From assembly GCA_963205105.1 (NCBI GenBank), contig CAUJJW010000327.1:1-64000 (forward strand): a stretch of 64,000 nt of DNA, written 5' to 3'. This DNA comes from Verrucomicrobiota bacterium. Its GTDB lineage: Bacteria; Verrucomicrobiota; Verrucomicrobiia; Limisphaerales; CAIMTB01. Below, in pieces: positions 1 to 64,000 of the stretch. The number at the start of each line of letters is the position of its first letter. Within the stretch, counting starts at the first letter, position 1. The notes beneath the pieces are model-generated. The model did no database searches, was not told the DNA's origin, and saw only the letters and a list, made by a program, of their open reading frames with translations. The position numbers were made by a program, and so were the translations under genes.

Positions 1-2
1 CC

Positions 3-611
3 GAAGGCTGGACATGGGCGACGTTCGGTCAGTTCTGTCGCGTCCAAGGCGGTTTTGCCTTCAAAAGCGCCGACTACGTCAAAGAAGGCATCCCGCTGGT
101 TCGCATCTCAAACCTCGTCAACGGTCGCGTGCAGGTTGCCGAAGATACCGTGTTCCTTCCGTCCAGCTTCGCGGAAGCGAATCGGGAATTCCAGCTACGG
201 AAAGGCGACGTGCTCATTGCCATGTCGGGCGCGACAACCGGAAAAATGGCGACAATGGAAGATGATTTGCCGGCGTTGCTCAATCAACGCGTTGGACGCT
301 TCGTGCTCTCATCGGCAGAGCTTTCAAACTCAAAGTTCATTTCGTTCTTGGTTCAGCAAATCAGCGCAAAGATTTTGAAAGACGCCTACGGCGCTGCACA
401 GCCAAACATCAGCGCCGGCGAGATTGAAGAAATGCCGGTCCCACTTCCTCCGCTGGCCGAGCAAACGCGGATTGTGGCGGAAGTGGAGCGGCGGTTGAGC
501 GTGGTGGAGGAGTTGGAATCGGTGGTGTCGGCCAACCTCCAGCGCGCCACCCGCCTCCGCCAGTCCATCCTCCAAAAGGCATTCACTGGAGAGCTCTTAC
601 AGCACAAATAA
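3..611 (+). CDS. hsdS: Type I restriction-modification specificity subunit HsdS, C-terminal part (5' end outside window)
   Basis: HsdS supplies the DNA target recognition domains of a type I restriction-modification complex, binding two HsdM and, for cleavage, HsdR. The frame is open from base 3, so the start lies upstream. The visible ~200 residues are one target-recognition half. They begin with a region around GGFAFKSADY, followed by IPLVRISNL, both typical of the HsdS beta-strand core. They end with the conserved spacer PLPPLAEQTRIVAEVERRL and a long helix closing in LRQSILQKAFTGELL, the classical C-terminal coiled coil. The stop is 20 bp before a DUF262 gene, and hsdM lies 2 kb further on, so the usual M-S order is broken by two inserted genes. 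The family call is firm. Whether the missing upstream part contains the first recognition domain and hsdR cannot be seen. Confidence 0.93.
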   Translation, partial: EGWTWATFGQFCRVQGGFAFKSADYVKEGIPLVRISNLVNGRVQVAEDTVFLPSSFAEANREFQLRKGDVLIAMSGATTGKMATMEDDLPALLNQRVGRFVLSSAELSNSKFISFLVQQISAKILKDAYGAAQPNISAGEIEEMPVPLPPLAEQTRIVAEVERRLSVVEELESVVSANLQRATRLRQSILQKAFTGELLQHK

Positions 612-631
612 CGAAACAACCAACGACTCAT

Positions 632-1663
632 ATGCAAAGAAAGCAAAACTTCCAAACTATTGCATGGTTCTGGGATCTATTTAACCGCAAGTTACTTGAT
701 CTTGAGCCGCCATATCAAAGGCGAAGCGTTTGGAATCAGGCATATCGCGATTACTACATAGACACCATCTTGCTGGGGTATCCGTCTCCTGCGCTGTTTC
801 TTTTTGAACGCATCTCTCCAGATGGACAAGCTACGTATTTCGTGGTGGATGGTAAACAGCGTCTCTCGACGATCTTCTCCTTCCTTCGGAATGAGTTCCC
901 TGTGCACGACCAAGCGACAAAAAACGCGCTCCGGGGTGTCTATTTCCGTGATTTGCCGGACGACATAAAGCGCGAGGTGTGGGCATATCAATACACAGTC
1001 GAATATCTTCCTAGTGACGAGGAAGGCGTGATCAACAACATTTTTGACCGTATCAATCGCAATATGGCGAAGCTCACGCCGCAGGAACTTCGCCATGCTA
1101 AATTCAGTGGGCAATTCATCGCCAAAGCGGAAGATGCGGCAGAACGGCTTTTCAAAGAGCTCGGTGAAAACTTTCCCAACATTGCGTCACAACAAAAGCG
1201 GCAAATGAAGGATGTAGAATTGGTCGCCAATCTCTTACTTCTCTTAGAACTCGGACCACAGGGCTACTCGGCGTCTCAACTTGATGAAGAATTCAGCAAG
1301 AGAGATGACGAATGGGCGAGCGGCGATGATGTTTTGAGCAGATTCGATGCAACCCTTCAACGGCTGAAGAGACTTTTGGTCTCGTCGGCTGGGTTGTTTC
1401 TCCGTGGCAGCCGCCTTCGCAACCAAGCAGACTTTTATTCGCTGTTCGGGGCTGTTGCTTCTTTGCCGGACAACACCAATTGGGAACAAGTTGGGGCGGC
1501 GCTCAAGGCGTTTATTGAAAAGGTCAGTGACGATGCTGCACGGCCAGCAGACGAAGTTGCGCTAGCCTATTACGAAGCGGCTCGTTCTGCTTCAAACGAC
1601 GCTGGCCCTCGAAAATCGAGGATAAATATCCTTCTCAAGGTCATCCAAGAAGGGCTGCGATGA
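632..1663 (+). CDS. DUF262 domain protein (GmrS/ParB-like fold)
   Basis: The 343-residue protein has the DUF262 hallmarks: YQRRSVW near residues 28-34, VDGKQRLSTI at 72-81 (the DGQQR signature) and the downstream FDRINRNMAKLTPQELRHA segment, which matches the family's 'INR.G..L..QE.R' block. DUF262 is the N-terminal NTP-dependent domain of GmrSD type IV restriction enzymes and related defence proteins, with a ParB/sulfiredoxin-like fold. The C-terminal DUF1524 HNH nuclease domain of full GmrSD is absent, so this copy would need a partner or acts through DUF262 alone. It follows hsdS by 20 bp and overlaps the next gene by 4 bp (ATGA), implying cotranscription and coupled translation. A defence or toxin role is inferred from family and context. 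Confidence 0.85.
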   Translation: MQRKQNFQTIAWFWDLFNRKLLDLEPPYQRRSVWNQAYRDYYIDTILLGYPSPALFLFERISPDGQATYFVVDGKQRLSTIFSFLRNEFPVHDQATKNALRGVYFRDLPDDIKREVWAYQYTVEYLPSDEEGVINNIFDRINRNMAKLTPQELRHAKFSGQFIAKAEDAAERLFKELGENFPNIASQQKRQMKDVELVANLLLLLELGPQGYSASQLDEEFSKRDDEWASGDDVLSRFDATLQRLKRLLVSSAGLFLRGSRLRNQADFYSLFGAVASLPDNTNWEQVGAALKAFIEKVSDDAARPADEVALAYYEAARSASNDAGPRKSRINILLKVIQEGLR

Positions 1664-2652
1664 TCATTCCACGTGACATCAGGAAAAAGCACACTGAGCA
1701 GGCGGCACAGATTGAAGCCGTAGCACAACGAATGGCTTCCGCAGTCAAGACTTATTGTGCAAGCCATGGCTTTGTTTACGACGGTCGCCCAAAGACCCTA
1801 GAGTCCCTCGCCGAAAAGATTGAAACCGGACGTTTTCAATCTTGGAGCACTTTGGATGATTTATTTGCCTGCACCATTGCCGTCCCTTTGCCAGCCGACG
1901 AAGACGATGTTCTCGTGTTCCTAATGGCGACGTTTGAGCAAGTCGATCTGAAGAAGCGGCTTGCGGCTCGAAAAGCTCCCGATGTTTTCCGTTTCGACAA
2001 CACGCGCTTCATTGGACGACTGAGGCGTCCTGATGGCATGGATACTCGCGATTCGATATTCGAGCTGCGATTTGAAATCCAAATCAAGACGTTATTTGAG
2101 TTGGCATGGTCGAAGACGACGCATGCCTTCGCCTATAAATCCGCTCGCATCGATTGGCGAGCTCTTCGCCTTGCTGCTGCTCTGAAAGCCTCCGTCGAGC
2201 AAATGGATTTGTTGCTCTCTGATTTTGATAACGCAATGAGACTTCTAGGCTCATCGCCGTGGCACGAAATCGAGAAGAAACAGCTGATTCAAGAACGATT
2301 CTTGACGCTTCAGCCTCAAATACCATCCGAAGCGTGGCCAAAAGATTTATCCCGGTTTATCGAGAATTGTTATTCGCTAATCGAGGGCTTGCAGAAGCAC
2401 GCACGGTGGCAAACCAGGAATCGCGATTTTGACATATATGCTGGCGCCTTATCGGCGATTTCAAGATTCATCGCAGAGCATACCGGGGATTTGTTTCCAA
2501 GAAGCATCTCATTGTTTCAACTGGTGTTTGCCGTCTTGACCCAGGTTCACGAGTTTCCATCGGATTCTGAAGCCCGTTTTCCGATTTCCTCGGAAATGGA
2601 AGAGTTGTTTCCACATGTGCGAAAAATTGCGAACCGATTCGAGTTTGTTTAG
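1660..2652 (+). CDS. RelA/SpoT-fold nucleotidyltransferase-like protein in a restriction locus
   Basis: The 330-residue protein carries a RelA/SpoT synthetase-like domain in its first ~160 residues. Visible elements are the basic/serine block GRPKTLESLAEKI (R43, K45, S49, K53), an acidic turn STLDDLFA (D66, D67) and FEIQIKTLFELAW (E139) followed by H155 and YK at 159-160. The last matches the family's 'E.QI.T....AW...H...YK'. The stretch between the acidic turn and E139 does not show the Y-x-S-x-H acceptor loop of (pp)ppGpp synthetases, so the product may be something else or the enzyme may be atypical. The rest is mainly helical. It starts inside the stop of the DUF262 gene (4-bp overlap), and hsdM begins 12 bp downstream. 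Known relatives include toxSAS and CapRel anti-phage alarmone synthetases; activity here is inference. Confidence 0.78.
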   Translation: MIIPRDIRKKHTEQAAQIEAVAQRMASAVKTYCASHGFVYDGRPKTLESLAEKIETGRFQSWSTLDDLFACTIAVPLPADEDDVLVFLMATFEQVDLKKRLAARKAPDVFRFDNTRFIGRLRRPDGMDTRDSIFELRFEIQIKTLFELAWSKTTHAFAYKSARIDWRALRLAAALKASVEQMDLLLSDFDNAMRLLGSSPWHEIEKKQLIQERFLTLQPQIPSEAWPKDLSRFIENCYSLIEGLQKHARWQTRNRDFDIYAGALSAISRFIAEHTGDLFPRSISLFQLVFAVLTQVHEFPSDSEARFPISSEMEELFPHVRKIANRFEFV

Positions 2653-2664
2653 CCGACGACCTGT

Positions 2665-4152
2665 ATGTCCACACACACCGCCCTCGTCCAAAAGCTTTGG
2701 AACTACTGCAACATTCTCCGCGATGACGGTTTGTCCTACGGCGATTATGTGGAGCAGTTGACGTTTCTGCTGTTCCTCAAGATGGCGGATGAGCAGTCGC
2801 GTCCGCCGTTCCATCCGCCTTCGCAGGGCTACGGCGGGACAGGCAAGCCCAGCGCCGTGCCCAAGGAGTTCGCCTGGCCCAGCCTGCTGGCGCGCGACGG
2901 CGACGAGTTGGAGACGCACTACCGGCATGTGCTTGAATCGCTCGGCAAACAGAGGGGCATGCTGGGCGTCACCTTCCGTAAGGCGCAGAACAAGATCCAA
3001 GACCCGGCCAAGCTCCGCCGGCTCATCGTGGACCTGATTGACAAGGAGCAGTGGTCGAGCCTGTCCGCCGACGTGAAGGGCGACGCTTACGAGGGGTTGC
3101 TGCAAAAGAACGCCGAGGACGTGAAAGGCGGTGCGGGCCAATACTTCACGCCGCGCCCGCTCATCGCCGCCATCGTGGACGCGGTGTCACCGCAACCCGG
3201 CCAGACGATTTGCGATCCTGCCTGCGGCACGGGCGGTTTTCTGCTGGCCGCGCATGACCACATCGCGCGCCTTCCCGGTCTGGACAAGGCGCAGAAGAAG
3301 CGACTCAAGAACGGAACGCTCTTCGGTATCGAACTGGTGGACAGCGTCACGCGGCTCTGCGCGATGAATCTGTTGTTGCATGGCATCGGTGGTGACTCCG
3401 ACTCGGACTTGCCGGTGGTCACCAAGGATGCCTTGGCCGGGAAGCATGGCGAGTATGACGTCGTGCTGGCCAACCCGCCGTTCGGCAAAAAGAGCAGCGT
3501 GACCATCGTGAACGAGGCGGGCGAGCAATCGAAGGAATCGCTCATCATCAATCGCGACGATTTCTGGGCGAGCACCAGCAACAAGCAGCTCAATTTCCTC
3601 CAGCACATCTTCACCATCCTCAAGCAGCACGGGCACGCGGCGGTGGTGTTGCCGGACAACGTGCTGTTCGAGGGCGGCGCGGGCGAGACGATCCGGCGCG
3701 CGTTGCTCAAGCAGGCGGACGTGCATACGCTCCTGCGTCTGCCCACCGGCATCTTCTACGCGCAAGGCGTGAAGGCGAACGTGCTCTTCTTCGAGCGCAA
3801 ACCCGCACAGGAAAAGCCGTGGACCGACAAGCTCTGGATTTACGACCTGCGCACCAACAAACATTTCACGCTCAAGGAAAACACCCTCAAGCGCACCGAC
3901 CTCGACGATTTCGTCGCCTGTTACCATCCCAAGAACCGCCACAAGCGCACCGAGAGCGAGCGTTTCAAGGTTTTCACTTACGACGAGCTGCTCAAGCGCG
4001 ACAAGGTGAACCTGGACATCTTCTGGCTGAAAGACGAAGCCCTCGAAGAATCCGCCAACCTGCCCGCCCCCGAGATCATCGCTCAGGAGATCACCGATGA
4101 CCTAGAAGCGGCGCTGGAACAGTTCGCCACCATTGCGGAGGATTTGAGATAG
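2665..4152 (+). CDS. hsdM: Type I restriction-modification DNA adenine methyltransferase HsdM
   Basis: HsdM transfers methyl groups from S-adenosylmethionine to adenine in the target defined by HsdS, protecting host DNA. The 495-residue length is normal. It has the N-terminal HsdM helical domain (NILRDDGLSYGDYVEQLTFL), the QYFTPRPLI segment before the catalytic domain, SAM-binding motif I DPACGTGGFLLAA and the adenine-methylase motif IV NPPFGKK. The C-terminal part (DKVNLDIFWLKD, then an acidic tail) is also typical. It is in the same direction as hsdS, DUF262 and the RelA/SpoT-like gene and 12 bp from the latter, so it is probably in one transcript. No hsdR is seen downstream; it would have to lie upstream of the window. 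Confidence 0.95.
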   Translation: MSTHTALVQKLWNYCNILRDDGLSYGDYVEQLTFLLFLKMADEQSRPPFHPPSQGYGGTGKPSAVPKEFAWPSLLARDGDELETHYRHVLESLGKQRGMLGVTFRKAQNKIQDPAKLRRLIVDLIDKEQWSSLSADVKGDAYEGLLQKNAEDVKGGAGQYFTPRPLIAAIVDAVSPQPGQTICDPACGTGGFLLAAHDHIARLPGLDKAQKKRLKNGTLFGIELVDSVTRLCAMNLLLHGIGGDSDSDLPVVTKDALAGKHGEYDVVLANPPFGKKSSVTIVNEAGEQSKESLIINRDDFWASTSNKQLNFLQHIFTILKQHGHAAVVLPDNVLFEGGAGETIRRALLKQADVHTLLRLPTGIFYAQGVKANVLFFERKPAQEKPWTDKLWIYDLRTNKHFTLKENTLKRTDLDDFVACYHPKNRHKRTESERFKVFTYDELLKRDKVNLDIFWLKDEALEESANLPAPEIIAQEITDDLEAALEQFATIAEDLR

Positions 4153-4389
4153 CCTACCCGCCGCTGGCGTTCATCGAATGGAGGGAGCCCAGCGTGCCCG
4201 TGCGCGGCGTTCGATGAAGGGCTGACGCACTCGAAGGTGGAGATTCCGCAGCTCTTTTGGTTCAACGCGCTGCTCACCCGGTGACAAGCCTCCCGGACGT
4301 CATGGGCATGGGCATGAGCGACGCCAATTGCCAGGGGTAGACGCTTCTGGTTCTGGCAAAAGACGCCGCGTAAACTGCCTCCGCAGGCA

Positions 4390-4965
4390 ATGGACGGGAA
4401 AACACTCCAGTTCTACGCGGAGCACGCGCCATCGTTGGCGGCGCGGTACGCTGGGGCCGAGAGCACGGCGGCCCAGCACTTTCAGGAGATTTTCGAGACC
4501 GGCGGTCGGATTCTCGATGTGGGCTGCGGCTCCGGACGTGACCTCCACGCGCTCATCGAAGCCGGGTTCGATGCCGAGGGCGTCGATGCCTGCGAGGCCC
4601 TGTTGCGCGAGGCGAATGGCAGGTACCCTGCCCTGGCGGACCGGATTCGGCGCGATTCGCTCCCGGACCTGGGAACCGTCCAGGACGCCAGTTTTGACGG
4701 CATCCTTTGCTGGGCTGTGCTGATGCACGTGCCGGCGGAGCGGCTCTTCGACACGCTGTTCAAATTGCGCCGCGTGCTCCGGCCCGGCGGGCGACTGCTG
4801 ATTTCGACACCGCTGCAGGGACCTCCCGTCGATGCCGAAAAGCATCGCGATCCGGACGGGCGGTTGTTCAACGAGGTGCCGCCGGAACAGTTCCAGTTTC
4901 TCTTCGAAAAAGTGGGATTTCGGCAGACACATCGCTGGGATTCCGGGGACACGCGCGGGCGATCG
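4390..4965 (+). pseudogene. Class I SAM-dependent methyltransferase, C-terminally broken
   Basis: The reading frame starting with MDGKTLQFYAEHAPSLAARY encodes a normal N-terminal class I methyltransferase. It has motif I ILDVGCGSGRDLHALIEAGF, an acidic motif II (EGVDACEALL), FDGILCWAVLMHVP and RRVLRPGGRLLIS. Homology to the family fades after EKVGFRQTHRWDSGDT (about 4955). The same frame then runs on to 5355 as arginine-rich, out-of-frame-looking sequence, while a protein-like stretch continues in another frame. The likely explanation is a deletion or frameshift near 4955-4975. The last ~115 bp before the break (4812-4930) recur in a second damaged copy at 8300-8415. A truncated but expressed methyltransferase cannot be excluded. 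Confidence 0.6.
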
Positions 4966-5239
4966 GGGCGGACTTGCCGGATTCACCGTCGATTATCGCA
5001 GCCGCGGTCTTTCCGAAGAAGCAGCCAAAGTGCACGGGCAAGCCCTGTCGAAAGTGCGGGACGCGATTCGGGAGGGTCCGGTGTACTTCGCCGGAGGCGG
5101 CGGATCGGGGACGTTCCGGTACGACTCAGCCAGCGGGCGTGTGGAAATGGCGGCGGACCTGTGGCGGGAGTTGTCGCTAATGGGGGCTTGGATCGCGGAT
5201 GCGACCGTTTTGCGTTGGGCGGAACTGACCGGATGGTGA
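4960..5239 (+). pseudogene. Remnant of an unidentified protein, C-terminal part
   Basis: In the frame ending at 5239 the translation becomes protein-like: TVDYRSRGLSEEAAKVHGQ, then a glycine-rich turn, then ADLWRELSLMGAWIADATVL ending in RWAELTGW. The segment has no start of its own. It joins the upstream methyltransferase remnant in a different frame, so it is either the far C-terminal part of the same large protein after an internal deletion or a piece of another gene. I do not recognise the family with confidence. Confidence 0.35.
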
Positions 5240-5355
5240 ATTTCACTGGCGAGGAACAAAACGGTGACGTGATCCTGCGAGGAGCCTGCGCCAACTGTGG
5301 CCACGACGTGGTGCGCGTGCTGGAAACCTCCGAGACCAATCGCTCGCTCAATTAG
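5233..5355 (+). CDS. Small zinc-ribbon-like ORF (40 aa)
   Basis: A 40-residue frame starts MVNFTGEEQNGDVIL and continues with a CANCGHDVVR knuckle, ending TSETNRSLN. A single CxxCGH pair could be half of a zinc ribbon. Its last 25 codons are repeated with the same stop position at 10289-10366, where the upstream part differs. This suggests the shared 3' end belongs to a mobile or duplicated block and that at least one copy is a remnant. It overlaps the end of the preceding remnant by 7 bp. Function is unknown. Confidence 0.35.
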   Translation: MVNFTGEEQNGDVILRGACANCGHDVVRVLETSETNRSLN

Positions 5356-5455
5356 CGCGGCAAAACCAAATCCGATGCCGCCGGGAGCCTTCCGTTCTAG
5401 GCGCGCCGCCACCGGTGCATTCGCGCCTCGCACTCATCCTTCGGAAGGAATGCCC
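5277..5455 (+). repeat. Duplicated ~180-bp block, copy 1
   Basis: The sequence from GCGAGGAGCCTGCGCC to GGAAGGAATGCC is nearly identical to 10289-10468. The block holds the CANCGH-containing tail of a plus-strand ORF and, on the minus strand, the C-terminal tail of a DUF3368/PIN toxin (HSFRRMSARRE...). At this copy the rest of the toxin gene is missing and an AlkB-like gene follows immediately, so this copy is a truncated scar. Confidence 0.8.
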
Positions 5456-5514
5456 TGGCCTGGGCACTGACGACAGGGTTGCGGCGGACACCTCGGAAAG
5501 TCGTGGATCCCTGC

Positions 5515-6138
5515 TCAGCCAGTGGCCGCGAAGGCACGGATTGTTACCGAGATCCGCCTTCCCGTGAACCGCTTTGAGGCCGTGACTTCGTGCGTGAAGG
5601 CCCGGTTGGTCGCCCATGGCAGGATGAAGACGCTGCCGTCGCCGGTCCGGAAGTCTATCGTCGGCGCGCCGGGTTTGTGGGGCCATGGACGCAGGCGGAA
5701 CACCCGTTCCTCGCCGAACGACACCGTCAGGATCGCGGAGTTGGGAATCAGGTTTTGGGTACTGTCGCGATGGCGGCCGATGTAGTGCCCCAATTGGCCG
5801 TCATACCAGTTGAGCAGAAGGCCGTTGAGAGCCGGATCGATGGTCGAACGACACCAGGCCAGGACCGGTTCGAGAATGCCAGGAACGGGGAACGCCTGGC
5901 TCACCTGCCCGCTGAACCGGTAGTTAACACCGTAAGCTTGTTGCCACCGGGGAATCCTCACCCTTTGTCCATGCATTTGGATCTCCGGAAACTCTGCCGG
6001 ATGGAGCTCCCAAAGCCGTTCAAAGGCAATCGCTTCGCGAAGCTCGCGCGGCAGGTGACCGGTCAGGAAATCGTGGCCTCCGGGGAGCTTCTGGGTCTGA
6101 AAACCAACGGCATTCATCGGTAACGGAGGTGATCGCAT
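5515..6138 (-). CDS. AlkB-like 2-oxoglutarate/Fe(II)-dependent dioxygenase
   Basis: AlkB-family enzymes use Fe(II), oxygen and 2-oxoglutarate to remove alkyl groups from nucleic acid bases. The 207-residue protein shows NGLLLNWYDGQLGHYIGRH, with the metal-binding HxD in GRHRDST, then AILTVSFGEERVFRLR, a FILP/H segment with the distal histidine (AFTHEV) and the C-terminal RRISVTIRAF, whose arginines bind 2-oxoglutarate. All expected catalytic residues are visible, so it should be active. Bacterial relatives of this size repair DNA or modify RNA; the substrate cannot be told. It lies alone on the minus strand between two decayed regions, with its 3' end abutting the truncated repeat block. Confidence 0.85.
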   Translation of the reverse strand: MRSPPLPMNAVGFQTQKLPGGHDFLTGHLPRELREAIAFERLWELHPAEFPEIQMHGQRVRIPRWQQAYGVNYRFSGQVSQAFPVPGILEPVLAWCRSTIDPALNGLLLNWYDGQLGHYIGRHRDSTQNLIPNSAILTVSFGEERVFRLRPWPHKPGAPTIDFRTGDGSVFILPWATNRAFTHEVTASKRFTGRRISVTIRAFAATG

Positions 6139-6487
6139 GGGAACGATGGGGGCAGGTCACGACAATCAAGAATCAAGAATTGGAGTGTTTTCGATGAGCG
6201 CTGCAGGTCCGACTGGCTGGTTTGTTCCAGCAACCGGGTGATCTCGGATCGGGGAATCGGGGGGTGACGGAGCGCGGTGGACGCGACCCCATTGAAGCCC
6301 CACTGCCGATGTCAACGTAGACCCCAGGTTGCCTCTCGAGTCGGCCGAGCCTGCCGATCTGGATTCGCTCCGTTCGCGTGCATTCCAGGACCCGCGCGTA
6401 CGTGCCGGGCTTCTTGGTCACGCCATCGGATCGTAGACGGCAAGGTGCAGACTCGCCACCAAACCCCTGCGGTGGCATGGACTCTCC
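6139..6487. other. Intergenic, no gene recognised
   Basis: This is the shared upstream region of the divergent AlkB-like gene and SDR gene. Short open frames occur on both strands, including PLESAEPADLDSL... ending at a TAG near 6440, but none shows a family signature. Promoters for both flanking genes are expected here; no convincing -35/-10 pair was found by eye. Confidence 0.4.
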
Positions 6488-7279
6488 ATGGCAAACGAAC
6501 TCAGCAACCCCAGCTTTGCCGGCAAGGTGGCCCTGGTGACGGGTGCCGCATCGGGCATTGGAAGGGCCGTCGCTGAACGCTTCGCCCAGGCGGGAGCCAA
6601 GGTTGCACTCGCTGACGTGGACGAGCCGAAGGTGACACGAGCCGTGGATTCGATCCGGAGTGCTGGCGGCGACGCGATTGCCCTCCAGTTGGATGTGACC
6701 TCCGAGGCGGATTGGACGGCTGGCATGGATCGGCTTTTCCGCGAATGGGGCCGCTTGGATATTTCCGTAAACTCGGCGGGCATCGCCTTCGCCAGCCCGA
6801 TTCCGGATACACGCCTCGCCGACTGGAAACGCGTGCTGTCCACGAATCTGGATGGCGTCTTTCTGGGCACTCGGCACGCGATGACGGCCATGAAGGACGC
6901 AGGTGGCGGGTGCATCATCAACATCGCCTCGGCCGCCGGCATCAAGCCCGTCGCCGGAAACGCCGTCTACGGAACGAGCAAGGCTGCGATCCTGTTTTTC
7001 ACCCGCGTCGCGGCACTCGAAGGCGCGCCATTGAAGATACGGGTGAACTCGATTTCGCCCGGAGCCGTCGCCACGCCCATGTGGGAATCCACCCCGTTCT
7101 GGCCGAAAGGAGCCGCCGAATCCGGCGGAATGGATGAGGCGCTGAAGGTCTTGGTGCGGGACCATGGCTTCGCGGAACCCGAAGAGATCGCCGCTGCGGT
7201 GATTTACCTCGCTAGCGACGCAGCCCGCCACGTGACCGGCGCAGACCTTCCCGTGGACAATGGATTCGCGATCACCTGA
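6488..7279 (+). CDS. SDR family NAD(P)-dependent oxidoreductase
   Basis: This is a 263-residue classical short-chain dehydrogenase. It has the cofactor glycine motif VTGAASGIGRAVAERF near residue 15, an acidic residue after beta-2 (ALADVDEP) suggesting NAD(H) preference, NSAGIAFA, the catalytic serine in IINIASAAG, the catalytic YGTSK and the post-catalytic VNSISPGAVATPM. It ends in the usual ASDAARHVTGADLPVDNGF. Length and motifs are complete. The substrate is not deducible; members of this group oxidise secondary alcohols, often sugars, steroids or 3-hydroxyacyl compounds. It stands alone between an AlkB-like gene and a decayed ATPase. Confidence 0.9.
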   Translation: MANELSNPSFAGKVALVTGAASGIGRAVAERFAQAGAKVALADVDEPKVTRAVDSIRSAGGDAIALQLDVTSEADWTAGMDRLFREWGRLDISVNSAGIAFASPIPDTRLADWKRVLSTNLDGVFLGTRHAMTAMKDAGGGCIINIASAAGIKPVAGNAVYGTSKAAILFFTRVAALEGAPLKIRVNSISPGAVATPMWESTPFWPKGAAESGGMDEALKVLVRDHGFAEPEEIAAAVIYLASDAARHVTGADLPVDNGFAIT

Positions 7280-7384
7280 CGTCGGAGCACGGTTCGCAAG
7301 TCCTAATGCCCAAAATGCTGCGAACGTCGAAGGGCGAGAGAATTGCAAAACGGTAACGCCGATTCCACTTTGAGTCGCAAAACG

Positions 7385-8056
7385 GAATTAACGCCGCGCT
7401 TTTTCAGGTCGCCCACCGGGCATTTTTTCCTGCTCGGGCCACGGGGCACCGGCAAGACCTCTTGAGTCAAAGCGCTCTTTTCCAAAGCCTTGCGCTTGGA
7501 TTTGCTCGATCCGGCCACATCGCGTGATCTGTCGGCCCGTCCTGAGCGGTTGCGGGAAAGGATTGAAGGGCAGTCCCTCCTCCTGGGCTACCGCCTCCCC
7601 GTGTTCAGCCGTCGCGCCCAACGGGCTCTCGCCGTTCATCCCAAATTTTTCTACTTCGACGCCGGAGTGTTCCGCGCCAACCGTCCCACCGGCCCTCTGG
7701 ATGCGCCGTCCGACATCGACGGTGCCGCACTCGAAGGTCTCGTCGCGCAGCACCTGCGGGCCTGGTGTGATTACACCGACGGCCAACACCAACTGCACTA
7801 CTGGCAAACGCGCTCCCAGAACGAGGTCGATTTCGTCGTCTACGGTCCTCTCGGCCTCCATGGGATCGAGGTCAAGAACAGTGCCCAGGTCCGCCCCGAA
7901 GACCTCCGTGGACTGCGCTCCTTCGGCGAGGATTATCCGGAAGCCAGCCGCTGGCTCCTTTACCGAGGTTCCGAGCGGTTTCGACGCGACGGCGTGCTCT
8001 GCGTACCGGTCGAGGAGTTTCTCCGCCAACTGCATCCCGGCTCCTTCCCGAACTGA
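7385..8056 (+). pseudogene. AAA ATPase / DUF4143 protein, internally deleted with a stop in Walker A region
   Basis: In the frame ending at 8056, upstream translation reads GHFFLLGPRGTGKTS (Walker A), then a TGA where this family usually has Trp, then VKALFSKALRLDLLDP. From the first in-frame start at 7490 the protein runs through LSARPERLRERI and jumps directly to EGQSLLLGYRLPVFSRRAQR, skipping roughly 180 residues that normally hold Walker B and the sensor regions. The C-terminal DUF4143 domain is intact (FFYFDAGVFRANRPTGPLD, LHYWQTRSQNEVDFVVYG, IEVKNSAQVRPEDLRGLR). The parent family consists of ~400-residue ATPases common in accessory regions. Both the nonsense codon and the deletion argue for a dead gene. 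Confidence 0.75.
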
Positions 8057-8299
8057 TTTCAAACCTCTGAACCCACGCCGCGCCGTTCGTCTGATTCGAT
8101 CATCTTCGACTCCCTGGACCTGGAGGGAGCGCTCTTCATCCCTGCGGTGCTGGAGAAGGCCGCGCGCGGTGAACTCCCACCCCGAACATTTCCTCCCCGC
8201 CATCAAGAGGCCGGAACCGTTTCCACCAACATCGACCTGCGACCACGGCTTCCAACTCCTCGCGTGACCCGTCTTAAGCCATGGAATGTTCGTATGTGC
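8057..8299 (+). other. Unassigned remnant sequence
   Basis: The stretch between the DUF4143 remnant and the second methyltransferase scar contains one protein-like run, DSLDLEGALFIPAVLEKAA, in a frame without a start. It may be part of a lost gene, but I could not assign it. Confidence 0.2.
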
Positions 8300-8415
8300 T
8301 GTTGCAGGGGCCTCCCGTCGATGCCGAGACGCATCGCGATCCGGACGGGCGATAGTTCAACGAGGTGCCGCCGGAACAGTTCCAGTTTCTCTTCGAGAAA
8401 GAGGGATTTCGGCGG
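8300..8415 (+). repeat. Second, damaged copy of the methyltransferase tail (matches 4812-4930)
   Basis: About 115 bp starting CAGGGGCCTCCCGTCGATGC match 4812-4930. The translation in the methyltransferase frame is LLQGPPVDAETHRDPDGR, then a TAG replacing a Leu codon, then FNEVPPEQFQFLFEKEGFRR. It carries a nonsense codon and has neither the SAM-binding domain before it nor the rest after it, so it is a scar. It fuses directly onto a DUF1016 remnant. Confidence 0.75.
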
Positions 8416-8818
8416 CTACATCAGCCGGAAGATCGCCAGCGCCGAGTGGGGCGATGGCGTGGTCGACGAGTTGGCGGCGACGATTGCCCGGGAGTATCCG
8501 GGCCAGCGAGGCTTCACCCGCGCCAACCTCTTCCGGATGCGCCAGTTCTTCGAGGCCTACCAGGGCGACGCAAAAGTCTCGGCACTGCTGAGACAATTCT
8601 TCTGCCTTGAAGCCCTCGACCGCGACGTGAAGAAGCCTCACGAACGCCCGTCCATCGGTGTGCTGCTCTGCGCCAGCAAGGACAACGATGTCGTGGAATA
8701 CGCCCTGAGCCGAAGTCTCTCGCCCACCTTGGTGGCGGAATACCAAACCACCCTTCCGTCGAAAGCCCTGCTGCGGCGCAAACTCCACGAACTCTACGCC
8801 CAACTCGTACCATAGGAT
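8416..8818 (+). pseudogene. DUF1016 (YhcG-type PD-(D/E)XK nuclease) remnant with internal deletion
   Basis: The open frame shows the DUF1016 N-terminal block GYISRKIASAEWGDGVVDEL, with FTRANLFRMRQFFEAY, and then jumps to the very C-terminal block PSIGVLLCASKDNDVVEYAL with SPTLVAEYQTTLPSKALLRR. The middle ~200 residues, which contain the PD-(D/E)XK nuclease core, are gone. Full-length YhcG-like proteins are ~330-350 residues and often sit beside restriction systems. This one is fused in frame at its 5' end to the methyltransferase scar. It cannot be a functional nuclease. Confidence 0.75.
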
Positions 8819-8870
8819 TGCCCCCCGCCTCACCGCTCACCCATGCCCGCCCCTCCGCCGGCTCGGCTCC

Positions 8871-9671
8871 TTAGAGGTTGGGCTGTGCGAGCTTCGTGCT
8901 CGCCTTCCGCGCGACTTCCGCCAGGTCGTTGTGGGGATTAATCTCGATCGCCCGACGGTAGGCATGTTCCGCCAACGTGCGCCGGTCCGAGATGGCGTAG
9001 GCGTCCCCCAATGCCAACCAAGCCCCTTGATCGCCGGGTTGCCTTTCAACCGCTTTCTGCAGGTGCTCAACCGCCTCCTCGGGATCCTCACCCAGTTTGA
9101 GGTAGGCGATGCCGAGGTTGCGATGGGCCCACGGATTGTCGGGTTCGATCGCAATCGCGCGTTCAAGTGTCTCGATGGCGGTTTCGACGTTCTGCTGCCG
9201 CAGTTGCGCAACGCCCAGAGCCACGAGGGCGTCCGCGAAGTCCGGTGCCAGTTCCACCGCCCGGTTGAAGTGATCCTCTGCCTCCGCCAATCGACGGGCT
9301 TCGCTCAGCGCAATCCCCAGGTTGAACAGGAGATTCACGTCGTCGGGGTCCCGGGTCAGCAGTAACTCCAGCATTTGCACGCCTTGCGGCGTCCGGCCAC
9401 TGCGCAGGTGCGCGATTGCCGCATCGAAAGGGCCGGCCGGCGACGCCGATTCCGGGTTCCACCGGACGCTGATCTGCCGGTCGTCCACCACGATCGCAGC
9501 CCGTCCACCGAATCCACCAAACGCCCGCGTGAGGTAGTCGCTGACCGCCTGACGGAACGCCGGTGTTCCAGGGGTGCGGGCTTCCGGCGGCAACAGATCG
9601 GTGTCGAACCGATCCAGCGGCAGTGTAAACGCCTGTTCTTCCGCGCTCACGCGACCACCTCCGGAATCCAT
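8871..9671 (-). CDS. Tetratricopeptide repeat protein
   Basis: The chosen start (MDSGGGRVSAEEQAF) gives 266 residues; an upstream in-frame start at 9707 adds 12 residues. The first ~90 residues are a small domain of unknown type. From about residue 90 at least four TPR units follow, each with the W/L-G-A-A-P spacing: VNLLFNLGIALSEARRLAEA, ADALVALGVAQLRQQNVETA, PWAHRNLGIAYLKLGEDPEE and AWLALGDAYAISDRRTLAEH. TPR arrays are protein-protein scaffolds. No signal peptide or membrane segment is evident, so it is probably cytoplasmic. It is isolated on the minus strand in a decayed region, and its 5' end faces a NERD remnant. Confidence 0.8.
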   Translation of the reverse strand: MDSGGGRVSAEEQAFTLPLDRFDTDLLPPEARTPGTPAFRQAVSDYLTRAFGGFGGRAAIVVDDRQISVRWNPESASPAGPFDAAIAHLRSGRTPQGVQMLELLLTRDPDDVNLLFNLGIALSEARRLAEAEDHFNRAVELAPDFADALVALGVAQLRQQNVETAIETLERAIAIEPDNPWAHRNLGIAYLKLGEDPEEAVEHLQKAVERQPGDQGAWLALGDAYAISDRRTLAEHAYRRAIEINPHNDLAEVARKASTKLAQPNL

Positions 9672-9863
9672 CGATACCAGGACGACATGCCCAACACCGA
9701 AGCCCAACCATCCACCAGACGAACACCGCCCGGCTCGGCATGGACCGCCTTGCCGATTCGTTCCTCGAACAGCCGAAGCACCCGCGCCGCAGGACCGTCA
9801 TGTGTCTTCACCGCGGTAAAGTCTACGGACCGAGGTCGGGCATGGCGACACCTGAGCCGATCC

Positions 9864-10064
9864 ACCGGCACGAGAGTGGACGTCCGCCCGGTGGTGGCCC
9901 TTCCCGGCTGGTTCGTCCGCCAACCGGAACCGTCGAACATCCTCGTACGAAATCCGGAATACTTCGCCAAAGAACTCGTCAACGCCCCGCTAGCCCTGAG
10001 CCCGGACCAAATCACCCGCATCGCCTACCAACTGGAACAGTGGTGCCGGGATGTCCCGCTGTGA
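9864..10064 (+). pseudogene. NERD (nuclease-related domain) protein, C-terminal remnant
   Basis: In the frame ending at 10064, TGTRVDVRPVVALPGWFVR followed by VRNPEYFAKEL and ITRIAYQLEQWC resembles the end of NERD-domain proteins (strand, 'VV.PG..V', 'NP', terminal helix). The preceding sequence in this frame is not protein-like and no start fits, so only the 3' part of a gene remains. The NERD assignment rests on a short segment and is moderate. Confidence 0.4.
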
Positions 10065-10288
10065 GAGACCTCTCAGAGGACAAGGCCAGCTCTGATGCAC
10101 CGAGCCCGCGCGGCACGACGCGCGCCGACGGACTCAGGAAGCAGGAGGACCTCGTGCAACCGTTGAATGCCCAGGCGTTTCCCAGCGGTCCTGATTCCCT
10201 TGCGACATTTGCCGCTGCAGACGGTGCAGGCATTGTTCCGGCACAGACTGGGCGGAGCACCGCGCGTCATGTACAATCGGTTCAATGA
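10065..10288. other. Intergenic, unassigned
   Basis: This is about 220 bp between the NERD remnant and the second repeat block. Short frames exist on both strands but none carries a recognisable motif. It may be a remnant of the gene that once preceded the CANCGH tail. Confidence 0.3.
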
Positions 10289-10468
10289 GCGAGGGGCCTG
10301 CGCCAACTGTGGCCATGACGTGGTGCGCGTGCTGGAAACCTCCGAAACGAATCGGTCGCTCAATTAGAGCGGCAACTCCAAGTCTGATGCCACCCGGGAG
10401 CCTTCCGTTCTGGGCGCGCCGCCATCGATGCTTTCGCGCCTCGCACTCATCCTCCGGAAGGAATGCCC
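10289..10468 (+). repeat. Duplicated ~180-bp block, copy 2
   Basis: This is the partner of 5277-5455. The CANCGH-containing plus-strand tail ends at the same TAG (10364-10366). On the minus strand this copy is continuous with a longer DUF3368/PIN toxin remnant, so it preserves the original context of the block better than copy 1. Confidence 0.8.
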
Positions 10469-10685
10469 CGCCTCCCGTGCCCGGGTCAGGCGGGTGCACA
10501 AATCGGCTGGATCCAGGATACAGTCCTCCACCAATCGGTCGAATACCCAGAGAATCCCCCGTACTTCAAGGCCGCGGGCTTGAGCCTTCATCCTCCCTCG
10601 GCGGTCTCCAGTGAGCAGTGCTGCGCCAATCTCGGCTGCCAGTCGGAAGACCGAAGCGTCGGCGAGGCTGACGCGGAGCTGTTCC
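10364..10685 (-). pseudogene. DUF3368 PIN-domain (VapC-like) toxin, 5'-truncated
   Basis: On the minus strand the frame reads LRVSLADASVFRLAAEIGAA, then LLTGDRRGR, KAQARGLEVRGILWVFDRLV and a C-terminal HSFRRMSARRE. This matches the second half of DUF3368 PIN proteins: an acidic D-A pair on the alpha helix, the 'LLTxD' strand with a catalytic Asp, then 'GL.V.GTL'. The N-terminal third with the first catalytic Asp is missing; upstream sequence belongs to a different, secreted-protein-like fragment. No intact antitoxin gene is seen. PIN toxins are RNases of toxin-antitoxin pairs; this copy should be inactive. Confidence 0.6.
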
Positions 10686-10699
10686 GCTACCTGCTAGAT

Positions 10700-10955
10700 G
10701 GTTCGCAATCTCAACGCTGACCTCCACGCCACTGATCAGCGGCGGCTCAACCATCGGTTCCCAGGTCAGCCCTAGGGTACCTTGTGACTCTACCCGATAC
10801 CTCGCCCCCAAGGAATAGTCCCACAACAACGTCACGTTCGTGCCTCCAGGCCGGCGAATCAAACGAACCTTCGGCGAGGAGTCGGTCCCATCGACAAACG
10901 CCTCAAGCAAGTCGGGCCTGCCGTTCAGGTCGTCAGCCACCAGATCCGGTTGCAT
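10700..10955 (-). pseudogene. Fragment of an exported beta-rich protein (FG-GAP/VCBS-like)
   Basis: The minus-strand translation QPDLVADDLNGRPDLLEAF, followed by VRLIRRPGGTNVTLLWDYS and YRVESQGTLGLTWEPMV, resembles the C-terminal end of verrucomicrobial secreted FG-GAP proteins, in which a 'D.N.RPDL' repeat precedes an Ig/FN3-like strand set. Both ends are lost: downstream it merges into the DUF3368 remnant. It is read as a scar, with low confidence in family. Confidence 0.35.
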
Positions 10956-11039
10956 TGTCCGGTTCTTGGTGGGCCCAACAACCGATTCTCCCTCCCCGCG
11001 CAGCGCTGAGTGCGTGCCGTGCGAAAAAGAATTTTCCTA

Positions 11040-11345
11040 TCAGTTCTTGGTGGCTTCCATCTGGCCGCTCTCCAGCTTCCACTTCACTTCGTCGCCGTGC
11101 TGGCACTGCCATTTGGCGAAGTTCGTGCCATCGAACAACTCCATGGCATCCGACGGCGCGGGCACGCCGTGGCTCAAAGTGGCGCCCTGGGTCGCAACCC
11201 TAGGTTTGGGCAGGGCTGGATTGTGGACGCGCCATTCGCCGTCAGGCGGCATCGGAGTGTCGGTGCAGCCTTCGGCGGCGAAGGCCGTGAGCGCAGACTT
11301 CGCCAGGCTGGCCAGCATCGCGGCGGTGATGAACAGGCGTTTCAC
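11040..11345 (-). pseudogene. DUF1080 (3-keto-disaccharide hydrolase-like) protein, N-terminal fragment
   Basis: From a GTG start (VKRLFITAAMLASLAKS) the protein has a signal peptide, then CTDTPMPPDGEWRVHN, then SDAMELFDGTNFAKWQ and VKWKLESGQMEA, which are the opening strands of the DUF1080 lectin-like fold. It stops after 101 residues at TKN*, whereas family members are ~200-260 residues. The sequence beyond the stop is not recognisably DUF1080. DUF1080 proteins are exported and act in polysaccharide or disaccharide breakdown. This copy is either decayed or a peptide with no intact active site. Confidence 0.6.
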
Positions 11346-11556
11346 GTGTGCGAAAGCTAGGGACCGGCCGGCTCCGGGATTCGAGGCGGCGTGGCTCGGG
11401 CAATGATGTCGCAAGTCGCCGCCCGGCTTAACGCAGATGACTGCCGAGGATCGCAAAGCAGAACCCGAAAGCTTCGGGAGGAGCGACCGCCGGCTGGAAC
11501 AGCTCACAAAAAAGCCTGTTACCTTTCCAGCCCGACGGGGATGAAGCTGAGGAATG

Positions 11557-12708
11557 ATGACCGATGACATGGATCTCGTGCGGCGGTTTGCGCGGGACGG
11601 CTCCGAGGAGGCGTTCGCCGCCCTCGTGTCGCGTCATTTGAACCTCGTCTACTCGGTGGCGCTGAGACAGGTGAGGGACGCGCATCTGGCCGAGGAGGTC
11701 ACGCAGACCGTGTTCATCATTCTCGCCCGCAAAGCAGGTTCATTTGGCCCTGGGACGATCGTTTCCGGCTGGCTCTGTCAGACCGCACGCTTCGCATCCG
11801 CCAAGGCGTTGACGATGCTGCGTCGACGTCAGCAACGCGAGCAGGAGGCTTTTGTGCAGTCCCAATCCAATGAACCCGAGACCGAGGCGTGGCATCAGAT
11901 CAAGCCGCTGCTTGAGGCCGCAATGTCGCAGCTTCCGCAAAAAGATCATGGCGCCATCGTTCTTCGCTACTTCGAGGGCCGGAATTTCCGGGAAGTAAGT
12001 GCCGCCCTTGGAACCACCGAAGCGGCCGCGAAGATGCGGGTCAGCCGTGCGCTGATGCGGATGCGCCTCTTCTTTGCAAAGCGCGGCGTCACGCTTTCGG
12101 TGACGGCAATCGCCGAAGCAGTTTCCGCCCATTCCATCCAAGCTGCTCCGACGGGCCTGGCGGCTTCGATCACTGCTGCGAAGGTTTCCGGCGCGGCTAT
12201 GTCCGCTTCGACGACGGAACTCATCAACACAACCCTGAAAATCATGGCCTGGACCAAACTCAAAACCTCTCTAACAATCGCCACCGTCGTCATTCTGGCC
12301 ACGGGAACCGCCACTGTCACCTGGCAGCGAGTCGGCGGAAAACCCAAGGCTGCCGCCATTCAATTTGCTGGGTACGACACACCCGAAGAGACGTTTCAGT
12401 CCCTCCTGTGGGGAGCGGGCACGGGCGACGTGGAGAAATTCCTCGCCGGATTCACCGAGGAGGCGCAGGCACAGTTCAGAACCACGGTGCTGGCTGGAAA
12501 ATCCGACGACGAGATCCGAAAGCGGGCCATTGCACTCGCGGCCGCGATGGCACGCTACGCCATTTCTCAAAAGGAGGTGGTTTCGGAGGACGAGGTCCAT
12601 CTCCACATCAGTGCCCCGGCGTCAACGGACGGGCTTCCCTCGGGGCGCACAGTCATCATCATGAGGCGGGTTGGCAGCGAGTGGAAACGGTCCGGAGAAA
12701 AGGACTGA
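11557..12708 (+). CDS. ECF-type RNA polymerase sigma factor with C-terminal membrane anchor and extracytoplasmic domain
   Basis: Residues 1-170 form an ECF sigma factor: region 2 (EEAFAALVSRHLNLVYSVAL, with DAHLAEEVTQTVFIILARKA) and region 4 (LPQKDHGAIVLRYFEGRNF, then an HTH with TEAAAKMRVSRAL). A low-complexity Ala-rich linker follows. Near residue 230 a single membrane segment (LKTSLTIATVVILATGTATV) leads to a ~130-residue C-terminal domain, probably periplasmic (ETFQSLLWGAGTGDVEKFLA...). So the sigma factor carries its own sensor or anchor instead of a separate anti-sigma protein. The second ATG (11557) is preferred because GAGG lies 4 bp upstream; at 11554 the spacing would be 1 bp. A pseudopilin gene starts 40 bp downstream and may be cotranscribed. 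Confidence 0.85.
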   Translation: MTDDMDLVRRFARDGSEEAFAALVSRHLNLVYSVALRQVRDAHLAEEVTQTVFIILARKAGSFGPGTIVSGWLCQTARFASAKALTMLRRRQQREQEAFVQSQSNEPETEAWHQIKPLLEAAMSQLPQKDHGAIVLRYFEGRNFREVSAALGTTEAAAKMRVSRALMRMRLFFAKRGVTLSVTAIAEAVSAHSIQAAPTGLAASITAAKVSGAAMSASTTELINTTLKIMAWTKLKTSLTIATVVILATGTATVTWQRVGGKPKAAAIQFAGYDTPEETFQSLLWGAGTGDVEKFLAGFTEEAQAQFRTTVLAGKSDDEIRKRAIALAAAMARYAISQKEVVSEDEVHLHISAPASTDGLPSGRTVIIMRRVGSEWKRSGEKD

Positions 12709-12748
12709 GGCAGATGCTGCAGTACACACCCCAGTCCGGCGGAACTAC

Positions 12749-13402
12749 ATGAAGCCGAAACACGCCTTCACCCTCATCGAACTGCTGGTGGTGATCGCCA
12801 TCAGTGCGATCATCTCGGCCTTCCTTTTTCCGGCCTTGAGCAGCTCACGAGGAAACGCCCGGCGGATGGAGTGCCTGGGCAATCTACGGCAGGTCAACCT
12901 CGCGATCCGCCTCTATGCAGACGATTTCTCCGATTCGTTGCCAGTGCTGCCAGACCCCAGTCCCTACCCCAACGGCATCGGGGCGTATTACAAACAGGTG
13001 GTGAAGGGCTACGCCGGATTGACCGGCCCCGCCTCAGTGAATGAACGCCAATTCACCTGCCCTGCCGATCAAGCCATCCGCATACAGCGGGAACACGCTT
13101 ACACAAGTTTCACGTTCAATGGTTACGAGACCGGCCCGGATGATCTCCCGCGCATCACGGGCAAGAAACTGTTCGCCATCGTTCAGCCTGCCAGGGCGGT
13201 GCTGGTGGGTGAGTGGACTGCATTCTTTGGCGGATCGTGGCATCCTCCCCGCATGGGTACTTTCCATGACGCATCGTCCGTTCTCAGCTTCGTTGACGGT
13301 CATGCGGGCATTGTCCCGCTTTTCTGGGACGGTATCGCTGGCACCAAACCCGCCGATTGTACGCCGCCCGCTAGCTATGATTACAGCTGGGACGGCAACT
13401 GA
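12749..13402 (+). CDS. Type II secretion-like pseudopilin with prepilin N-terminal cleavage domain
   Basis: The 217-residue protein starts with a short basic leader and the prepilin peptidase/methylation motif [14 protein letters not shown] (Ala instead of Gly before the cleaved Phe), followed by ARRMECLGNLRQVNLAIRLY, a periplasmic C-rich block (QFTCPADQA) and a C-terminal FVDGHAGIVPLFW that matches the H-X9-DG ending of the verrucomicrobial/planctomycete pseudopilin family. These proteins are membrane-anchored by the N-terminal helix and occur in dozens of single-gene copies per genome. Their role is unknown. The start ATG at 12749 is set by the leader. It follows the sigma factor gene by 40 bp. 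Confidence 0.85.
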   Translation: MKPKHAFTLIELLVVIAISAIISAFLFPALSSSRGNARRMECLGNLRQVNLAIRLYADDFSDSLPVLPDPSPYPNGIGAYYKQVVKGYAGLTGPASVNERQFTCPADQAIRIQREHAYTSFTFNGYETGPDDLPRITGKKLFAIVQPARAVLVGEWTAFFGGSWHPPRMGTFHDASSVLSFVDGHAGIVPLFWDGIAGTKPADCTPPASYDYSWDGN

Positions 13403-13488
13403 AGCGTCACAAACAAAGCACGAATAGGGGTTCCTTTCCTCCATCCCGCGCATCTCAAACCCAGCTTCCCCCGCCACGCTTCCGCGCC

Positions 13489-13587
13489 GTGACCAAACTG
13501 CTCGTTGAAGTCCGCAACCTCGAGGTTGATTTCCGTATCGGCGATGCTTGGGTTCTCACTCGAAAACCGAGCGGTGTCACACACTGA
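13489..13587 (+). pseudogene. ABC transporter ATPase N-terminal fragment (OppD/DppD-like)
   Basis: A 32-codon frame from a GTG reads VTKLLVEVRNLEVDFRIGDA and then stops within 12 residues. The segment matches the first strand of peptide-transporter ATPases, ahead of Walker A, which is missing. The homology is very short, so this is tentative. If right, it is a truncated relic of an oppD-like gene. Confidence 0.3.
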
Positions 13588-13873
13588 CAATTGACAGGTC
13601 CGGGTGAGAAGAAGTCTGAGGGTCCTTCAGACTTGGGGGGCAGAGCCGGTGTCTCATGGAGCCGATAGCCCTGCGGGTGCGTATTCCCACGAAATCCGAA
13701 TGCGCACGCCTCGTTGAATGAGCAACGTCATCGATTGGTGCTATTCGGGTCGAGCCCGAAACCAGCGCCTTGTTGAGTACCCAATCTGAACCTGAAACCT
13801 CACTCGGCCCATTTCGAACTGGGTTTCGGGTCGCCATCGCATCAGGCCGAATCCGCAGCGAGCCTGGCTGACC
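13588..13873. other. Intergenic with an inverted repeat at 13612-13634
   Basis: AAGTCTGA and TCAGACTT (13612-13619 and 13627-13634) form an 8-bp perfect stem with a 7-base loop. No T-run follows on either side, so it is not a clear intrinsic terminator. The rest of the interval shows no gene. Confidence 0.5.
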
Positions 13874-14497
13874 TCACTCCCAGTTGTCGGAGCCCACCCG
13901 TTCCAGCGCAGATCTCAACGCCGCCTCAATCCTCGACCGACTGGGTTCTCCCGACTGGAACGTCACGCAGACGGTCGCGTCAGTCAGGGCGATACAGATG
14001 GTTCTGGTCGTCGACTCGGGAGGGAGTCGGGGAGTGGTGCGGGCTTGGCGCACGGTCAACTCACCGGCTTTGCCTTGATCCCAAAGGGTGCGTTGACGTT
14101 CCGGTTCCGGTTGCTTGGCGATCTCCAGGAGCACGAATCTCGTGGCCACGCCGCTCGCTTAGGCCTCGGTGAGAATGTCTGCGGGGAGGGTCAGAGCCCG
14201 CAGGCTCTGGTTGACCGCAGATTTCGACCGCCCGATGCGTTTCCCCACCTCGCCCTGCGAGAGGTTGAACTCGTCTATCAGGCGTCGCAGGGCGCGCGCC
14301 TCTTCCACCGGGTCCACGGCCTTGCGGTGGATGTTCTCGATGATCTGGGGAGCCAAACGCGATTGTTCTTCCACCATGCGAACGATGCACGGAAGGCATG
14401 CACGCCCGTGCAGCAATAGAAACCGCCCAGCGTAGGCACTTCTGCCAATAGCCGAGGCGCGGCCCGGTATGGTACATCCACCGTACCCAGGGATCAT
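13874..14497 (-). pseudogene. ParB/Spo0J-like partition protein, interrupted by an in-frame TAA
   Basis: Minus-strand sequence reads VRMVEEQSRLAPQIIENIHR, followed by DPVEEARALRRLIDEFNLSQ and the HTH VGKRIGRSKSAVNQSLRALT. This is the central DNA-binding part of ParB. At 14161-14159 a TAA replaces the expected Gln codon. The same frame then continues TRFVLLEIAKQPEPERQRTL and AGELTVRQAR, a typical ParB continuation, to 13874. The N-terminal CTPase/ParB box region is not recognisable. One nonsense codon plus a lost N terminus indicate a pseudogene, unless two short peptides are made. ParB relatives of this type often belong to plasmids or integrative elements. Confidence 0.7.
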
Positions 14498-14645
14498 GCT
14501 TCCTTATGAACGACCACTGCGCTCGATGTCGGACCTCCGCGCACACCGGAAATCCGGGCAGATCGCCGTGGCTAGGCGGGTAAGCACGAGGCCCGAAAGA
14601 TGAGAATATTATACCTCGCAACCCTTAAGAACCAACGTCCTCCCC

Positions 14646-17600
14646 ATGCAAAACACATCCCTCATGCGAATGTGCCTAAAAATACCGAAGTTGATTTGGG
14701 ACACTTGCTTCCCAGATCCAGTTCTAAACAAGGTTCTTCAGATTTCAGGCTGGTTGGCCCTCCTAATACCCTTCACTGCACCGAACCGGGCAGTTGCCCA
14801 AGATCTCTTCGTCACGTGCTATGGAACAGGAAACATTGTTCGCTTTGATCCGGTAACCCGCTCGGGCGCCCTGTTTATTGCAGCCGCGAATGCGGGATCT
14901 CAGCCCATTGTGAACCCGGTTGGAATCGCCTGGGGACCCGATCGGGATGGAGATCTCCTAGGGGATCTTTACATCACATGCCTTCAGCAAAGTCGCATCA
15001 TCATCTTCAGCAGTGTGACCGGTGCGTACATTTCGGAGTTTCCAACCCAAGGCGGAGGCGCGTTTGGGGGCTACACCCTCGAACTCGCGATGGCGGCCGA
15101 CGGAACAATGGCCTTATGCATTCAGAATCCGGACTTAACCGGGGCCGTGGATCGCTACGATCCACTTACAGGAACATATTTGGGACGCCTAATACCTGGC
15201 GGATTCTCCACTCCCCGCGGAATCACATTTGGGCCGGCCGGCGATGTTTACGTGAGCGCCAACGCAGGGTCTGTACGCCATTACAACGGCACCAGCGGTG
15301 CCTACCTCGGTGATGTGGCAGCGCTTCCCAGTCCGCATCGTGTGGTCTTTGGACCGGGGGGAGATCTCTTTGCCGCTCAGGCTGGAAGCAGCATTATCAG
15401 AAGGTTTCATGGACGCAACTTCCAGGACCTCGGAGCCTTCGCTACGTTACCGTTGGGGACGCCGGATCAGAACATTGGCCTGGCCTTCGGCCCCGGGGGC
15501 GAGTTGTACGTTGGTAGTTTCAACACAGGAAACGTCTACGCCTTTAATGGCACTACGGGTGCCGACCTGGGATACACGCTCTCGCTCCCTGGAATCCTCG
15601 TTAACGCCACTGAAATGATCGTGGGTCCGCCTCCGGCCGCTGCCATAGTCCCGCCGTCACAACAAATCGTCGCTTGCAGCTACTTCAATAGCGCGGTTCT
15701 CCGCTTCGACGGTGTGACAGGTGAGTTCTCCGACGCCATGGTTCCGTCTGGTTCAGGCAATATCATTCAGCCGACCGGAATCGCCTTAGGCGCTGACAAC
15801 AATCTGTACGTGAGTAGCCGCGACAACAACAAGGTTCTCAAATATGATGGGTTAACGGGCACATTCCTGGGCGAGTTTGTGTCACAGGTGGGAGCAGTAC
15901 CGAACGGAACAGGGGACGCGTATGATCTAACCTTCGACCTGACCTTTGGGCCTGACGGCACTCTTTACGTGCTTCACCAGGGGAGCATCGCAGAAGGTGG
16001 CGTTGGACGCGTCTACCACTACAGCTCTGCAGGCGATTACCTCGGAACTTTGAACCTTCCAACCATCTATACGCCCCGAGGCATCACGGTTGGGCCGGAT
16101 GGCAATTTGTACATTTCCTGCTACCGGCCGACTGCTGGAGTTGGCTTTGGTATCCTGCGATACAACATCAATCCGCTCACAAACCCGGGCACTCATGACT
16201 GGTTCGTGACTCCGGGCACCCAGTTGAATGGGCCTCATAAGTTGGTGTTTCAGGGCGATTCGCTTTATGTCGCGAATTCTCAAAACCACAGCATTGAGCG
16301 ATATGATGCCTCTACAGGATCATTTTTGGGCACATTCGTGACATCGGGAAGTGGGGGGGCCTACCTCCCCATCGGATTAGCGTTCGGGCCGGACGGTGCT
16401 CTTTATGCTGCCTGCCCGTACATCGATCCTGCCACCGGTATCGGATCGCAGATCCTGCGGTACTCGGGCATCGATGGTGCCTTCCTTGGATCCTTTAGCC
16501 CTGACCACTTCAGCGGACTTCAGGGGCCAACCTACCTCGTACTGCGCCAAGGCACCAGCATTCCGCCAGACGCCACGATCGTGGAGTTAAGGAACAGCTC
16601 GGGTGCGCTTATCCAGAACCCAGGCGCCACCGTTGAGTATCAGCTGAACAGCGCTGGGCCGTACCTGTTGTTCGGCGATGGAGTGATGAACCCCGATGGG
16701 CGGGAATGGGAAGTCATTCCCGCGGGCGTTCATCGATTTCGTATCACCTACCTGGGATCATCGCGTGTCAAACAGCACAACACGACTTCGAACTCGCTCA
16801 TCACTTTTCAGACGGTGGAGGCAGTTGTCCGGCTGCGGGACAGCCAAAGTGTGCCCATCGCCGACACGGATGCTGGAGTAGAATGGCAAGCTGGGAGCTC
16901 CGGCAGTTACTCGGACTTTGGAACAGGTGTCCTTGGTGTTGACGGGACTCTCTCCTACGAGGTGCTCCCAGGCACACATCGATTTCGACTCACCCATCAG
17001 GACATGTCGGTGACGAAACAGCAGAACGTGGAATCGAACCCCATTGTGGACTTCGCAACGGTTCGCGTCGAAGTCCTCTTGCGAGACAGCCTTGATGCAA
17101 TCATTCCTGGCGCTGTTGCCGATATCGAATGGCAGTCTGGAAGTGCCGGATCCTATGCGCCGTTTGGGAACGGTTTCCTGGACGGCCTTGGTTCCATGGA
17201 GATGGAGGTCCTTCCTGGCACGCATCGCTTCCAACTCGGTTATCAGGACGCATCGATCACCCTGCAACAAAACGTTTCGAGTAACCCGGTGGTGACGTTC
17301 CGCACAGTCAGAAACACAGTTGAGCTTCGGGACAGCAGCAACCAATTGATTTCCGGAGCCATCGCACAGATTGAATGGCAGTCAGGCAGTGCTGGCACAT
17401 ATGAGCCTTTCGGTGATGACGGAACCATGGGCGCCTTCGCATCCGCCCTTTCAGAAGTTTTGCCGCTCACCCATCGCTATCGTTTGACCTATCAGGGTGC
17501 CAGCATCTCGAAACAACAAAACACAGCGACCTCCGGGACCGTTGTGTTTCAAACCACACAAGCCGTGGTGGAGCTTCGGAATGGCGCCGGACAGCTGATT

Positions 17601-17810
17601 CAGGACTCCGGCGCTGTTGTTTCCTGGCAATCCGGTAGCGCAGGAGCCTATGTGTCATTTGGCTTCGATGGCGTCATCGATGCCGGCGGAACCGAGTCGA
17701 TGGAGGTGTTGCCGCTGACCCATCGGTTTCGTGTGACCTACCAAGGCATCACCAAGACAGTGCAGCAGAACACCTCGGCAAATCCCGTGGTCGTGCTCAG
17801 CTTCCCCTGA
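14646..17810 (+). CDS. Large exported NHL/SMP-30-like beta-propeller protein with five C-terminal ~81-aa repeats
   Basis: This is a 1054-residue protein. A signal/anchor segment (GWLALLIPFTAPNRAVAQ) ends near residue 52. Residues ~55-650 are made of many 'GP.GDLYV.....N.V..Y.G..G..LG.F' units (for example GITFGPAGDVYVSANAGSVR and GLAFGPDGALYAACPYIDPA), which are NHL/streptogramin-lyase-like propeller blades, probably two propellers. Residues ~650-1054 are five tandem units of ~81 residues. Each has '(V)VELRDS....I....A..EWQSGSAGSY..FG', 'EVLPGTHRFRLTYQ...' and 'KQQN..SNPVV.F'. No enzyme motif was seen; it looks like a surface binding or scaffold protein. Codon use is visibly less GC-biased than in its neighbours, hinting at acquisition. 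It is monocistronic, with hairpins downstream. Confidence 0.8.
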   Translation: MQNTSLMRMCLKIPKLIWDTCFPDPVLNKVLQISGWLALLIPFTAPNRAVAQDLFVTCYGTGNIVRFDPVTRSGALFIAAANAGSQPIVNPVGIAWGPDRDGDLLGDLYITCLQQSRIIIFSSVTGAYISEFPTQGGGAFGGYTLELAMAADGTMALCIQNPDLTGAVDRYDPLTGTYLGRLIPGGFSTPRGITFGPAGDVYVSANAGSVRHYNGTSGAYLGDVAALPSPHRVVFGPGGDLFAAQAGSSIIRRFHGRNFQDLGAFATLPLGTPDQNIGLAFGPGGELYVGSFNTGNVYAFNGTTGADLGYTLSLPGILVNATEMIVGPPPAAAIVPPSQQIVACSYFNSAVLRFDGVTGEFSDAMVPSGSGNIIQPTGIALGADNNLYVSSRDNNKVLKYDGLTGTFLGEFVSQVGAVPNGTGDAYDLTFDLTFGPDGTLYVLHQGSIAEGGVGRVYHYSSAGDYLGTLNLPTIYTPRGITVGPDGNLYISCYRPTAGVGFGILRYNINPLTNPGTHDWFVTPGTQLNGPHKLVFQGDSLYVANSQNHSIERYDASTGSFLGTFVTSGSGGAYLPIGLAFGPDGALYAACPYIDPATGIGSQILRYSGIDGAFLGSFSPDHFSGLQGPTYLVLRQGTSIPPDATIVELRNSSGALIQNPGATVEYQLNSAGPYLLFGDGVMNPDGREWEVIPAGVHRFRITYLGSSRVKQHNTTSNSLITFQTVEAVVRLRDSQSVPIADTDAGVEWQAGSSGSYSDFGTGVLGVDGTLSYEVLPGTHRFRLTHQDMSVTKQQNVESNPIVDFATVRVEVLLRDSLDAIIPGAVADIEWQSGSAGSYAPFGNGFLDGLGSMEMEVLPGTHRFQLGYQDASITLQQNVSSNPVVTFRTVRNTVELRDSSNQLISGAIAQIEWQSGSAGTYEPFGDDGTMGAFASALSEVLPLTHRYRLTYQGASISKQQNTATSGTVVFQTTQAVVELRNGAGQLIQDSGAVVSWQSGSAGAYVSFGFDGVIDAGGTESMEVLPLTHRFRVTYQGITKTVQQNTSANPVVVLSFP

Positions 17811-17830
17811 CCTGCCCCCGCCTCGCGAGC

Positions 17831-17855
17831 CCCTCTCCCGGAGTACGGGAGAGGG
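17831..17855. terminator. Perfect 10-bp hairpin between convergent genes
   Basis: CCCTCTCCCG and CGGGAGAGGG are perfect inverted repeats around a 5-base loop, 20 bp after the stop of the propeller gene. No T-tract follows, so termination is plausible but not textbook. Confidence 0.45.
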
Positions 17856-17883
17856 CATCGCAGACGAGCCAGGTGAGGTGCCG

Positions 17884-17932
17884 GCATGCCCTGCACGTCG
17901 GTCTGGCGAAACAGACCGCCGGGCGGGCATGC
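17884..17932. repeat. Nested palindrome
   Basis: An outer arm pair GCATGCCC/GGGCATGC (17884-17891 and 17925-17932) encloses an inner perfect hairpin CGGTCTG-GCGAAA-CAGACCG (17899-17918). The stem-in-stem structure lies between the convergent propeller gene and the ABC operon and could be a bidirectional transcript end or a REP-type element. Confidence 0.6.
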
Positions 17933-18206
17933 AGCAGGGCGAACGGGAGCGAACGGCAACGTGCAGCATCCTCACCATTCAAGGGACGAACTGGGCTGAA
18001 GGCCTCGCAGCGAAAGACTCCGACTGTGCGCGATTGCGTTCGTTCGCTCCTTGGCGCTACCCACTCCCACCCTCCCCCACACTTCCGACACACCTCCGAT
18101 CGCATGGCTTGCCGGGATCCAGCAGCGTGCTCCGGCTCTGGGTGAGCCCCAAATGAACCGATGCAAGGCAGTCTCCCCTCCTCCATCACCGCCCGGTACC
18201 ACGGGA
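17933..18206. other. Intergenic, no gene
   Basis: The remaining ~270 bp downstream of the palindrome contain a C-rich stretch and short frames without family motifs. Both flanking genes end here, so no promoter is needed. Confidence 0.4.
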
Positions 18207-19163
18207 TCAGGATCCCGCCCGGATCCACTGCCGCGCCGAATCCAACAGTACCGCGAGAAAGACGATGCCACTGGTGATGAGCGGATAGAGGTACGGGTCG
18301 GCCTGCACGATCACGAGCCCGTTGAAAATGCTCTTCAGCAGGACGGCACCGAGCACTGTTCCGGGGAACACCCTGCCCCGCCCGCCAAACAGACTGGTGC
18401 CTCCCAGCACCGCCGCGGTGATGGCATCGAACTCGTAGAGTTCGCCAAACTTGGGTGACACCGCCCCCAGTTGCGCCAGAGCCAGGATCCCCCCGAGTCC
18501 TGCGCAAAAGCCACAGATCACATAGACCGCGGCAAGCAGTTGGTGGGTGCGGAGGCCGGCCTTCCTCGCCGCCTCAGGGTTGTTGCCCAAGGCGTAAATC
18601 TGGCGTCCGAAGGGAGTGTTGGAGAGCACGAGGTGCGCAGAAAGGATGACCAGGCCGGCGATCCACAAAGGCAGGGGAACACCCAGCCATCGTGCCGATC
18701 CCAGAGCAAGGAACGCGTCCGGAAGATTGATGGCGCGCGTTTGCGTGATCCAACGACCGGTACCCCGCCCGATGTAGAGGGTCGCCAGGGTGGCAATGAA
18801 CGCCACCAGCTTCAGGCGCGTGATCAGGAGGGCGTTCAGGGCGCCAATCAGCAGGCCAACACCCGCCATGACGCAGAGACAGAGTGCCAGAGGTTGCCCC
18901 GCGAGGGCCATTTTCCCGGCCAGGCCGGCTCCTACGAACATGACCGCCCCAACCGACAAATCGACTCCGGCCGTCAGCAGCACAAAGGTCATGCCGGTGG
19001 CAACAATGGCCGTCGCCGCCGACTGGTTCAGGATCTGTGTGAGATTGGCGACGGTAAGAAACCTGTCGGACCACAACCCGAACACGATGAGGACCACCGC
19101 GAAGAGGGCTGCCGGCGCCGAGTCCAACAAGCTCTGAATCCAATGGCGTGGGCGGGCACTCAT
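18207..19163 (-). CDS. Sugar ABC transporter permease (RbsC-type), second permease of the apiose operon
   Basis: The 318-residue integral membrane protein has about 8-10 hydrophobic segments and the RbsC family signatures: ATGMTFVLLTAGVDLSVGAV near residue 55, GLINALLIT-like GALNALLITRLKLVAFIATL and the C-terminal block FDAITAAVLGGTSLFGGRGR. The last contains the coupling loop that contacts the ATPase. It forms the inner-membrane channel for a sugar taken up by the binding-protein-dependent system. Its ATG overlaps the stop of the ATPase gene by 4 bp. The operon has a second, different permease, so the channel is probably a heterodimer. The sugar is inferred from the neighbouring genes to be D-apiose. 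Confidence 0.88.
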   Translation of the reverse strand: MSARPRHWIQSLLDSAPAALFAVVLIVFGLWSDRFLTVANLTQILNQSAATAIVATGMTFVLLTAGVDLSVGAVMFVGAGLAGKMALAGQPLALCLCVMAGVGLLIGALNALLITRLKLVAFIATLATLYIGRGTGRWITQTRAINLPDAFLALGSARWLGVPLPLWIAGLVILSAHLVLSNTPFGRQIYALGNNPEAARKAGLRTHQLLAAVYVICGFCAGLGGILALAQLGAVSPKFGELYEFDAITAAVLGGTSLFGGRGRVFPGTVLGAVLLKSIFNGLVIVQADPYLYPLITSGIVFLAVLLDSARQWIRAGS

Positions 19164-20872
19164 TGCTTCGAAGGGTGCAACGCGACAGCGAGGATTCGCT
19201 CCCGATCAAACTCAGGGCGTTGGAATTCGCCGGCGATTGCGCCTTGGCACATCACCAGGATGCGATCGCAGATCCCCATCAGTTCCTCGATCTCGGAGGA
19301 GATCAGCAGGATGCCGGCGCCCTGGTCGGCGCGGTGGTGGATCAATTGATAGATCTCAAACTTCGCGCCCACGTCGATGCCTCGGGTCGGCTCGTCGAGG
19401 ATGAGCACGCGTGGTTCGGCGAGGAGCCATTTTCCGAGCACGACCTTCTGCTGGTTGCCACCGCTCAGCGTGCGCACGGATTGGGATTCAAGGACCGTGG
19501 GCGAAAGTCGAACCGCCTCCCGCATCCGCCGCACCGCGGAACCGATGCCCGCCGAATCGAGCCATCGCACGGGCGTCCGGCAGTGCCGGGCCAGGGTCAC
19601 CAGCGCCATGTTCTCGGCGACGCTGGCTTCCAGGCAGAGCCCCTCGTGGCGACGGTCCTCAGTCAGGAAGGCGATGCCGCGTCGGATGCGCTGGCGCGGG
19701 TTGCCCTCCAGGCGTCGGCCCAGCAGTCGAATCTCTCCGGAGGCATGGGGATCGAGGCCGAAAAGGATCCGGGCCAGTTCCGATCTCCCTGCGCCCATCA
19801 ATCCGGCAACACCAAGCACCTCACCCGCCGCGAGCGAGAACGAGACGTCGCGGACCGCGCCCGGTCGGGAAACGGATCGAACCTCCAAGACAGGTGTCGA
19901 TGGCTCTGCGGGCGGTGGGTTCAGATCGGTGCCGTCGGCATCAGAACGAACCGAGTTCCCTGCGCTGGGCTGGATGCGGTTCGGGTAGAGTTGGCTGAGC
20001 TGCCTTCCCACCATCATTGAAACCAAGCGTTCGTGATTGAACTCCACGGCCGTGCCGCCGCCGACCTTTTCCCCATCGCGAAGCACGACGAGGTCGTCAC
20101 ACAGCCTGAGGATGTCGCCCAGGGCATGCGAAATGTAGATCAGCGCGAGACCGCGGGAGCGGAGCCGGTTCATCAGGGCAAACAGCCGTTCGCATTCGCG
20201 GAAGGAGAGCGACGTGGTGGGTTCGTCGAGGATGATGACACGCGCGTCGGCGGAGAGGGCCTTGGCGATTTCCACCAACTGACGCTCCCCGGTGGACAAC
20301 CGTTCGACCAGCGTTTGCGGCGGATAATCGAGCCCCACCTGCTGCAACAGTTCGGTGGCACGTGCGTGAAGGGTTTGCCGATCGATCCAAGGGAGGCGAA
20401 GCCTGCGTCGCCATCCGGACTTCGATTCCAGGGCACGTTGCGGGGCATGCCCTCGGTTCTGACCACCAGGGGCTTCGGGCGGCGGGAACCTCGCACGGCG
20501 CGGTTCCACAAGTGGAAAATCCGAAAGGAAGAGGTTGTCCGCGAGGCTCAGATTGGAAAACAGATTCAATTCCTGGTGCACGAAGGCGATGCCGGAGGCA
20601 CGGGCGTCCTTGGGATCCCTGGGTGCATAACGCCGGCCCTCCACCCGCAACTCGCCCGCGTCCGGCTGGAGGTTGCCGCCTAGCAGGTTCATCAGTGTGG
20701 ACTTACCCGCTCCATTCTCACCGACGAGACCGAGGATTCGTCCCCCTTCGACACGGAAGCTCACGCCTTTGAGCACCGGGACGCCGAAGAAGCTTTTCTG
20801 GATGTCCACGAACTCAACGACGGGCTCCCTGATGGAGGCTGGAAGATCGGTGGAGGCGGTTGACGGGCTCAT
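19160..20872 (-). CDS. Sugar ABC transporter ATP-binding protein (RbsA/MglA-type, double ATPase)
   Basis: This 570-residue protein carries two nucleotide-binding domains. NBD1 has Walker A GENGAGKSTLMN (~residue 53), Q-loop FVHQELNLF, signature LSTGERQLVEIAKAL and Walker B VIILDEPTTSL. NBD2 has the degenerate Walker A GLMGAGRSEL typical of RbsA/MglA, signature LSGGNQQKVVLGKWL and Walker B VLILDEPTRGIDVG. The family is ~500 residues. The extra length is an Arg/Pro-rich insertion of about 45 residues between the Q-loop and the signature of NBD1 (around residues 125-170), plus a Pro-rich inter-domain linker. It energises import through the two flanking permeases. Its stop overlaps the start of the downstream permease gene. 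Confidence 0.92.
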   Translation of the reverse strand: MSPSTASTDLPASIREPVVEFVDIQKSFFGVPVLKGVSFRVEGGRILGLVGENGAGKSTLMNLLGGNLQPDAGELRVEGRRYAPRDPKDARASGIAFVHQELNLFSNLSLADNLFLSDFPLVEPRRARFPPPEAPGGQNRGHAPQRALESKSGWRRRLRLPWIDRQTLHARATELLQQVGLDYPPQTLVERLSTGERQLVEIAKALSADARVIILDEPTTSLSFRECERLFALMNRLRSRGLALIYISHALGDILRLCDDLVVLRDGEKVGGGTAVEFNHERLVSMMVGRQLSQLYPNRIQPSAGNSVRSDADGTDLNPPPAEPSTPVLEVRSVSRPGAVRDVSFSLAAGEVLGVAGLMGAGRSELARILFGLDPHASGEIRLLGRRLEGNPRQRIRRGIAFLTEDRRHEGLCLEASVAENMALVTLARHCRTPVRWLDSAGIGSAVRRMREAVRLSPTVLESQSVRTLSGGNQQKVVLGKWLLAEPRVLILDEPTRGIDVGAKFEIYQLIHHRADQGAGILLISSEIEELMGICDRILVMCQGAIAGEFQRPEFDRERILAVALHPSKQ

Positions 20873-20896
20873 GGTTTCGAGGCGAGGTGTCCGATC

Positions 20897-21892
20897 CTAA
20901 GAGCCGCGGACGATCCGGCTCCTCCACACATCCAGCAGCGCGGCGATCAGGATCACGCCACCCTTGATGATGGTGATGAGAAAGTCCGACACGTTGACCA
21001 GGTTCAACCCGTTTCCGAGAAGGGTGAGAAACAGCACTCCGTAGACGCTCCAGAGCACCCTGCCCTTTCCGCCGAAGAGGCTGGTGCCGCCGATCACTGC
21101 TGCGCCAATGACGTCGAGGAGCAGGGTCTTGCCGTGGTTCGGCGAGCCGGTCTCCAACCTCGCGGTGAGAAGGATGGAAGCCATCGACGCGAAGAGCCCG
21201 CTGAGCACGTAGGCGCCGACGATGACGCCTGCCACGGGAACCCCGGAGACGAGGGAGGCGCGCGGGTTATGACCGACGGCGTAAAACCAGCGCCCAACCA
21301 GGGTTCGGGTCAGGAGCAGGTGTGCGACCAGCACGGCCAGGGCGACGAGCAAGGCGCCCAGGCCGCCGGGATGCCCCAGTGCGAGAAACGCCGGTGGCAG
21401 GTTGTAGATGCTCTCGGCATGGACGGCCTGCCTGGCCAGCCAGACAGCCAGACCGCTGCAAAACATCATCGAGGTGAGCGTCACCATGAAGGCGGGCATG
21501 CGCAGCCAGGCAATGCACAAGCCATTCAAGCAACCGACAAGCGCGCCGGTGCCCAGCATGGCGGCGACCGCCATTGGCGTTGCCAGCGGACTCCCACGGA
21601 GCCATCCGGCATCGCCTCCCATCACGAGGGAGCCGACCACGCTGCCGAGCCCGATCACCGCGGTCACGGAGAGATCGATCCCCGCCGTGATGAGCACCAG
21701 GGTTTGTCCCGTGGCAAGGACCAGGAGAGGCAGGCAGGCGACGAGAACGTTCGCCACATTGCCACGTGACGCGAACCCCGGCGTGAACGGGGCAAAGGCA
21801 AGAAACACTGCCAGGCAGAGAAAGAGGACGAAATACTCGGAACCGACGATGTCCTTCGTCAGTCGCGCTGCGTTGCTCGGGTGAGTCGTCAC
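20897..21892 (-). CDS. Sugar ABC transporter permease (RbsC-type), first permease of the apiose operon
   Basis: This 331-residue multi-spanning membrane protein has the family blocks LATGQTLVLITAGIDLSVTA, GCLNGLCIAWLRMPAFMVTL and LLDVIGAAVIGGTSLFGGKG. It is only distantly similar to the other permease of this operon, so the two probably pair in the membrane with the double ATPase. It lies 24 bp upstream of the ATPase gene and 42 bp downstream of the binding-protein gene. Operon position and the metabolic genes upstream suggest D-apiose as substrate. Confidence 0.88.
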   Translation of the reverse strand: MTTHPSNAARLTKDIVGSEYFVLFLCLAVFLAFAPFTPGFASRGNVANVLVACLPLLVLATGQTLVLITAGIDLSVTAVIGLGSVVGSLVMGGDAGWLRGSPLATPMAVAAMLGTGALVGCLNGLCIAWLRMPAFMVTLTSMMFCSGLAVWLARQAVHAESIYNLPPAFLALGHPGGLGALLVALAVLVAHLLLTRTLVGRWFYAVGHNPRASLVSGVPVAGVIVGAYVLSGLFASMASILLTARLETGSPNHGKTLLLDVIGAAVIGGTSLFGGKGRVLWSVYGVLFLTLLGNGLNLVNVSDFLITIIKGGVILIAALLDVWRSRIVRGS

Positions 21893-21934
21893 TCGTGAAC
21901 AGGAATCCGGCGCCTGGCGGCAGGGTCGAGGTTG

Positions 21935-22984
21935 CTACTTCTTCTTCGCCACCACCGCTCCCCACATGCGCGGTTCCAGTTCCTTCAGATTCGACTGGGT
22001 GATCGCAAATCCCTTGTCGTCGATGCGGGCCGGGACGGCTTTGCCTGCCTTGGCATCGAGGATGACCTGGAGCGCTTGTTCAGCCTCCCAGTAGACATCC
22101 TGCACACCGGTGGCGTCGACATAACCATCCGCCAGGAGCTGATACGCGGTGGCGTCACCGTCGAACCCGCCGACGATGACGTGCCCTGGCTCGTTGTGCT
22201 TCTTCCACCGACCCAGGCTGCTCAGAACGGACTTGATGCTCGGGAACATGAAATCGCTCGACGCGAATATCAGCCCGATATCCGGATGGGCCTGCAGCGA
22301 ACTTTGCAGACCGGCGAGAGCCTTTTCCTGGTTCCAATCCGTTGGAACGCGGGACACCACCTCGACGGCATCCCCTGCCTCCTGGATGGCGGCTTCGAAT
22401 CCGTCGCGACGGCCGATCGCATTCACATCGCTCAGGTCGCCCATGAGAATCATCGCCTTCTGCTTCCGCCCTGTCTTCCTGGCGAGGGACACCAGGTACG
22501 TCACTGTTTCCTTCGTGATGGCGACATTGTCCGGGGCGACGGCGGTGTGCCGGGCATCGGTCGGATCCGCCGGGCGATTGTAGAGCACGACCGGCACGCC
22601 GGCGGCGTTGCAGGCCTTGATCATCGGAATGACCGTCTTGCCATCCTTCGGCACGATGATGACCCCATCCACGCCGCGGTTGAGAAAGTTCTTCACCTGA
22701 TCGAACTGCCTGGCGGTGTCGCCGTCGGCGACGGCTTCCAGCATCGTGATTCCGCGGGCGGCGCAATCGGCCTTCAGCTTGTCAAAGGCGGCCACCCAGA
22801 ACTCCGTCATCAACGACTCGAAGGCCACGCCGATGGTTGTCACCTGCCCCGGCGACGTTGCCGGACCGGGCGGGTTGGCGCCGGAGGTCCCGTTCCCGGT
22901 CGGGCGATCGCACCCGAGCAGAAGGAGCAGCAGACCCAGAACTGCGGCGGGCAGGCATGAACGAAGGCGAGTGAGTTGGCTCAT
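21935..22984 (-). CDS. Sugar ABC transporter substrate-binding lipoprotein (RbsB-type)
   Basis: The 349-residue protein begins with a lipoprotein signal (hydrophobic run ending LLLLLGC, Cys25), followed by a Pro/Gly linker and a periplasmic type I binding-protein fold. The fold shows TTIGVAFESLMTEFWVAAFD, the hinge-side DGVIIVPKDGKTVIPMIKAC and the VNAIGRRDGFEAAIQEAGDA block where sugar-binding Arg/Asp residues lie. Solute-binding proteins of this group that bind D-apiose defined the D-apiose pathway, and the six adjacent genes match that pathway, so D-apiose is the inferred ligand. It is 23 bp downstream of the lactonase gene and heads the transporter part of the operon. Confidence 0.88.
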   Translation of the reverse strand: MSQLTRLRSCLPAAVLGLLLLLLGCDRPTGNGTSGANPPGPATSPGQVTTIGVAFESLMTEFWVAAFDKLKADCAARGITMLEAVADGDTARQFDQVKNFLNRGVDGVIIVPKDGKTVIPMIKACNAAGVPVVLYNRPADPTDARHTAVAPDNVAITKETVTYLVSLARKTGRKQKAMILMGDLSDVNAIGRRDGFEAAIQEAGDAVEVVSRVPTDWNQEKALAGLQSSLQAHPDIGLIFASSDFMFPSIKSVLSSLGRWKKHNEPGHVIVGGFDGDATAYQLLADGYVDATGVQDVYWEAEQALQVILDAKAGKAVPARIDDKGFAITQSNLKELEPRMWGAVVAKKK

Positions 22985-23007
22985 GGTGGAGTGTTGCGAT
23001 GGTTAGA

Positions 23008-25005
23008 TCAGGGAACGCAGAAATCCAAGGTGGCGATGGCCCCGGGGCCAAGCTTGAGGTGATGGATGGCGGTGGACTTTGGCATTGGCGCCGTGCGGAA
23101 CGATTCCGGCTCCACCATCGCCTGGTGACGCGTGGCGGCGTCCAGGCAGCGCATCAGCCGGAAACCATCGAGGCCCTCGAAAGCAAGCTGGCGCGACACG
23201 GTACCAAGGTTCGCCACCATCAAGCGACGGCGACCGCCTCGGGACAACAGCAACGAAGCGACCGCCAGCGACTGGCTGCTCACGGTGCGCAGAACCTCGC
23301 CACCGGCGAATTCGCCAACATCGGCCAGCACGTGATAGAGCGGATACACGGCTCCTGGAATCGATGGAAACCGGGTGGGGAGTGGCGATCCTTCGTGGGT
23401 CTCCATGACACCCCGCCAGCCGATGGTTTCGTAGAACGTCATCGCGTGCGCGGCGGACTCCGCCAATGCCTGGATCATGCCCAGCGTCCAGCCCGCTCCG
23501 AAAAGCGAGGTTTGCCGAGCGTCCACCTGCGGCGGCAGCTCCCCGGGATCACTTTCCGGAGAAGGAGCGGTGGCGTTGGGATTGAAACGTGGTCGAAGGG
23601 TCACGGGCGACACCACCAGGGGCTTGCCAGGGAAGTATCGTCGCACGCTGATAACCTGGTGCGCCGCTGCCTCGGGGGTTTCGGCGATGCTCATGTCGTC
23701 GGAGGCATGGACCTGGGGGTTCATGGACCATCCGATGAAGTCCGCGTCCGCGGGAGGACGCTGCAGATTGAGCTGGTAGAGGTCGGCATTCGTGCCCGCG
23801 CCGAGGGGGACGCCAGGCAGCGAGGCGCTTAAGGCCGCACGGGCGGAGTGGAGCGCCGCCGGCGTGGTGGATTTCTGGTGACGTTGAAGCACCAGCACAT
23901 GAGCGACCGCACCGCATCGGCTGGCCAACGCACGAGCGACGGCCGCCCATGGGTCCTGGAGAGGGTCGTTCACGTGCAAAACCACTTCCAGTTTTGCTCC
24001 CACCTGCCCCGCCACTCCTGCGGCCCGCTCGAGCTGTTCAGCCCAGTCGTTCCTCCAAAGTCGCAAATCCACCCGCAGATGCTCCAGGTGGAGCGCTCGC
24101 AGACGTTGCTCATGCTCGGGCGCCACCGCCGCGCATGGCTCGGGCAAACCGAGTCCCAGCCGGGGCAGGCTCGCTCCACCGCCGGTCAAGCGGACGATCA
24201 CCCGCCGATCCTCGTGACCTTCGAGGGCGGGCCCATTCTGGGCGGACCTCTCCCAGGCCGAGCCAGGGGCGGGCCAAGGCCCGACCGCCTGCACTCCCTG
24301 GAGTCCGCCAACGACACGAATCCTCACTTCCTGCCGCAGCCGTGTGCCGGCCCGAATCTCGATGGGGAACGGCAGGCGCAGCGGGGTGCAGTAAGTCTTG
24401 AAGCTGGCATCGATCCAGTTCCGTTGATCCTCCGTCTCGAAGAGGTCGCCGGCGAAATCGATCTCCGCCCACACCCCGGGCGCCACCTCATGGTCCAGGC
24501 CCGCAAGGTCGTGCATCCACCTCACGGGCTGCTCGGCCGCGATGGTGTCCGGGAAACGGAGCTCCCTTCCGGTCCCATTGGCGTAGCGCGCCCGGCATTT
24601 GGACCCGGCGCACTCGCGAATGGGGTGCAGGACGCAAAAGCCGATGCGATTCCGGAGAAAAGTGTTCTCCGCCTCGCCTTCGAAGGTGAAACGAATGCTC
24701 CCGTCGTTTCCCCCCTGAATGTCCGCACGCCAGACGAACCGAATCGCTCCCTGCCGGTGGGTCCGGGTGTAGGTGATGTGGAACGTGTCCGTGGTGCGTT
24801 GGATTTCCAGGTCCGAAATCTCGCCCGGAACCGTGTTCCAGTTCGAGTCGCGCACCGCAGCGTAGATCCGCCGGACCACTTCGCGCTCGCCCCACTTCAC
24901 GTACCGCAGGTCGCCGTCCACAAACTGAAGCGTCAGCGGACCGGCGCGCAGTGGAAGGGTTGAGCCCGATCCGAGCTGCCCATGGCTGGAAGCGAGAGGA
25001 CTCAT
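23008..25005 (-). CDS. apnL: Putative D-apionolactonase
   Basis: This is a 665-residue cytoplasmic protein without a signal peptide. Its N-terminal third is beta-rich (PLTLQFVDGDLRYVKWGERE, RRIYAAVRDSNWNTVPGEIS, IGFCVLHPIRECAGSKCRAR). The middle and C-terminal parts resemble a TIM-barrel hydrolase (VLVLQRHQKSTTPAALHSAR; RRYFPGKPLVVSPVTLRPRF). I recognise this as the large lactonase found beside D-apiose dehydrogenase, which opens D-apionolactone to D-apionate. The assignment depends on the neighbourhood (a Gfo/Idh dehydrogenase directly upstream, oxidoisomerase, kinase and RuBisCO-like protein further up) as much as on sequence memory. The gap to the upstream dehydrogenase is 6 bp, so the two are translated from one transcript. 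No catalytic residue is assigned here. Confidence 0.7.
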   Translation of the reverse strand: MSPLASSHGQLGSGSTLPLRAGPLTLQFVDGDLRYVKWGEREVVRRIYAAVRDSNWNTVPGEISDLEIQRTTDTFHITYTRTHRQGAIRFVWRADIQGGNDGSIRFTFEGEAENTFLRNRIGFCVLHPIRECAGSKCRARYANGTGRELRFPDTIAAEQPVRWMHDLAGLDHEVAPGVWAEIDFAGDLFETEDQRNWIDASFKTYCTPLRLPFPIEIRAGTRLRQEVRIRVVGGLQGVQAVGPWPAPGSAWERSAQNGPALEGHEDRRVIVRLTGGGASLPRLGLGLPEPCAAVAPEHEQRLRALHLEHLRVDLRLWRNDWAEQLERAAGVAGQVGAKLEVVLHVNDPLQDPWAAVARALASRCGAVAHVLVLQRHQKSTTPAALHSARAALSASLPGVPLGAGTNADLYQLNLQRPPADADFIGWSMNPQVHASDDMSIAETPEAAAHQVISVRRYFPGKPLVVSPVTLRPRFNPNATAPSPESDPGELPPQVDARQTSLFGAGWTLGMIQALAESAAHAMTFYETIGWRGVMETHEGSPLPTRFPSIPGAVYPLYHVLADVGEFAGGEVLRTVSSQSLAVASLLLSRGGRRRLMVANLGTVSRQLAFEGLDGFRLMRCLDAATRHQAMVEPESFRTAPMPKSTAIHHLKLGPGAIATLDFCVP

Positions 25006-25011
25006 GAACCT

Positions 25012-26046
25012 CTAGATCGTCAGGTGAACCACGCGATTCCGGGCCGCGCTGTCGTAGGCGGCGAAGGTGAGTTGCAGTGTCTTGAGGTTGTCCCTGCCGG
25101 TGGTTTCCCCCGGACTCTGCCCTTGGAGGGCACCCAACAGATTCCGCAGACATGGCACCATGCTGGCTTGCGCGACGTCATAGCGCGGGTCCGCCCATGC
25201 GTAACGCGGCGGCGCGTGCCGTCGACTGTGGGTGCCCTTCTTGGTGGTCACCCTCAGCCAGTAATCGGCCCCCAGTTCAACGCTGCCCAGGGGGCCTTCC
25301 ACAAAGGCTTGGGTCTGCGGAAAGATTTCACGCTCCAGCGCCGTCTTCGCGTAGGCCATTTCAAGGATCACACTCGTTCGAGCCTGCCCCATGGCCAGCA
25401 GCACCGTGGCGACGTTTTCACCCTGAACGGCCGGCAGCAGGGTCCGATGCGTCTGGCAGTAGACCGAGCTCGCTTCCCCGAAACAGGCCCGCGCCGTGTC
25501 GAACAAGTGGACCCCGAGATCGGTCAGGATGAATCGCTCCAACTCGCGCAGAGCCGGCTGGTTGGCCCAGACATCGAAACCCGAGAGGAACGTGAAGCGG
25601 GCTCGAAACGGAGCGCCGATCGTTCCGGCCCGCAGCGTGTCGATCAACGCTCGCAACGGGGTTTGCCAGCGGAAGTTCTCGTGCACGAAGAACGGGGTTT
25701 TGGTCCGGGCGAAGGCCTCAACCATTGCCCGGGCGTCGGCCATGGACGACGCCATCGGCTTCTGGCAGATGCACGGCACACGATGTCTGGCGCAAAGGAG
25801 CGAGAGCGGCTTGTGACCTCCGACCTCGGTGATGTTGTCGACAAAGTCAGGTTGAACCTCGCGCAGCAATTTTTCAGGGTCGTCATAGACGGCGGGCACG
25901 CCCATGTCGCGGGCAAAGGCCTCCGCCTTGCCCGCCGACCGATTGTAGATCGCCACGCATTCGGTGCCGCCGCATTCGCGCCAGGCGGCGAGTTGCACGC
26001 GCGCCCAAAAGCCGGCGCCGAAGATGGCGAAGCGGAGGGGTTTCAT
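25012..26046 (-). CDS. apsD: Gfo/Idh/MocA oxidoreductase, putative D-apiose dehydrogenase
   Basis: The 344-residue protein has an N-terminal Rossmann fold (RFAIFGAGFWARVQLAAWRE) and the Gfo/Idh/MocA catalytic lysine in CICQKPMA (K96; usually EKP, here QKP). It also has the C-terminal domain helix with DLGVHLFDTAR, whose histidine and aspartate assist hydride transfer. D-apiose dehydrogenase belongs to this family and oxidises D-apiose to D-apionolactone with NAD+. Pathway context makes that the best assignment, with other sugar or inositol dehydrogenases as alternatives. It is 6 bp upstream of the lactonase gene and 124 bp downstream of the TIM-barrel gene; that gap is the longest within the metabolic part of the operon. 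Confidence 0.75.
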   Translation of the reverse strand: MKPLRFAIFGAGFWARVQLAAWRECGGTECVAIYNRSAGKAEAFARDMGVPAVYDDPEKLLREVQPDFVDNITEVGGHKPLSLLCARHRVPCICQKPMASSMADARAMVEAFARTKTPFFVHENFRWQTPLRALIDTLRAGTIGAPFRARFTFLSGFDVWANQPALRELERFILTDLGVHLFDTARACFGEASSVYCQTHRTLLPAVQGENVATVLLAMGQARTSVILEMAYAKTALEREIFPQTQAFVEGPLGSVELGADYWLRVTTKKGTHSRRHAPPRYAWADPRYDVAQASMVPCLRNLLGALQGQSPGETTGRDNLKTLQLTFAAYDSAARNRVVHLTI

Positions 26047-26169
26047 AGGCTGAGGTCGAAAGCAGCTGGCTGTTGGATCAGTGAGTAGGCTGCAGACTTT
26101 TCCGCCGGCGCCCGGAACGAGCAGCCGCGCAGAACACCATGGAGGAGGTTTGGCATCGCAGGGGGCTTC

Positions 26170-26991
26170 TTAACGGGCAGGCAGGCATTGGCGGAGGTAC
26201 CGGACACCTTCCTCCGCCCAGGCGTGTTCACGGAGGATCGTCTCCTCCAGGTTTTTGGCGGGCGGCACCCAGTTCTCGAGGATCAGGTTGAATCGGTGAA
26301 GGCTCGACGCCAACTGGTCGAGCAACCACGGGACCTCGAGTCGGCCACGACCGGCAGGACACCCTTCCAGGACGAAGCCCATGCGATGACTCATGCGGCG
26401 AATGGTGAAGTCCTTGACGTGCAGGCAGAGGGTGAATTCGGCAAGGTTTTGAACGACCGTTTGCGGGCCTTCCATCGCGCCAAAGGAGTTCACCGTATCG
26501 AGGCAAATGCCCACCCAGCTGGGGCCGAGCTCTTGAACGATCCAAGCCAGGGTATCGCTGGAGAACCGATCATGGTTTTCGATGGCCAGGCGCACATCCG
26601 CCGCCATGAAGTCCGGCAGGACGGCCCGCAGACGTGCCACCACTTCGTCCGCGCTGGGTTCATCGCCCGGGCTGTCCACCACGACACGAAGAAACGAGCA
26701 GCCGAACCGGCGTGCCAAACCGAGATAGAGCCGCAGATGGTCCGCCGCGATTCCCTGCGTACCGAGTTCGACGGCGATATTCGCGGCACGGGATCGGGCT
26801 TCAAACCGATCGAGATCCGCAGGTGACAGTTGAGCCAGCGGCAGATTGTCGCACACCTGGATGAGCCCTACTCCCAGCCGTTCTGCTTCGTCCAGCAGGC
26901 CCATGGCGTTCATCGGGACCACGGGCAGATGACCCGGAACCCCGATGGACCAAGCATACGCGTAAGAACCAAGTCCGATGTGCATGGTCAT
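26170..26991 (-). CDS. oiaC: Xylose-isomerase-like TIM barrel protein, putative 3-oxo-isoapionate decarboxylase
   Basis: The 273-residue sugar phosphate isomerase/epimerase-type barrel starts HIGLGSYAYAWSIGVPGH. Probable metal ligands are visible as glutamates and histidines on successive strands: VRLAIENHDRF, GICLDTVNSFGA, LCLHVKDFTI and LILENW near the C terminus. In D-apiose pathways a barrel of this family (OiaC) decarboxylates 3-oxo-isoapionate to L-erythrulose. The start overlaps the stop of the oxidoisomerase gene by 4 bp. Because the operon also has the kinase/RuBisCO-like branch, this protein could instead be an epimerase or auxiliary isomerase; the specific name is moderately confident. 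Confidence 0.6.
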   Translation of the reverse strand: MTMHIGLGSYAYAWSIGVPGHLPVVPMNAMGLLDEAERLGVGLIQVCDNLPLAQLSPADLDRFEARSRAANIAVELGTQGIAADHLRLYLGLARRFGCSFLRVVVDSPGDEPSADEVVARLRAVLPDFMAADVRLAIENHDRFSSDTLAWIVQELGPSWVGICLDTVNSFGAMEGPQTVVQNLAEFTLCLHVKDFTIRRMSHRMGFVLEGCPAGRGRLEVPWLLDQLASSLHRFNLILENWVPPAKNLEETILREHAWAEEGVRYLRQCLPAR

Positions 26992-27860
26992 GGCTGGGTC
27001 GACTCCGGCAAATGGCCGGCCACGATCACCTCCACCTGTTCCCGCACGCTGGACGGTTCGAAGAGCTTGAGCCAGTCGTCACGGAAGATGCGCCGTTTGC
27101 CGTATTCGGCGATGAGTTTGGCGCCATCGGAGAATGGAAACCGCACCTGCCCAAATCCAATGCCAAGCTCGACCTTGATGTGACCGAACATGAAGTCTTC
27201 GGCCGCTTCGCGAGGCACGCCGCGCCGCACCGCCTCCTCCAAAACCTCCCGCAACGCCAGGACCAGGGCGATGCCACAGGTTTCGGCCATGGCGGGTTCG
27301 AGAATGGCCATTTGCTCGACGGTGATCCGATGCGACCGGGTCACCGGGCTGTAGATGTCCCGGGCAATCGCCTCCCCCAGCGCGTAGTGTTCCTCGGGTC
27401 CCTGCATCAACGCGCAGACAATCGCCTGCCGCGCGTGCGTCCCTCCGAAGAAGTCGTCCCGTTCAGGCTGGCTTTCAAAGTGGTCAAAGACGCTCGGATG
27501 GCAGGGATGGGAGACGAAATAGGTGATGTCCGGGCGCGCCGGCAACTCGCCAGCGTGTGCCGCCGCCGGGTCCAGGGTGATGACCAGCGTCCCGGGACGC
27601 AGCAAGGGCACCACTTCGCCCGCGATCTTCCCGAGCACGCGGTCCGGCAGCGCAAGAATCACGGCATCGGCGACGCGCAACGCCTCATCCCGCGACGTCG
27701 CCGTCACACCCCGCTCCCGCAACTGGGCCAGGCCACGTTCGCCGGTTTCGACATAGAGCATCCGGTAGCCAGCGTGGTCCCTGAGGTGATCGGTGACACG
27801 GCAGCCCATCTTTCCGCCGGCCCCCAGGAGGGCGAGAGTGAGTTTGGGTTTCTGGTTCAT
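26988..27860 (-). CDS. apnO: Putative D-apionate oxidoisomerase (6-phosphogluconate dehydrogenase/KARI-like)
   Basis: The start MNQKPKLTLALLGAGGKMGC (27860) is preferred over an upstream in-frame start because the glycine-rich nucleotide site must lie near the N terminus; this gives 290 residues. The Rossmann domain (LLGAGGKMG, DAVILALPDRVLGKIA) is followed by an all-helical C-terminal domain like that of phosphogluconate dehydrogenase (SHRITVEQMAILEPAMAETC, AAEDFMFGHIKVELGIGF). ApnO oxidises D-apionate and migrates the hydroxymethyl group, giving 3-oxo-isoapionate. The combination with the DUF1537 kinase and RuBisCO-like protein immediately upstream supports this. It is 56 bp downstream of the kinase gene and overlaps the next gene. 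Confidence 0.75.
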   Translation of the reverse strand: MNQKPKLTLALLGAGGKMGCRVTDHLRDHAGYRMLYVETGERGLAQLRERGVTATSRDEALRVADAVILALPDRVLGKIAGEVVPLLRPGTLVITLDPAAAHAGELPARPDITYFVSHPCHPSVFDHFESQPERDDFFGGTHARQAIVCALMQGPEEHYALGEAIARDIYSPVTRSHRITVEQMAILEPAMAETCGIALVLALREVLEEAVRRGVPREAAEDFMFGHIKVELGIGFGQVRFPFSDGAKLIAEYGKRRIFRDDWLKLFEPSSVREQVEVIVAGHLPESTQP

Positions 27861-27916
27861 GGTTGGCGTTTCATGACGTTGGATCTGAGGAATTCCAAGG
27901 TTGTCGGGGTGGGCAT

Positions 27917-29323
27917 TCAGGGGTCGGCCGGTTTTCCCTGCAGAACATCGAGGAAATAGCGGTCCCGACCCACCTGGCCACCCTTGAAGAGGAATTCGCG
28001 GCCGTCGGCGATGCGACCTTTGGCGTGGACGAGGCAAACCGGTCCCCCGGGCGCCATGGGCCCCAGGTACTCCAACGCCTCGACGCCCAGCGCCCGCGAA
28101 ACATGCATCGAGGTATCGCCGCCACAGACGACCGCACGGCGAAGCCCGGTGATCCGGAGCAATTCCTCCAGCACATGGGCCAGGAGATCCCCCAACCGGC
28201 GGCTGGTCGCCGCGTCCACCAGCCCACGCGACTGGCGCCGGGGATCCTCGGGACCCCGACTGGTATGCAGAATGACCGAGCGTCCGAGCGCGATCTGTCC
28301 GGCGGCGCCGGCGATGACCGACCGCGCCGGCTCCGATCCGGCAACAGTCTCGGGCGCCAGAGGAATCTCGACGATTTCGGGATTTCGGATCGCGTGCGCC
28401 ATCTGCCGATCCGTCACCGGCGAGCAGCTTCCCGAGACTGCAACCATCTGCTTCACGGGAGCGACGACACGAGGGAATGGCGGCTCAGCAAGCACCGGGG
28501 CCACGGCCGCGGCATTCATCGACGCCTTAGGACCTTCCGGACCTGAACTCCTGGCCCAATGCGCGGTCAACGCGTACTCCACGCCGCTGGAACCCACGAC
28601 AAACAACGGCCCATCCGCAGCCATCGCCTCCATCGCCTGACCGATCACCGGCAGATGCGCTTCCCTCAATGTGTCGAACAACACAATGGGTGCCGGCCCG
28701 GGATCCCCGGCCAACCAACGGGCACCTTCACCGTTCTCCAGCCTGAGGGCGTCCACCAATTCGACCGGCAGCGTTGTCTGTTCCGCCAGGATCCTTCGGA
28801 TATCCGCCTCGTTCATGGGCGTCACCGGGTGCCGGCTCATGGTGGGATGGCGATCCAGCCGGAATGGTTCGCTGTCGAGGCCCGAGCGGGCGAAGAGGTT
28901 GCCAAACACGACATAGCGGCCGAGCACCGGCGCACCCACCATCAACGGGGTGGGACGGTCCCCGAACACCCGGCGGCCGATGTCGATCGCACGACCGATG
29001 GAGCCGACGCCCGGCGAGGAGTCGAAGGTCGAACAAATTTTGTAGTGAACGATGGGCGCTCCGCTGGCCCTCAGCGCCTCAAAGGCCGCTGGCAGCTCCA
29101 ACTCCATGGCCTCCGGCGACAGCGTGCGCGAACCGCCCGCGATGCCCAACGCCCGCATCCCCGGAAATCGGGCCATTTGTTCCACAGACGGCGGCGCGAG
29201 AAACAGAACGGTTCGGAGGCCTGCCTTCGACAAGGCCTCCAGCACGTCAGTCGAGCCGGTGAAATCGTCGCCGTAATAGGCGAGACGGAGACCGTCGAGG
29301 CTTGGGTGACTGCTGGAGGGCAT
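27917..29323 (-). CDS. oiaK: Four-carbon acid sugar kinase family protein, putative 3-oxo-isoapionate kinase
   Basis: This is a 468-residue DUF1537-type kinase. The N-terminal domain starts with LRLAYYGDDFTGSTDVLEAL (D-D-x-T-G-S/A acid-sugar site) and contains IVHYKICSTFDSSPGVGSIG. The C-terminal nucleotide-binding domain contains MVAVSGSCSPVTDRQMAHA, then RRAVVCGGDTSMHVSRALGV (GGDT) and the ending CLVHAKGRIADGREFLFKGG. Members phosphorylate four-carbon and related acid sugars; OiaK phosphorylates 3-oxo-isoapionate at O4. The RuBisCO-like protein gene lies 43 bp upstream and ApnO 56 bp downstream, which are the enzymes after and before it in the pathway. The family assignment is certain and the substrate is inferred. 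Confidence 0.82.
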   Translation of the reverse strand: MPSSSHPSLDGLRLAYYGDDFTGSTDVLEALSKAGLRTVLFLAPPSVEQMARFPGMRALGIAGGSRTLSPEAMELELPAAFEALRASGAPIVHYKICSTFDSSPGVGSIGRAIDIGRRVFGDRPTPLMVGAPVLGRYVVFGNLFARSGLDSEPFRLDRHPTMSRHPVTPMNEADIRRILAEQTTLPVELVDALRLENGEGARWLAGDPGPAPIVLFDTLREAHLPVIGQAMEAMAADGPLFVVGSSGVEYALTAHWARSSGPEGPKASMNAAAVAPVLAEPPFPRVVAPVKQMVAVSGSCSPVTDRQMAHAIRNPEIVEIPLAPETVAGSEPARSVIAGAAGQIALGRSVILHTSRGPEDPRRQSRGLVDAATSRRLGDLLAHVLEELLRITGLRRAVVCGGDTSMHVSRALGVEALEYLGPMAPGGPVCLVHAKGRIADGREFLFKGGQVGRDRYFLDVLQGKPADP

Positions 29324-29365
29324 TTCAGCGCTGGAAATCGGAGAACATGGAGCTCACCCGCGGGA

Positions 29366-30634
29366 TCACCGTGAGCCTCCGAATCGGTGGATGGTTGCCA
29401 TCAACTCCGGATGCGTGGTCGCGTGTTCGGCCAGTGGGATCCCTTCGACCGCCGCCTGCCACGCCTGCTGCAACGCGCGCAGGCCTGCGGCCGGGCCCAT
29501 CGGATGCGCCAGAATCCCTCCACCCGCCACATACATCAGATCGGTGGTCCCGGTCCGGCGGTAGGTCTCCGGCGCCTGGCCGCCCCATTGTCCGGAGCTG
29601 ACGACGGGCATGGCCGTGTCGTCGGGACGGAACATTGGCGTGCGGCAGGCCTGGATGCTGCGCACGACCGAGTCGTCCGACTCCCAAAATTTGTTCTGCA
29701 GTCCGTTGACGTGGAGGTGATCCGCGCCAGCCAAACGCCAGAGCTTCTGCCAGGCCGTGTACTCAACGCCCAGGAAGGGATGACGGGCGTACATTCCCCA
29801 GCCATTGCGATGGCCATGAATCGGGATGGCGGAATGGCGCCGAAGTTCGAGCAACCCGGGCAATCCGACGCTGTGCAGGCTCACCATCACGCACGTGCCG
29901 CCAGCGGCGCACACGGTGTCATGATGCCGCAGCATGGCATCCAGATCGTCCGTGATGTTGAAGGCGTACATCACCTTCTTGCCGGTGCGATCGGCGAGGG
30001 TGTTGATCACGCGCATGACGGCGGCGACGCGTTCACGCAAGGAACAACTTGGGCCGTTGGCCTGAAGCTCGTCGTCCTTGATGAAATCAATGCCGGCTTC
30101 GCCCAACTCGCGAACCAGTTCGGCCGTCTGCTCCGGGGTGAAGCCGACGCTGGGTTTGACGATGGTGCCGAGGATGGGCCGGTCGTGAACTCCGGCCAGC
30201 TTCCTGGTGCCAGCGACGCTGAACTGCGGTCCCGGATACTTCTCGCCGAAGGCTGGGGGCAGATCGAGGTCCAGCAGCTTGCACCCGGTGTGATCGGACA
30301 ATTCGTAGAGATTGCCGCACACCGTGGCCACGAGCGTGGGCAGGTTGGCGCCAAGATTGGCCAGCGGGAATTCCAGGGTGATCTCGGCGCGGTGAAACTT
30401 TGCGAACTCGGCGCCACCTCGGGGTTGGCGGCCGCCCGGCAGGCTGGGTTGGTCAACCACCTCGAGGGGGTCGATCCGAAGAACCTTGGCGCGCGCCTGA
30501 GCCTTCAATGCCTCGGTCTCGCCCGGCACAGGCAGAAACGTGCCGGACGACTGCTCGCCTGCGAGCGTCTCCGCGACCTGCTCCAGCGGAAGGCAGGTCT
30601 CGATGCGATAACGGGCGAGAATGGCTCCGCGCAT
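29366..30634 (-). CDS. RuBisCO-like protein, putative 3-oxo-isoapionate-4-phosphate processing enzyme
   Basis: The start at 30634 (MRGAILARYRIE) gives 422 residues and sits 9 bp after the upstream stop, with AAGGA nearby; an in-frame ATG 45 bp upstream would overlap that gene. The N-terminal alpha/beta domain is followed by a RuBisCO barrel with PILGTIVKPSVG (K160, the K175 counterpart) and GIDFIKDDELQ (K186, D188, E189, the carbamylated Lys and Mg ligands). IPIHGHRNGWG supplies the active-site His region. In D-apiose pathways two RuBisCO-like proteins act on 3-oxo-isoapionate 4-phosphate, a decarboxylase (OiaX) and a transcarboxylase/hydrolase (OiaT). Sequence by eye does not separate them, so no symbol is given. 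True CO2-fixing RuBisCO is unlikely: no small subunit or phosphoribulokinase is present. Confidence 0.82.
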   Translation of the reverse strand: MRGAILARYRIETCLPLEQVAETLAGEQSSGTFLPVPGETEALKAQARAKVLRIDPLEVVDQPSLPGGRQPRGGAEFAKFHRAEITLEFPLANLGANLPTLVATVCGNLYELSDHTGCKLLDLDLPPAFGEKYPGPQFSVAGTRKLAGVHDRPILGTIVKPSVGFTPEQTAELVRELGEAGIDFIKDDELQANGPSCSLRERVAAVMRVINTLADRTGKKVMYAFNITDDLDAMLRHHDTVCAAGGTCVMVSLHSVGLPGLLELRRHSAIPIHGHRNGWGMYARHPFLGVEYTAWQKLWRLAGADHLHVNGLQNKFWESDDSVVRSIQACRTPMFRPDDTAMPVVSSGQWGGQAPETYRRTGTTDLMYVAGGGILAHPMGPAAGLRALQQAWQAAVEGIPLAEHATTHPELMATIHRFGGSR

Positions 30635-30642
30635 GGATCGCT

Positions 30643-31461
30643 CTAATCCTTGTAGGGCGCGACGTGGGTGCGAAACCACTCATGATCCGCAGCCTGGGTT
30701 CGCGGCAACCACGCGATGTTGTTGGGAATCACCAGGCTGCCCGTGCGTTTCACCTGATCGACGCCCGCGCTCCGCCATTTTTTGGTTTCGGCGTGACCAT
30801 CGACGAAACTGAAGCCGGCAGATCTCCCGTGACGGCCGGAGGGGGCGTCGAGCCAGGGGTTGTTGTTGTGTTTGCGCAGGTCATCGAAAGGGAAGAAGTG
30901 GGAGTCATTGATGCTGTTCTCGTGCTCGTCGATGAGGTTGAAGATGGCGGAGGGTCCTGGAGCTCCGATCAACGTGAGCTTCGGCATGGTGAGGTAGGCA
31001 TTCTTGTGGTTCACCACCCAGGGGGTCTCCGTTTCGCCGATGAATGCGTTCATGGCATAGCTTCGATTGCGAAGAACGGTTCGATTCCCCAGCCGCAATC
31101 CCGCGATATCCGCCGGGCAATGGAAGATCTCCTTCGAGGTGAGGTAAACCCAGGTGGGGCCATTGGTGATGAATCGATCGTTGGTGGCGTCGGCGGCATT
31201 CACCATGTCCCCTTCGCACCAAGCCGGGGCAACCCGCGACGCCATGGGGCCGAGGGTTTTGTCGTCGTTGTCCTGGGCATACAGATACCAGGCCAGCCCC
31301 AACTGTTTGACGTTGCTCATGCACTTGATGCTCTGGGCCTTCAGCTTGGCCTGACTCAATGCGGGGAGCAGCATGCTGGCCAGGATCGCGATGATGGCAA
31401 TAACCACCAACAGCTCGATCAAGGTAAAGCCGGGCTTCTTGGGAGCATGCCGGGGGTGCAT
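30643..31461 (-). CDS. Pseudopilin (prepilin-type N-terminal domain) at the head of the apiose operon
   Basis: The 272-residue protein has a basic leader and the type IV prepilin motif [20 protein letters not shown], with Gly before the cleaved Phe, then [20 protein letters not shown], a Cys-containing middle ([14 protein letters not shown]) and the H-X9-DG-like end [20 protein letters not shown]. This is the verrucomicrobial/planctomycete single-gene pseudopilin type, exported and anchored by its N-terminal helix. It stops 9 bp before the RuBisCO-like gene and must share its transcript. That suggests a surface or secretion role tied to growth on the same substrate, although these genes are scattered widely and could be passengers. 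Confidence 0.85.
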
Positions 31462-31514
31462 GCCATTCTCCTAACGCAACGCCTTCTCCCGGGCTTGAAC
31501 GCGCGGCTCGGATT

Positions 31515-32522
31515 CTAGGACGAAAACGACCCGCGCCCGGCACCTCGCGACTCCCGACCGAGACCCGCCCGGTGCTGGCTCGGGGTCCGGCCAAACGATT
31601 CGCGGAAGCGGCGGTCAAAATGGCTCTGGTCGCTGAATCCCAGGCGAAGTGCGATTCCGGCAATAGACTCCCCGGTTTCCTCCAACAATTCGACCGCGTG
31701 CGCCATTCGGACGTGGTTCAGGTAGCGTCGCAGGGTCATTCCCGACGCCCGCTTGAAGATCCGGCCGAAGACGGCACGGCTCATGCCGCAGAGCGCCGCC
31801 GCCTCGCCGAGGGCAATCGGATCGGCATAATGCTCGCGCACATGGTCGAAGAGCGGCTTGAGCCGACTCACCTGCTTCTGACGGCGCAGAAGTTCAACCC
31901 GATCGAGAGCCGAGTCCCGGAACTCGCGGATCAGGACGTGGAGCAGCACCAGGAGCCACGCTTTGCAGCCCGCCTCGCGATGCGCTGATGGCCCCGCGAA
32001 ACAACAAGCCACCAATTGGCGAAGGGCATCATGCGCCTCCCCCGCCAGAGGGGAAATCGCCCGCAAAACTTGCAGGCGCCCCTCGGACTTCCGGAAGAAG
32101 GGAACAAGAAAGGCACTATCCGCCGGAGGGCAACCGGGCGCGAACACGCACTCCGGGAGGAACGAGATCACCAACACCCGCGTGTTGAGTCCGGGGATCT
32201 CCACGGCGCCGTGGGGCTTGAGATGATCCACCACAAGAACGTCTCCCGCCTTCAGGTCCACCACCAACCCGCCCATGGACTCCCGCATCGGCCCGTCCAG
32301 GGGCACCAGCAACTCGAGCCGCTCATGCCACGTGAGTCGCCGCGTGACCTCCCCTTCGCGCAAATGAAAAAGACTCACGGCGAAGGGAAACGAAGCCGGC
32401 AACTCCAGGGCATGCCGTCCCTTCGAGTCGAGCAGGTGCGTGATCTCGTGGGGACGGAACTTTAGTCCGTCTGCGATCGAACGCAGGCGCTCCAAGGGTG
32501 ATTGGGGTACGGCTTCAGCCAT
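31515..32522 (-). CDS. AraC family transcriptional regulator
   Basis: The 335-residue protein has an N-terminal cupin-type sensor domain (LRLTWHERLELLVPL-like TWHERLELLVPLDG; GDVLVVDHLKPHGAVEIPGL). Its C-terminal double helix-turn-helix comprises ADPIALGEAAALCGMSRAVF, FGRIFKRASGMTLRRYLNHV and the second HTH GIALRLGFSDQSHFDRRFRE. It is 54 bp upstream of the pseudopilin gene on the same strand and is probably the local regulator of the sugar operon, with the sugar or an early intermediate as effector. Whether it activates or represses is not evident. The tail after ~310 is Arg/Ser-rich and poorly conserved. Confidence 0.88.
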   Translation of the reverse strand: MAEAVPQSPLERLRSIADGLKFRPHEITHLLDSKGRHALELPASFPFAVSLFHLREGEVTRRLTWHERLELLVPLDGPMRESMGGLVVDLKAGDVLVVDHLKPHGAVEIPGLNTRVLVISFLPECVFAPGCPPADSAFLVPFFRKSEGRLQVLRAISPLAGEAHDALRQLVACCFAGPSAHREAGCKAWLLVLLHVLIREFRDSALDRVELLRRQKQVSRLKPLFDHVREHYADPIALGEAAALCGMSRAVFGRIFKRASGMTLRRYLNHVRMAHAVELLEETGESIAGIALRLGFSDQSHFDRRFRESFGRTPSQHRAGLGRESRGAGRGSFSS

Positions 32523-32725
32523 GGCGTGAGGTCGTTGCAGGCTGCCCCGGCCACGCTCGCCGATTCAACCTCGTTCAAAATCAGCGAAGCGGACCGGCCG
32601 TCATGGCGGGCCTACCAACGTGAAGCGGATGGCCTCCCCCGTTCCAGCCCGCGCGACAGGGTTCTTCGCCGATGGATACGATTCGCACCTTGACACTGAA
32701 TTTCGGCGAACTTCACGGTCAACGT

Positions 32726-33583
32726 ATGTCTTCGACCCGAGAATCCACGAAATCGCGCCGTGAATTTCTGGCTGCATCCGCCGCGGCCGGCATCGCGCTG
32801 TCCGTTCAACCCGTCGTTGCCCAGACCATGATCATCACCGCGCCAGATGATCTGGATGTGGGCACCACCAAGGTCGCCGCCAAGGACGGCACCGGATTGT
32901 CGGTCTACCACGCGGCTCCCAAGAAGTCGGGAAAGCATGCCACCGTGCTCGTCATTCCGGAAATCTGGGGAGCGCACGAACACATCAAGGACGTTGCCCG
33001 ACGCCTCGCCAAGGCGGGCTACTTCGCCATCGTTCTGGAGCCCTACTCACGAATTGGCGACCTGACCAAGCTCACCGAGATCAAGGACGTTCTCGCGGGA
33101 GCGAACAAGCTGACGGACGAACAGTGTTTCGCCGACCTCGATTCCGTCGTGGATTGGGCGAGCCACCAACCCAAAGCCGATATCGCTCGGCTGGGCATCA
33201 CCGGATTCTGTCGTGGAGGCAGGACCACCTGGATGTACACGGCGCACAACCCGCGCATCCGGGCCGGGGTCGCCTGGTACGGCGGCTTGAACACCAATCC
33301 TCCCGCCCAACCCCTCACCCCCGCCGACGTTGCCTCGAAACTCCACGCACCCGTGCTCGGGCTCTATGGCGGCGCGGACCAAGGCATCCCCCAGGCGGCG
33401 GTCGACAAACTGGTCGCGGCCCTGAAGGCGGCCCCCCCGCATGGCGCCGCCTCCGAGGTTCATGTCTACCCTGATATGCCGCATGCGTTCCATGCCGACT
33501 ATCGCCCCAGCTACCGCAAGGAAGCGGCTGAAGACGGCTGGAAACGGATGCTGGCCTGGTTCAAACGCCACGGCGTGGTGTGA
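32726..33583 (+). CDS. Tat-exported dienelactone hydrolase family protein
   Basis: The start at 32726 is chosen because it places a twin-arginine signal (KSRREFLAASAAAGIALSV, ending VVAQ) at the N terminus; an upstream in-frame start at 32672 would bury it. The mature alpha/beta-hydrolase has TVLVIPEIWGAHEHIKDVAR, the cysteine nucleophile elbow GITGFCRGGRTTW, an aspartate in LGLYGGADQGIP and the histidine in MPHAFHADY. This is the Cys-Asp-His triad of dienelactone hydrolases. The size (285 residues) is normal. It probably acts on an ester or lactone in the periplasm. It is divergent from the AraC gene and convergent with the permease genes, so it is monocistronic. Confidence 0.88.
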   Translation: MSSTRESTKSRREFLAASAAAGIALSVQPVVAQTMIITAPDDLDVGTTKVAAKDGTGLSVYHAAPKKSGKHATVLVIPEIWGAHEHIKDVARRLAKAGYFAIVLEPYSRIGDLTKLTEIKDVLAGANKLTDEQCFADLDSVVDWASHQPKADIARLGITGFCRGGRTTWMYTAHNPRIRAGVAWYGGLNTNPPAQPLTPADVASKLHAPVLGLYGGADQGIPQAAVDKLVAALKAAPPHGAASEVHVYPDMPHAFHADYRPSYRKEAAEDGWKRMLAWFKRHGVV

Positions 33584-33703
33584 CGGTTCCTGGTCATGCC
33601 CGGCGTGAAGAATGCCCCTGCCGGGCCGACCACGACCTCGTTTCGCGTCCAGAAATTCCCGTACGGCGGCACAACCCGATTCAGTCCGCCAACGGAGTTG
33701 GAC

Positions 33704-34681
33704 TCAGCCCTCCGAGTGACCTGACTTGCGTTGACGCGGATCCAGGGCGTCGCGCAACCCGTCCCCCAGGAATCCAAGCACCATCAACAGCGTCACCAGC
33801 GCCCCACCCGGCCCTGCCAAGGCGGTCCAGGAAGTCCGAACTGGGTTGATCTGGCTCGCTCCATCCGCGAGCAACGATCCGAGACTGGCCTGAGGTGGCT
33901 GGACGCCCAGGCCCAGAAAGCTCAGGAACGACTCTCCCAGCACGATGGCTGGGATGGTGAGTGTGAGGTACACGAGGATCACTCCCATCGTGTTCGGGAG
34001 CAGGTGCCTCAGAATCAACCGGGCGTGCCCCGCCCCCAGGGCACGGGTGGCTTCCATGAACGGCCGCTGCCGCAGCGAGAGCACTTGGCCGCGCACAATC
34101 CGCGCCATGGTGAGCCACGACACCCCGCCCAAACCCACCACCAGAAAGAGCACGGGCGCCGCCTCCGCACCGCGACGTCCAGCCACCGATTCCAGGAACC
34201 CCACGACAGGCCCCTGCACGGCGGTCACGAGAACGATGATGAACAGGATGGAAGGCATGGAATACAGCACATCCACCACCCGCATCATCACCCCATCCCA
34301 ACGTCCGCCCACATAACCCGCCACGGCACCCCAACTCACCCCGATCACCAGACTCACCAGCGACCCCGCCAAGCCGACCACCAGACTGACGCGGGCGCCA
34401 TCGCACACGCGCGCGAGCAGATCCCGGCCGTTGGCGTCCGTGCCCAGCCAATGGTCCCAGGACGGCGATGCCCATTGGTTGTCCGAAAGCTGGTCAGGCT
34501 GGACCCTCAGCAAGGCGGGAAGCAGCAGGATCGCCGCGATCAACCCCATCAAAACCAATCCCGCGCGGACCCAACGCCTGTGAATCCAGCCCATCCCGCC
34601 CGCAGCACGGCGGCGGCGTTCGGGCAAATCGATGGCTGGTGCAGGCCCCTGCCCCGGATCCTTCCGAGCCTCGTCACGCAT
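33704..34681 (-). CDS. Peptide-type ABC transporter permease (OppC/DppC)
   Basis: The 325-residue protein has an N-terminal cytoplasmic tail, one membrane helix (LVLMGLIAAILLLPALL), then the DppC-type segment WLGTDANGRDLLARVCDGAR and a permease core with the EAA loop EATRALGAGHARLILRHLLP. It ends with GVQPPQASLGSLLADG and a C-terminal LGDGLRDALDPR, the usual OppC ending. It pairs with the OppB-type permease whose gene overlaps it by 8 bp upstream. No binding protein or ATPase genes are adjacent, so partners must be elsewhere. The substrate is probably a peptide, nickel or oligosaccharide. Confidence 0.9.
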   Translation of the reverse strand: MRDEARKDPGQGPAPAIDLPERRRRAAGGMGWIHRRWVRAGLVLMGLIAAILLLPALLRVQPDQLSDNQWASPSWDHWLGTDANGRDLLARVCDGARVSLVVGLAGSLVSLVIGVSWGAVAGYVGGRWDGVMMRVVDVLYSMPSILFIIVLVTAVQGPVVGFLESVAGRRGAEAAPVLFLVVGLGGVSWLTMARIVRGQVLSLRQRPFMEATRALGAGHARLILRHLLPNTMGVILVYLTLTIPAIVLGESFLSFLGLGVQPPQASLGSLLADGASQINPVRTSWTALAGPGGALVTLLMVLGFLGDGLRDALDPRQRKSGHSEG

Positions 34682-35594
34682 GGCGGACCCTCGGATCGAG
34701 CCAAGCGTGAACCAGGTCCACCAGGAAGTTCAGGACCAGCAACAACGTGGCGTACAGGAGCACCAAGCCAACGATGAGCGGATAATCCCGGTTCAACGCC
34801 CCGTTCACCGTCATCGTTCCGATCCCCGGCAGCTGAAACAGATTCTCCACCACAAACGAGCCGGTCAGCAAATCCGCCAGCAACGGGCCGGCGTACGTCA
34901 GCAGCGGAATCGAGGCCAACGGAAAGGCATGACGCAGCAGGACGGACATTTCCCCCACGCCTTTGGCTCTGGCGGTGCGCACGAATTCCTGGCGCAGGGT
35001 TTCGGTCATCCCCTCCCTCACCAACCGGGCCACCCGTCCGGCGAAATACGTTCCCAGAGTGATCACGGGCAGGACCAGGTGGTCCACCCCGCCCCACAAC
35101 GCCACCGGAAACCACCCCAGCCGAACCCCGAACACGAGCACCAACAGCGGGCCCGCCACAAAGCTCGGCACGCACACCGCCAGCAACGAAAGGGTCCCTG
35201 CCAACCAATCACCCCACGCGCGGCGGCCCACGGCCGCCAGAAAGCCCAATGGAATGCCGACTCCCAGCGCGAACACGAAGGACAACCCGCCGAGGACAGC
35301 GGACACCGGAATGCCCGCCGCCAGAATCTCGACCACCGTGTGGTTTCGATACTTGAGCGACGGCCCCAGGTCCCCGACCAGACAGCCCTTGAGAAACCGC
35401 AGGTATTGGGCCGCGAACGAATCATCCAGGTGATAGCGATCGCGGAGGGCGCGCTCGATCTCGGGCGACACCGGCGCGCGATTCTGGTCGAAAGGTCCGC
35501 CCGGCGCCATGCGCACCAACCCGAATGCCAGCAGGCTGATGAGCCCCAGCAAGGGGATCATCGCCATCATTCGCAGGATGCAGTGCCGGATCAT
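34674..35594 (-). CDS. Peptide-type ABC transporter permease (OppB/DppB)
   Basis: The 306-residue protein has the DppB N-terminal helix (MIPLLGLISLLAFGLVRMAP) and the GGPFDQNRAPVSPEI loop. The core shows LAVCVPSFVAGPLLVLVFGV and the EAA motif EFVRTARAKGVGEMSVLLRH, with FVVENLFQLPGIG near the C terminus. All are diagnostic of this permease group. It overlaps the OppC gene by 8 bp and lies 57 bp downstream of panC, in an apparent panC-oppB-oppC transcript that makes little functional sense except as shared transcription. Confidence 0.9.
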   Translation of the reverse strand: MIRHCILRMMAMIPLLGLISLLAFGLVRMAPGGPFDQNRAPVSPEIERALRDRYHLDDSFAAQYLRFLKGCLVGDLGPSLKYRNHTVVEILAAGIPVSAVLGGLSFVFALGVGIPLGFLAAVGRRAWGDWLAGTLSLLAVCVPSFVAGPLLVLVFGVRLGWFPVALWGGVDHLVLPVITLGTYFAGRVARLVREGMTETLRQEFVRTARAKGVGEMSVLLRHAFPLASIPLLTYAGPLLADLLTGSFVVENLFQLPGIGTMTVNGALNRDYPLIVGLVLLYATLLLVLNFLVDLVHAWLDPRVRHA

Positions 35595-35651
35595 GAACTG
35601 CGGCGCATTGCCTCGGGTGAACCCGCGTTCCCACCCGCACCGATCGTGTTG

Positions 35652-36518
35652 TCAGAGGCGACCGTTGTCGATCAACCGGGTCCGCCCAAACCAAACGGCC
35701 AGCGCCATCTGGGTGCCGCGGGTCACCGTCACTGCGGGCATCAGGGTTTCGGGATCGAAGAAAGCGACATAATCCAGCCGGGCTTCGCTCACTTGCGCCA
35801 CCCCTTCCGCGACCTGCCGTTCCAGATCACCGGCCGGCACGCCGGTGCGGGCGTCGCGCACCCGCCGACGCACCTCGCGCAGGGACCGACTGAGAACGGT
35901 CGCCCCCGCCCGCTGCTCCGGAGTGAGGTAGACATTGCGCGAACTCATCGCCAACCCGTCCGGTTCCCGAACGGTCGTGGCGACCACCACGCGGAGCGGA
36001 AAGTTGAGGTCCTGGACCATCCGGCGCACCACCGACGCCTGCTGCCAATCCTTCGCTCCAAACACCGCCACCTCCGGCAGCACCAGAAGGAACAATTTCG
36101 CCACCACCGTGGTGACGCCGCGGAAATGGGTCGGGCGCGATGCACCTTCCATCCCGCGGCTCAGGGTCTCTTCCACCACATACGTGCTGTAGCCGCCCGT
36201 GGATCTTCCGGCATACATGTCGCCGTCGACGGGCGTGAACACCACATCGGCGCCCGCGTCCCGACACAAGCGCAGGTCCCGTTTCAGATCCCTGGGATAC
36301 TTGGAAAGATCCTCGGTCGGGGCGAACTGCGTGGGATTCACATAGATGCTGACCACCACCTTGCCGCCCGCGCCCACCAACGCTCGGGCCTTTCGCACGA
36401 GACTCAAGTGCCCCTCGTGGAGATACCCCATGGTGGGGACGAGGCCGACCCGAACGCCCTTTCGACGCCAGTCCAAGGCCAGCTTCTGCATTCCCGGGAG
36501 CGACGAAATCCGTTTCAT
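35652..36518 (-). CDS. panC: Pantoate--beta-alanine ligase
   Basis: PanC makes pantothenate from pantoate, beta-alanine and ATP, the last step before coenzyme A synthesis. The 288-residue length is typical. The nucleotidylyltransferase signature VPTMGYLHEGHLSLVR (HxGH) is at the N terminus, followed by VSIYVNPTQFAPTEDLSKYP, then FGAKDWQQASVVRRMVQDL and the MSSRNVYLTPEQR loop (KMSKS-equivalent). All substrate-binding blocks are present. It starts 2 bp after the stop of the SRPBCC gene, so translation is probably coupled. No panB or panD is in the window. Confidence 0.97.
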   Translation of the reverse strand: MKRISSLPGMQKLALDWRRKGVRVGLVPTMGYLHEGHLSLVRKARALVGAGGKVVVSIYVNPTQFAPTEDLSKYPRDLKRDLRLCRDAGADVVFTPVDGDMYAGRSTGGYSTYVVEETLSRGMEGASRPTHFRGVTTVVAKLFLLVLPEVAVFGAKDWQQASVVRRMVQDLNFPLRVVVATTVREPDGLAMSSRNVYLTPEQRAGATVLSRSLREVRRRVRDARTGVPAGDLERQVAEGVAQVSEARLDYVAFFDPETLMPAVTVTRGTQMALAVWFGRTRLIDNGRL

Positions 36519-36520
36519 AC

Positions 36521-37096
36521 CTACTTTCCTGCGGATTCGGCGCGGGTCTTGAGACGTTGCAGACCCTTCTCGAAGTCCGGCCCCACCATGCGATCCATCA
36601 TCATGCCGAAGTAACGGTTCACCGGATTCTTGCCCAGATCGCCGTGGTTCGACCAGGTCACCCGGACCACGCCGGCAACCTTTTCCAGGGTGATGGCGCC
36701 TTCGGAGACCATCGAGCCGTTGTCGAAGCTGAGCGCGTAAGCGATGCCGTTGGTGGGATTGGCCTTCAACAGCTTCAGCTGCCCGTTGCCCAGTTTCGGC
36801 CCGCGCCAGGAGTACTCCGCGCCTTCACCGGTATCCGGCGAGCCATAGGTGAGTTCGAGACCCGGATCCATGTCCTTGTTCCAGACCGTCCATTCCGGCC
36901 AACGGCGCAACCCGGCGAGATCCGGGTAGATCGCCTCGGCGCCCGCCTGCACATCAATGCTCCGCTCGACGTGGAAGGTCCGGGGCAGAAAAAGCCCCAC
37001 CAAAAGCACCAGGGCGACCACGGCCAGAATGCCGACCGCCACGTTTCCGAGAACCTGTTTCAAACGACGGGACTTGGCGCGGCGTGAGGAACTCAT
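36521..37096 (-). CDS. Membrane-anchored SRPBCC family protein
   Basis: The 191-residue protein has a basic N terminus (SSSRRAKSRRLKQVLG) followed by a membrane helix (VAVGILAVVALVLLVGLFLP). A START/polyketide-cyclase-like domain follows (FHVERSIDVQAGAEAIYPDL, RRWPEWTVWNKDMDPGLELT, GVVRVTWSNHGDLGKNPVNR). The helix-grip fold binds hydrophobic ligands in related proteins; no ligand can be named. It is the first gene of the group with panC 2 bp downstream. Upstream lies a GC-rich repeat copy and then the end of the redox operon. Confidence 0.8.
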   Translation of the reverse strand: MSSSRRAKSRRLKQVLGNVAVGILAVVALVLLVGLFLPRTFHVERSIDVQAGAEAIYPDLAGLRRWPEWTVWNKDMDPGLELTYGSPDTGEGAEYSWRGPKLGNGQLKLLKANPTNGIAYALSFDNGSMVSEGAITLEKVAGVVRVTWSNHGDLGKNPVNRYFGMMMDRMVGPDFEKGLQRLKTRAESAGK

Positions 37097-37231
37097 GTTT
37101 CAGGCCGCAGGAATTATCGACTCCCTCTCGCTTATGCCAGCCCCAAACTTGGTGTCCGCCCCGTCCGGTTGGTTCGCATGGGAAACCGCAGGTTCACAAT
37201 GGACCGGTTCATCGCCTTTGAAACGGGGAGC

Positions 37232-37284
37232 ATTCCGGGGGGCGGGACGCCCCCCTCTACGGCAGGCGAGACGCCCGCCGCTAC
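37232..37284 (-). repeat. GC-rich double-hairpin repeat, copy A
   Basis: This is the reverse-oriented copy of the element found four times at 50.8-52.2 kb. The consensus in forward sense is GTAGCGGCGGGCGTCTCGCC followed by TGCCGTAGAGGGGGGCGTCC and CGCCCCCCGGAAT. Two short self-complementary arms are present, GGCGGGCG/CGCCTGCC and GGGGGGCG/CGCCCCCC. It lies between the redox operon end and the SRPBCC gene start. Confidence 0.85.
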
Positions 37285-38900
37285 CGGCAACCGTGGCCGT
37301 GGTTCGAGCACCCCCAAAAGGCGTCGGTCGGCGCTGCCACTTCGATGGCCCCGGTCGGACAGGCTTCCGCACATTCCGCCGCCACCACCTGGAGGCCGCG
37401 CTCGAATGTCTCATCCAGCGGCGCCGCCACCCGCACCTCGAAGCCGCGCCCGACGAAGGTCAGACCCAGCGGTTCCGCCGACTCCGACGCGATCTTCACG
37501 CAGATGCCGCACAGGATGCATTTGCCGGGTTCGAAAAGCACCCGTCCCGGATGTCGATGCTGCTCGAAGGCCCGGCGCTGCCGCGGGAAGCGTCCGAACT
37601 CGGCGCCGTACACCTGAGAATAATGCTGCAACCGACAGTCCCCGGCCGCCCGACAGTCGCAGTGCAGGCAGCGCGCGGATTCGTGGGCGGCCTCCGAAGG
37701 ATCGAAGCCGACACCCCCACCCGACTTGGGCGTCACCCGAGGCTCGGGGCTGGCTCCCGCACGAAACAAATGCAGCTCCGGCTTCTCCAGGCGGCCCATG
37801 ACACTCGAGAACGGTTTTGGCGCCTTGCGCGGATCGTGACCCGCCAGGAATTCCCCGATGGCTTCGGCCGCCATCTGTCCTTCCGCCATCGCCTTCACCA
37901 ACTGCTTCACCGGCCGCACCGCGCTGCCGGCTGAAAACACCCGTTCCACACTGGTGAGGAAGGCGTCGGCCCGCACGATTTTCACCCCGGCCACCGTCAT
38001 GGTAACGCCCAACGCCTCACCGTCCGCCGCCGTCATCTCACCCGCCGCCAGAAACACCGCGTCGAATTCGGCCAGCAAGGAGGTCATGGGAATGTCCCTG
38101 CCCACCAAGATTCCGGAACGGAACTCGATTCCCATCCGTTTCAGATCACGAATCTCGGCTTCCAGAACGGCAGGTTCTAAACGGCCGGCCTCCACTTCCC
38201 GGCGCAACGACCCACCGGGTGTTTCGGCACGGTCCCAGACAACACACGCATGCCCGTTGCGCATCAGTTCATAGGCGGCCGCCAATCCCGTCGGACCCGC
38301 CCCGACCACCGCCACGCGCTTGCCGGTCGCCGGCTTCCGCGGGGCCAGGTAAGGCTCGGCGCGGCTCTGGTTGGTGTCGGCAACGAACCGTTCCACCTCT
38401 CGGATCGCCGCGGCGCTGTCGCACGCCGTTCGTCGACATCCGTTCTCGCAGGGCCGGTGGCACATCCTTCCCAGCACGGCCGGCAGCGCCAGCGCCGCGC
38501 GCACCGTGGCCGCGGCTTCCTCGGGCCTGCCCAACTGCACCTGACGCAGCATCTGCGGAATGTTCAGGCCCAGCGGGCAGATTCGAACGCAGGGCGACAG
38601 GCAATCTCCGACATGATCGCTCAAGAGCAGTTCGAGCGCGGAACGTCGCAGGTCATGGACCTCGGGCGTTTCACTCTCCACGACCATGCCCGCCACCGCC
38701 TTCATGCCGCAGGAGGGAACCACGGATGTCCGGCCGTTGAACCGCAGTTTGACGACGCAGACCAGGCAGGAGGTCATCGGCCCGCAACGTTCGAGGTAAC
38801 AGAGCGTCGGGATGTCGATCCCCAACTGGCGGGCACCGTCGAGAATGGTTTTGCCCTCCTCAATCTCCACCTCCCGGCCGTCAATGGTGATGGGTATCAT
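37281..38900 (-). CDS. GltD-like FAD oxidoreductase with NuoG-like ferredoxin domains (diaphorase partner)
   Basis: The start at 38900 is supported by GGAGG 4 bp upstream and by the [2Fe-2S] domain beginning at once. It gives 539 residues; an earlier ATG would overlap the previous gene further. Order of domains: NuoG-like [2Fe-2S] (CYLERCGPMTSCLVCVVKL), a GltD-type N-terminal Fe-S region (CLSPCVRICPLGLNIPQML; GRMCHRPCENGCRRTACDSA), FAD/NAD(P) domains (VAVVGAGPTGLAAAYELMRN; VFSAGSAVRPVKQLV), then C-terminal cysteine clusters CLHCDCRAAGDC, KCILCGICVK and CAEACPTGAIEV. It resembles glutamate-synthase small subunits used as electron-transfer modules beside NuoEF-type diaphorases. It ends the redox operon and overlaps the NuoEF gene by 4 bp (38897-38900). 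Confidence 0.82.
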   Translation of the reverse strand: MIPITIDGREVEIEEGKTILDGARQLGIDIPTLCYLERCGPMTSCLVCVVKLRFNGRTSVVPSCGMKAVAGMVVESETPEVHDLRRSALELLLSDHVGDCLSPCVRICPLGLNIPQMLRQVQLGRPEEAAATVRAALALPAVLGRMCHRPCENGCRRTACDSAAAIREVERFVADTNQSRAEPYLAPRKPATGKRVAVVGAGPTGLAAAYELMRNGHACVVWDRAETPGGSLRREVEAGRLEPAVLEAEIRDLKRMGIEFRSGILVGRDIPMTSLLAEFDAVFLAAGEMTAADGEALGVTMTVAGVKIVRADAFLTSVERVFSAGSAVRPVKQLVKAMAEGQMAAEAIGEFLAGHDPRKAPKPFSSVMGRLEKPELHLFRAGASPEPRVTPKSGGGVGFDPSEAAHESARCLHCDCRAAGDCRLQHYSQVYGAEFGRFPRQRRAFEQHRHPGRVLFEPGKCILCGICVKIASESAEPLGLTFVGRGFEVRVAAPLDETFERGLQVVAAECAEACPTGAIEVAAPTDAFWGCSNHGHGCR

Positions 38901-41263
38901 CGAACCTCCACCGCCCCGTAGGGGCAGACGCGACGGCACGTGTCGCATTTGGTGCAGAGTTCCTGGCGGATTTCGTGACGCTCATAGGCCCGGAACGGGA
39001 TCGCGTCGACAGGACACTGCTGGGCGCAGAGCGTGCACCCCGTGCAGCGGTCGTTGATGTGGTAATGAACCAGCGCCGCGCATTTGCCCGACGGACAACG
39101 GCCTTGCAGGTGGGCTTCGTACTCGTCGCGAAAGTAGCGCAGTGTCGTGACGATCGGATTGGGAGCCGTCTTTCCAAGACCACACAGACTCCCCTGCCCC
39201 ACCGATTGCGCCAGCTTCTCCAGTTCACCCAAATGCTCGGGACGGCCCTTGCCGGCGCAGATCAATTCCAGGAGGTCCAGCATCCGGCGCGTTCCGACCC
39301 GGCAGAAGGTGCACTTGCCGCACGACTGATCCTGGGTGAAGCGCAGAAAATAGCGGGCGATGTCGACCATGCAGTCGGTGTCGTCCAGAACCACGAGCCC
39401 GCCCGAACCCATGATCGCGCCGACTTCGCGCAGGGACTCGTAATCCACCGAGGTGTCCGCCAGTCGTGCCGGGACACAGCCCCCCGAGGGTCCACCGATC
39501 TGCACCGCTTTCAAACGGCGACCCGCTGGAACGCCGCCGCCGATTTCGTCCACGATCTCACGGATGGTGGTGCCCATGGGCACCTCGATCAGACCGCCGC
39601 GCACGACCTTGCCCGCGAGGGCGAACACCTTGGTGCCCTTGCTCAACTTGGTTCCGATCGCGGCAAAGGCTTCGCCGCCCTTGCGAAGAATCCACGGCAC
39701 GCACGCCAGCGTTTCGACGTTGTTGATCAGGGTCGGTCGTCCCCACAACCCCGATTCGGCCGGGAACGGCGGACGCAGTCGGGGCATGCCCCGTCGCCCT
39801 TCAATGGAGGCGATCAGTGCGGTTTCCTCACCACAGACAAACGCGCCGGCGCCTTCCTTGATCTGGACCCGGAACGGATGGGGTGTTCCCAGCAACCGGT
39901 CGCCGAGCCAGCCGCGTTTCACCAGAAGATCGATGGCGGCCTGAACCCGTTTCACCGCCAGTGGATATTCCCGACGAATGTAGAAGATCCCCTCCGTGGC
40001 GCCGGTGGCCAGGGCCGAGATGGCCAGGCCTTCGATGATCCGGAACGGAAATGACTCCAGCAGCATCCGGTCCATGAAAGCCCCGGGATCGCCTTCATCC
40101 CCGTTGCAGATCACGTACTTGGTGTCGTTCGCCGTGCCCTGGACCATTTTCCATTTCGGTCCGGTCGGAAACCCCGCGCCACCGCGACCGCGCAGGCCGC
40201 TCTTGGTGATTTCCTCGATCACCCGATCGGCGGGGAATTCCACCAGGCAGCGGCGCAGTCCGGCGAAACCGTCGTGGCGCAGGTACTCCTCGAGATCCAG
40301 AGGATCGAGGTGACCGAAGTGTTCGGAGGCAATGTGAACCTGCCGCCCCAGAAACGCCTGGGCGGGGCCCGCCTTCATGTCCACCACGCAACGGGTGGTC
40401 GGACTGTCGTCCTGCTCCAACAGCACGCGGTCGACGGCCCGCGCCGCCGTGCGCGCCACCCGACGCCAGAGACTGGGAGGGCGGAAGTTCTCCAGAACCA
40501 ACTGTCGGGCTTCGTTCGGTTTCACCGCCGCGTAGAACCGGGACGCCTGCCCGGGCTGCACAATCTCCACCAGCGGCGTGCGATGGCACATGCCCACGCA
40601 ACCCACCCGTTTGACGTTGACGGAAACGCCCACCAACCGCGCCGCGCTGTGCAGTTCGTCGAATAGCCGGTCGCTGCCCTTCGCCATGCAGCACGAACCC
40701 AGGCCGACCCGGATCTCGGGACCGGTCACTTCGCCGCCTTCGCCTGCGGGATGCTCGGTGGATCCGCCCGCGTCCATCCCCTGGGCATGCGCTTCGAGGA
40801 ACTCCCGGATGACCGTCGGCACGTGTTCGGTCTCCACCATGCCTTTGGTCACCTGGTCGAGCTTCACCACCGGCGCCAGCGTGCAGCATCCCAGACACGC
40901 CACCGGTTCGATCGTGAACTGGCCTTCGGGGTCGGTGTCCTCACCCGCCTGGATCCCCAGATGCCGCCGCAACGATTCCTCCACCCGGTCCGCGCCCGTC
41001 ACGTGACACGCGGTGCCGTGACAGACGTGAACGATATGCTTGCCAACCGGCTTGTGCCGGAACTGGTCGTAGAAGGTCGCGATGCCCCAGATCTGCGCCG
41101 GGGTGATCTGACTTCGTTCGCAAACCCGCCGCAGCGCCGGCTCCGGAAGGTAGCGATAGTGTTCCTGCAATGCCTGCAGGATCGGAATCACCGCGTCCTT
41201 GGTCGACCCCAGCCGGTCCACCGTTTCATCAACAAATTGAAGGATCAGCGGGTCAGCGGACAT
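38897..41263 (-). CDS. NuoE-NuoF fusion, NADH-oxidising diaphorase subunit
   Basis: The start at 41263 (MSADPLILQ) gives 788 residues. Residues 1-165 are NuoE-like with the [2Fe-2S] cysteines in VCHGTACHVTG and VACLGCCTLAPV. A second thioredoxin-like ferredoxin domain follows (GLGSCCMAKGSDRL; RVGCVGMCHRTPLVEI), then NuoF with the NADH/FMN sites GLRGRGGAGFPTGPKWK and YVICNGDEGDPGAFMDR. The [4Fe-4S] motif CGKCTFCRVGTRRM...SLCGLG comes next, and finally two [4Fe-4S] ferredoxin motifs (CTGCTLCAQQCP; CTKCDTCRRVCP). The layout matches HndC/HydB-type NADH dehydrogenases of electron-bifurcating or hydrogenase-linked complexes. No hydrogenase or formate dehydrogenase is nearby. It overlaps the PQQ-like gene upstream by 11 bp and the flavoprotein gene downstream by 4 bp. 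Confidence 0.9.
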   Translation of the reverse strand: MSADPLILQFVDETVDRLGSTKDAVIPILQALQEHYRYLPEPALRRVCERSQITPAQIWGIATFYDQFRHKPVGKHIVHVCHGTACHVTGADRVEESLRRHLGIQAGEDTDPEGQFTIEPVACLGCCTLAPVVKLDQVTKGMVETEHVPTVIREFLEAHAQGMDAGGSTEHPAGEGGEVTGPEIRVGLGSCCMAKGSDRLFDELHSAARLVGVSVNVKRVGCVGMCHRTPLVEIVQPGQASRFYAAVKPNEARQLVLENFRPPSLWRRVARTAARAVDRVLLEQDDSPTTRCVVDMKAGPAQAFLGRQVHIASEHFGHLDPLDLEEYLRHDGFAGLRRCLVEFPADRVIEEITKSGLRGRGGAGFPTGPKWKMVQGTANDTKYVICNGDEGDPGAFMDRMLLESFPFRIIEGLAISALATGATEGIFYIRREYPLAVKRVQAAIDLLVKRGWLGDRLLGTPHPFRVQIKEGAGAFVCGEETALIASIEGRRGMPRLRPPFPAESGLWGRPTLINNVETLACVPWILRKGGEAFAAIGTKLSKGTKVFALAGKVVRGGLIEVPMGTTIREIVDEIGGGVPAGRRLKAVQIGGPSGGCVPARLADTSVDYESLREVGAIMGSGGLVVLDDTDCMVDIARYFLRFTQDQSCGKCTFCRVGTRRMLDLLELICAGKGRPEHLGELEKLAQSVGQGSLCGLGKTAPNPIVTTLRYFRDEYEAHLQGRCPSGKCAALVHYHINDRCTGCTLCAQQCPVDAIPFRAYERHEIRQELCTKCDTCRRVCPYGAVEVR

Positions 41264-43211
41264 CGTTCGTCTCTCCCTTCGCCGGCGCATTCGAAGCGCC
41301 AATGCAGTACAAGTTCCGGTCCGTGCGGATCAGGAAACGTCCACCGGCCACCGCCGGCGTGGCGTAGATGTCCTCGCCCATTTCAAACGCGGCGAGGGAT
41401 TCGAAGGCCCTGCCCGCCTTCACCACCATCACGTTCCCCGGTTGGCCAAACAGATACATCCGCTCGCCCACCACCAGCGGCGAGGCCTGGATTTCCAATT
41501 CAAATCCGTGGTCCCAGATCTTTTCACCCGTCCCGGCATCCCGGCAGATCAAATGCCCCTCGGTGTTGGCCGTGAACAGGAGATCGCCCACCACGGTCGG
41601 GCTTGGCACATCCGGAACCTCGTCGGTGAGCTTCCATTTCACCTGAGCGCTGGTGATGTCGCCCGTTCCCTCGGGAGCCAGCGCGGTCAGCGCATTCCCG
41701 GGGCTCGTCGCAAAGAGCCTGCCGCCTCCAAAGACCGGCGATGGCGCCAACTCGCCACCGAGGACATGCGCGCGCCAGATCTCTGCGCCGGTGGCCACAT
41801 CATGACCCATGAGCCAGGGATCGCCCGCGGTCACCACCTGTGCCTTGCCCCCGACCGTGATGACCAAGGGAGTCGTCCAACTGCCGCCTACCGGTCGTTT
41901 GGCGGTCCAAGCCATCTTGCCGGTCGCGGTGTCCAGCGCCAGCAACACGGATTTGCCGTCCTCGGCGGCACCTTGGTCGGCTTGGACGAGGAGACGGTCG
42001 TTCCAAACCACCAGCGAAGCAGCGTGCCCATAACCGTTCTCCTTGAAATCCAAACGCTGGTGCCAAACCAGGTTGCCCGCAAAATCCAACGCCCCCAGTT
42101 CACCCGTGGCGAACACGGCATACACCCGAACGCCATCGGTCGCCGGGGTGCTCGCCGCCTGCCCGCTCTGGTCCGGCGGATCGATCGCCGGTGCCGGAGC
42201 GTTGGTCGGAGTCACTGGCCGTGCCCACAAGGCCTCACCCGAATCCAGGTGGAACGCGAACACCCGTCGTTGCTCACGATTGCCGCCAGTCACGAATACC
42301 CGGTCGTTCCAAACCACCGGTGAGCTGTACCCCTTCAACGGAAGCGCTGCCTTCCACAGCACGCCGGTACCGGTTTTGGCGTCCCAGAGGAGTGGAACAT
42401 CGGACGCAGCCACCCGCCCGCTGCCATCCGCACCCCGGAATCGGGGCCAGTTCCTGGCCTGTTCATCCAGAGTCGGCCCCGCCGAGACCGCCAGCACTCC
42501 GGTGACCACCCCCGACCCCACCGATTCCGGATGAGCCAAGGCCGCCACCGCCGTCTCGGGCAACCGTGGAAGACGCACCTTCCAGAACAACCCCATGCCG
42601 AGCATGGCCAGCACCCACACGCCCGTGATGCTGAACAAGGTCAGTCCGGCCCGCCGCGTCGTCATGTGACGGTCCGGCGCCGCCCAGACCACCGGCAAGC
42701 CATCCGAACCTGTGGATTTCGGCCGTGGATCGCTCAGCACGGACTCGCCCGCGGCCGTCGACGGCATCCGTCCAGTGCCTCCCCTGGCTGACCTGCCGGA
42801 CTCGCTCACCATGCGGGCGAGCATCACCAGCACGGCTCCACTGCCGAGCAACAGCCAGGCACCCATGCGATCCCGCTCCAGTCGGCGGAAGTAAAGCCGG
42901 CGAAGATCCTGGTCCAATTGTCGAACCGCGCCCTTCAGCGACTCATTCTTCGGGTCGGACAACAGGCTTGCCCGCGCCTTCGCCAGCTCTGGCGAGCGCC
43001 AGGGTTCTTCACGTGATTCGCGCAACTGCCCCGTCACCATCACCGCCGCCACGAGCAATAAAAATGCAGCGACCACATAGAGAGCCCGGGATCCCACGAT
43101 CGAACCCATCCCATTCCCATTTCCCCCAACCGACTTCCATGGCCACGTCGGACCGCCCGCCAACGGTGGCACTGCCGCCGGACCCGATGGTTTGGGGGCG
43201 TCCTCACTCAC
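41253..43211 (-). CDS. Membrane-anchored PQQ-like beta-propeller protein
   Basis: A GTG start at 43211 is chosen. GGGAGGC precedes it, it overlaps the polyferredoxin stop by 4 bp (GTGA), and the longer open frame upstream is only the antisense-register translation of that gene. The result is 652 residues. The N terminus has membrane helices (ALYVVAAFLLLVAAVMVTG; MGAWLLLGSGAVLVMLARM; LTLFSITGVWVLAMLGMGLF), then RNWPRFRGADGSGRVA and repeated tryptophan-docking blades such as GEALWARPV, GNLVWHQRL, GKMAWTAKR, GAEIWRAHV and GEKIWDHGF. This is the PQQ-dehydrogenase-like propeller without an obvious catalytic site, comparable to BamB-like or quinohaemoprotein-like folds. Its operon position suggests a periplasmic electron-transfer or assembly role. 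Confidence 0.8.
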   Translation of the reverse strand: MSEDAPKPSGPAAVPPLAGGPTWPWKSVGGNGNGMGSIVGSRALYVVAAFLLLVAAVMVTGQLRESREEPWRSPELAKARASLLSDPKNESLKGAVRQLDQDLRRLYFRRLERDRMGAWLLLGSGAVLVMLARMVSESGRSARGGTGRMPSTAAGESVLSDPRPKSTGSDGLPVVWAAPDRHMTTRRAGLTLFSITGVWVLAMLGMGLFWKVRLPRLPETAVAALAHPESVGSGVVTGVLAVSAGPTLDEQARNWPRFRGADGSGRVAASDVPLLWDAKTGTGVLWKAALPLKGYSSPVVWNDRVFVTGGNREQRRVFAFHLDSGEALWARPVTPTNAPAPAIDPPDQSGQAASTPATDGVRVYAVFATGELGALDFAGNLVWHQRLDFKENGYGHAASLVVWNDRLLVQADQGAAEDGKSVLLALDTATGKMAWTAKRPVGGSWTTPLVITVGGKAQVVTAGDPWLMGHDVATGAEIWRAHVLGGELAPSPVFGGGRLFATSPGNALTALAPEGTGDITSAQVKWKLTDEVPDVPSPTVVGDLLFTANTEGHLICRDAGTGEKIWDHGFELEIQASPLVVGERMYLFGQPGNVMVVKAGRAFESLAAFEMGEDIYATPAVAGGRFLIRTDRNLYCIGASNAPAKGETNDVR

Positions 43212-44653
43212 GGATTGCCTCCCGTCGCGCCTGGCCCACAGCCGCAGCCGCCCGATTTCGCCGACGGCACGGGATGAACCGCCGCGATCGCGGGATGGGT
43301 CGTCACCGCGTCCGGCGCCGGCGACCAACCCAACCGAATCCGTTCCTGGGGGCAGCTCGAGAAGCAGCGTGCGCACGCGAAACAAGCCGTTCGATCCGGT
43401 TGGTATTCGTCGCGCCGACGCACCATGCCGAGGCTGATCCATTTCATGGCCACCACCAGGCCGCACCAAACGCCAAACCAGAGACCCCCCATTCGGAATT
43501 TGCCCCTGAGTTCCTCGGCACGGGGCAGCAGGTCCTTGGATTGGCGCTCCGCCCGATCCAAAGCCAGCCGCTCGGGAAGCGTCGGCGTCGCCGGCACCCC
43601 ACGGGCCAACGAATCCCCGTAGTCTTCGACCAACGCCACCGTCGGGTGCAACCGCGCCGCCGCGCCGCCAAACACCCAACCCACCCCAGCACCCGCCAGC
43701 ACCAGGAACGGCAGTGCCGCCAGCGCCACCAGGATACCGCGGCGCGCCATCGAAACTTCCTTGGGCCGCATCAGTCCGGGATCGGGCTCCCGGATGATTC
43801 CGAACGGGCACGAACTCGGGCAGAGCCGGCATTGGGTGCACACATCCGGAGTGACGCGCACCCGCCAGCGCGAAAGGGCGGAGGCGACTTTCAGCAGCGC
43901 CCCGTAGGGACAGAGAAATCGGCAATAAGGCCGGCCCACAAACAGGCTCAGCACCAGAAACGCACCGCCGGTCAGCAGCATGCCCAGACTGCCGCTCAGC
44001 CGGAAAATCGGCACGAAAGGATCAAAGCGGCAGATCAGAAACGCCGCGCCGGTGGCGGCAAAGGTGACTCCGGCGCCAAGGTAGATGAAGGGCAGCACGC
44101 CCAGGCCGCTCTCGAGCCACCGGGGAACCTTCACCGGCCGCACCAGCAACAAGTCCTGCAAGGCACCATGCGGACAGACCGCCGCACAGAACGTGCGTCC
44201 CGCAAACAACGCCACCAGCAGCGGCGCCGCAAAAAACACTCCCACGCCCACCGGCAGGGCGTAGCCCGTTCCAAAAACCGTCAGGGCCACGTTCTGCACC
44301 GAACCGATCGCGCACACGCAACCTTCCCGATAGAACCCGAAGTACAGCAGCGAAAAGCCCGACAACCAGGCCAGACCGGTCCGGGAACGTTTCGCGTACA
44401 CCAGCGCGGTCGCCGTCCCCAAAGTCGCCAGCAACACCGCGATATCGAACCACTCCATGCCCTGCGATCGGGCGGAGGGATACTGGGTCGCCGGCATCGA
44501 GTAGCCGCTTTCAAAGTCCGGCGGCGGAAACCGCAACTCCGCAGCCTCGCCCAGCGCCAGAAAGCCGATCCCCGATCCGAGACACACCAGCGCCACCCAC
44601 GCCAGCCATCGAACCCCCCGCCACCTCGCTCGATGTTCGTTCACCCATCGCAT
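43208..44653 (-). CDS. NapH/NosR-like membrane polyferredoxin
   Basis: This is a 481-residue inner-membrane protein with about eight helices. Paired cysteine motifs sit between helices, FCAAVCPHGALQDLL and YCRFLCPYGALLKV, the 'CxxxCP' type of NapH/NosR/RdxA. Two cytoplasm-facing ferredoxin motifs follow, CTQCRLCPSSCPFG and CFACARCFSSCPQERI. An extra cysteine pair lies in REGCVCAIGSVQNVAL, and the C terminus is Gly/Cys-rich (GGCGCGPG). Such proteins pass electrons between the quinone pool or cytoplasmic donors and periplasmic reductases. It sits 3 bp after the exported ferredoxin gene and overlaps the PQQ-like gene start. Confidence 0.88.
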   Translation of the reverse strand: MRWVNEHRARWRGVRWLAWVALVCLGSGIGFLALGEAAELRFPPPDFESGYSMPATQYPSARSQGMEWFDIAVLLATLGTATALVYAKRSRTGLAWLSGFSLLYFGFYREGCVCAIGSVQNVALTVFGTGYALPVGVGVFFAAPLLVALFAGRTFCAAVCPHGALQDLLLVRPVKVPRWLESGLGVLPFIYLGAGVTFAATGAAFLICRFDPFVPIFRLSGSLGMLLTGGAFLVLSLFVGRPYCRFLCPYGALLKVASALSRWRVRVTPDVCTQCRLCPSSCPFGIIREPDPGLMRPKEVSMARRGILVALAALPFLVLAGAGVGWVFGGAAARLHPTVALVEDYGDSLARGVPATPTLPERLALDRAERQSKDLLPRAEELRGKFRMGGLWFGVWCGLVVAMKWISLGMVRRRDEYQPDRTACFACARCFSSCPQERIRLGWSPAPDAVTTHPAIAAVHPVPSAKSGGCGCGPGATGGNP

Positions 44654-44656
44654 GGT

Positions 44657-45223
44657 TCAGGTCGTGAACTGATAGTAGGGCTTCTCCACCGGTGCCCGAT
44701 AAAAGGCATCGCCCGGACACGACCGCGCGATCGCGCATTCGTTGCAATTCAGGCACCGGTCGTGACGCACCTGAAGATGGAACGAGCCGTTCCCGAACAG
44801 CTTGCAGCCTTCGATGCACTTGGCGCACCCGATGCACAGGTCTTCGTCGATCTTGTACTCGAAGTACGGGTCCTCGATGAACTTCCGCAGAATCGCCGAG
44901 GTCGGGCACAGCTGATTCTCCGCGCCTGTGTCCAACCCGATCGGTTGCGGCTCGAAATACCCGGTGCAGAGGTCGCAGTACCCGCAGATCGGGAACCAGT
45001 TCACGCACTTCACCGCCGACTGCTCGAGCACGCATTCGGTCGCGCATCGACTGCAGGACAGGCATTTTCGGGGGTCGATCTGCCAGACGGTGTCGGCCGC
45101 CGCACCCCGGTGGGACAACGCCCCCACCGCCACCCCAGCCCCGGTCAATCCGGCCACGCGAAGCCCATTCCGTACAAACTCCCGGCGGCTGGTTCGATCG
45201 TCGTTGGAAGGTCCTGGAAGCAT
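44657..45223 (-). CDS. Tat-exported four-cluster ferredoxin (NapG/DmsB-like)
   Basis: The 188-residue protein starts with a twin-arginine signal (TSRREFVRNGLRVAGLTGAG). The mature part has cysteine motifs for several [4Fe-4S] clusters: CLSCSRCATEC, CGYCDLC, CIGCAKCIEGC and CLNCNECAIARSC, plus single cysteines such as LCPTSAI. This is the pattern of exported electron-transfer subunits that partner with polyferredoxins like the one encoded 3 bp downstream. It lies 3 bp after the NHL protein gene. The redox partner enzyme is not apparent. Confidence 0.87.
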   Translation of the reverse strand: MLPGPSNDDRTSRREFVRNGLRVAGLTGAGVAVGALSHRGAAADTVWQIDPRKCLSCSRCATECVLEQSAVKCVNWFPICGYCDLCTGYFEPQPIGLDTGAENQLCPTSAILRKFIEDPYFEYKIDEDLCIGCAKCIEGCKLFGNGSFHLQVRHDRCLNCNECAIARSCPGDAFYRAPVEKPYYQFTT

Positions 45224-45226
45224 GGG

Positions 45227-46276
45227 TTACGCCGCGACCGCCGCGACTCCTTTCGGCTGAAAGATCTGGATCGTGGACCCCACGAGATCGAGCACCGCCA
45301 CCCGCCCATCCGCACCCACCGCCACGTCCAACCCTTCCAGCGCCGTGTCGGGCTTTCCCCGACTCCGCTCATCCGAGCCCACCGGGGCGAATTGATTCGG
45401 TCCGGCCACCACTGTCTCCAACCCGCCCGCCGCCCCGTACACTTTCACGCGTGGCAACCCCTTCTCCGCCGTCACCACCCGGCCATCCCCCAGCAAGCTC
45501 ACCGCGATCGGATTGCAGCAGCCGCAGAAGGCGTCCAAGGCCACACCCGCACGGCCCCAGGCCAGTTCCAAGGCTCCATCCACGGTGTACACTTCCACCC
45601 GATGCCGCCCCGGGTTGGTCACCCGCAACAAGCCGTCGCCACCCAGTTCCACATCCAGAAACGGACTCGGGAGCACCAACCCGGGAATATTCCGTTCCGG
45701 GTTCTTTTCACCGATTCGCAGCTGGATCCGCCCTTCCAGATCGCAGCGGTACACCACCCGGTTTCCCGAGTCGGCCACGAAGAGCATGTCTTTGCCCACC
45801 GCCAGTCCGGTCAGGAAGGGCTTTCCGCTCACCGCCGGCCAGCGCGCCAACCGCTGCCCCTGGCGATCATAAACCTCCACCCGATCCCGCAGGCCCACGA
45901 AGAGCCTTCCATCCGGAGCCAGGGCCAGACACCGCACCACGTCCCCGATCGCCACTTCCGCCACCTTCGCCCCGCCCAGGTCATACGCCAGAAGGCTTCT
46001 CCCCGCCGTCACCCAGAGTTCGCGCGGAGTCGTCCACACCAACCGACGCACTCCGGAGGCTGCCACGGCGAACCCGGCAACCCGTTCGTAGCCGATCAGC
46101 GCCGGATCCACCTGCCTCAACCGGTCCACATCGTAGCGCCAGGGGTTCTCATCGACCGCCGCCGCGGCCGCGGCAGTTTGTGGGGCTGCCCAGGTCGTCG
46201 GCCCCGTGGCCACAGCGACCGCGGTCCCTCCCAAAAACTGTCGTCGCGTCCAACGGCCGCCTGTTTCGGAGTTCAT
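45227..46276 (-). CDS. Tat-exported NHL-repeat beta-propeller protein
   Basis: The ATG at 46276 is chosen because it overlaps the previous stop (ATGA) and begins a twin-arginine signal (GRWTRRQFLGGTAVAVATG), giving 349 residues. The mature protein has NHL-type blades: VRCLALAPDGRLFVGLRDRV, GLAVGKDMLFVADSGNRVVY, FLDVELGGDGLLRVTNPGRH and GLDVAVGADGRVAVLDLVGS. It also has a cysteine-rich turn, DAFCGCCNP, that could bind metal. It is probably periplasmic. It may scaffold the neighbouring ferredoxin or bind a cofactor; no catalytic function is evident. Confidence 0.82.
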   Translation of the reverse strand: MNSETGGRWTRRQFLGGTAVAVATGPTTWAAPQTAAAAAAVDENPWRYDVDRLRQVDPALIGYERVAGFAVAASGVRRLVWTTPRELWVTAGRSLLAYDLGGAKVAEVAIGDVVRCLALAPDGRLFVGLRDRVEVYDRQGQRLARWPAVSGKPFLTGLAVGKDMLFVADSGNRVVYRCDLEGRIQLRIGEKNPERNIPGLVLPSPFLDVELGGDGLLRVTNPGRHRVEVYTVDGALELAWGRAGVALDAFCGCCNPIAVSLLGDGRVVTAEKGLPRVKVYGAAGGLETVVAGPNQFAPVGSDERSRGKPDTALEGLDVAVGADGRVAVLDLVGSTIQIFQPKGVAAVAA

Positions 46277-46530
46277 GCGTCCACCGCTCCTTCCTGCGTG
46301 GTGCGCCGCCGCCAATCCGCCGCCTTCGGCAAACCGCACCCTTCTTCCAACACCGGGCACGCACCACACGGGGAAACCTTCTGACAATTCGCGTCGGCAC
46401 CACGACGCACGCCCCAAATCGTGCCGCCCACCAACACCCCGGCTGCCGCCCACCGGGCGCCCGCGGTCAGAAACTCGCGGCGCCTTGGGTCAATCCTGGA
46501 CCGGTCATCCGTCATATATTCACCTGCCAC
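46273..46530 (-). CDS. Small Tat-exported cysteine-rich protein
   Basis: This 85-residue protein (MAGEYMTDDR..., with an alternative internal start five codons on) has a Tat motif DPRRREFLTAGARWAAAGVL, then a short mature part with NCQKVSPCGACPVLEEGCGL. Four to five cysteines in 20 residues could hold an Fe-S cluster or other metal; no CxxCH haem motif is present. It overlaps the NHL gene by 4 bp and is the first tightly linked gene of the redox operon. I do not recognise a family. Confidence 0.7.
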   Translation of the reverse strand: MAGEYMTDDRSRIDPRRREFLTAGARWAAAGVLVGGTIWGVRRGADANCQKVSPCGACPVLEEGCGLPKAADWRRRTTQEGAVDA

Positions 46531-46678
46531 CCCGTCCCGTTCTGCGGTTCCCCGGAGTCTCCGGTGGCTCCAAAACTCGGGTCATTCGATCTCGCAGCGT
46601 CACCTGAAGCGTTCCTGATGATCCCTCGTGTCTGCTAAGCCTATTTGGTCAAAGGCTGACCGTTTCTTGGTCTTTGGC

Positions 46679-48094
46679 TCAGCGGGCCAGGTCCAGGCAG
46701 ATCATCCGGGTCATGTCCCGGGCCAACAAACGGCCACCTGCCAACGCCAGTGGCGCCCACACTTCGTGCCCTTCGATCACTTGCGCCCCGGCCACCGGCC
46801 GATACGCCGCCGACGTCGCCTCGATCGCCGCCAACCGGCCCGTATCGCTCAACGCCAGAATCAGTCCGTCCGCCATCAGAAGCGGCCCCAGCCCAAACGA
46901 CGCTTCCGGACCGCTGGCCCAGACGACTTTTCCATCCAATCCAAGGCAGACGAACTGGCCGTCCGCCCGGATGCCGAACAGGTGGTTGTCGTGAAAGATC
47001 GGCGAGTGCTGGGTCGCCCCGAACACGTTCGCCTTCACGCGCCAGAGCGGCGATGCCTCCAGGGCCCCGTCCTTCATGGCAAATTGCAGCATCAGGCTTC
47101 CCGCATTGTAACCGCCGGTGAGAAACACCCGGCCTTCGCCCGCCACCACCGGGGTGGGCACGGTGGCGATGTTGATCTTCCAGTCCGCCGTTTCCCAGGC
47201 GATCGAGCCATCCCGCGCATTCACCGCCACCACCCCGCCGCTCGCGGGATAGAGGTACCAACGCCCCCCGTTCCATTCCATCAACACCACCGAGGCGTGG
47301 GTCATTTTCCAGCCATTCGGATTCGGGGTCTTCCAAAGCACCTTGCCCGTCGCCAGTTCCACCCCGATGAGCAGCGCCTCCGGGCCGCCCGGCGCCAGAA
47401 CCACCACCGTTCCATCCACCAGCGGGCATTGCCCGGTGTACCAGGGCGGGATCGTCGCCCCAAAATCACGGACCAAATCCAACCCCCACCCGAAGGCACC
47501 CGTCATCGCGTCCACCATCACCACATGACATTTCGGCCCCATCGCCACCACCTTGCCACCCGTCACCGCCGGAACCGTCCGGGTCAGACCATGGTTGCGT
47601 TTCACCGACACCGGATAGGAGTACCGCCAGATCTCCGCCCCATCGCCCATCGAGAGACATCGCAGCGCGTCCCGTTGCTTCTCGCGATCGTAGTCCATCA
47701 GGTACAGACGCCCATGATCGATCACCGGCCCCGCGTAGCCTTCACCCACTTCCACCGACCACAACGATCGCGGACCGGTCGCCGGCCAGGTGCGAGCCAG
47801 GGGTTGGCTCTCCCGACTGATCCCGTCCGATTGCGCTCCCCGGAATCGCGGCCAGGAACCAGCGAGGTTCGAAGGTTTTCCCGCCCCCACCACCAGGGTG
47901 CCTCGCGCAAACACATCCTGGGTGTCGCCCGCCGCTGAATCGCCAGCGGGTCGATCCTTGCCCGGAACCCGCAGGTCAACCGGCGCTCGAACCGGCGCCA
48001 GCAGCCAAACCGCCAGCACTCCGGCCAACACCACCGCCATCACCCACGGAGTCGCGGCCGGCAGGGACCTGGGTTGGGGCATTGTTCCAGCCAT
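46679..48094 (-). CDS. PQQ-like beta-propeller protein, membrane-anchored
   Basis: The start at 48094 (MAGTMPQPRSLPAATPW) is favoured by an AGGGTGG upstream and by a membrane anchor at residues ~18-35 (VMAVVLAGVLAVWLLAPV). In-frame starts at 48169 and 48082 are alternatives. The ~435-residue periplasmic part begins with GSWPRFRGAQSDGISRESQP and shows propeller blades such as GPRSLWSVEVGEGYAGPVID, GAEIWRYSYPV, GKVLWKTPNPNGW and GSIAWETADWK. It resembles the other PQQ-like protein of this operon. Its stop is 148 bp upstream of the small Tat protein gene, so it may be the first gene of the redox operon. It is divergent from phoD. Confidence 0.8.
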   Translation of the reverse strand: MAGTMPQPRSLPAATPWVMAVVLAGVLAVWLLAPVRAPVDLRVPGKDRPAGDSAAGDTQDVFARGTLVVGAGKPSNLAGSWPRFRGAQSDGISRESQPLARTWPATGPRSLWSVEVGEGYAGPVIDHGRLYLMDYDREKQRDALRCLSMGDGAEIWRYSYPVSVKRNHGLTRTVPAVTGGKVVAMGPKCHVVMVDAMTGAFGWGLDLVRDFGATIPPWYTGQCPLVDGTVVVLAPGGPEALLIGVELATGKVLWKTPNPNGWKMTHASVVLMEWNGGRWYLYPASGGVVAVNARDGSIAWETADWKINIATVPTPVVAGEGRVFLTGGYNAGSLMLQFAMKDGALEASPLWRVKANVFGATQHSPIFHDNHLFGIRADGQFVCLGLDGKVVWASGPEASFGLGPLLMADGLILALSDTGRLAAIEATSAAYRPVAGAQVIEGHEVWAPLALAGGRLLARDMTRMICLDLAR

Positions 48095-48224
48095 CGTGCC
48101 ACCACCCTGCCGGTCGCCCCGCTCCAACCGCTCACCCGATTCGGTCAAAAACTCAACGTTCCTTGGCATCGGCCCAGGCCTTGCCCGGCATCCCCGCCTG
48201 CTCTTAACTGACGTCGCCATCCCT

Positions 48225-49793
48225 ATGCCCCTCTCCCGCCGCAGGTTCACCCGCCAATTGCTCGCCGCCAGCGCCGCCGCCCTGACCGCGCCCTCCCTCC
48301 CCCTTCGCGCCCAGGCCCAGACCCCATCCCCGGCCATCCTCACCGGCGACCGTCCCACCCTCCCCGACGGGGTCGCCAGCGGCGATGTCACCTCCGATTC
48401 CGCCATCGTCTGGAGCCGCACGGATCGACCCGCCCGTATGGTGGTCGAATGGTCGAATTCTGACCGGTTCACCGAAGTCCGGCGCGTTGTGGGCCCGGTC
48501 GCCGGCCCGGAAACCGATTTCGCCACCAAACTGCGCCTGCGCGGACTCCCTCCCGGTCAGCGCATCTTCTACCGCGTCGCCTACGAAGGCCCCGGCGGCC
48601 CCGGAGATGCCGGTCCGTCCACCCCGGGTGAATTGGTCACCGCCGACCGCGATCCGCGGGATGTCTTCTTCGCCTGGAGCGGTGACACCTGTGGTCAGGG
48701 GTATGGCATCGACGAGCGCCACGGCGGATTGCTCACCTACGACTCCATCCGGCGACTGCGCCCCGATTTTTTTGTTCACTCCGGCGACCTGATCTATGCC
48801 GACAACCCGATCCTGCCCGAACTCAAACTGGCCGACGGCACGGTCTGGCGAAATCGCGTCACCGAGGGGAAGAGCAAGGTCGCCGAGACGCTGGCCGAAT
48901 TCCGGGCCAACTACCGCTACAACTTCCTGGATGCCCATGTCCGCGCGTTCCAGGCGACCGTGCCCGTCTTCGCCCAATGGGACGACCACGAGGTCCGGAA
49001 CAACTGGTATCCCGGCCAGAAGCTCGACGAGGACGACCGTTACACGGTGAAGGATGTGGACCTGCTGGCCACCCGCGCGCGGCAGGCCTTTTTCGAAAAC
49101 AATCCGGTCACCCCGTCGCGCGATTCCCAAATTTACCGGCAGGTCTCCCGCGGACCACTCTGCGACCTGTTCTTCCTCGACCTGCGGTCCTACCGCGCCG
49201 CCAATTCCACGAACCGCCAGGCCCAATCCGGGCCGGACACCCGCTTTCTCGGCGAACGCCAGCTTGGCTGGTTCGAATCCGCGCTTCGCCGAAGCAAGGC
49301 CCGTTGGAAGGTGGTGTGTTCGGACATGCCGCTGGGGCTCGCCATCGGCGACTCCGGCGGACGTTGGGAGGCAAGTTCCAACGGCGACGACGGACCGCCC
49401 CTTGGTCGTGAGCTGGAAATCGCCCGCTTGCTTCGTTCGCTCCGGGATCACCGCGTCCAGAACGTCCTCTGGCTGACCGCCGACGTTCACTACGCCGCCG
49501 CCCACTATTACGATCCCGCCGTCGCCGCCTTCACGGAGTTTCTACCCTTCTGGGAATTCGTCAGCGGCCCGCTGCACGCCGGCAGCTTTGGCCCAGCCGC
49601 GTTCGATCGAACCTTCGGACCAAACGCCTTTTGGCGATCGCGCCCCACGGGCGCTCCTCAAAACGCGCCGCCCTCGGCCAACGAACAGTTCTTCGGCACC
49701 GTCCGCATCCAGGCGCGCACCGGCGTGGCGAGCATCGATCAATACAACCGCATCGGCCAGAAAGTGTGGGGCATCGAACTCCCGCCAGCGTAG
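48225..49793 (+). CDS. phoD: Alkaline phosphatase D family protein
   Basis: The ATG at 48225 is chosen because it opens with a Tat signal (MPLSRRRFTRQLLAASAAAL); the long upstream open frame lacks any similarity. The 522-residue product has the PhoD N-terminal domain (GVASGDVTSDSAIVWSRTDR). The metallophosphatase core follows: FAWSGDTCGQGYGID, DFFVHSGDLIYADNP, VFAQWDDHEVRNNWYPG, VVCSDMPLGL and WLTADVHYAAAHYYDP. All metal-ligand blocks are present. PhoD enzymes are exported Ca/Fe-dependent phosphomono- and diesterases used for phosphate acquisition. The next gene starts 32 bp downstream. Confidence 0.9.
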   Translation: MPLSRRRFTRQLLAASAAALTAPSLPLRAQAQTPSPAILTGDRPTLPDGVASGDVTSDSAIVWSRTDRPARMVVEWSNSDRFTEVRRVVGPVAGPETDFATKLRLRGLPPGQRIFYRVAYEGPGGPGDAGPSTPGELVTADRDPRDVFFAWSGDTCGQGYGIDERHGGLLTYDSIRRLRPDFFVHSGDLIYADNPILPELKLADGTVWRNRVTEGKSKVAETLAEFRANYRYNFLDAHVRAFQATVPVFAQWDDHEVRNNWYPGQKLDEDDRYTVKDVDLLATRARQAFFENNPVTPSRDSQIYRQVSRGPLCDLFFLDLRSYRAANSTNRQAQSGPDTRFLGERQLGWFESALRRSKARWKVVCSDMPLGLAIGDSGGRWEASSNGDDGPPLGRELEIARLLRSLRDHRVQNVLWLTADVHYAAAHYYDPAVAAFTEFLPFWEFVSGPLHAGSFGPAAFDRTFGPNAFWRSRPTGAPQNAPPSANEQFFGTVRIQARTGVASIDQYNRIGQKVWGIELPPA

Positions 49794-49825
49794 TCGTCGC
49801 TCCTCAGCCCCATCCACGCACCCCC

Positions 49826-50773
49826 ATGATCGCACCGTCGCCAACCTCCATTCTCGACCCCCAGGTCAACGGCTATGCCGGAGTCGATTTCCAGGCCGAC
49901 AATCTTTCCGCGGAACGCCTGCGCATCGCCACCCAGGGATGGCGCCGGGACGGCGGCGATCAGTTCCTGCTGACCCTGGTCACCGATCACTGGCCCGTCC
50001 TGCTCAACCGACTTCGCCAGCTGCGCAATGTCGTCGTGGGCCGCCCTGACCTGCGGGAGGTGATCCCCGGGTGGCACATCGAGGGCCCCTTCCTCTCCGA
50101 TCAACCCGGGTTCCATGGCGCACACGAACCGGCCCTGATGGTCGACCCCACGCGCGATCATCTCCAACAACTCCGCGATGCCGTGGGTTCGGACCCGATC
50201 CTCCTCACCCTGGCGCCCGAGCGACGCGGCGCCATCGAAGCGATTGCCGAAGCCCGGCGCCTGGGAATCACCGTCAGCCTCGGCCACACCAACGCCTCCG
50301 CCACCCAGATCCGCGAAGCCGTGTCCGCCGGCGCCACCGGCTTCACCCACCTCGGCAACGCCTGCCCCCAACAACTGGACCGCCATGACAACATCCTCTG
50401 GCGCGTCGCCGACGTTCCCGACCTCACCATCGGCCTCATCGCCGACGGTCTCCACGTCTCGCCCCTGCTCTTCCGCCTGTTGCACCGGGCGATTTCCCCG
50501 GACCGCATCTACTACACCACCGACGCCATGAGCGCCGCGGGTGCGCCCCCCGGCGATTACCCGCTCGGCCGACTCCGGCTTCACGTCGGTCCGGATCGGA
50601 TCGTGCGCCAACCGGGACGCTCGAATTTCGCAGGTTCCGCCTTGATGCCGAACGAACTGCTGCCCCGCGCCTCCGAGATGCTGGGAGTCCCGGCCGAGCA
50701 ACTGGCCGGAGCCGTTTCGGAAACACCCCGTCGCTGGCTGGGCCTCCCGCTCCCGGACCGTCAGGCACCTTGA
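49826..50773 (+). CDS. nagA: N-acetylglucosamine-6-phosphate deacetylase-like amidohydrolase
   Basis: The chosen ATG gives 315 residues starting IAPSPTSILDPQVNGYAGVD. NagA removes acetate from GlcNAc-6-phosphate in amino-sugar catabolism. The metal and substrate blocks are visible: DPQVNGYAG, the metal Glu in WHIEGPFLSDQ, SLGHTNASATQI (His), FTHLGNACPQ (His), GLIADGLHVSP and YTTDAMSAAG (catalytic Asp). The family is usually ~380 residues. The first ~50 residues of the small beta domain are missing at the N terminus, and the C-terminal half of that domain is short. It may be a compact NagA variant. It is 32 bp after phoD and probably cotranscribed. Confidence 0.82.
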   Translation: MIAPSPTSILDPQVNGYAGVDFQADNLSAERLRIATQGWRRDGGDQFLLTLVTDHWPVLLNRLRQLRNVVVGRPDLREVIPGWHIEGPFLSDQPGFHGAHEPALMVDPTRDHLQQLRDAVGSDPILLTLAPERRGAIEAIAEARRLGITVSLGHTNASATQIREAVSAGATGFTHLGNACPQQLDRHDNILWRVADVPDLTIGLIADGLHVSPLLFRLLHRAISPDRIYYTTDAMSAAGAPPGDYPLGRLRLHVGPDRIVRQPGRSNFAGSALMPNELLPRASEMLGVPAEQLAGAVSETPRRWLGLPLPDRQAP

Positions 50774-50838
50774 ATCGCGGGGAGTTCGTCGCGGCATCCG
50801 CCAGGCTCAACGCGGTTCTTTCCCATGAACCGTGCCCC

Positions 50839-50891
50839 GTGGCGGCGGGCGTCTCGCCTGCCGTAGAGGGGGGCGTCCCGCCCCCCGGAAT
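50839..50891 (+). repeat. GC-rich double-hairpin repeat, copy B
   Basis: This is the forward copy, with GTGGCGGCGGGCGTCTCGCC at the left and GTCCCGCCCCCCGGAAT at the right. It differs from copy C by a single base in the core (GTGG versus GTAG). Confidence 0.85.
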
Positions 50892-50954
50892 CCCCGGTTC
50901 CTGGCCCGTGAGCAGGTCATTCTTGAACAGGGGGCTTCCCATGAACCGTGCCCC

Positions 50955-51007
50955 GTAGCGGCGGGCGTCTCGCCTGCCGTAGAGGGGGGCGTCCCGCCCC
51001 CCGGAAT
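50955..51007 (+). repeat. GC-rich double-hairpin repeat, copy C
   Basis: This forward copy lies 116 bp from copy B, with the same flanking words (GAACCGTGCCCCGT on the left, GTGAGCAGGTC on the right), so B and C form a tandem pair of ~115-bp units. Confidence 0.85.
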
Positions 51008-51082
51008 CCCGGTTCATGGCCCGTGAGCAGGTCGGTTTCGAACGGGGGACTTTCAACCCGTCGTGGACCCGGGCCTCGACGT

Positions 51083-51910
51083 TCAGACCACCGCCCGTAA
51101 TCGCACCCGGCTTTCCGCCGCGCCCAGGATGATCCAGTTGTCGCCCCGACGCAGCGGAACCTTCATGCGCGAAGTGGCCTCGCCAATCACCATCCCGTTC
51201 ACAATCGTGCCGAGTTTACTGCCGCGATCTTCCACGAGGAATCCCCGTGCCGTCCGCTCGATCGCGCAGTGGTTCCTCGACACTTGATACGGCGGTTCGT
51301 CATCCACATGCAGGTCGTTGGCGGAAAACACGCTGGCCACAGCCGTTGGCGACCGTCGACCGATCCGGAACGGAAACGTGCTGATCCGCATTTCAAACGG
51401 ACCGCCCGGGTGTTGACCGTAGAGGCTGATGGTTGCGTTGGGGTCCACGACCACTCCGTCCACGCCATCCTTGTCCCCCTCGATCGACGGCCCGCGTTCC
51501 TCCGACAACACCACGTTGTTGCGCAATGCCTGCCGGAGCCGCACCCCCATGCCGCGCAAGCGTTCAAACATCGTTCCCAGGTACGCCTTCAACCGCTCCG
51601 GATCCTGCAGCACCGCATCCATGAAGTTCTCCTCCGTGATCACCTCGACCACCGTCGCCGTCGACGCCCGGGCCGTCGCCGCCCGCGGCTTATCATCGAT
51701 CATCGCCATCTCACCCAGGATCTCCCCCGGGTATAAGATCCCCAGATGGGTGGTCTTCCCGCCTTCCGTCAGGGTGATCTCCACGTGCCCGGAAACGATC
51801 CGGTAGGCTTCCCGGCCCGCTTCGCCCTCCCGAAAAAGAACTTCTCCGCGCTCGAAATGCTTGAGCTGCATGACGCGGAAGAACTTCCGGTCCCGGCCCC
51901 CGCTGGTCAA
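51083..51910 (-). CDS. Cyclic-nucleotide-binding domain plus FHA domain protein
   Basis: This 275-residue cytoplasmic protein has a CRP-like cNMP-binding domain at residues ~15-130 (KHFERGEVLFREGEAGREAY, YPGEILGEMAMIDDKPRAAT, the phosphate-binding cassette). After a linker, an FHA phosphothreonine-binding domain occupies ~170-270 (FPFRIGRRSP, YQVSRNHCAIERTARGFLVE, DRGSKLGTIVNG). There is no DNA-binding helix-turn-helix. It probably senses a nucleotide and docks to a phosphorylated partner of a Ser/Thr kinase system, neither of which is in the window. It stands alone between repeat clusters. Confidence 0.88.
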   Translation of the reverse strand: MTSGGRDRKFFRVMQLKHFERGEVLFREGEAGREAYRIVSGHVEITLTEGGKTTHLGILYPGEILGEMAMIDDKPRAATARASTATVVEVITEENFMDAVLQDPERLKAYLGTMFERLRGMGVRLRQALRNNVVLSEERGPSIEGDKDGVDGVVVDPNATISLYGQHPGGPFEMRISTFPFRIGRRSPTAVASVFSANDLHVDDEPPYQVSRNHCAIERTARGFLVEDRGSKLGTIVNGMVIGEATSRMKVPLRRGDNWIILGAAESRVRLRAVV

Positions 51911-51963
51911 GCCGGGCCCCGAGCGGATCGATACCGACCCCCTGAACCATCAACCCTGCCTCC

Positions 51964-52016
51964 GTAGCGGCGGGCGTCCCGCCTGCCGTAGAGGGGGGCG
52001 TCCCGCCCCCCAGAAT
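51964..52016 (+). repeat. GC-rich double-hairpin repeat, copy D
   Basis: This forward copy has two substitutions: GTCCCGCC instead of GTCTCGCC in the first arm and CAGAAT at the end. The first substitution improves the left hairpin. Confidence 0.85.
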
Positions 52017-52103
52017 CCCCGGTTCAAGGACCCTGAGCCGGTCGGTTTCAAACAGGGCACTACCCATGAACCGTGCTTGGTCCTCTCCATGAACCTCGCC
52101 TCC

Positions 52104-52156
52104 GTAGCGGCGGGCGTCTCGCCTGCCGTAGAGGGGGGCGTCCCGCCCCCCGGAGT
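52104..52156 (+). repeat. GC-rich double-hairpin repeat, copy E
   Basis: This forward copy ends CGGAGT instead of CGGAAT and is followed by CCTGGTTCATGG and CTGTGAGCATGG, degenerate versions of the flanks seen at copies B and C. Confidence 0.85.
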
Positions 52157-52328
52157 CCATCCTGGTTCATGGTCTGTGAGCATGGCGCCTGCGCCAACGC
52201 CGCTCTCCATGAACCTCCTCTCCTCATCGTCATCGTACTCCTAATCGTAATCCCCCCCTCCCCCGGTTCACATGGTCCCAATACGTTTCCAAATCCTGGC
52301 CCGCCGCCCCTTTCCCGCGCCTCAAAAC

Positions 52329-55220
52329 TCACTCGTTCCCCGTCTCTCGCACCCGATACCATCTCGGTCCCTGCCCCACCCGTCCCGGCTCCACGACCGT
52401 CGACTCACGGTTCCCGGTCGCCCGACGCGGGAATCCTGGCAACTGCGCCGACTCGAACCGCCCTGGCCAACCGGCAACCATTTCCACGTCATACAAACGC
52501 CCCGCCACCGTGCGCCATTCCAACCGTAGCCGCCCCCCTTCCCGCTGATAGTCCAACCGAAAGGGCCCTGACTCCCTCGGCGAGGTTCCCAACCGGAATT
52601 CCTCGGCATTCCCAGAGCCGTCCTGGTCCGGGTCCCCGTCGGCGCCATCCTCGCCAGCACCCGACTTCGGATTGAGCCGGTGCTCCACTTCCCATCCATC
52701 CGGCAAACCGTCCCGGTCCGTATCGGGATGGTCCGGATCCGTTTCCAGTTCAGCCTCCCGCGCCTCATCCAAGCCATCCCCATCCCGATCCAACGCCGGC
52801 GCCGCCGCCAGCGATACCTCCAGCGGCTCCAGCTGCCAGCCATCCTCTTCCAGCCGGCGAAGCCCATCTCCCAGAAACGCCGTGTCGAGCTCCAGCCGGA
52901 TCGTGTTGCCAGTCACTACGGGAGTGACCACCACCGCCCCCACCGAAAACGACGATCCCACCCGCTCCAAACCCAGCATCGATCGCCTGAAATCGATCAC
53001 CATGAAGTCCGCGTTCTCCTCCCCCGGTACGGGGGCCACCTCCGGAGATCGGTTGAATTGCCGTAACCGGATGCCATCGACCGATTCCATGGCAGAGGTC
53101 ATGGAAAACACCCCCAGCCCCAGCGCCACCGGATTTCCCAGCCGCCGGAACTCCGGCAGGTTCCCGTCCGCCCATTCGTCTCCCAGCAACCCCACCCATT
53201 GCGGGCGAAATCCTTCAAAACCCAGATTCAACCCCGCCAACGGATGGCCGCGACGGGAACCCACCCCCAGGCAGTTCGTCAAACCTCCACCTTCCGCCAC
53301 TCCCAGGAACAGCAGCAGCGTCTGGCCCGGCCACAGCATCGCGTCGCGCAACCCCACCCGCACCCGTTGCGTGTCGTGATTCACCACCAACCGACCCGGA
53401 CTCGAGGCGTCCCCGGGCATGCTGACGACACCTTCCCCGGTCAGGTCAAAGGTCTCCCCAGGCCGATTGCCGTCCTCATTCCGGTCAACACTCGGTCCCT
53501 CCAACAGTAGCCCCCATTCCGATCGGAGCGTCCTGACTTCCCCTGCCGATCCGGTCCGCCGCACCGCGAACTGATCGAGGATTCTCCCCTCCGGACTCAC
53601 CGCTTCCAAATGCATGACCTCCCCCCGCAGCCGTGCGCGAACGAAGTGATGCGCGTACACGAATTGTGCGCTGCCGCCGTCCCGGCGGTACTTCGGATAC
53701 AGCACCGCCCCACCACCCCCCGTCACCACCGCGTGCACACCGTTGGTCGGCGCAAATCGCTCCCAGGCGTGGTCGTGCCCCATGAACACCAGCTGAACAC
53801 CAGCCGTTGCCAACGCCGGCAACAGCGCCTCGCGCAATTCCTCAATATCCGGACGCCCACTCACATCGTAGTCGTCCAGAATGTGCGGACCCGAGGTTCG
53901 AATGGGCTGATGAAAAAACACCACCTTCCACGGCTGGCGGGTGCCGGCCAGATCGTTGGTCAGCCATCGGTAGGGCGCGCTTCGACTCCCGTCCGGCAAC
54001 ACCGTTCCGAACTGCGACACCCCATGCCACGGCACGAACAGCGACACGAAATGCGCATCCCCCTGATCGAACGAATAGTAGTGCTCCGTCCCCGTCACCG
54101 AGTTCGTCGGCAACCAAAACGCCTCCAGGTACGCCTGATCGCCGTTGTAGAAATCATGGTTCCCCACCGTGAAGAAGTAGGGCACCCCGCGCATGTGGGG
54201 CTCATACGGACCGAAGCAACGCAGGTCGATCTGCCCATCCTCAAACACCGGGTACGAGATGTCCCCGGTGTGCAACACCAGGTCCACCCGCTCCCGCGCC
54301 ATCGCCGCACTCACCGCATGCTGCGCCAACGAACCACTGCCCGAGTCCCCGATCACCAGGAAGTCCACATCTCCCGATTCACGGAACGTGGTGAACCGCG
54401 CCGGCTCCGACTTCACCCGCCCCGTCGTCCCATCCCATTCCACCCAGTAGTCATACTCCGTCCCCGACCTGAGATCGCTCAACACCACCACCCCGTTCGT
54501 CCCCCATCCCACCCGCACTTCCATCGGCGGTTCCTCGGCGCCAACGACCCCATACCGCAGCCGCGGTTCCACCGGAAACGCGGTCTTCCAAAACACCGTC
54601 GCCGAATGGGTCGACACATTCTGAACCAACGGACCCCGCTGGAAGTTCGCCCGCAGTTCGGGCCAGGCGAGCAGCGACCCGCCAAACGAGGTCGCATCCA
54701 GCACCATCAACGCGAACACGTTGGTGCCCGTCATCAACCGGCTACGGAACGGTGTCAGATCGATCCATTCCACCGTTCCGGCAAAGCGGGTCGATGGCAC
54801 TTCCAACCCGGTCACCACGCCCCCCGGTGGGAACCCCCTTCGAAACACTTCCTCTCCGTTCAGCCACCCCACCAAGCCGTCCTCGTAGTCCACTCGAAGC
54901 CCCAGCGTCTCCACCGTCGCAGCATCCCGGACCACGAAGGCATGCCGTAACAGCACGCCCCGGACCATGTTCCCCAAGACATGCGAAGGAAGGGCGGTCG
55001 CCGCCTGATCATACCCATACAATCCCGCACTGAACCCGGCCTTCCCCACCGACCACCCCGCGTCCTCGAAGCCGGCGCCTTCCCAGCCCGCCGGAGCCGC
55101 CCCCACCGTCAGAGGGTGATACCGCCAGGTCGCCCCTACCGGAATCAGGGCGCCCGACTCCGCCCAGGCCCGGGACAGGAACAGCCCCAGGGCCAACGCG
55201 AGCAAGACAGGGCGGATCAC
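52329..55220 (-). CDS. Exported purple-acid-phosphatase-like metallophosphoesterase with thrombospondin-type calcium repeats
   Basis: This is a 963-residue protein with a signal peptide (MIRPVLLALALGLFLSRAWA). An N-terminal galactose-binding-like domain (WRYHPLTVGAAPAGWEGAGF) is followed by a fibronectin-like PAP N-domain (LVQNVSTHSATVFWKTAFPV). The metallophosphoesterase core starts near residue 290: FLVIGDSGSGS, VLHTGDISYPV, FFTVGNHDFYNG, VVFFHQPIRTSG and VFMGHDHAWERFAP, so all ligands are present. A beta-rich region follows, then DRDGDGLDEAREAELETDPD and DTDRDGLPDGWEVEHRLNPK calcium-binding repeats and a short C-terminal beta domain. The calcium repeats and secretion suggest a cell-surface or released phosphatase. 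It is monocistronic. Confidence 0.88.
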   Translation of the reverse strand: MIRPVLLALALGLFLSRAWAESGALIPVGATWRYHPLTVGAAPAGWEGAGFEDAGWSVGKAGFSAGLYGYDQAATALPSHVLGNMVRGVLLRHAFVVRDAATVETLGLRVDYEDGLVGWLNGEEVFRRGFPPGGVVTGLEVPSTRFAGTVEWIDLTPFRSRLMTGTNVFALMVLDATSFGGSLLAWPELRANFQRGPLVQNVSTHSATVFWKTAFPVEPRLRYGVVGAEEPPMEVRVGWGTNGVVVLSDLRSGTEYDYWVEWDGTTGRVKSEPARFTTFRESGDVDFLVIGDSGSGSLAQHAVSAAMARERVDLVLHTGDISYPVFEDGQIDLRCFGPYEPHMRGVPYFFTVGNHDFYNGDQAYLEAFWLPTNSVTGTEHYYSFDQGDAHFVSLFVPWHGVSQFGTVLPDGSRSAPYRWLTNDLAGTRQPWKVVFFHQPIRTSGPHILDDYDVSGRPDIEELREALLPALATAGVQLVFMGHDHAWERFAPTNGVHAVVTGGGGAVLYPKYRRDGGSAQFVYAHHFVRARLRGEVMHLEAVSPEGRILDQFAVRRTGSAGEVRTLRSEWGLLLEGPSVDRNEDGNRPGETFDLTGEGVVSMPGDASSPGRLVVNHDTQRVRVGLRDAMLWPGQTLLLFLGVAEGGGLTNCLGVGSRRGHPLAGLNLGFEGFRPQWVGLLGDEWADGNLPEFRRLGNPVALGLGVFSMTSAMESVDGIRLRQFNRSPEVAPVPGEENADFMVIDFRRSMLGLERVGSSFSVGAVVVTPVVTGNTIRLELDTAFLGDGLRRLEEDGWQLEPLEVSLAAAPALDRDGDGLDEAREAELETDPDHPDTDRDGLPDGWEVEHRLNPKSGAGEDGADGDPDQDGSGNAEEFRLGTSPRESGPFRLDYQREGGRLRLEWRTVAGRLYDVEMVAGWPGRFESAQLPGFPRRATGNRESTVVEPGRVGQGPRWYRVRETGNE

Positions 55221-55869
55221 GCGTCGACCGTAACCGGGTCGTCACCGACGTCAATCCGACCGTCCGCAAACGCAGCATCGTGTGCCCCCGAGTTACCAGG
55301 GTGACAGCCGTCCACAGGGCGCCTTTCGAAGCGCCAACGGCGCGGCGCCATTCCAGCCTGGGGCAACCGCCCCAGGTCCACGGTTCAACACCACATGCGG
55401 GCTGAAGGCCCGCCCCATCGCCACGCCGGAATCCACGCCGGTTGAGCGGTGTCGGCGCCAAATTCGCTTCGCTGCTTTGGCTTACCACTCTCCAGGACGC
55501 CGCCGCTTTCGACTACCGGTTGCGATGGAACGGGCCGTTGGCCCTGTTGATCGCGTTGGGGCGATGACCTTGGGCGGTGCCCAAGGCTGGGATGGATTCG
55601 GGCCTTTGGCCCTCGGCTGAGCTGAACCGATTCAGATGGATCTCACGCCAAGACGCGACGCCAAGAAGGACCGGCCGAGAAAGAGGACTGCACCTAGGCG
55701 AGTTCGCGAACCAAAAGGCGTGGATGATTGCCAGGTTCCCCATCTCTCGATTTCATGGCTTTCCTTGGCGTTTTGCGGCTTGGCGTAAACTCAGTCGATT
55801 TCAACTGCATCGTTGACTTAGCCCCAACTTGCCCCAGGCCCCCAGCAGGCCTAGGCTTCGGCCAGAGCC
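55221..55869. other. Intergenic, degenerate sequence without a recognised gene
   Basis: This 650-bp interval lies between divergently transcribed genes. A 112-codon open frame (55282-55620) ends in GAQGWDGFGPLALG, but its composition and repetitive low-complexity words (GCGCGGCGCC, GGGGCAACCGCCCCAGG, GCCTTTGGCCCTCGG) look like an intergenic repeat rather than a gene. The sequence GGGGCAAC-CGCCCC forms a small hairpin near 55362. No further feature was identified. Confidence 0.45.
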
Positions 55870-56568
55870 ATGCAAAAGCCGCGCATTCTCATCATCGAGG
55901 ACGACGAAATGCAGGCCGAGATCTACGAGGATGCCCTCGCCGATTTCGAAGTGTTCCGCGCCCGAACCGGGCGTGAGGCGCTCGCGATGCTTCCCCGGGC
56001 CGCCCCCCACGTCATCATCCTCGACCACATCCTCGACGACGGCGACCTCGGCCTCGATTACCTGCCCGAACTGAAGGAAGCCCTTCCCCACGTTCCCGTG
56101 GTGGTCATCAGCGGCGCCATGGACGTCCACGACCAGATGGAAGCGCTTCAAGGACCGCGCCGCGCACACTATTGCCTGACCAAACCCGTCGACATCGAAG
56201 ACCTGCGCAAAACCATCGCCACCGCCCTTCATGAATGCGGTGAGGCGGAAATCGTGCGCTCGTTCGAATCGCTGGAACGTTCCCGCCGCGCCGATATCCA
56301 CGACCTCCTGAGCCGTTCCACCGACCGCCTGAGCCGGCAGAACGAGATCCTGCGGCTGGTCAAAGACGCCAGTGGTCGCCCGAACATCTCGGCGCTGGCC
56401 CGGCGGTTCAACGTGGCCCGCCGCACCATCATCCGCGATCTGCACGAACTGATCCGCCGCGGTCAACTGCCGTCGTCGGTGTACCCGCCCTGGGAAGGTG
56501 AAGGAGACATGGACCCTGAAGAAACCCCGCGCGGTCCTGTGGAGCGGCCCTCCCCCTCCGCGTCCTGA
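55870..56568 (+). CDS. Response regulator with C-terminal helix-turn-helix
   Basis: The 232-residue protein has a receiver domain at residues 1-120: acidic pair ILIIEDDEMQ (D11, D12), phosphoacceptor D52 in HVIILDHILDDGD, VVVISGAMD and the lysine in YCLTKPVD. After a helical linker a small HTH (RPNISALARRFNVARRTIIR, then LHELIRRGQLP) follows, and an acidic/proline tail. It is thus a DNA-binding two-component regulator of unusual type. No histidine kinase is adjacent, so its partner is unknown. tRNA-Ser lies 125 bp downstream. Confidence 0.87.
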   Translation: MQKPRILIIEDDEMQAEIYEDALADFEVFRARTGREALAMLPRAAPHVIILDHILDDGDLGLDYLPELKEALPHVPVVVISGAMDVHDQMEALQGPRRAHYCLTKPVDIEDLRKTIATALHECGEAEIVRSFESLERSRRADIHDLLSRSTDRLSRQNEILRLVKDASGRPNISALARRFNVARRTIIRDLHELIRRGQLPSSVYPPWEGEGDMDPEETPRGPVERPSPSAS

Positions 56569-56692
56569 ATCCGGACCCGCGGAGTGGGTGGGGCAGCCGT
56601 CGTGGATAAAAACCGCGGACGGCGATGGACTGAGAACCAAGCCTTGACCCGAGGGGGTCGGGTGGGGTGAGATTTCGTTTCGCTTCTGCCGC

Positions 56693-56785
56693 GGAGAGGT
56701 GGCCGAGTGGCTGAAGGCGGCGGTTTGCTAAACCGCTATACGGTCTAAAGCCGTATCGGGGGTTCGAATCCCCCCCTCTCCGCCA
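56693..56785 (+). tRNA. tRNA-Ser (GCT anticodon)
   Basis: The acceptor stem GGAGAGG (56693-56699) pairs with CCTCTCC (56775-56781), followed by G and an encoded CCA. The anticodon stem GCGGT/ACCGC encloses the loop TTGCTAA with anticodon GCT (56727-56729). A long variable arm (TATACGG...CCGTATC) identifies a class II serine tRNA. GGTTCGAATC forms the T loop. The gene is complete and reads AGC/AGT codons. Confidence 0.97.
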
Positions 56786-57257
56786 ATTCCTTCCAGGAAT
56801 TGGGTTTACCCAAAGCTTCCAAGGGTCTTCAGCCTTTCCCTGCCCCCAGCCGGTCTGCGGACGAAGGATCATCCGTGTAAGGCCATGCAAGGGAATGGCC
56901 CACCGCACGACACACAGGTTGTCTGCAACGGGGTCGAGAACAGCCAGCTTCCGCCTTCCGCAACACGGTTCCGACCCGACCGTCCAATTCAAACCGGAAG
57001 GAAAGCATCGTCTGCTTGTCACCCGCCCCCTGCCCATTCCGGCGCGATCGGCCCCACTTTGACCGACCGATCGGAAACCAGACGGAGGCCTCGCCAATCC
57101 TCTTGGCGAACGACTCGGAGCACGTTGGCGGGGAGAGCCCCGTCTGCACCCCGTCGAATCATCCCACCCATTTGGCATCGCGCGAATCCTCCTGAGGCCT
57201 AGTCTTACCGAACCGCGAGAAACTCTCCTCCCACAGGAGGCATTCACGAACGAACCC
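56786..57257. other. Intergenic between tRNA-Ser and the sulfatase gene
   Basis: The 470 bp contain no supported gene. An AGGAGG (CACAGGAGGC, near 57232) precedes the sulfatase start by about 20 bp. Tails of integrases or a direct repeat of the tRNA 3' end, which would suggest an island attachment site, were not seen. Confidence 0.5.
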
Positions 57258-58820
<1,563 letters not shown>

Positions 58821-58843
58821 GGCTCAATTGGCTCCGGCCGCCG

Positions 58844-58878
58844 TGCCGCACCTGGTCGATCTGGGTGCGGCATTTTTT
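58844..58878 (+). terminator. Rho-independent terminator after the sulfatase gene
   Basis: TGCCGCACC (58844-58852) pairs with GGTGCGGCA (58864-58872), with further pairing in the loop, and a run of six T (58873-58878) follows immediately. It lies 24 bp after the stop and 20 bp before the next start, so the downstream 5'-nucleotidase gene probably has its own promoter or depends on read-through. Confidence 0.9.
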
Positions 58879-58898
58879 AATCTCCCTCAACTATACCC

Positions 58899-60800
58899 AT
58901 GAAGGCCCTTACACGCCGCGAGTTCGTTGCCACCTCCGCTGTCGCCAGCGCAACGCTTTGCCTGACCGGCACGCTCTCGGCCGCAACCACCGGCAAGCGG
59001 ACGTTCACAATACTGCACACCAACGATCTGCACTCGAACCTCATCGGCATGGCTCCCGCCTCCGATTACACGCCGTTCCATCTCAATGACGACACGACCC
59101 GCGGCGGCTTCGCCCGCCTGGCCACACTGATCGCTCGGCGTAAGGCCGCACGCAGCGCCCAAGGTCCGGTGCTGATTCTCGACGCTGGCGATTTCAGCAT
59201 GGGCACCGCCTTCGCCGCCGCCATCCGCGAAACGGGCGGCGAATTGCAGCTCCTCGCCCGTATGGGTTGCGATGCCACCACCTTCGGCAATCACGACTTT
59301 GATCTCGGGCCGGACGGCACGGCGCAAGCCATCGCCGTCGCCGCCAACGCAGGCCACCTTCCAGCCATGGTAGCTTCGAATACCACCTTCGAAGGAAACG
59401 AGCCCGCGTTGGATGGGTTCAAGCGTTTGGCCAAGGAAGGCATACTTCGCCGTTACACCGTGATCGAACGCGGCGGCCTGCGCTTTGGCATCTTCGGCGT
59501 GCTCGGAAAGGAAGCCATGTTCTACACTGGCGGTGCCGCCCCGGCGAAGTTCACCGACCCCGTCGAGACCGCCCGCGAGATGGTGAAGATCCTTCGAGAA
59601 ACGGAAAAGGTGGACGTCGTCATCGCCCTCAGCCACGGCGGCATGACAAAAGGCAAGGACGGCCGCTTTGTCGATGGCGAGGACGTGCAGCTGCCCAAGG
59701 CCGTGCCGGGCATCGACATCGTCATCGGCTCGCACAGCCACACCGAGTTGCACGAAGCGATCATCGTCAATGGTCGAACTCCCGTGGTCCAGACGGGCAA
59801 ATACTGCGAAAACCTCGGCGAACTCGTCATCGCCCTGGACGGCCACACGCTCACGGTCGAATCCTACAAACTGCATCCTGTGGATGACACCGTCCCCGGC
59901 GATAAGGCCATAGCCGACGAAATTGAGAGTCTCAAGAAGACCGTGTCCAAGGTCGCCTTCGCCTCGCGCGGGTACAGCATCGATCAGCCGCTGGCCATCG
60001 CGCCACGTGACATCCCCAACACGTTCACCGACATCGCCGCCGGCACAATCCTGGCGAACCTTTGCACCGACGCCTTCCGCAACGCCACGAAGGCGGACAT
60101 CGGACTCACCGCCAACGGAATGATGCGCGCCGGATTCATCCGGGGTAAGTCGGGCGTGCAAACGGTCTATGACGTGTTTTCCATCGCTCCGCTCGGCGCG
60201 GGAGTCCTCGACACCACCGCCGGGAGCACCATGGTCACCGGCTACTTCACGGGCCAGGAGTTGAAGAACATTCTGGAGTTCTTGCTGGTGGATAGCCCTG
60301 CCCACCCTGGCGAGTACTTCCCCCGCGCCTCCGGCTTGAGATTCCGCTACCATGCGTCGCGCCCGAAGCTCGACCTCGTGACCGCCATCGAGATTGGCGA
60401 CCTTGACCACGGCTACCAAGCCATCGACACCACGGGAAAAGACACCCGCCTCTTCAGTCTCTCCACCCCGCTGTATCTGGCGATGATCCTCGTCGCCATT
60501 CCCAAGTACACCAAGGGCAAGCTCCCACTGGTGGCCAAGAACAAGGACGGTCAACCGCTCAAGTCCAAAGTCGAAGCTCTCGACGATCCGCGCAGTGACA
60601 CGCCCGACCTGCTGCCCCCGAGCGGCACCATGGACAGGGACAGCGTCGCGTCCGCGACCACGAACGGAGTCACCACCGAGATCAAGGAATGGCAGGCGAT
60701 CATGGATCACCTGCGCAGCCTTCCTGCAAAGAACGGCGAACTTCCCGTGATCCCCGTCGATGAACGCGCCAATGAAGTCAGGGCGATTAAAGTCGGTTGA
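58899..60800 (+). CDS. Tat-exported bifunctional metallophosphatase/5'-nucleotidase
   Basis: The 633-residue protein starts with a twin-arginine signal (MKALTRREFVATSAVASATL). The calcineurin-like domain has FTILHTNDLHSNLIG, LILDAGDFSMGTAF, ATTFGNHDFDLGPDG, VVIALSHGGM and DIVIGSHSHTELHE, which together supply all metal ligands. The C-terminal 5'-nucleotidase domain shows ADIGLTANGMMRAGFIRG and YDVFSIAPLGAGV for substrate binding. Such enzymes hydrolyse nucleotides or other phosphoesters in the periplasm. The Tat leader instead of a Sec leader suggests folding with metal before export. Confidence 0.92.
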   Translation: MKALTRREFVATSAVASATLCLTGTLSAATTGKRTFTILHTNDLHSNLIGMAPASDYTPFHLNDDTTRGGFARLATLIARRKAARSAQGPVLILDAGDFSMGTAFAAAIRETGGELQLLARMGCDATTFGNHDFDLGPDGTAQAIAVAANAGHLPAMVASNTTFEGNEPALDGFKRLAKEGILRRYTVIERGGLRFGIFGVLGKEAMFYTGGAAPAKFTDPVETAREMVKILRETEKVDVVIALSHGGMTKGKDGRFVDGEDVQLPKAVPGIDIVIGSHSHTELHEAIIVNGRTPVVQTGKYCENLGELVIALDGHTLTVESYKLHPVDDTVPGDKAIADEIESLKKTVSKVAFASRGYSIDQPLAIAPRDIPNTFTDIAAGTILANLCTDAFRNATKADIGLTANGMMRAGFIRGKSGVQTVYDVFSIAPLGAGVLDTTAGSTMVTGYFTGQELKNILEFLLVDSPAHPGEYFPRASGLRFRYHASRPKLDLVTAIEIGDLDHGYQAIDTTGKDTRLFSLSTPLYLAMILVAIPKYTKGKLPLVAKNKDGQPLKSKVEALDDPRSDTPDLLPPSGTMDRDSVASATTNGVTTEIKEWQAIMDHLRSLPAKNGELPVIPVDERANEVRAIKVG

Positions 60801-60970
60801 TCGGGTTTCGCCTATGAGTGGGGGAGCCTGTTGCAGCAGTTGCCGCCACCGTCAGTGCCTTACGTCTGCCTCCTGGTTGCCGCGGCAAGAACGACCTCAT
60901 CCCGGAATCCCTCGTCTTCCTTGTGTTCCGCCCCTTCCGTGGTTGTCACCGCCCCTTTCAGATGGAGGCG

Positions 60971-63900
60971 TCAGCGCAAAGCCGGAACCGAGATGGACTC
61001 CAGCAGACCCAGGCGCCAGGGAATTTGCCCGTAGGGTTTGCCGGCGCGATCGGAATCCAGGACGCCCTGGAACACCAACCGGAGCGAGTCCGGTTCGATT
61101 TCCAGGTGTTCATCCACGCCGGATCGCAGCAGTTCGCCGTGGCTGATCACGTCCGTCCAGCGAGGCGACGGTTGACTCACGTTCCTCATGGAAGCAAACG
61201 CCGGATCCCGTTCCGCCGCTTGAGGGATCCAGGGGCCTTCCAGCTGGTCGGCCACGAAGGATTTGAAATAGCGCCAGCCATGGCCGTCCTGAGCTTCAAC
61301 GAAGGTGAGGTAGCGGTTCATTCCCCGCAGCCGATAGGTGTGGCTCGCTTCGAAGATGTCGCCCTCGATCGCCAACACCGGCGGACTCCAACCCAGCGGA
61401 AAGCGGTCGAGGGCCGTCTCGGCGCGCCACATCTTCCCGTCGAGTGAGGTGTAGAAAAGGTGCGCCTTGCGCGTGTCGCAGATCACCCAGAAATCCAGCC
61501 ACGCCTTGGGCGCCGTCGATGGATCGGTCCACATCGGACGCAAGGGGCTCCACCCGCCGGGGTCCCCCACCTTCTTCGAGGTGGCGAAGGCCGGCTGATA
61601 CTGCGGCGTCCACGACGGATCCGAAGCCTGGCAGACCAGGTACCATTCCTGGCGGGGTGTGAAGAAGAAGACCTGTGGCGCGCAGAAGTATCCGGTGTGG
61701 CAATTGAGTATCTGGCGCGGAGCCGTTTGGGCCTCCGCCCACTCAGCAAAGGAGGTGTGAAGGATCGCATGACTCCGTCGGGTCCCGCGCACGGTACAGA
61801 ACAGGTGCCATCGGTCGTGATGCCTCACGACGGACGGGTCCTTCAGCGAGAGCCAGGTTTCCCCGTCGGTCGGGCCCGGAAGAAGGAGGGGGCCCGAGGC
61901 CTTCCACGCCCAGCCGTTGGTGGACCCCGGCCCAGAATCCGCCGCGGGAGGGGGTTGCCCGGGGGGATTTGCGAGACGTTCGAGCGCGAGCAGAGCCTCC
62001 TTCCGGACATCCTTCTCCGGATCGCGTGAAGCCACCTTCAGTTTCTCGACGGCCACCGTCGCTGCAGGTCCGATCCGGCCCAGCGCTTGGGCCGCGGCCG
62101 CCCGGACGACGTCGAAACGATCGTCGAGTCGGTCCATCAGGGGTTCCACCGCGTCGCGGGCTTGAGGGCCCAGTTCTCCCAGCTTCCATGCGGCTTCCGA
62201 ACGAGGTCCGGCCCAATGGTTGTGCAGCTCTTCCAGCAGGGCTTCCCAAGCCGTCCGGTTGCCGGGTTGAACCGTGAGCAGGGCGTGGGCCGCCCTGATG
62301 CGAAGGGTCGCCGACCGGTCGCGCAGCGCCTGGAGCAGATCCGGCGCCGCGTCCTTGCCACGGAGCTGCCAAAGCGCTTCGAGGCACGCGATCCTGTACC
62401 CCTCGTTGTCGTCCTGGAGGCCTGGGTTGAGACGCGGAATAATCTCTGAGTCAAACTTCACCAATCGTCCCAAGCTTTGGACGGCCCTCACCCTCACGGA
62501 CAAGTCCGACTCGGCCAATCCCCGTAACGCCAGGGCCAGCGCTTGCCGAGTCTCAGGAGCGATGCCGGCCACGGCCGAGATCACGACAATGCGCAGTTCG
62601 CGTTCCTCGTCGTCGGCGAGCGGGAGGATGAGCGGAAGGGCATCGCGGGCGGCAGGCCCGCAGGCGCCGAGAGCTGCGACCAAGTCTGCGATCTCGGACC
62701 GTGGTTGGCGTCCCCGGAGCGGCGGCTTTCCCAGATCCATCCGCTTCTGCTGCTCCAGGAGCCGGGCGCGGAGCTGTGCGGTCAAATTGGAAGCCACGCT
62801 CGGGTCCGGGCTTGCCAGGCGTTCGAGGGCGAGCACGGCGCCGGCAACGGGGATCCGCTGTTCGGCCATGGCAGCCGCGACTTCCGGCGCAGCATCGCGG
62901 GCGTCGGGCCCCATTCTCGATAAGGCACCGGCCGCTTCCGAGCACACCTGGGGATCCGAATCCGACAGGCGTTCCCTCAACCGTGGAATCGTGAGACGCG
63001 CTTCGGGTCCGATCATGCCCAAGGCGAGGGCAGCCATCGCCCTGGTGCCTGGGGTCGGATGCTGCAACAGGGTCGCGAGCTCCACCGCCGCCCGGCTGCC
63101 GGAGTCCATTCCGGCGAGGGTCATCGCGGCGGTTTGCACCAGGGTGAAGTCCGTTTCCCGTGCGACGACGCTGACCAGCGCGCGCACCGCGTCGTCGTCG
63201 CCGGGTGCCAACCATGGCAGCGATCTCACGGCGGCGGAGCGCACCGCAGGATCCGGATCACTCTGGACGAGTCGGAGAACGCCTCGAAGGGTGTCTGCCC
63301 CGGGTTCCTGGGCCGCACTCAGTCCCAGCACCGCGCCTTGGCGCACCGCCGGATCCGGACTGGCGATCCTGCCGAGGAGCTGTGATTCCAGATCCTTCGA
63401 CTCGAAGCGGATGCGTCGGAGCGAATGGGTCGCGCGATCCTGGATATCGGGATCCGCCCCCAGCAACGCGATCAGCTCGGGAACCGCGTCTTGGGCGGCA
63501 GGTCCGACCCACCCCAGCCGGCTCACGCACAGATCACGAACCTCGGGGTTGGGGTGCTTCAGCCCAGCCAGCAAGGCGGGGACGGCGGGTTTCCCCATCA
63601 CCGCCAGGGCGGAGGCGACATCCCTGCTCGCCCGCTGCATGGAGCGCGGCGTCCGGTTGGCATCTCCGGGCGGGTTCTCCATCAGTTTCTCGCGCAGGAA
63701 AGGCAAGGCGTCCTCCGCATCCGGACCGAGTTCGATGAGGGCCTCGATCGCGGATGCCTTTCCATTCCTGGCCGCCTGAATCAGCACGGGCACCGCCGGC
63801 TTGCCGATTCGGGCGAGCGTTTCCATGGCACCGTTGACGAGGGGCCAGTCACGGGACTCGATCGCCGCCAGCAATCCGGGCACCGCCTCCGCCCCCTTTT

Positions 63901-64000
63901 CCTGGAGGCGCGAAATCGCGACTTTGTAGGCCGGATAATCGCGGCTTCGCAGCAGTTCAATCGACTCCGAGACACCCTCGGCGGCCTGAACCGGGGTCGC
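60971..64000 (-). CDS. HEAT-repeat protein fused to a GH62-like alpha-L-arabinofuranosidase domain (5' end outside window)
   Basis: The minus-strand frame is open to the window edge, so the true start lies beyond 64000; the first visible residues ATPVQAAEG could be the end of a signal peptide. About 660 residues are HEAT/PBS-lyase-type repeats of ~35 residues with the pattern 'DP...R..A..AL..IGP.A...VP.L' (for example AVRQGAVLGLSAAQEPGADT and PGTRAMAALALGMIGPEARL). The C-terminal ~320 residues are a five-bladed-propeller glycosidase of GH62/GH43 type: LKDPSVVRHHDRWHLFCTVR, YLVCQASDPSWTPQYQPAF, PKAWLDFWVICDTRKAHLFY, GDIFEASHTYRL and SQPSPRWTDVISHGELLR. GH62 enzymes remove arabinose from arabinoxylan. 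Fusion with a long HEAT solenoid is unusual. Substrate attribution is by family only. Confidence 0.8.
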   Translation of the reverse strand, partial: ATPVQAAEGVSESIELLRSRDYPAYKVAISRLQEKGAEAVPGLLAAIESRDWPLVNGAMETLARIGKPAVPVLIQAARNGKASAIEALIELGPDAEDALPFLREKLMENPPGDANRTPRSMQRASRDVASALAVMGKPAVPALLAGLKHPNPEVRDLCVSRLGWVGPAAQDAVPELIALLGADPDIQDRATHSLRRIRFESKDLESQLLGRIASPDPAVRQGAVLGLSAAQEPGADTLRGVLRLVQSDPDPAVRSAAVRSLPWLAPGDDDAVRALVSVVARETDFTLVQTAAMTLAGMDSGSRAAVELATLLQHPTPGTRAMAALALGMIGPEARLTIPRLRERLSDSDPQVCSEAAGALSRMGPDARDAAPEVAAAMAEQRIPVAGAVLALERLASPDPSVASNLTAQLRARLLEQQKRMDLGKPPLRGRQPRSEIADLVAALGACGPAARDALPLILPLADDEERELRIVVISAVAGIAPETRQALALALRGLAESDLSVRVRAVQSLGRLVKFDSEIIPRLNPGLQDDNEGYRIACLEALWQLRGKDAAPDLLQALRDRSATLRIRAAHALLTVQPGNRTAWEALLEELHNHWAGPRSEAAWKLGELGPQARDAVEPLMDRLDDRFDVVRAAAAQALGRIGPAATVAVEKLKVASRDPEKDVRKEALLALERLANPPGQPPPAADSGPGSTNGWAWKASGPLLLPGPTDGETWLSLKDPSVVRHHDRWHLFCTVRGTRRSHAILHTSFAEWAEAQTAPRQILNCHTGYFCAPQVFFFTPRQEWYLVCQASDPSWTPQYQPAFATSKKVGDPGGWSPLRPMWTDPSTAPKAWLDFWVICDTRKAHLFYTSLDGKMWRAETALDRFPLGWSPPVLAIEGDIFEASHTYRLRGMNRYLTFVEAQDGHGWRYFKSFVADQLEGPWIPQAAERDPAFASMRNVSQPSPRWTDVISHGELLRSGVDEHLEIEPDSLRLVFQGVLDSDRAGKPYGQIPWRLGLLESISVPALR

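Follow-up and report, generated by a model that had tools for sequence, protein, structure and literature searches.

Enzymes of the GH62 family strip arabinofuranose from xylan, and some fungal members also act on arabinan or arabinogalactan (PMC4408175). In the member Abf62C, the catalytic triad of Asp55, Asp171 and Glu230 has been confirmed by mutagenesis (PMC4408175). The same source reports that alanine mutants of Tyr77 and Asn339 are inactive, that the D194A and Y226A mutations abolish activity on wheat arabinoxylan, and that D194A increases activity on pNP-arabinofuranoside. Tyr226, in the +2NR subsite, is described as the least conserved of the GH62 active-site residues (PMC4408175). 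UmAbf62A (4n1i among our aligned rows) has Asp194 and is cited as an enzyme that attacks arabinan or arabinogalactan (PMC4408175), so that the substrate of a GH62 enzyme is not deducible from residue 194 alone.

HEAT repeats are also known in combination with other domains. A HEAT/cytochrome c protein of the membrane-bound-dehydrogenase type has beta-galactosidase activity and no GH62 domain, as described (PMC5342196). Multi-module CAZymes occur in planctomycetes (PMC11131199). Among the literature matches listed, whose coverage lies mostly outside subscription journals, there was no report of HEAT repeats joined to GH62.

Here, we describe such a protein, designated HEAT-GH62, from a Verrucomicrobiota bacterium whose genome is assembled in 412 contigs. 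The DNA analyzed (the window) covers positions 1 to 64,000 of the 72,468-base contig CAUJJW010000327.1. The window holds most of the gene; the full frame starts at an ATG at contig position 64132, 132 bases beyond the window end, and encodes a protein of 1053 aa (MKSPAAP...). Its features are as follows.

60971..64000, minus strand: 3' part of the HEAT-GH62 gene, an open frame that reaches the window edge
Mostly outside the window, minus strand: putative signal peptide, RRLAVALLWLALAGVATPVQA followed by AEG (by eye)
61979..63961, minus strand: HEAT-repeat solenoid of about 660 aa (Pfam HEAT_2, 33-residue period)
61919..61978, minus strand: Pro/Gly/Ser-rich linker between the modules (from the sequence)
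61091..61909, minus strand: GH62 catalytic domain, Pfam envelope (Pfam, PDB sequence and model matches)
61838..61840, minus strand: Asp765 codon, equivalent to catalytic Asp55 of Abf62C (alignment; PMC4408175)
61493..61495, minus strand: Asp880 codon, equivalent to catalytic Asp171 of Abf62C (alignment)
61442..61444, minus strand: Leu897 codon, at the place of the +1-subsite Asp194 of Abf62C (alignment)
61349..61351, minus strand: Glu928 codon, equivalent to catalytic Glu230 of Abf62C (alignment)

The initial annotation had suggested looking for a signal peptide beyond position 64000. Extension to the ATG revealed a probable one: judged by eye, the N-terminus has a hydrophobic stretch that ends in GVATPVQA, directly before AEG, and secretion of the protein is likely. 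About 660 residues of HEAT repeats had been placed ahead of the catalytic domain, and this was borne out by the Pfam matches (HEAT_2, 4.8e-54 and 181 bits; HEAT, 99.5 bits; both above cut-off) and by a repeat period of 33 residues. At E <= 1e-5, 20 PDB sequences matched the HEAT part; most of them are designed alphaRep proteins of the HEAT type. It is helical in a whole-protein model of low confidence (pLDDT 50.2, folded without an alignment), from which the placement of the HEAT and GH62 modules relative to each other is not readable. Antisense to the HEAT part, on the plus strand, lies an open frame of 501 aa (window 62274-63779) whose existence is probably a side effect of the GC-rich codons.

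The C-terminal domain, previously labelled GH62/GH43-type, is firmly a GH62 domain, and the GH43 half of that label was rejected. Pfam Glyco_hydro_62 matched at 7.1e-35 and 121.1 bits against a cut-off of 22.1 (fragment residues 697-969, window 61091-61909); the domain probably extends past this envelope, to about 60983. A phmmer search against PDB sequences matched it to 5b6s at 4.2e-63. The model of the domain, built from 22 aligned sequences with a mean pLDDT of 88.1, has the five-bladed propeller fold. Compared with known structures, it gave Z values of 39.7-42.9 for eleven GH62 entries, 26.8 for 6cc7 and 25.1 for the best non-GH62 entry; these favour GH62 over GH43, and the Foldseek result agrees.

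Three GH62 enzymes of known structure served for comparison: 5b6s from Coprinopsis cinerea (Z 42.9, 38% identity), 4n2z (PaAbf62A; Z 41.9, 36%) and 4pvi (Abf62C; Z 40.6, 34%). The Abf62C numbering was laid on the 4pva fragment with an offset of 8, and 17 of 18 checked letters match the paper; the mismatches are position 306 and also Trp174, which was counted by hand. By alignment, all three catalytic acids are present (Asp765, Asp880 and Glu928), whereas their absence is what the initial annotation had said would refute its reading. HEAT-GH62 also shares with the three enzymes the equivalents of Lys54, Arg259, His303, Gln328 and Tyr338. It differs from them in having Leu at position 194, a deleted Tyr226 loop, His at positions 233 and 77, and Gly at 339, and in its N-terminal HEAT solenoid, which they lack. 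The Tyr77 to His and Asn339 to Gly changes are common among its relatives; since the corresponding alanine mutants of Abf62C are inactive, weak activity is possible. Across 87 aligned GH62 rows, columns D171, E230 and R259 are invariant, the D55 column has Asp in 79 rows and is gapped in the other 8, and H303, Q328 and Y338 are kept in 85 (the remaining 2 are gapped).

A maximum-likelihood tree, drawn from the midpoint, was built from these 87 rows, i.e., 83 relatives, HEAT-GH62 and three PDB fragments. GH62 matches were found in 92 of 93 loci (all except L021), and removal of 6 fragments and 3 repeats left the 83; rows L095 and L118 represent the same gene. Sampling is skewed toward Verrucomicrobiota and toward relatives of the HEAT-GH62 protein. 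The HEAT-GH62 domain falls inside a clade of 38 rows (support 100/99), which also holds 24 rows from Verrucomicrobiota, 11 from Planctomycetota, and one each from Poribacteria and Bacteroidota. The sister side (49 rows, support 100/99) includes actinobacterial rows and the three structures used, which between them represent both subfamily types of the literature (5b6s was assigned from its neighbour 4pva). The nearest neighbour in the tree is L026 from Phycisphaerae (64% identity, support 100/88). Together with L030 from Sedimentisphaerales (59%), this planctomycete protein has the same subsite changes as HEAT-GH62 and belongs to the same clade, but both are stand-alone GH62 proteins without HEAT, the domain following a short N-terminal start; in L026, it begins shortly after a signal-like start.

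The two sides of the tree differ in the substrate pocket. Position 194 is Asp in 49/49 rows outside the clade and is not Asp in 37/38 rows within it (Leu in 28, Asn in 5, Ala in 2, and His and Met in 1 each), L036 being the sole clade row with this Asp. The Tyr226 loop is deleted in HEAT-GH62 and in 36/38 clade rows, and position 233 is His in all 38 clade rows vs 2 of the 49 others. At position 195, D or N occurs in both groups alike (35/38 and 43/49), and this residue therefore offers no stand-in for 194. Given the absence of the +1 Asp and the loss of arabinoxylan activity in D194A and Y226A of Abf62C, a different acceptor is predicted: the +1 pocket is remodelled across the clade, which in nature probably uses an acceptor other than the plain xylan backbone. 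Thus, of the initial description as a plant-cell-wall glycosidase, the arabinofuranosidase family stands, and the label of an arabinoxylan enzyme is doubtful, with Leu in place of Asp194. Our guess is that HEAT-GH62 acts on terminal arabinofuranose in a non-xylan setting.

Among the fusions scanned individually, the partners in the clade are AAT (acyl-CoA:6-APA acyltransferase), penicillin amidase, pectate lyase and HEAT. Two planctomycete contigs carry a clade GH62 domain fused to an AAT domain (L027:4438-6918 and L028:4555-6924), and at L029:4507-6927 two adjacent ORFs resemble, by eye, the same pair in unfused form. In L120:1239-4565, penicillin amidase is joined to a clade GH62 domain, inside which an in-frame TAG ends the frame; in L119:4180-6732, the partner is a pectic acid lyase domain. 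The individually scanned esterase fusions (L008, L117, L118) and GH43 fusion (L005) all lie in the Asp194 branch. Tentatively, and at somewhat less than an even chance, we propose that the 38-row clade is a third, uncharacterised GH62 branch with an acceptor of its own, acting on arabinofuranosides that are not attached to plain xylan. Its substrates may be pectic side chains or small acylated molecules that carry arabinose; this reading fits the HEAT, N-terminal-nucleophile acylase and pectate lyase partners.

Fusion to a glycosidase had been called unusual, and the Pfam scan agrees: among 80 GH62 proteins (79 relatives and HEAT-GH62), HEAT occurs in HEAT-GH62 itself and in no other. This count covers 79 of 88 distinct relatives, with 6 fragments and 3 contig-edge ORFs omitted; at least 5 of the 79 (L005, L061, L096, L098 and L121) are truncated on the upstream side, where the contig or locus stops, and further GH62 matches of the order sample (open frames of 115-673 aa) lie outside it. 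A HEAT regular expression gave just 1 match in the HEAT-GH62 control, so its zeros were discarded and Pfam was used. Other models in the 80 proteins were ricin-type lectin (12), GH43 (6, some of which may reflect the related GH62 propeller), CBM2 (3), malectin (3), esterase (3), AAT (2), penicillin amidase (1), GH10 (1) and pectic acid lyase (1). GH62 matches occurred in 19/384 genomes of the class sample, 32/320 of the order sample and 11/387 of the phylum sample, and these samples overlap.

Within the genus, GH62 matches were found in 2 of 5 genomes, with no match in 3 of the 4 other than the source. The second, in G234, was considered as another HEAT-GH62 gene and rejected: it is a fragment of 76 C-terminal residues (47% identity) at a contig end, which hides the preceding sequence. 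A genus ortholog of the HEAT part was likewise not accepted, as the HEAT matches present in all 4 other genomes reached just 45.5 bits at best. Five long HEAT ORFs examined, one of them in the source genome, adjoin DUF1552/DUF1592-like genes (by eye).

The source genome itself has 79 HEAT_2 matches, several within one gene. From 18 HEAT regions, 16 long ORFs were scanned (L171 and L174 were left out); 12 contain DUF7133 (in one case together with ThuA), and the remaining 4 are M1 peptidase-HEAT, AAA-HEAT, TPR/cytochrome-type and HEAT alone. In the M1-family protein (L161:1209-4115), the peptidase comes first and the HEAT repeats follow. The DUF7133/cytochrome c proteins resemble HEAT-GH62 in that HEAT is joined to another domain, but this is a different enzyme-type domain, the HEAT part is shorter in those listed, and GH62 is absent. 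Joining of HEAT to enzymes is normal in this genome; GH62 as the partner is not.

We also examined the genes around HEAT-GH62. On its convergent side are a metallophosphoesterase/5'-nucleotidase-type gene and a sulfatase. Two further features are relevant.

L002:6198-7625 (contig 64197-65624), same strand as HEAT-GH62: CotH-type kinase gene, directly upstream (Pfam, PDB)
18207-32522 of the window, minus strand: sugar-use cluster

The sugar-use cluster encodes a sugar ABC transporter (binding protein, two permeases and ATPase), a Gfo/Idh oxidoreductase, a xylose-isomerase-like protein, an SBD_N/NBD_C kinase, a RuBisCO-like protein and an AraC regulator, a set that we take to be compatible with apiose or oxo-isoapionate use. 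HEAT-GH62 had been thought to complement this apiose operon. That proposal is not supported: some 28 kb separate the cluster (18.2-32.5 kb) from HEAT-GH62, and the genes identified among the ORFs scanned in between show no shared pathway.

Other loci on the contig are of separate interest. At window 37284-41302 (minus), a fused NuoE/NuoF-like flavoprotein-ferredoxin subunit lies beside an iron-sulfur pyridine-nucleotide oxidoreductase, an arrangement reminiscent of hydrogenase or dehydrogenase complexes. At window 632-4152 (plus), genes for a GmrSD_N protein, a RelA/SpoT-domain protein and an HsdM-type DNA methylase stand in a row, possibly a restriction or defence locus. An ice-binding-like protein is encoded near the contig end (L002:10252-11175).

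Taken together, we consider it slightly better than an even chance that HEAT-GH62 is a secreted exo-arabinofuranosidase that removes terminal arabinofuranose carried on something other than plain xylan while its HEAT arm positions it on another protein. The two-module enzyme would be exported, and its GH62 propeller would release terminal L-arabinofuranose by means of Asp765, Asp880 and Glu928, a triad assigned by alignment. The acceptor would be other than the plain xylan backbone, as suggested by the residue positions and the published mutants of another member. The HEAT solenoid, held on the Pro-rich linker, may serve as a protein-binding or a spacer arm; going by what HEAT repeats generally do, it could place the enzyme on a periplasmic or surface protein, and docking to a complex, as first suggested, is possible. 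The fusion would be recent and lineage-restricted, judging by its absence from the relatives scanned.

The protein might instead be an arabinoxylan arabinofuranosidase of the usual kind that carries its HEAT arm as an accessory; the +1 changes would then be neutral, and the enzyme would debranch xylan together with GH10 and GH43. GH62 is indeed described as xylan-debranching (PMC4408175), and GH10 and GH43 genes lie side by side on another contig of the source genome (C390), which makes xylan use plausible; with this pair and a weak GH28 match (25.1 bits vs a cut-off of 22.9), pectin is not favoured over xylan. However, the HEAT-GH62 gene lies outside the GH10/GH43 cluster, Asp194 and the Tyr226 loop, on which the arabinoxylan activity of Abf62C depends, are both absent, and the scanned esterase and GH43 fusions belong to the Asp194 branch and not to this clade. 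We regard this reading as rather unlikely. Far less probable is that the GH62 domain has degenerated or become weakly active and is retained on a HEAT protein for sugar binding. The changes at Tyr77 and Asn339 and an end branch of 0.47 vs 0.14 for L026 would fit this, but retention of the triad and of Lys54, Arg259, His303, Gln328 and Tyr338 speaks against it.

A functional pair with the upstream gene, e.g., a kinase that modifies the HEAT arm, is improbable, if a shade less so than degeneration. The CotH-type gene (Pfam 4.7e-59; PDB 5jd9, 6.4e-25; see PMC7821199 for background) has a lipoprotein-like start and is on the same strand, its stop 61 bases from the HEAT-GH62 ATG. Among the loci listed for the order were nine kinase relatives of 42-51% identity, but the pairing is not conserved: none of 10 ORFs scanned downstream of CotH relatives, in 9 of 14 neighbourhoods, contains HEAT (the other 5 met a contig end, had no ORF or fell outside the scan). 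Least probable of all is an assembly error in the metagenome-assembled contig. Such an error would account for HEAT being in no other scanned GH62 protein, and the genome is in many contigs; yet a single unbroken frame without stop or N crosses the junction, the linker is typical, and third-position GC is similar in the HEAT and GH62 halves (0.76 vs 0.79).

Both parts of HEAT-GH62 are of known kinds; what is new is their arrangement and the uncharacterised branch to which the catalytic domain belongs. Most descriptions of GH62 present it as an arabinoxylan family, and automatic labelling of members of this bacterial branch, which lacks the +1 Asp, as arabinoxylan enzymes may be wrong. HEAT-GH62 would also be a case in which nature has attached an enzyme to a scaffold repeat, and the fusion could help reveal the roles of the many secreted HEAT proteins in such bacteria.
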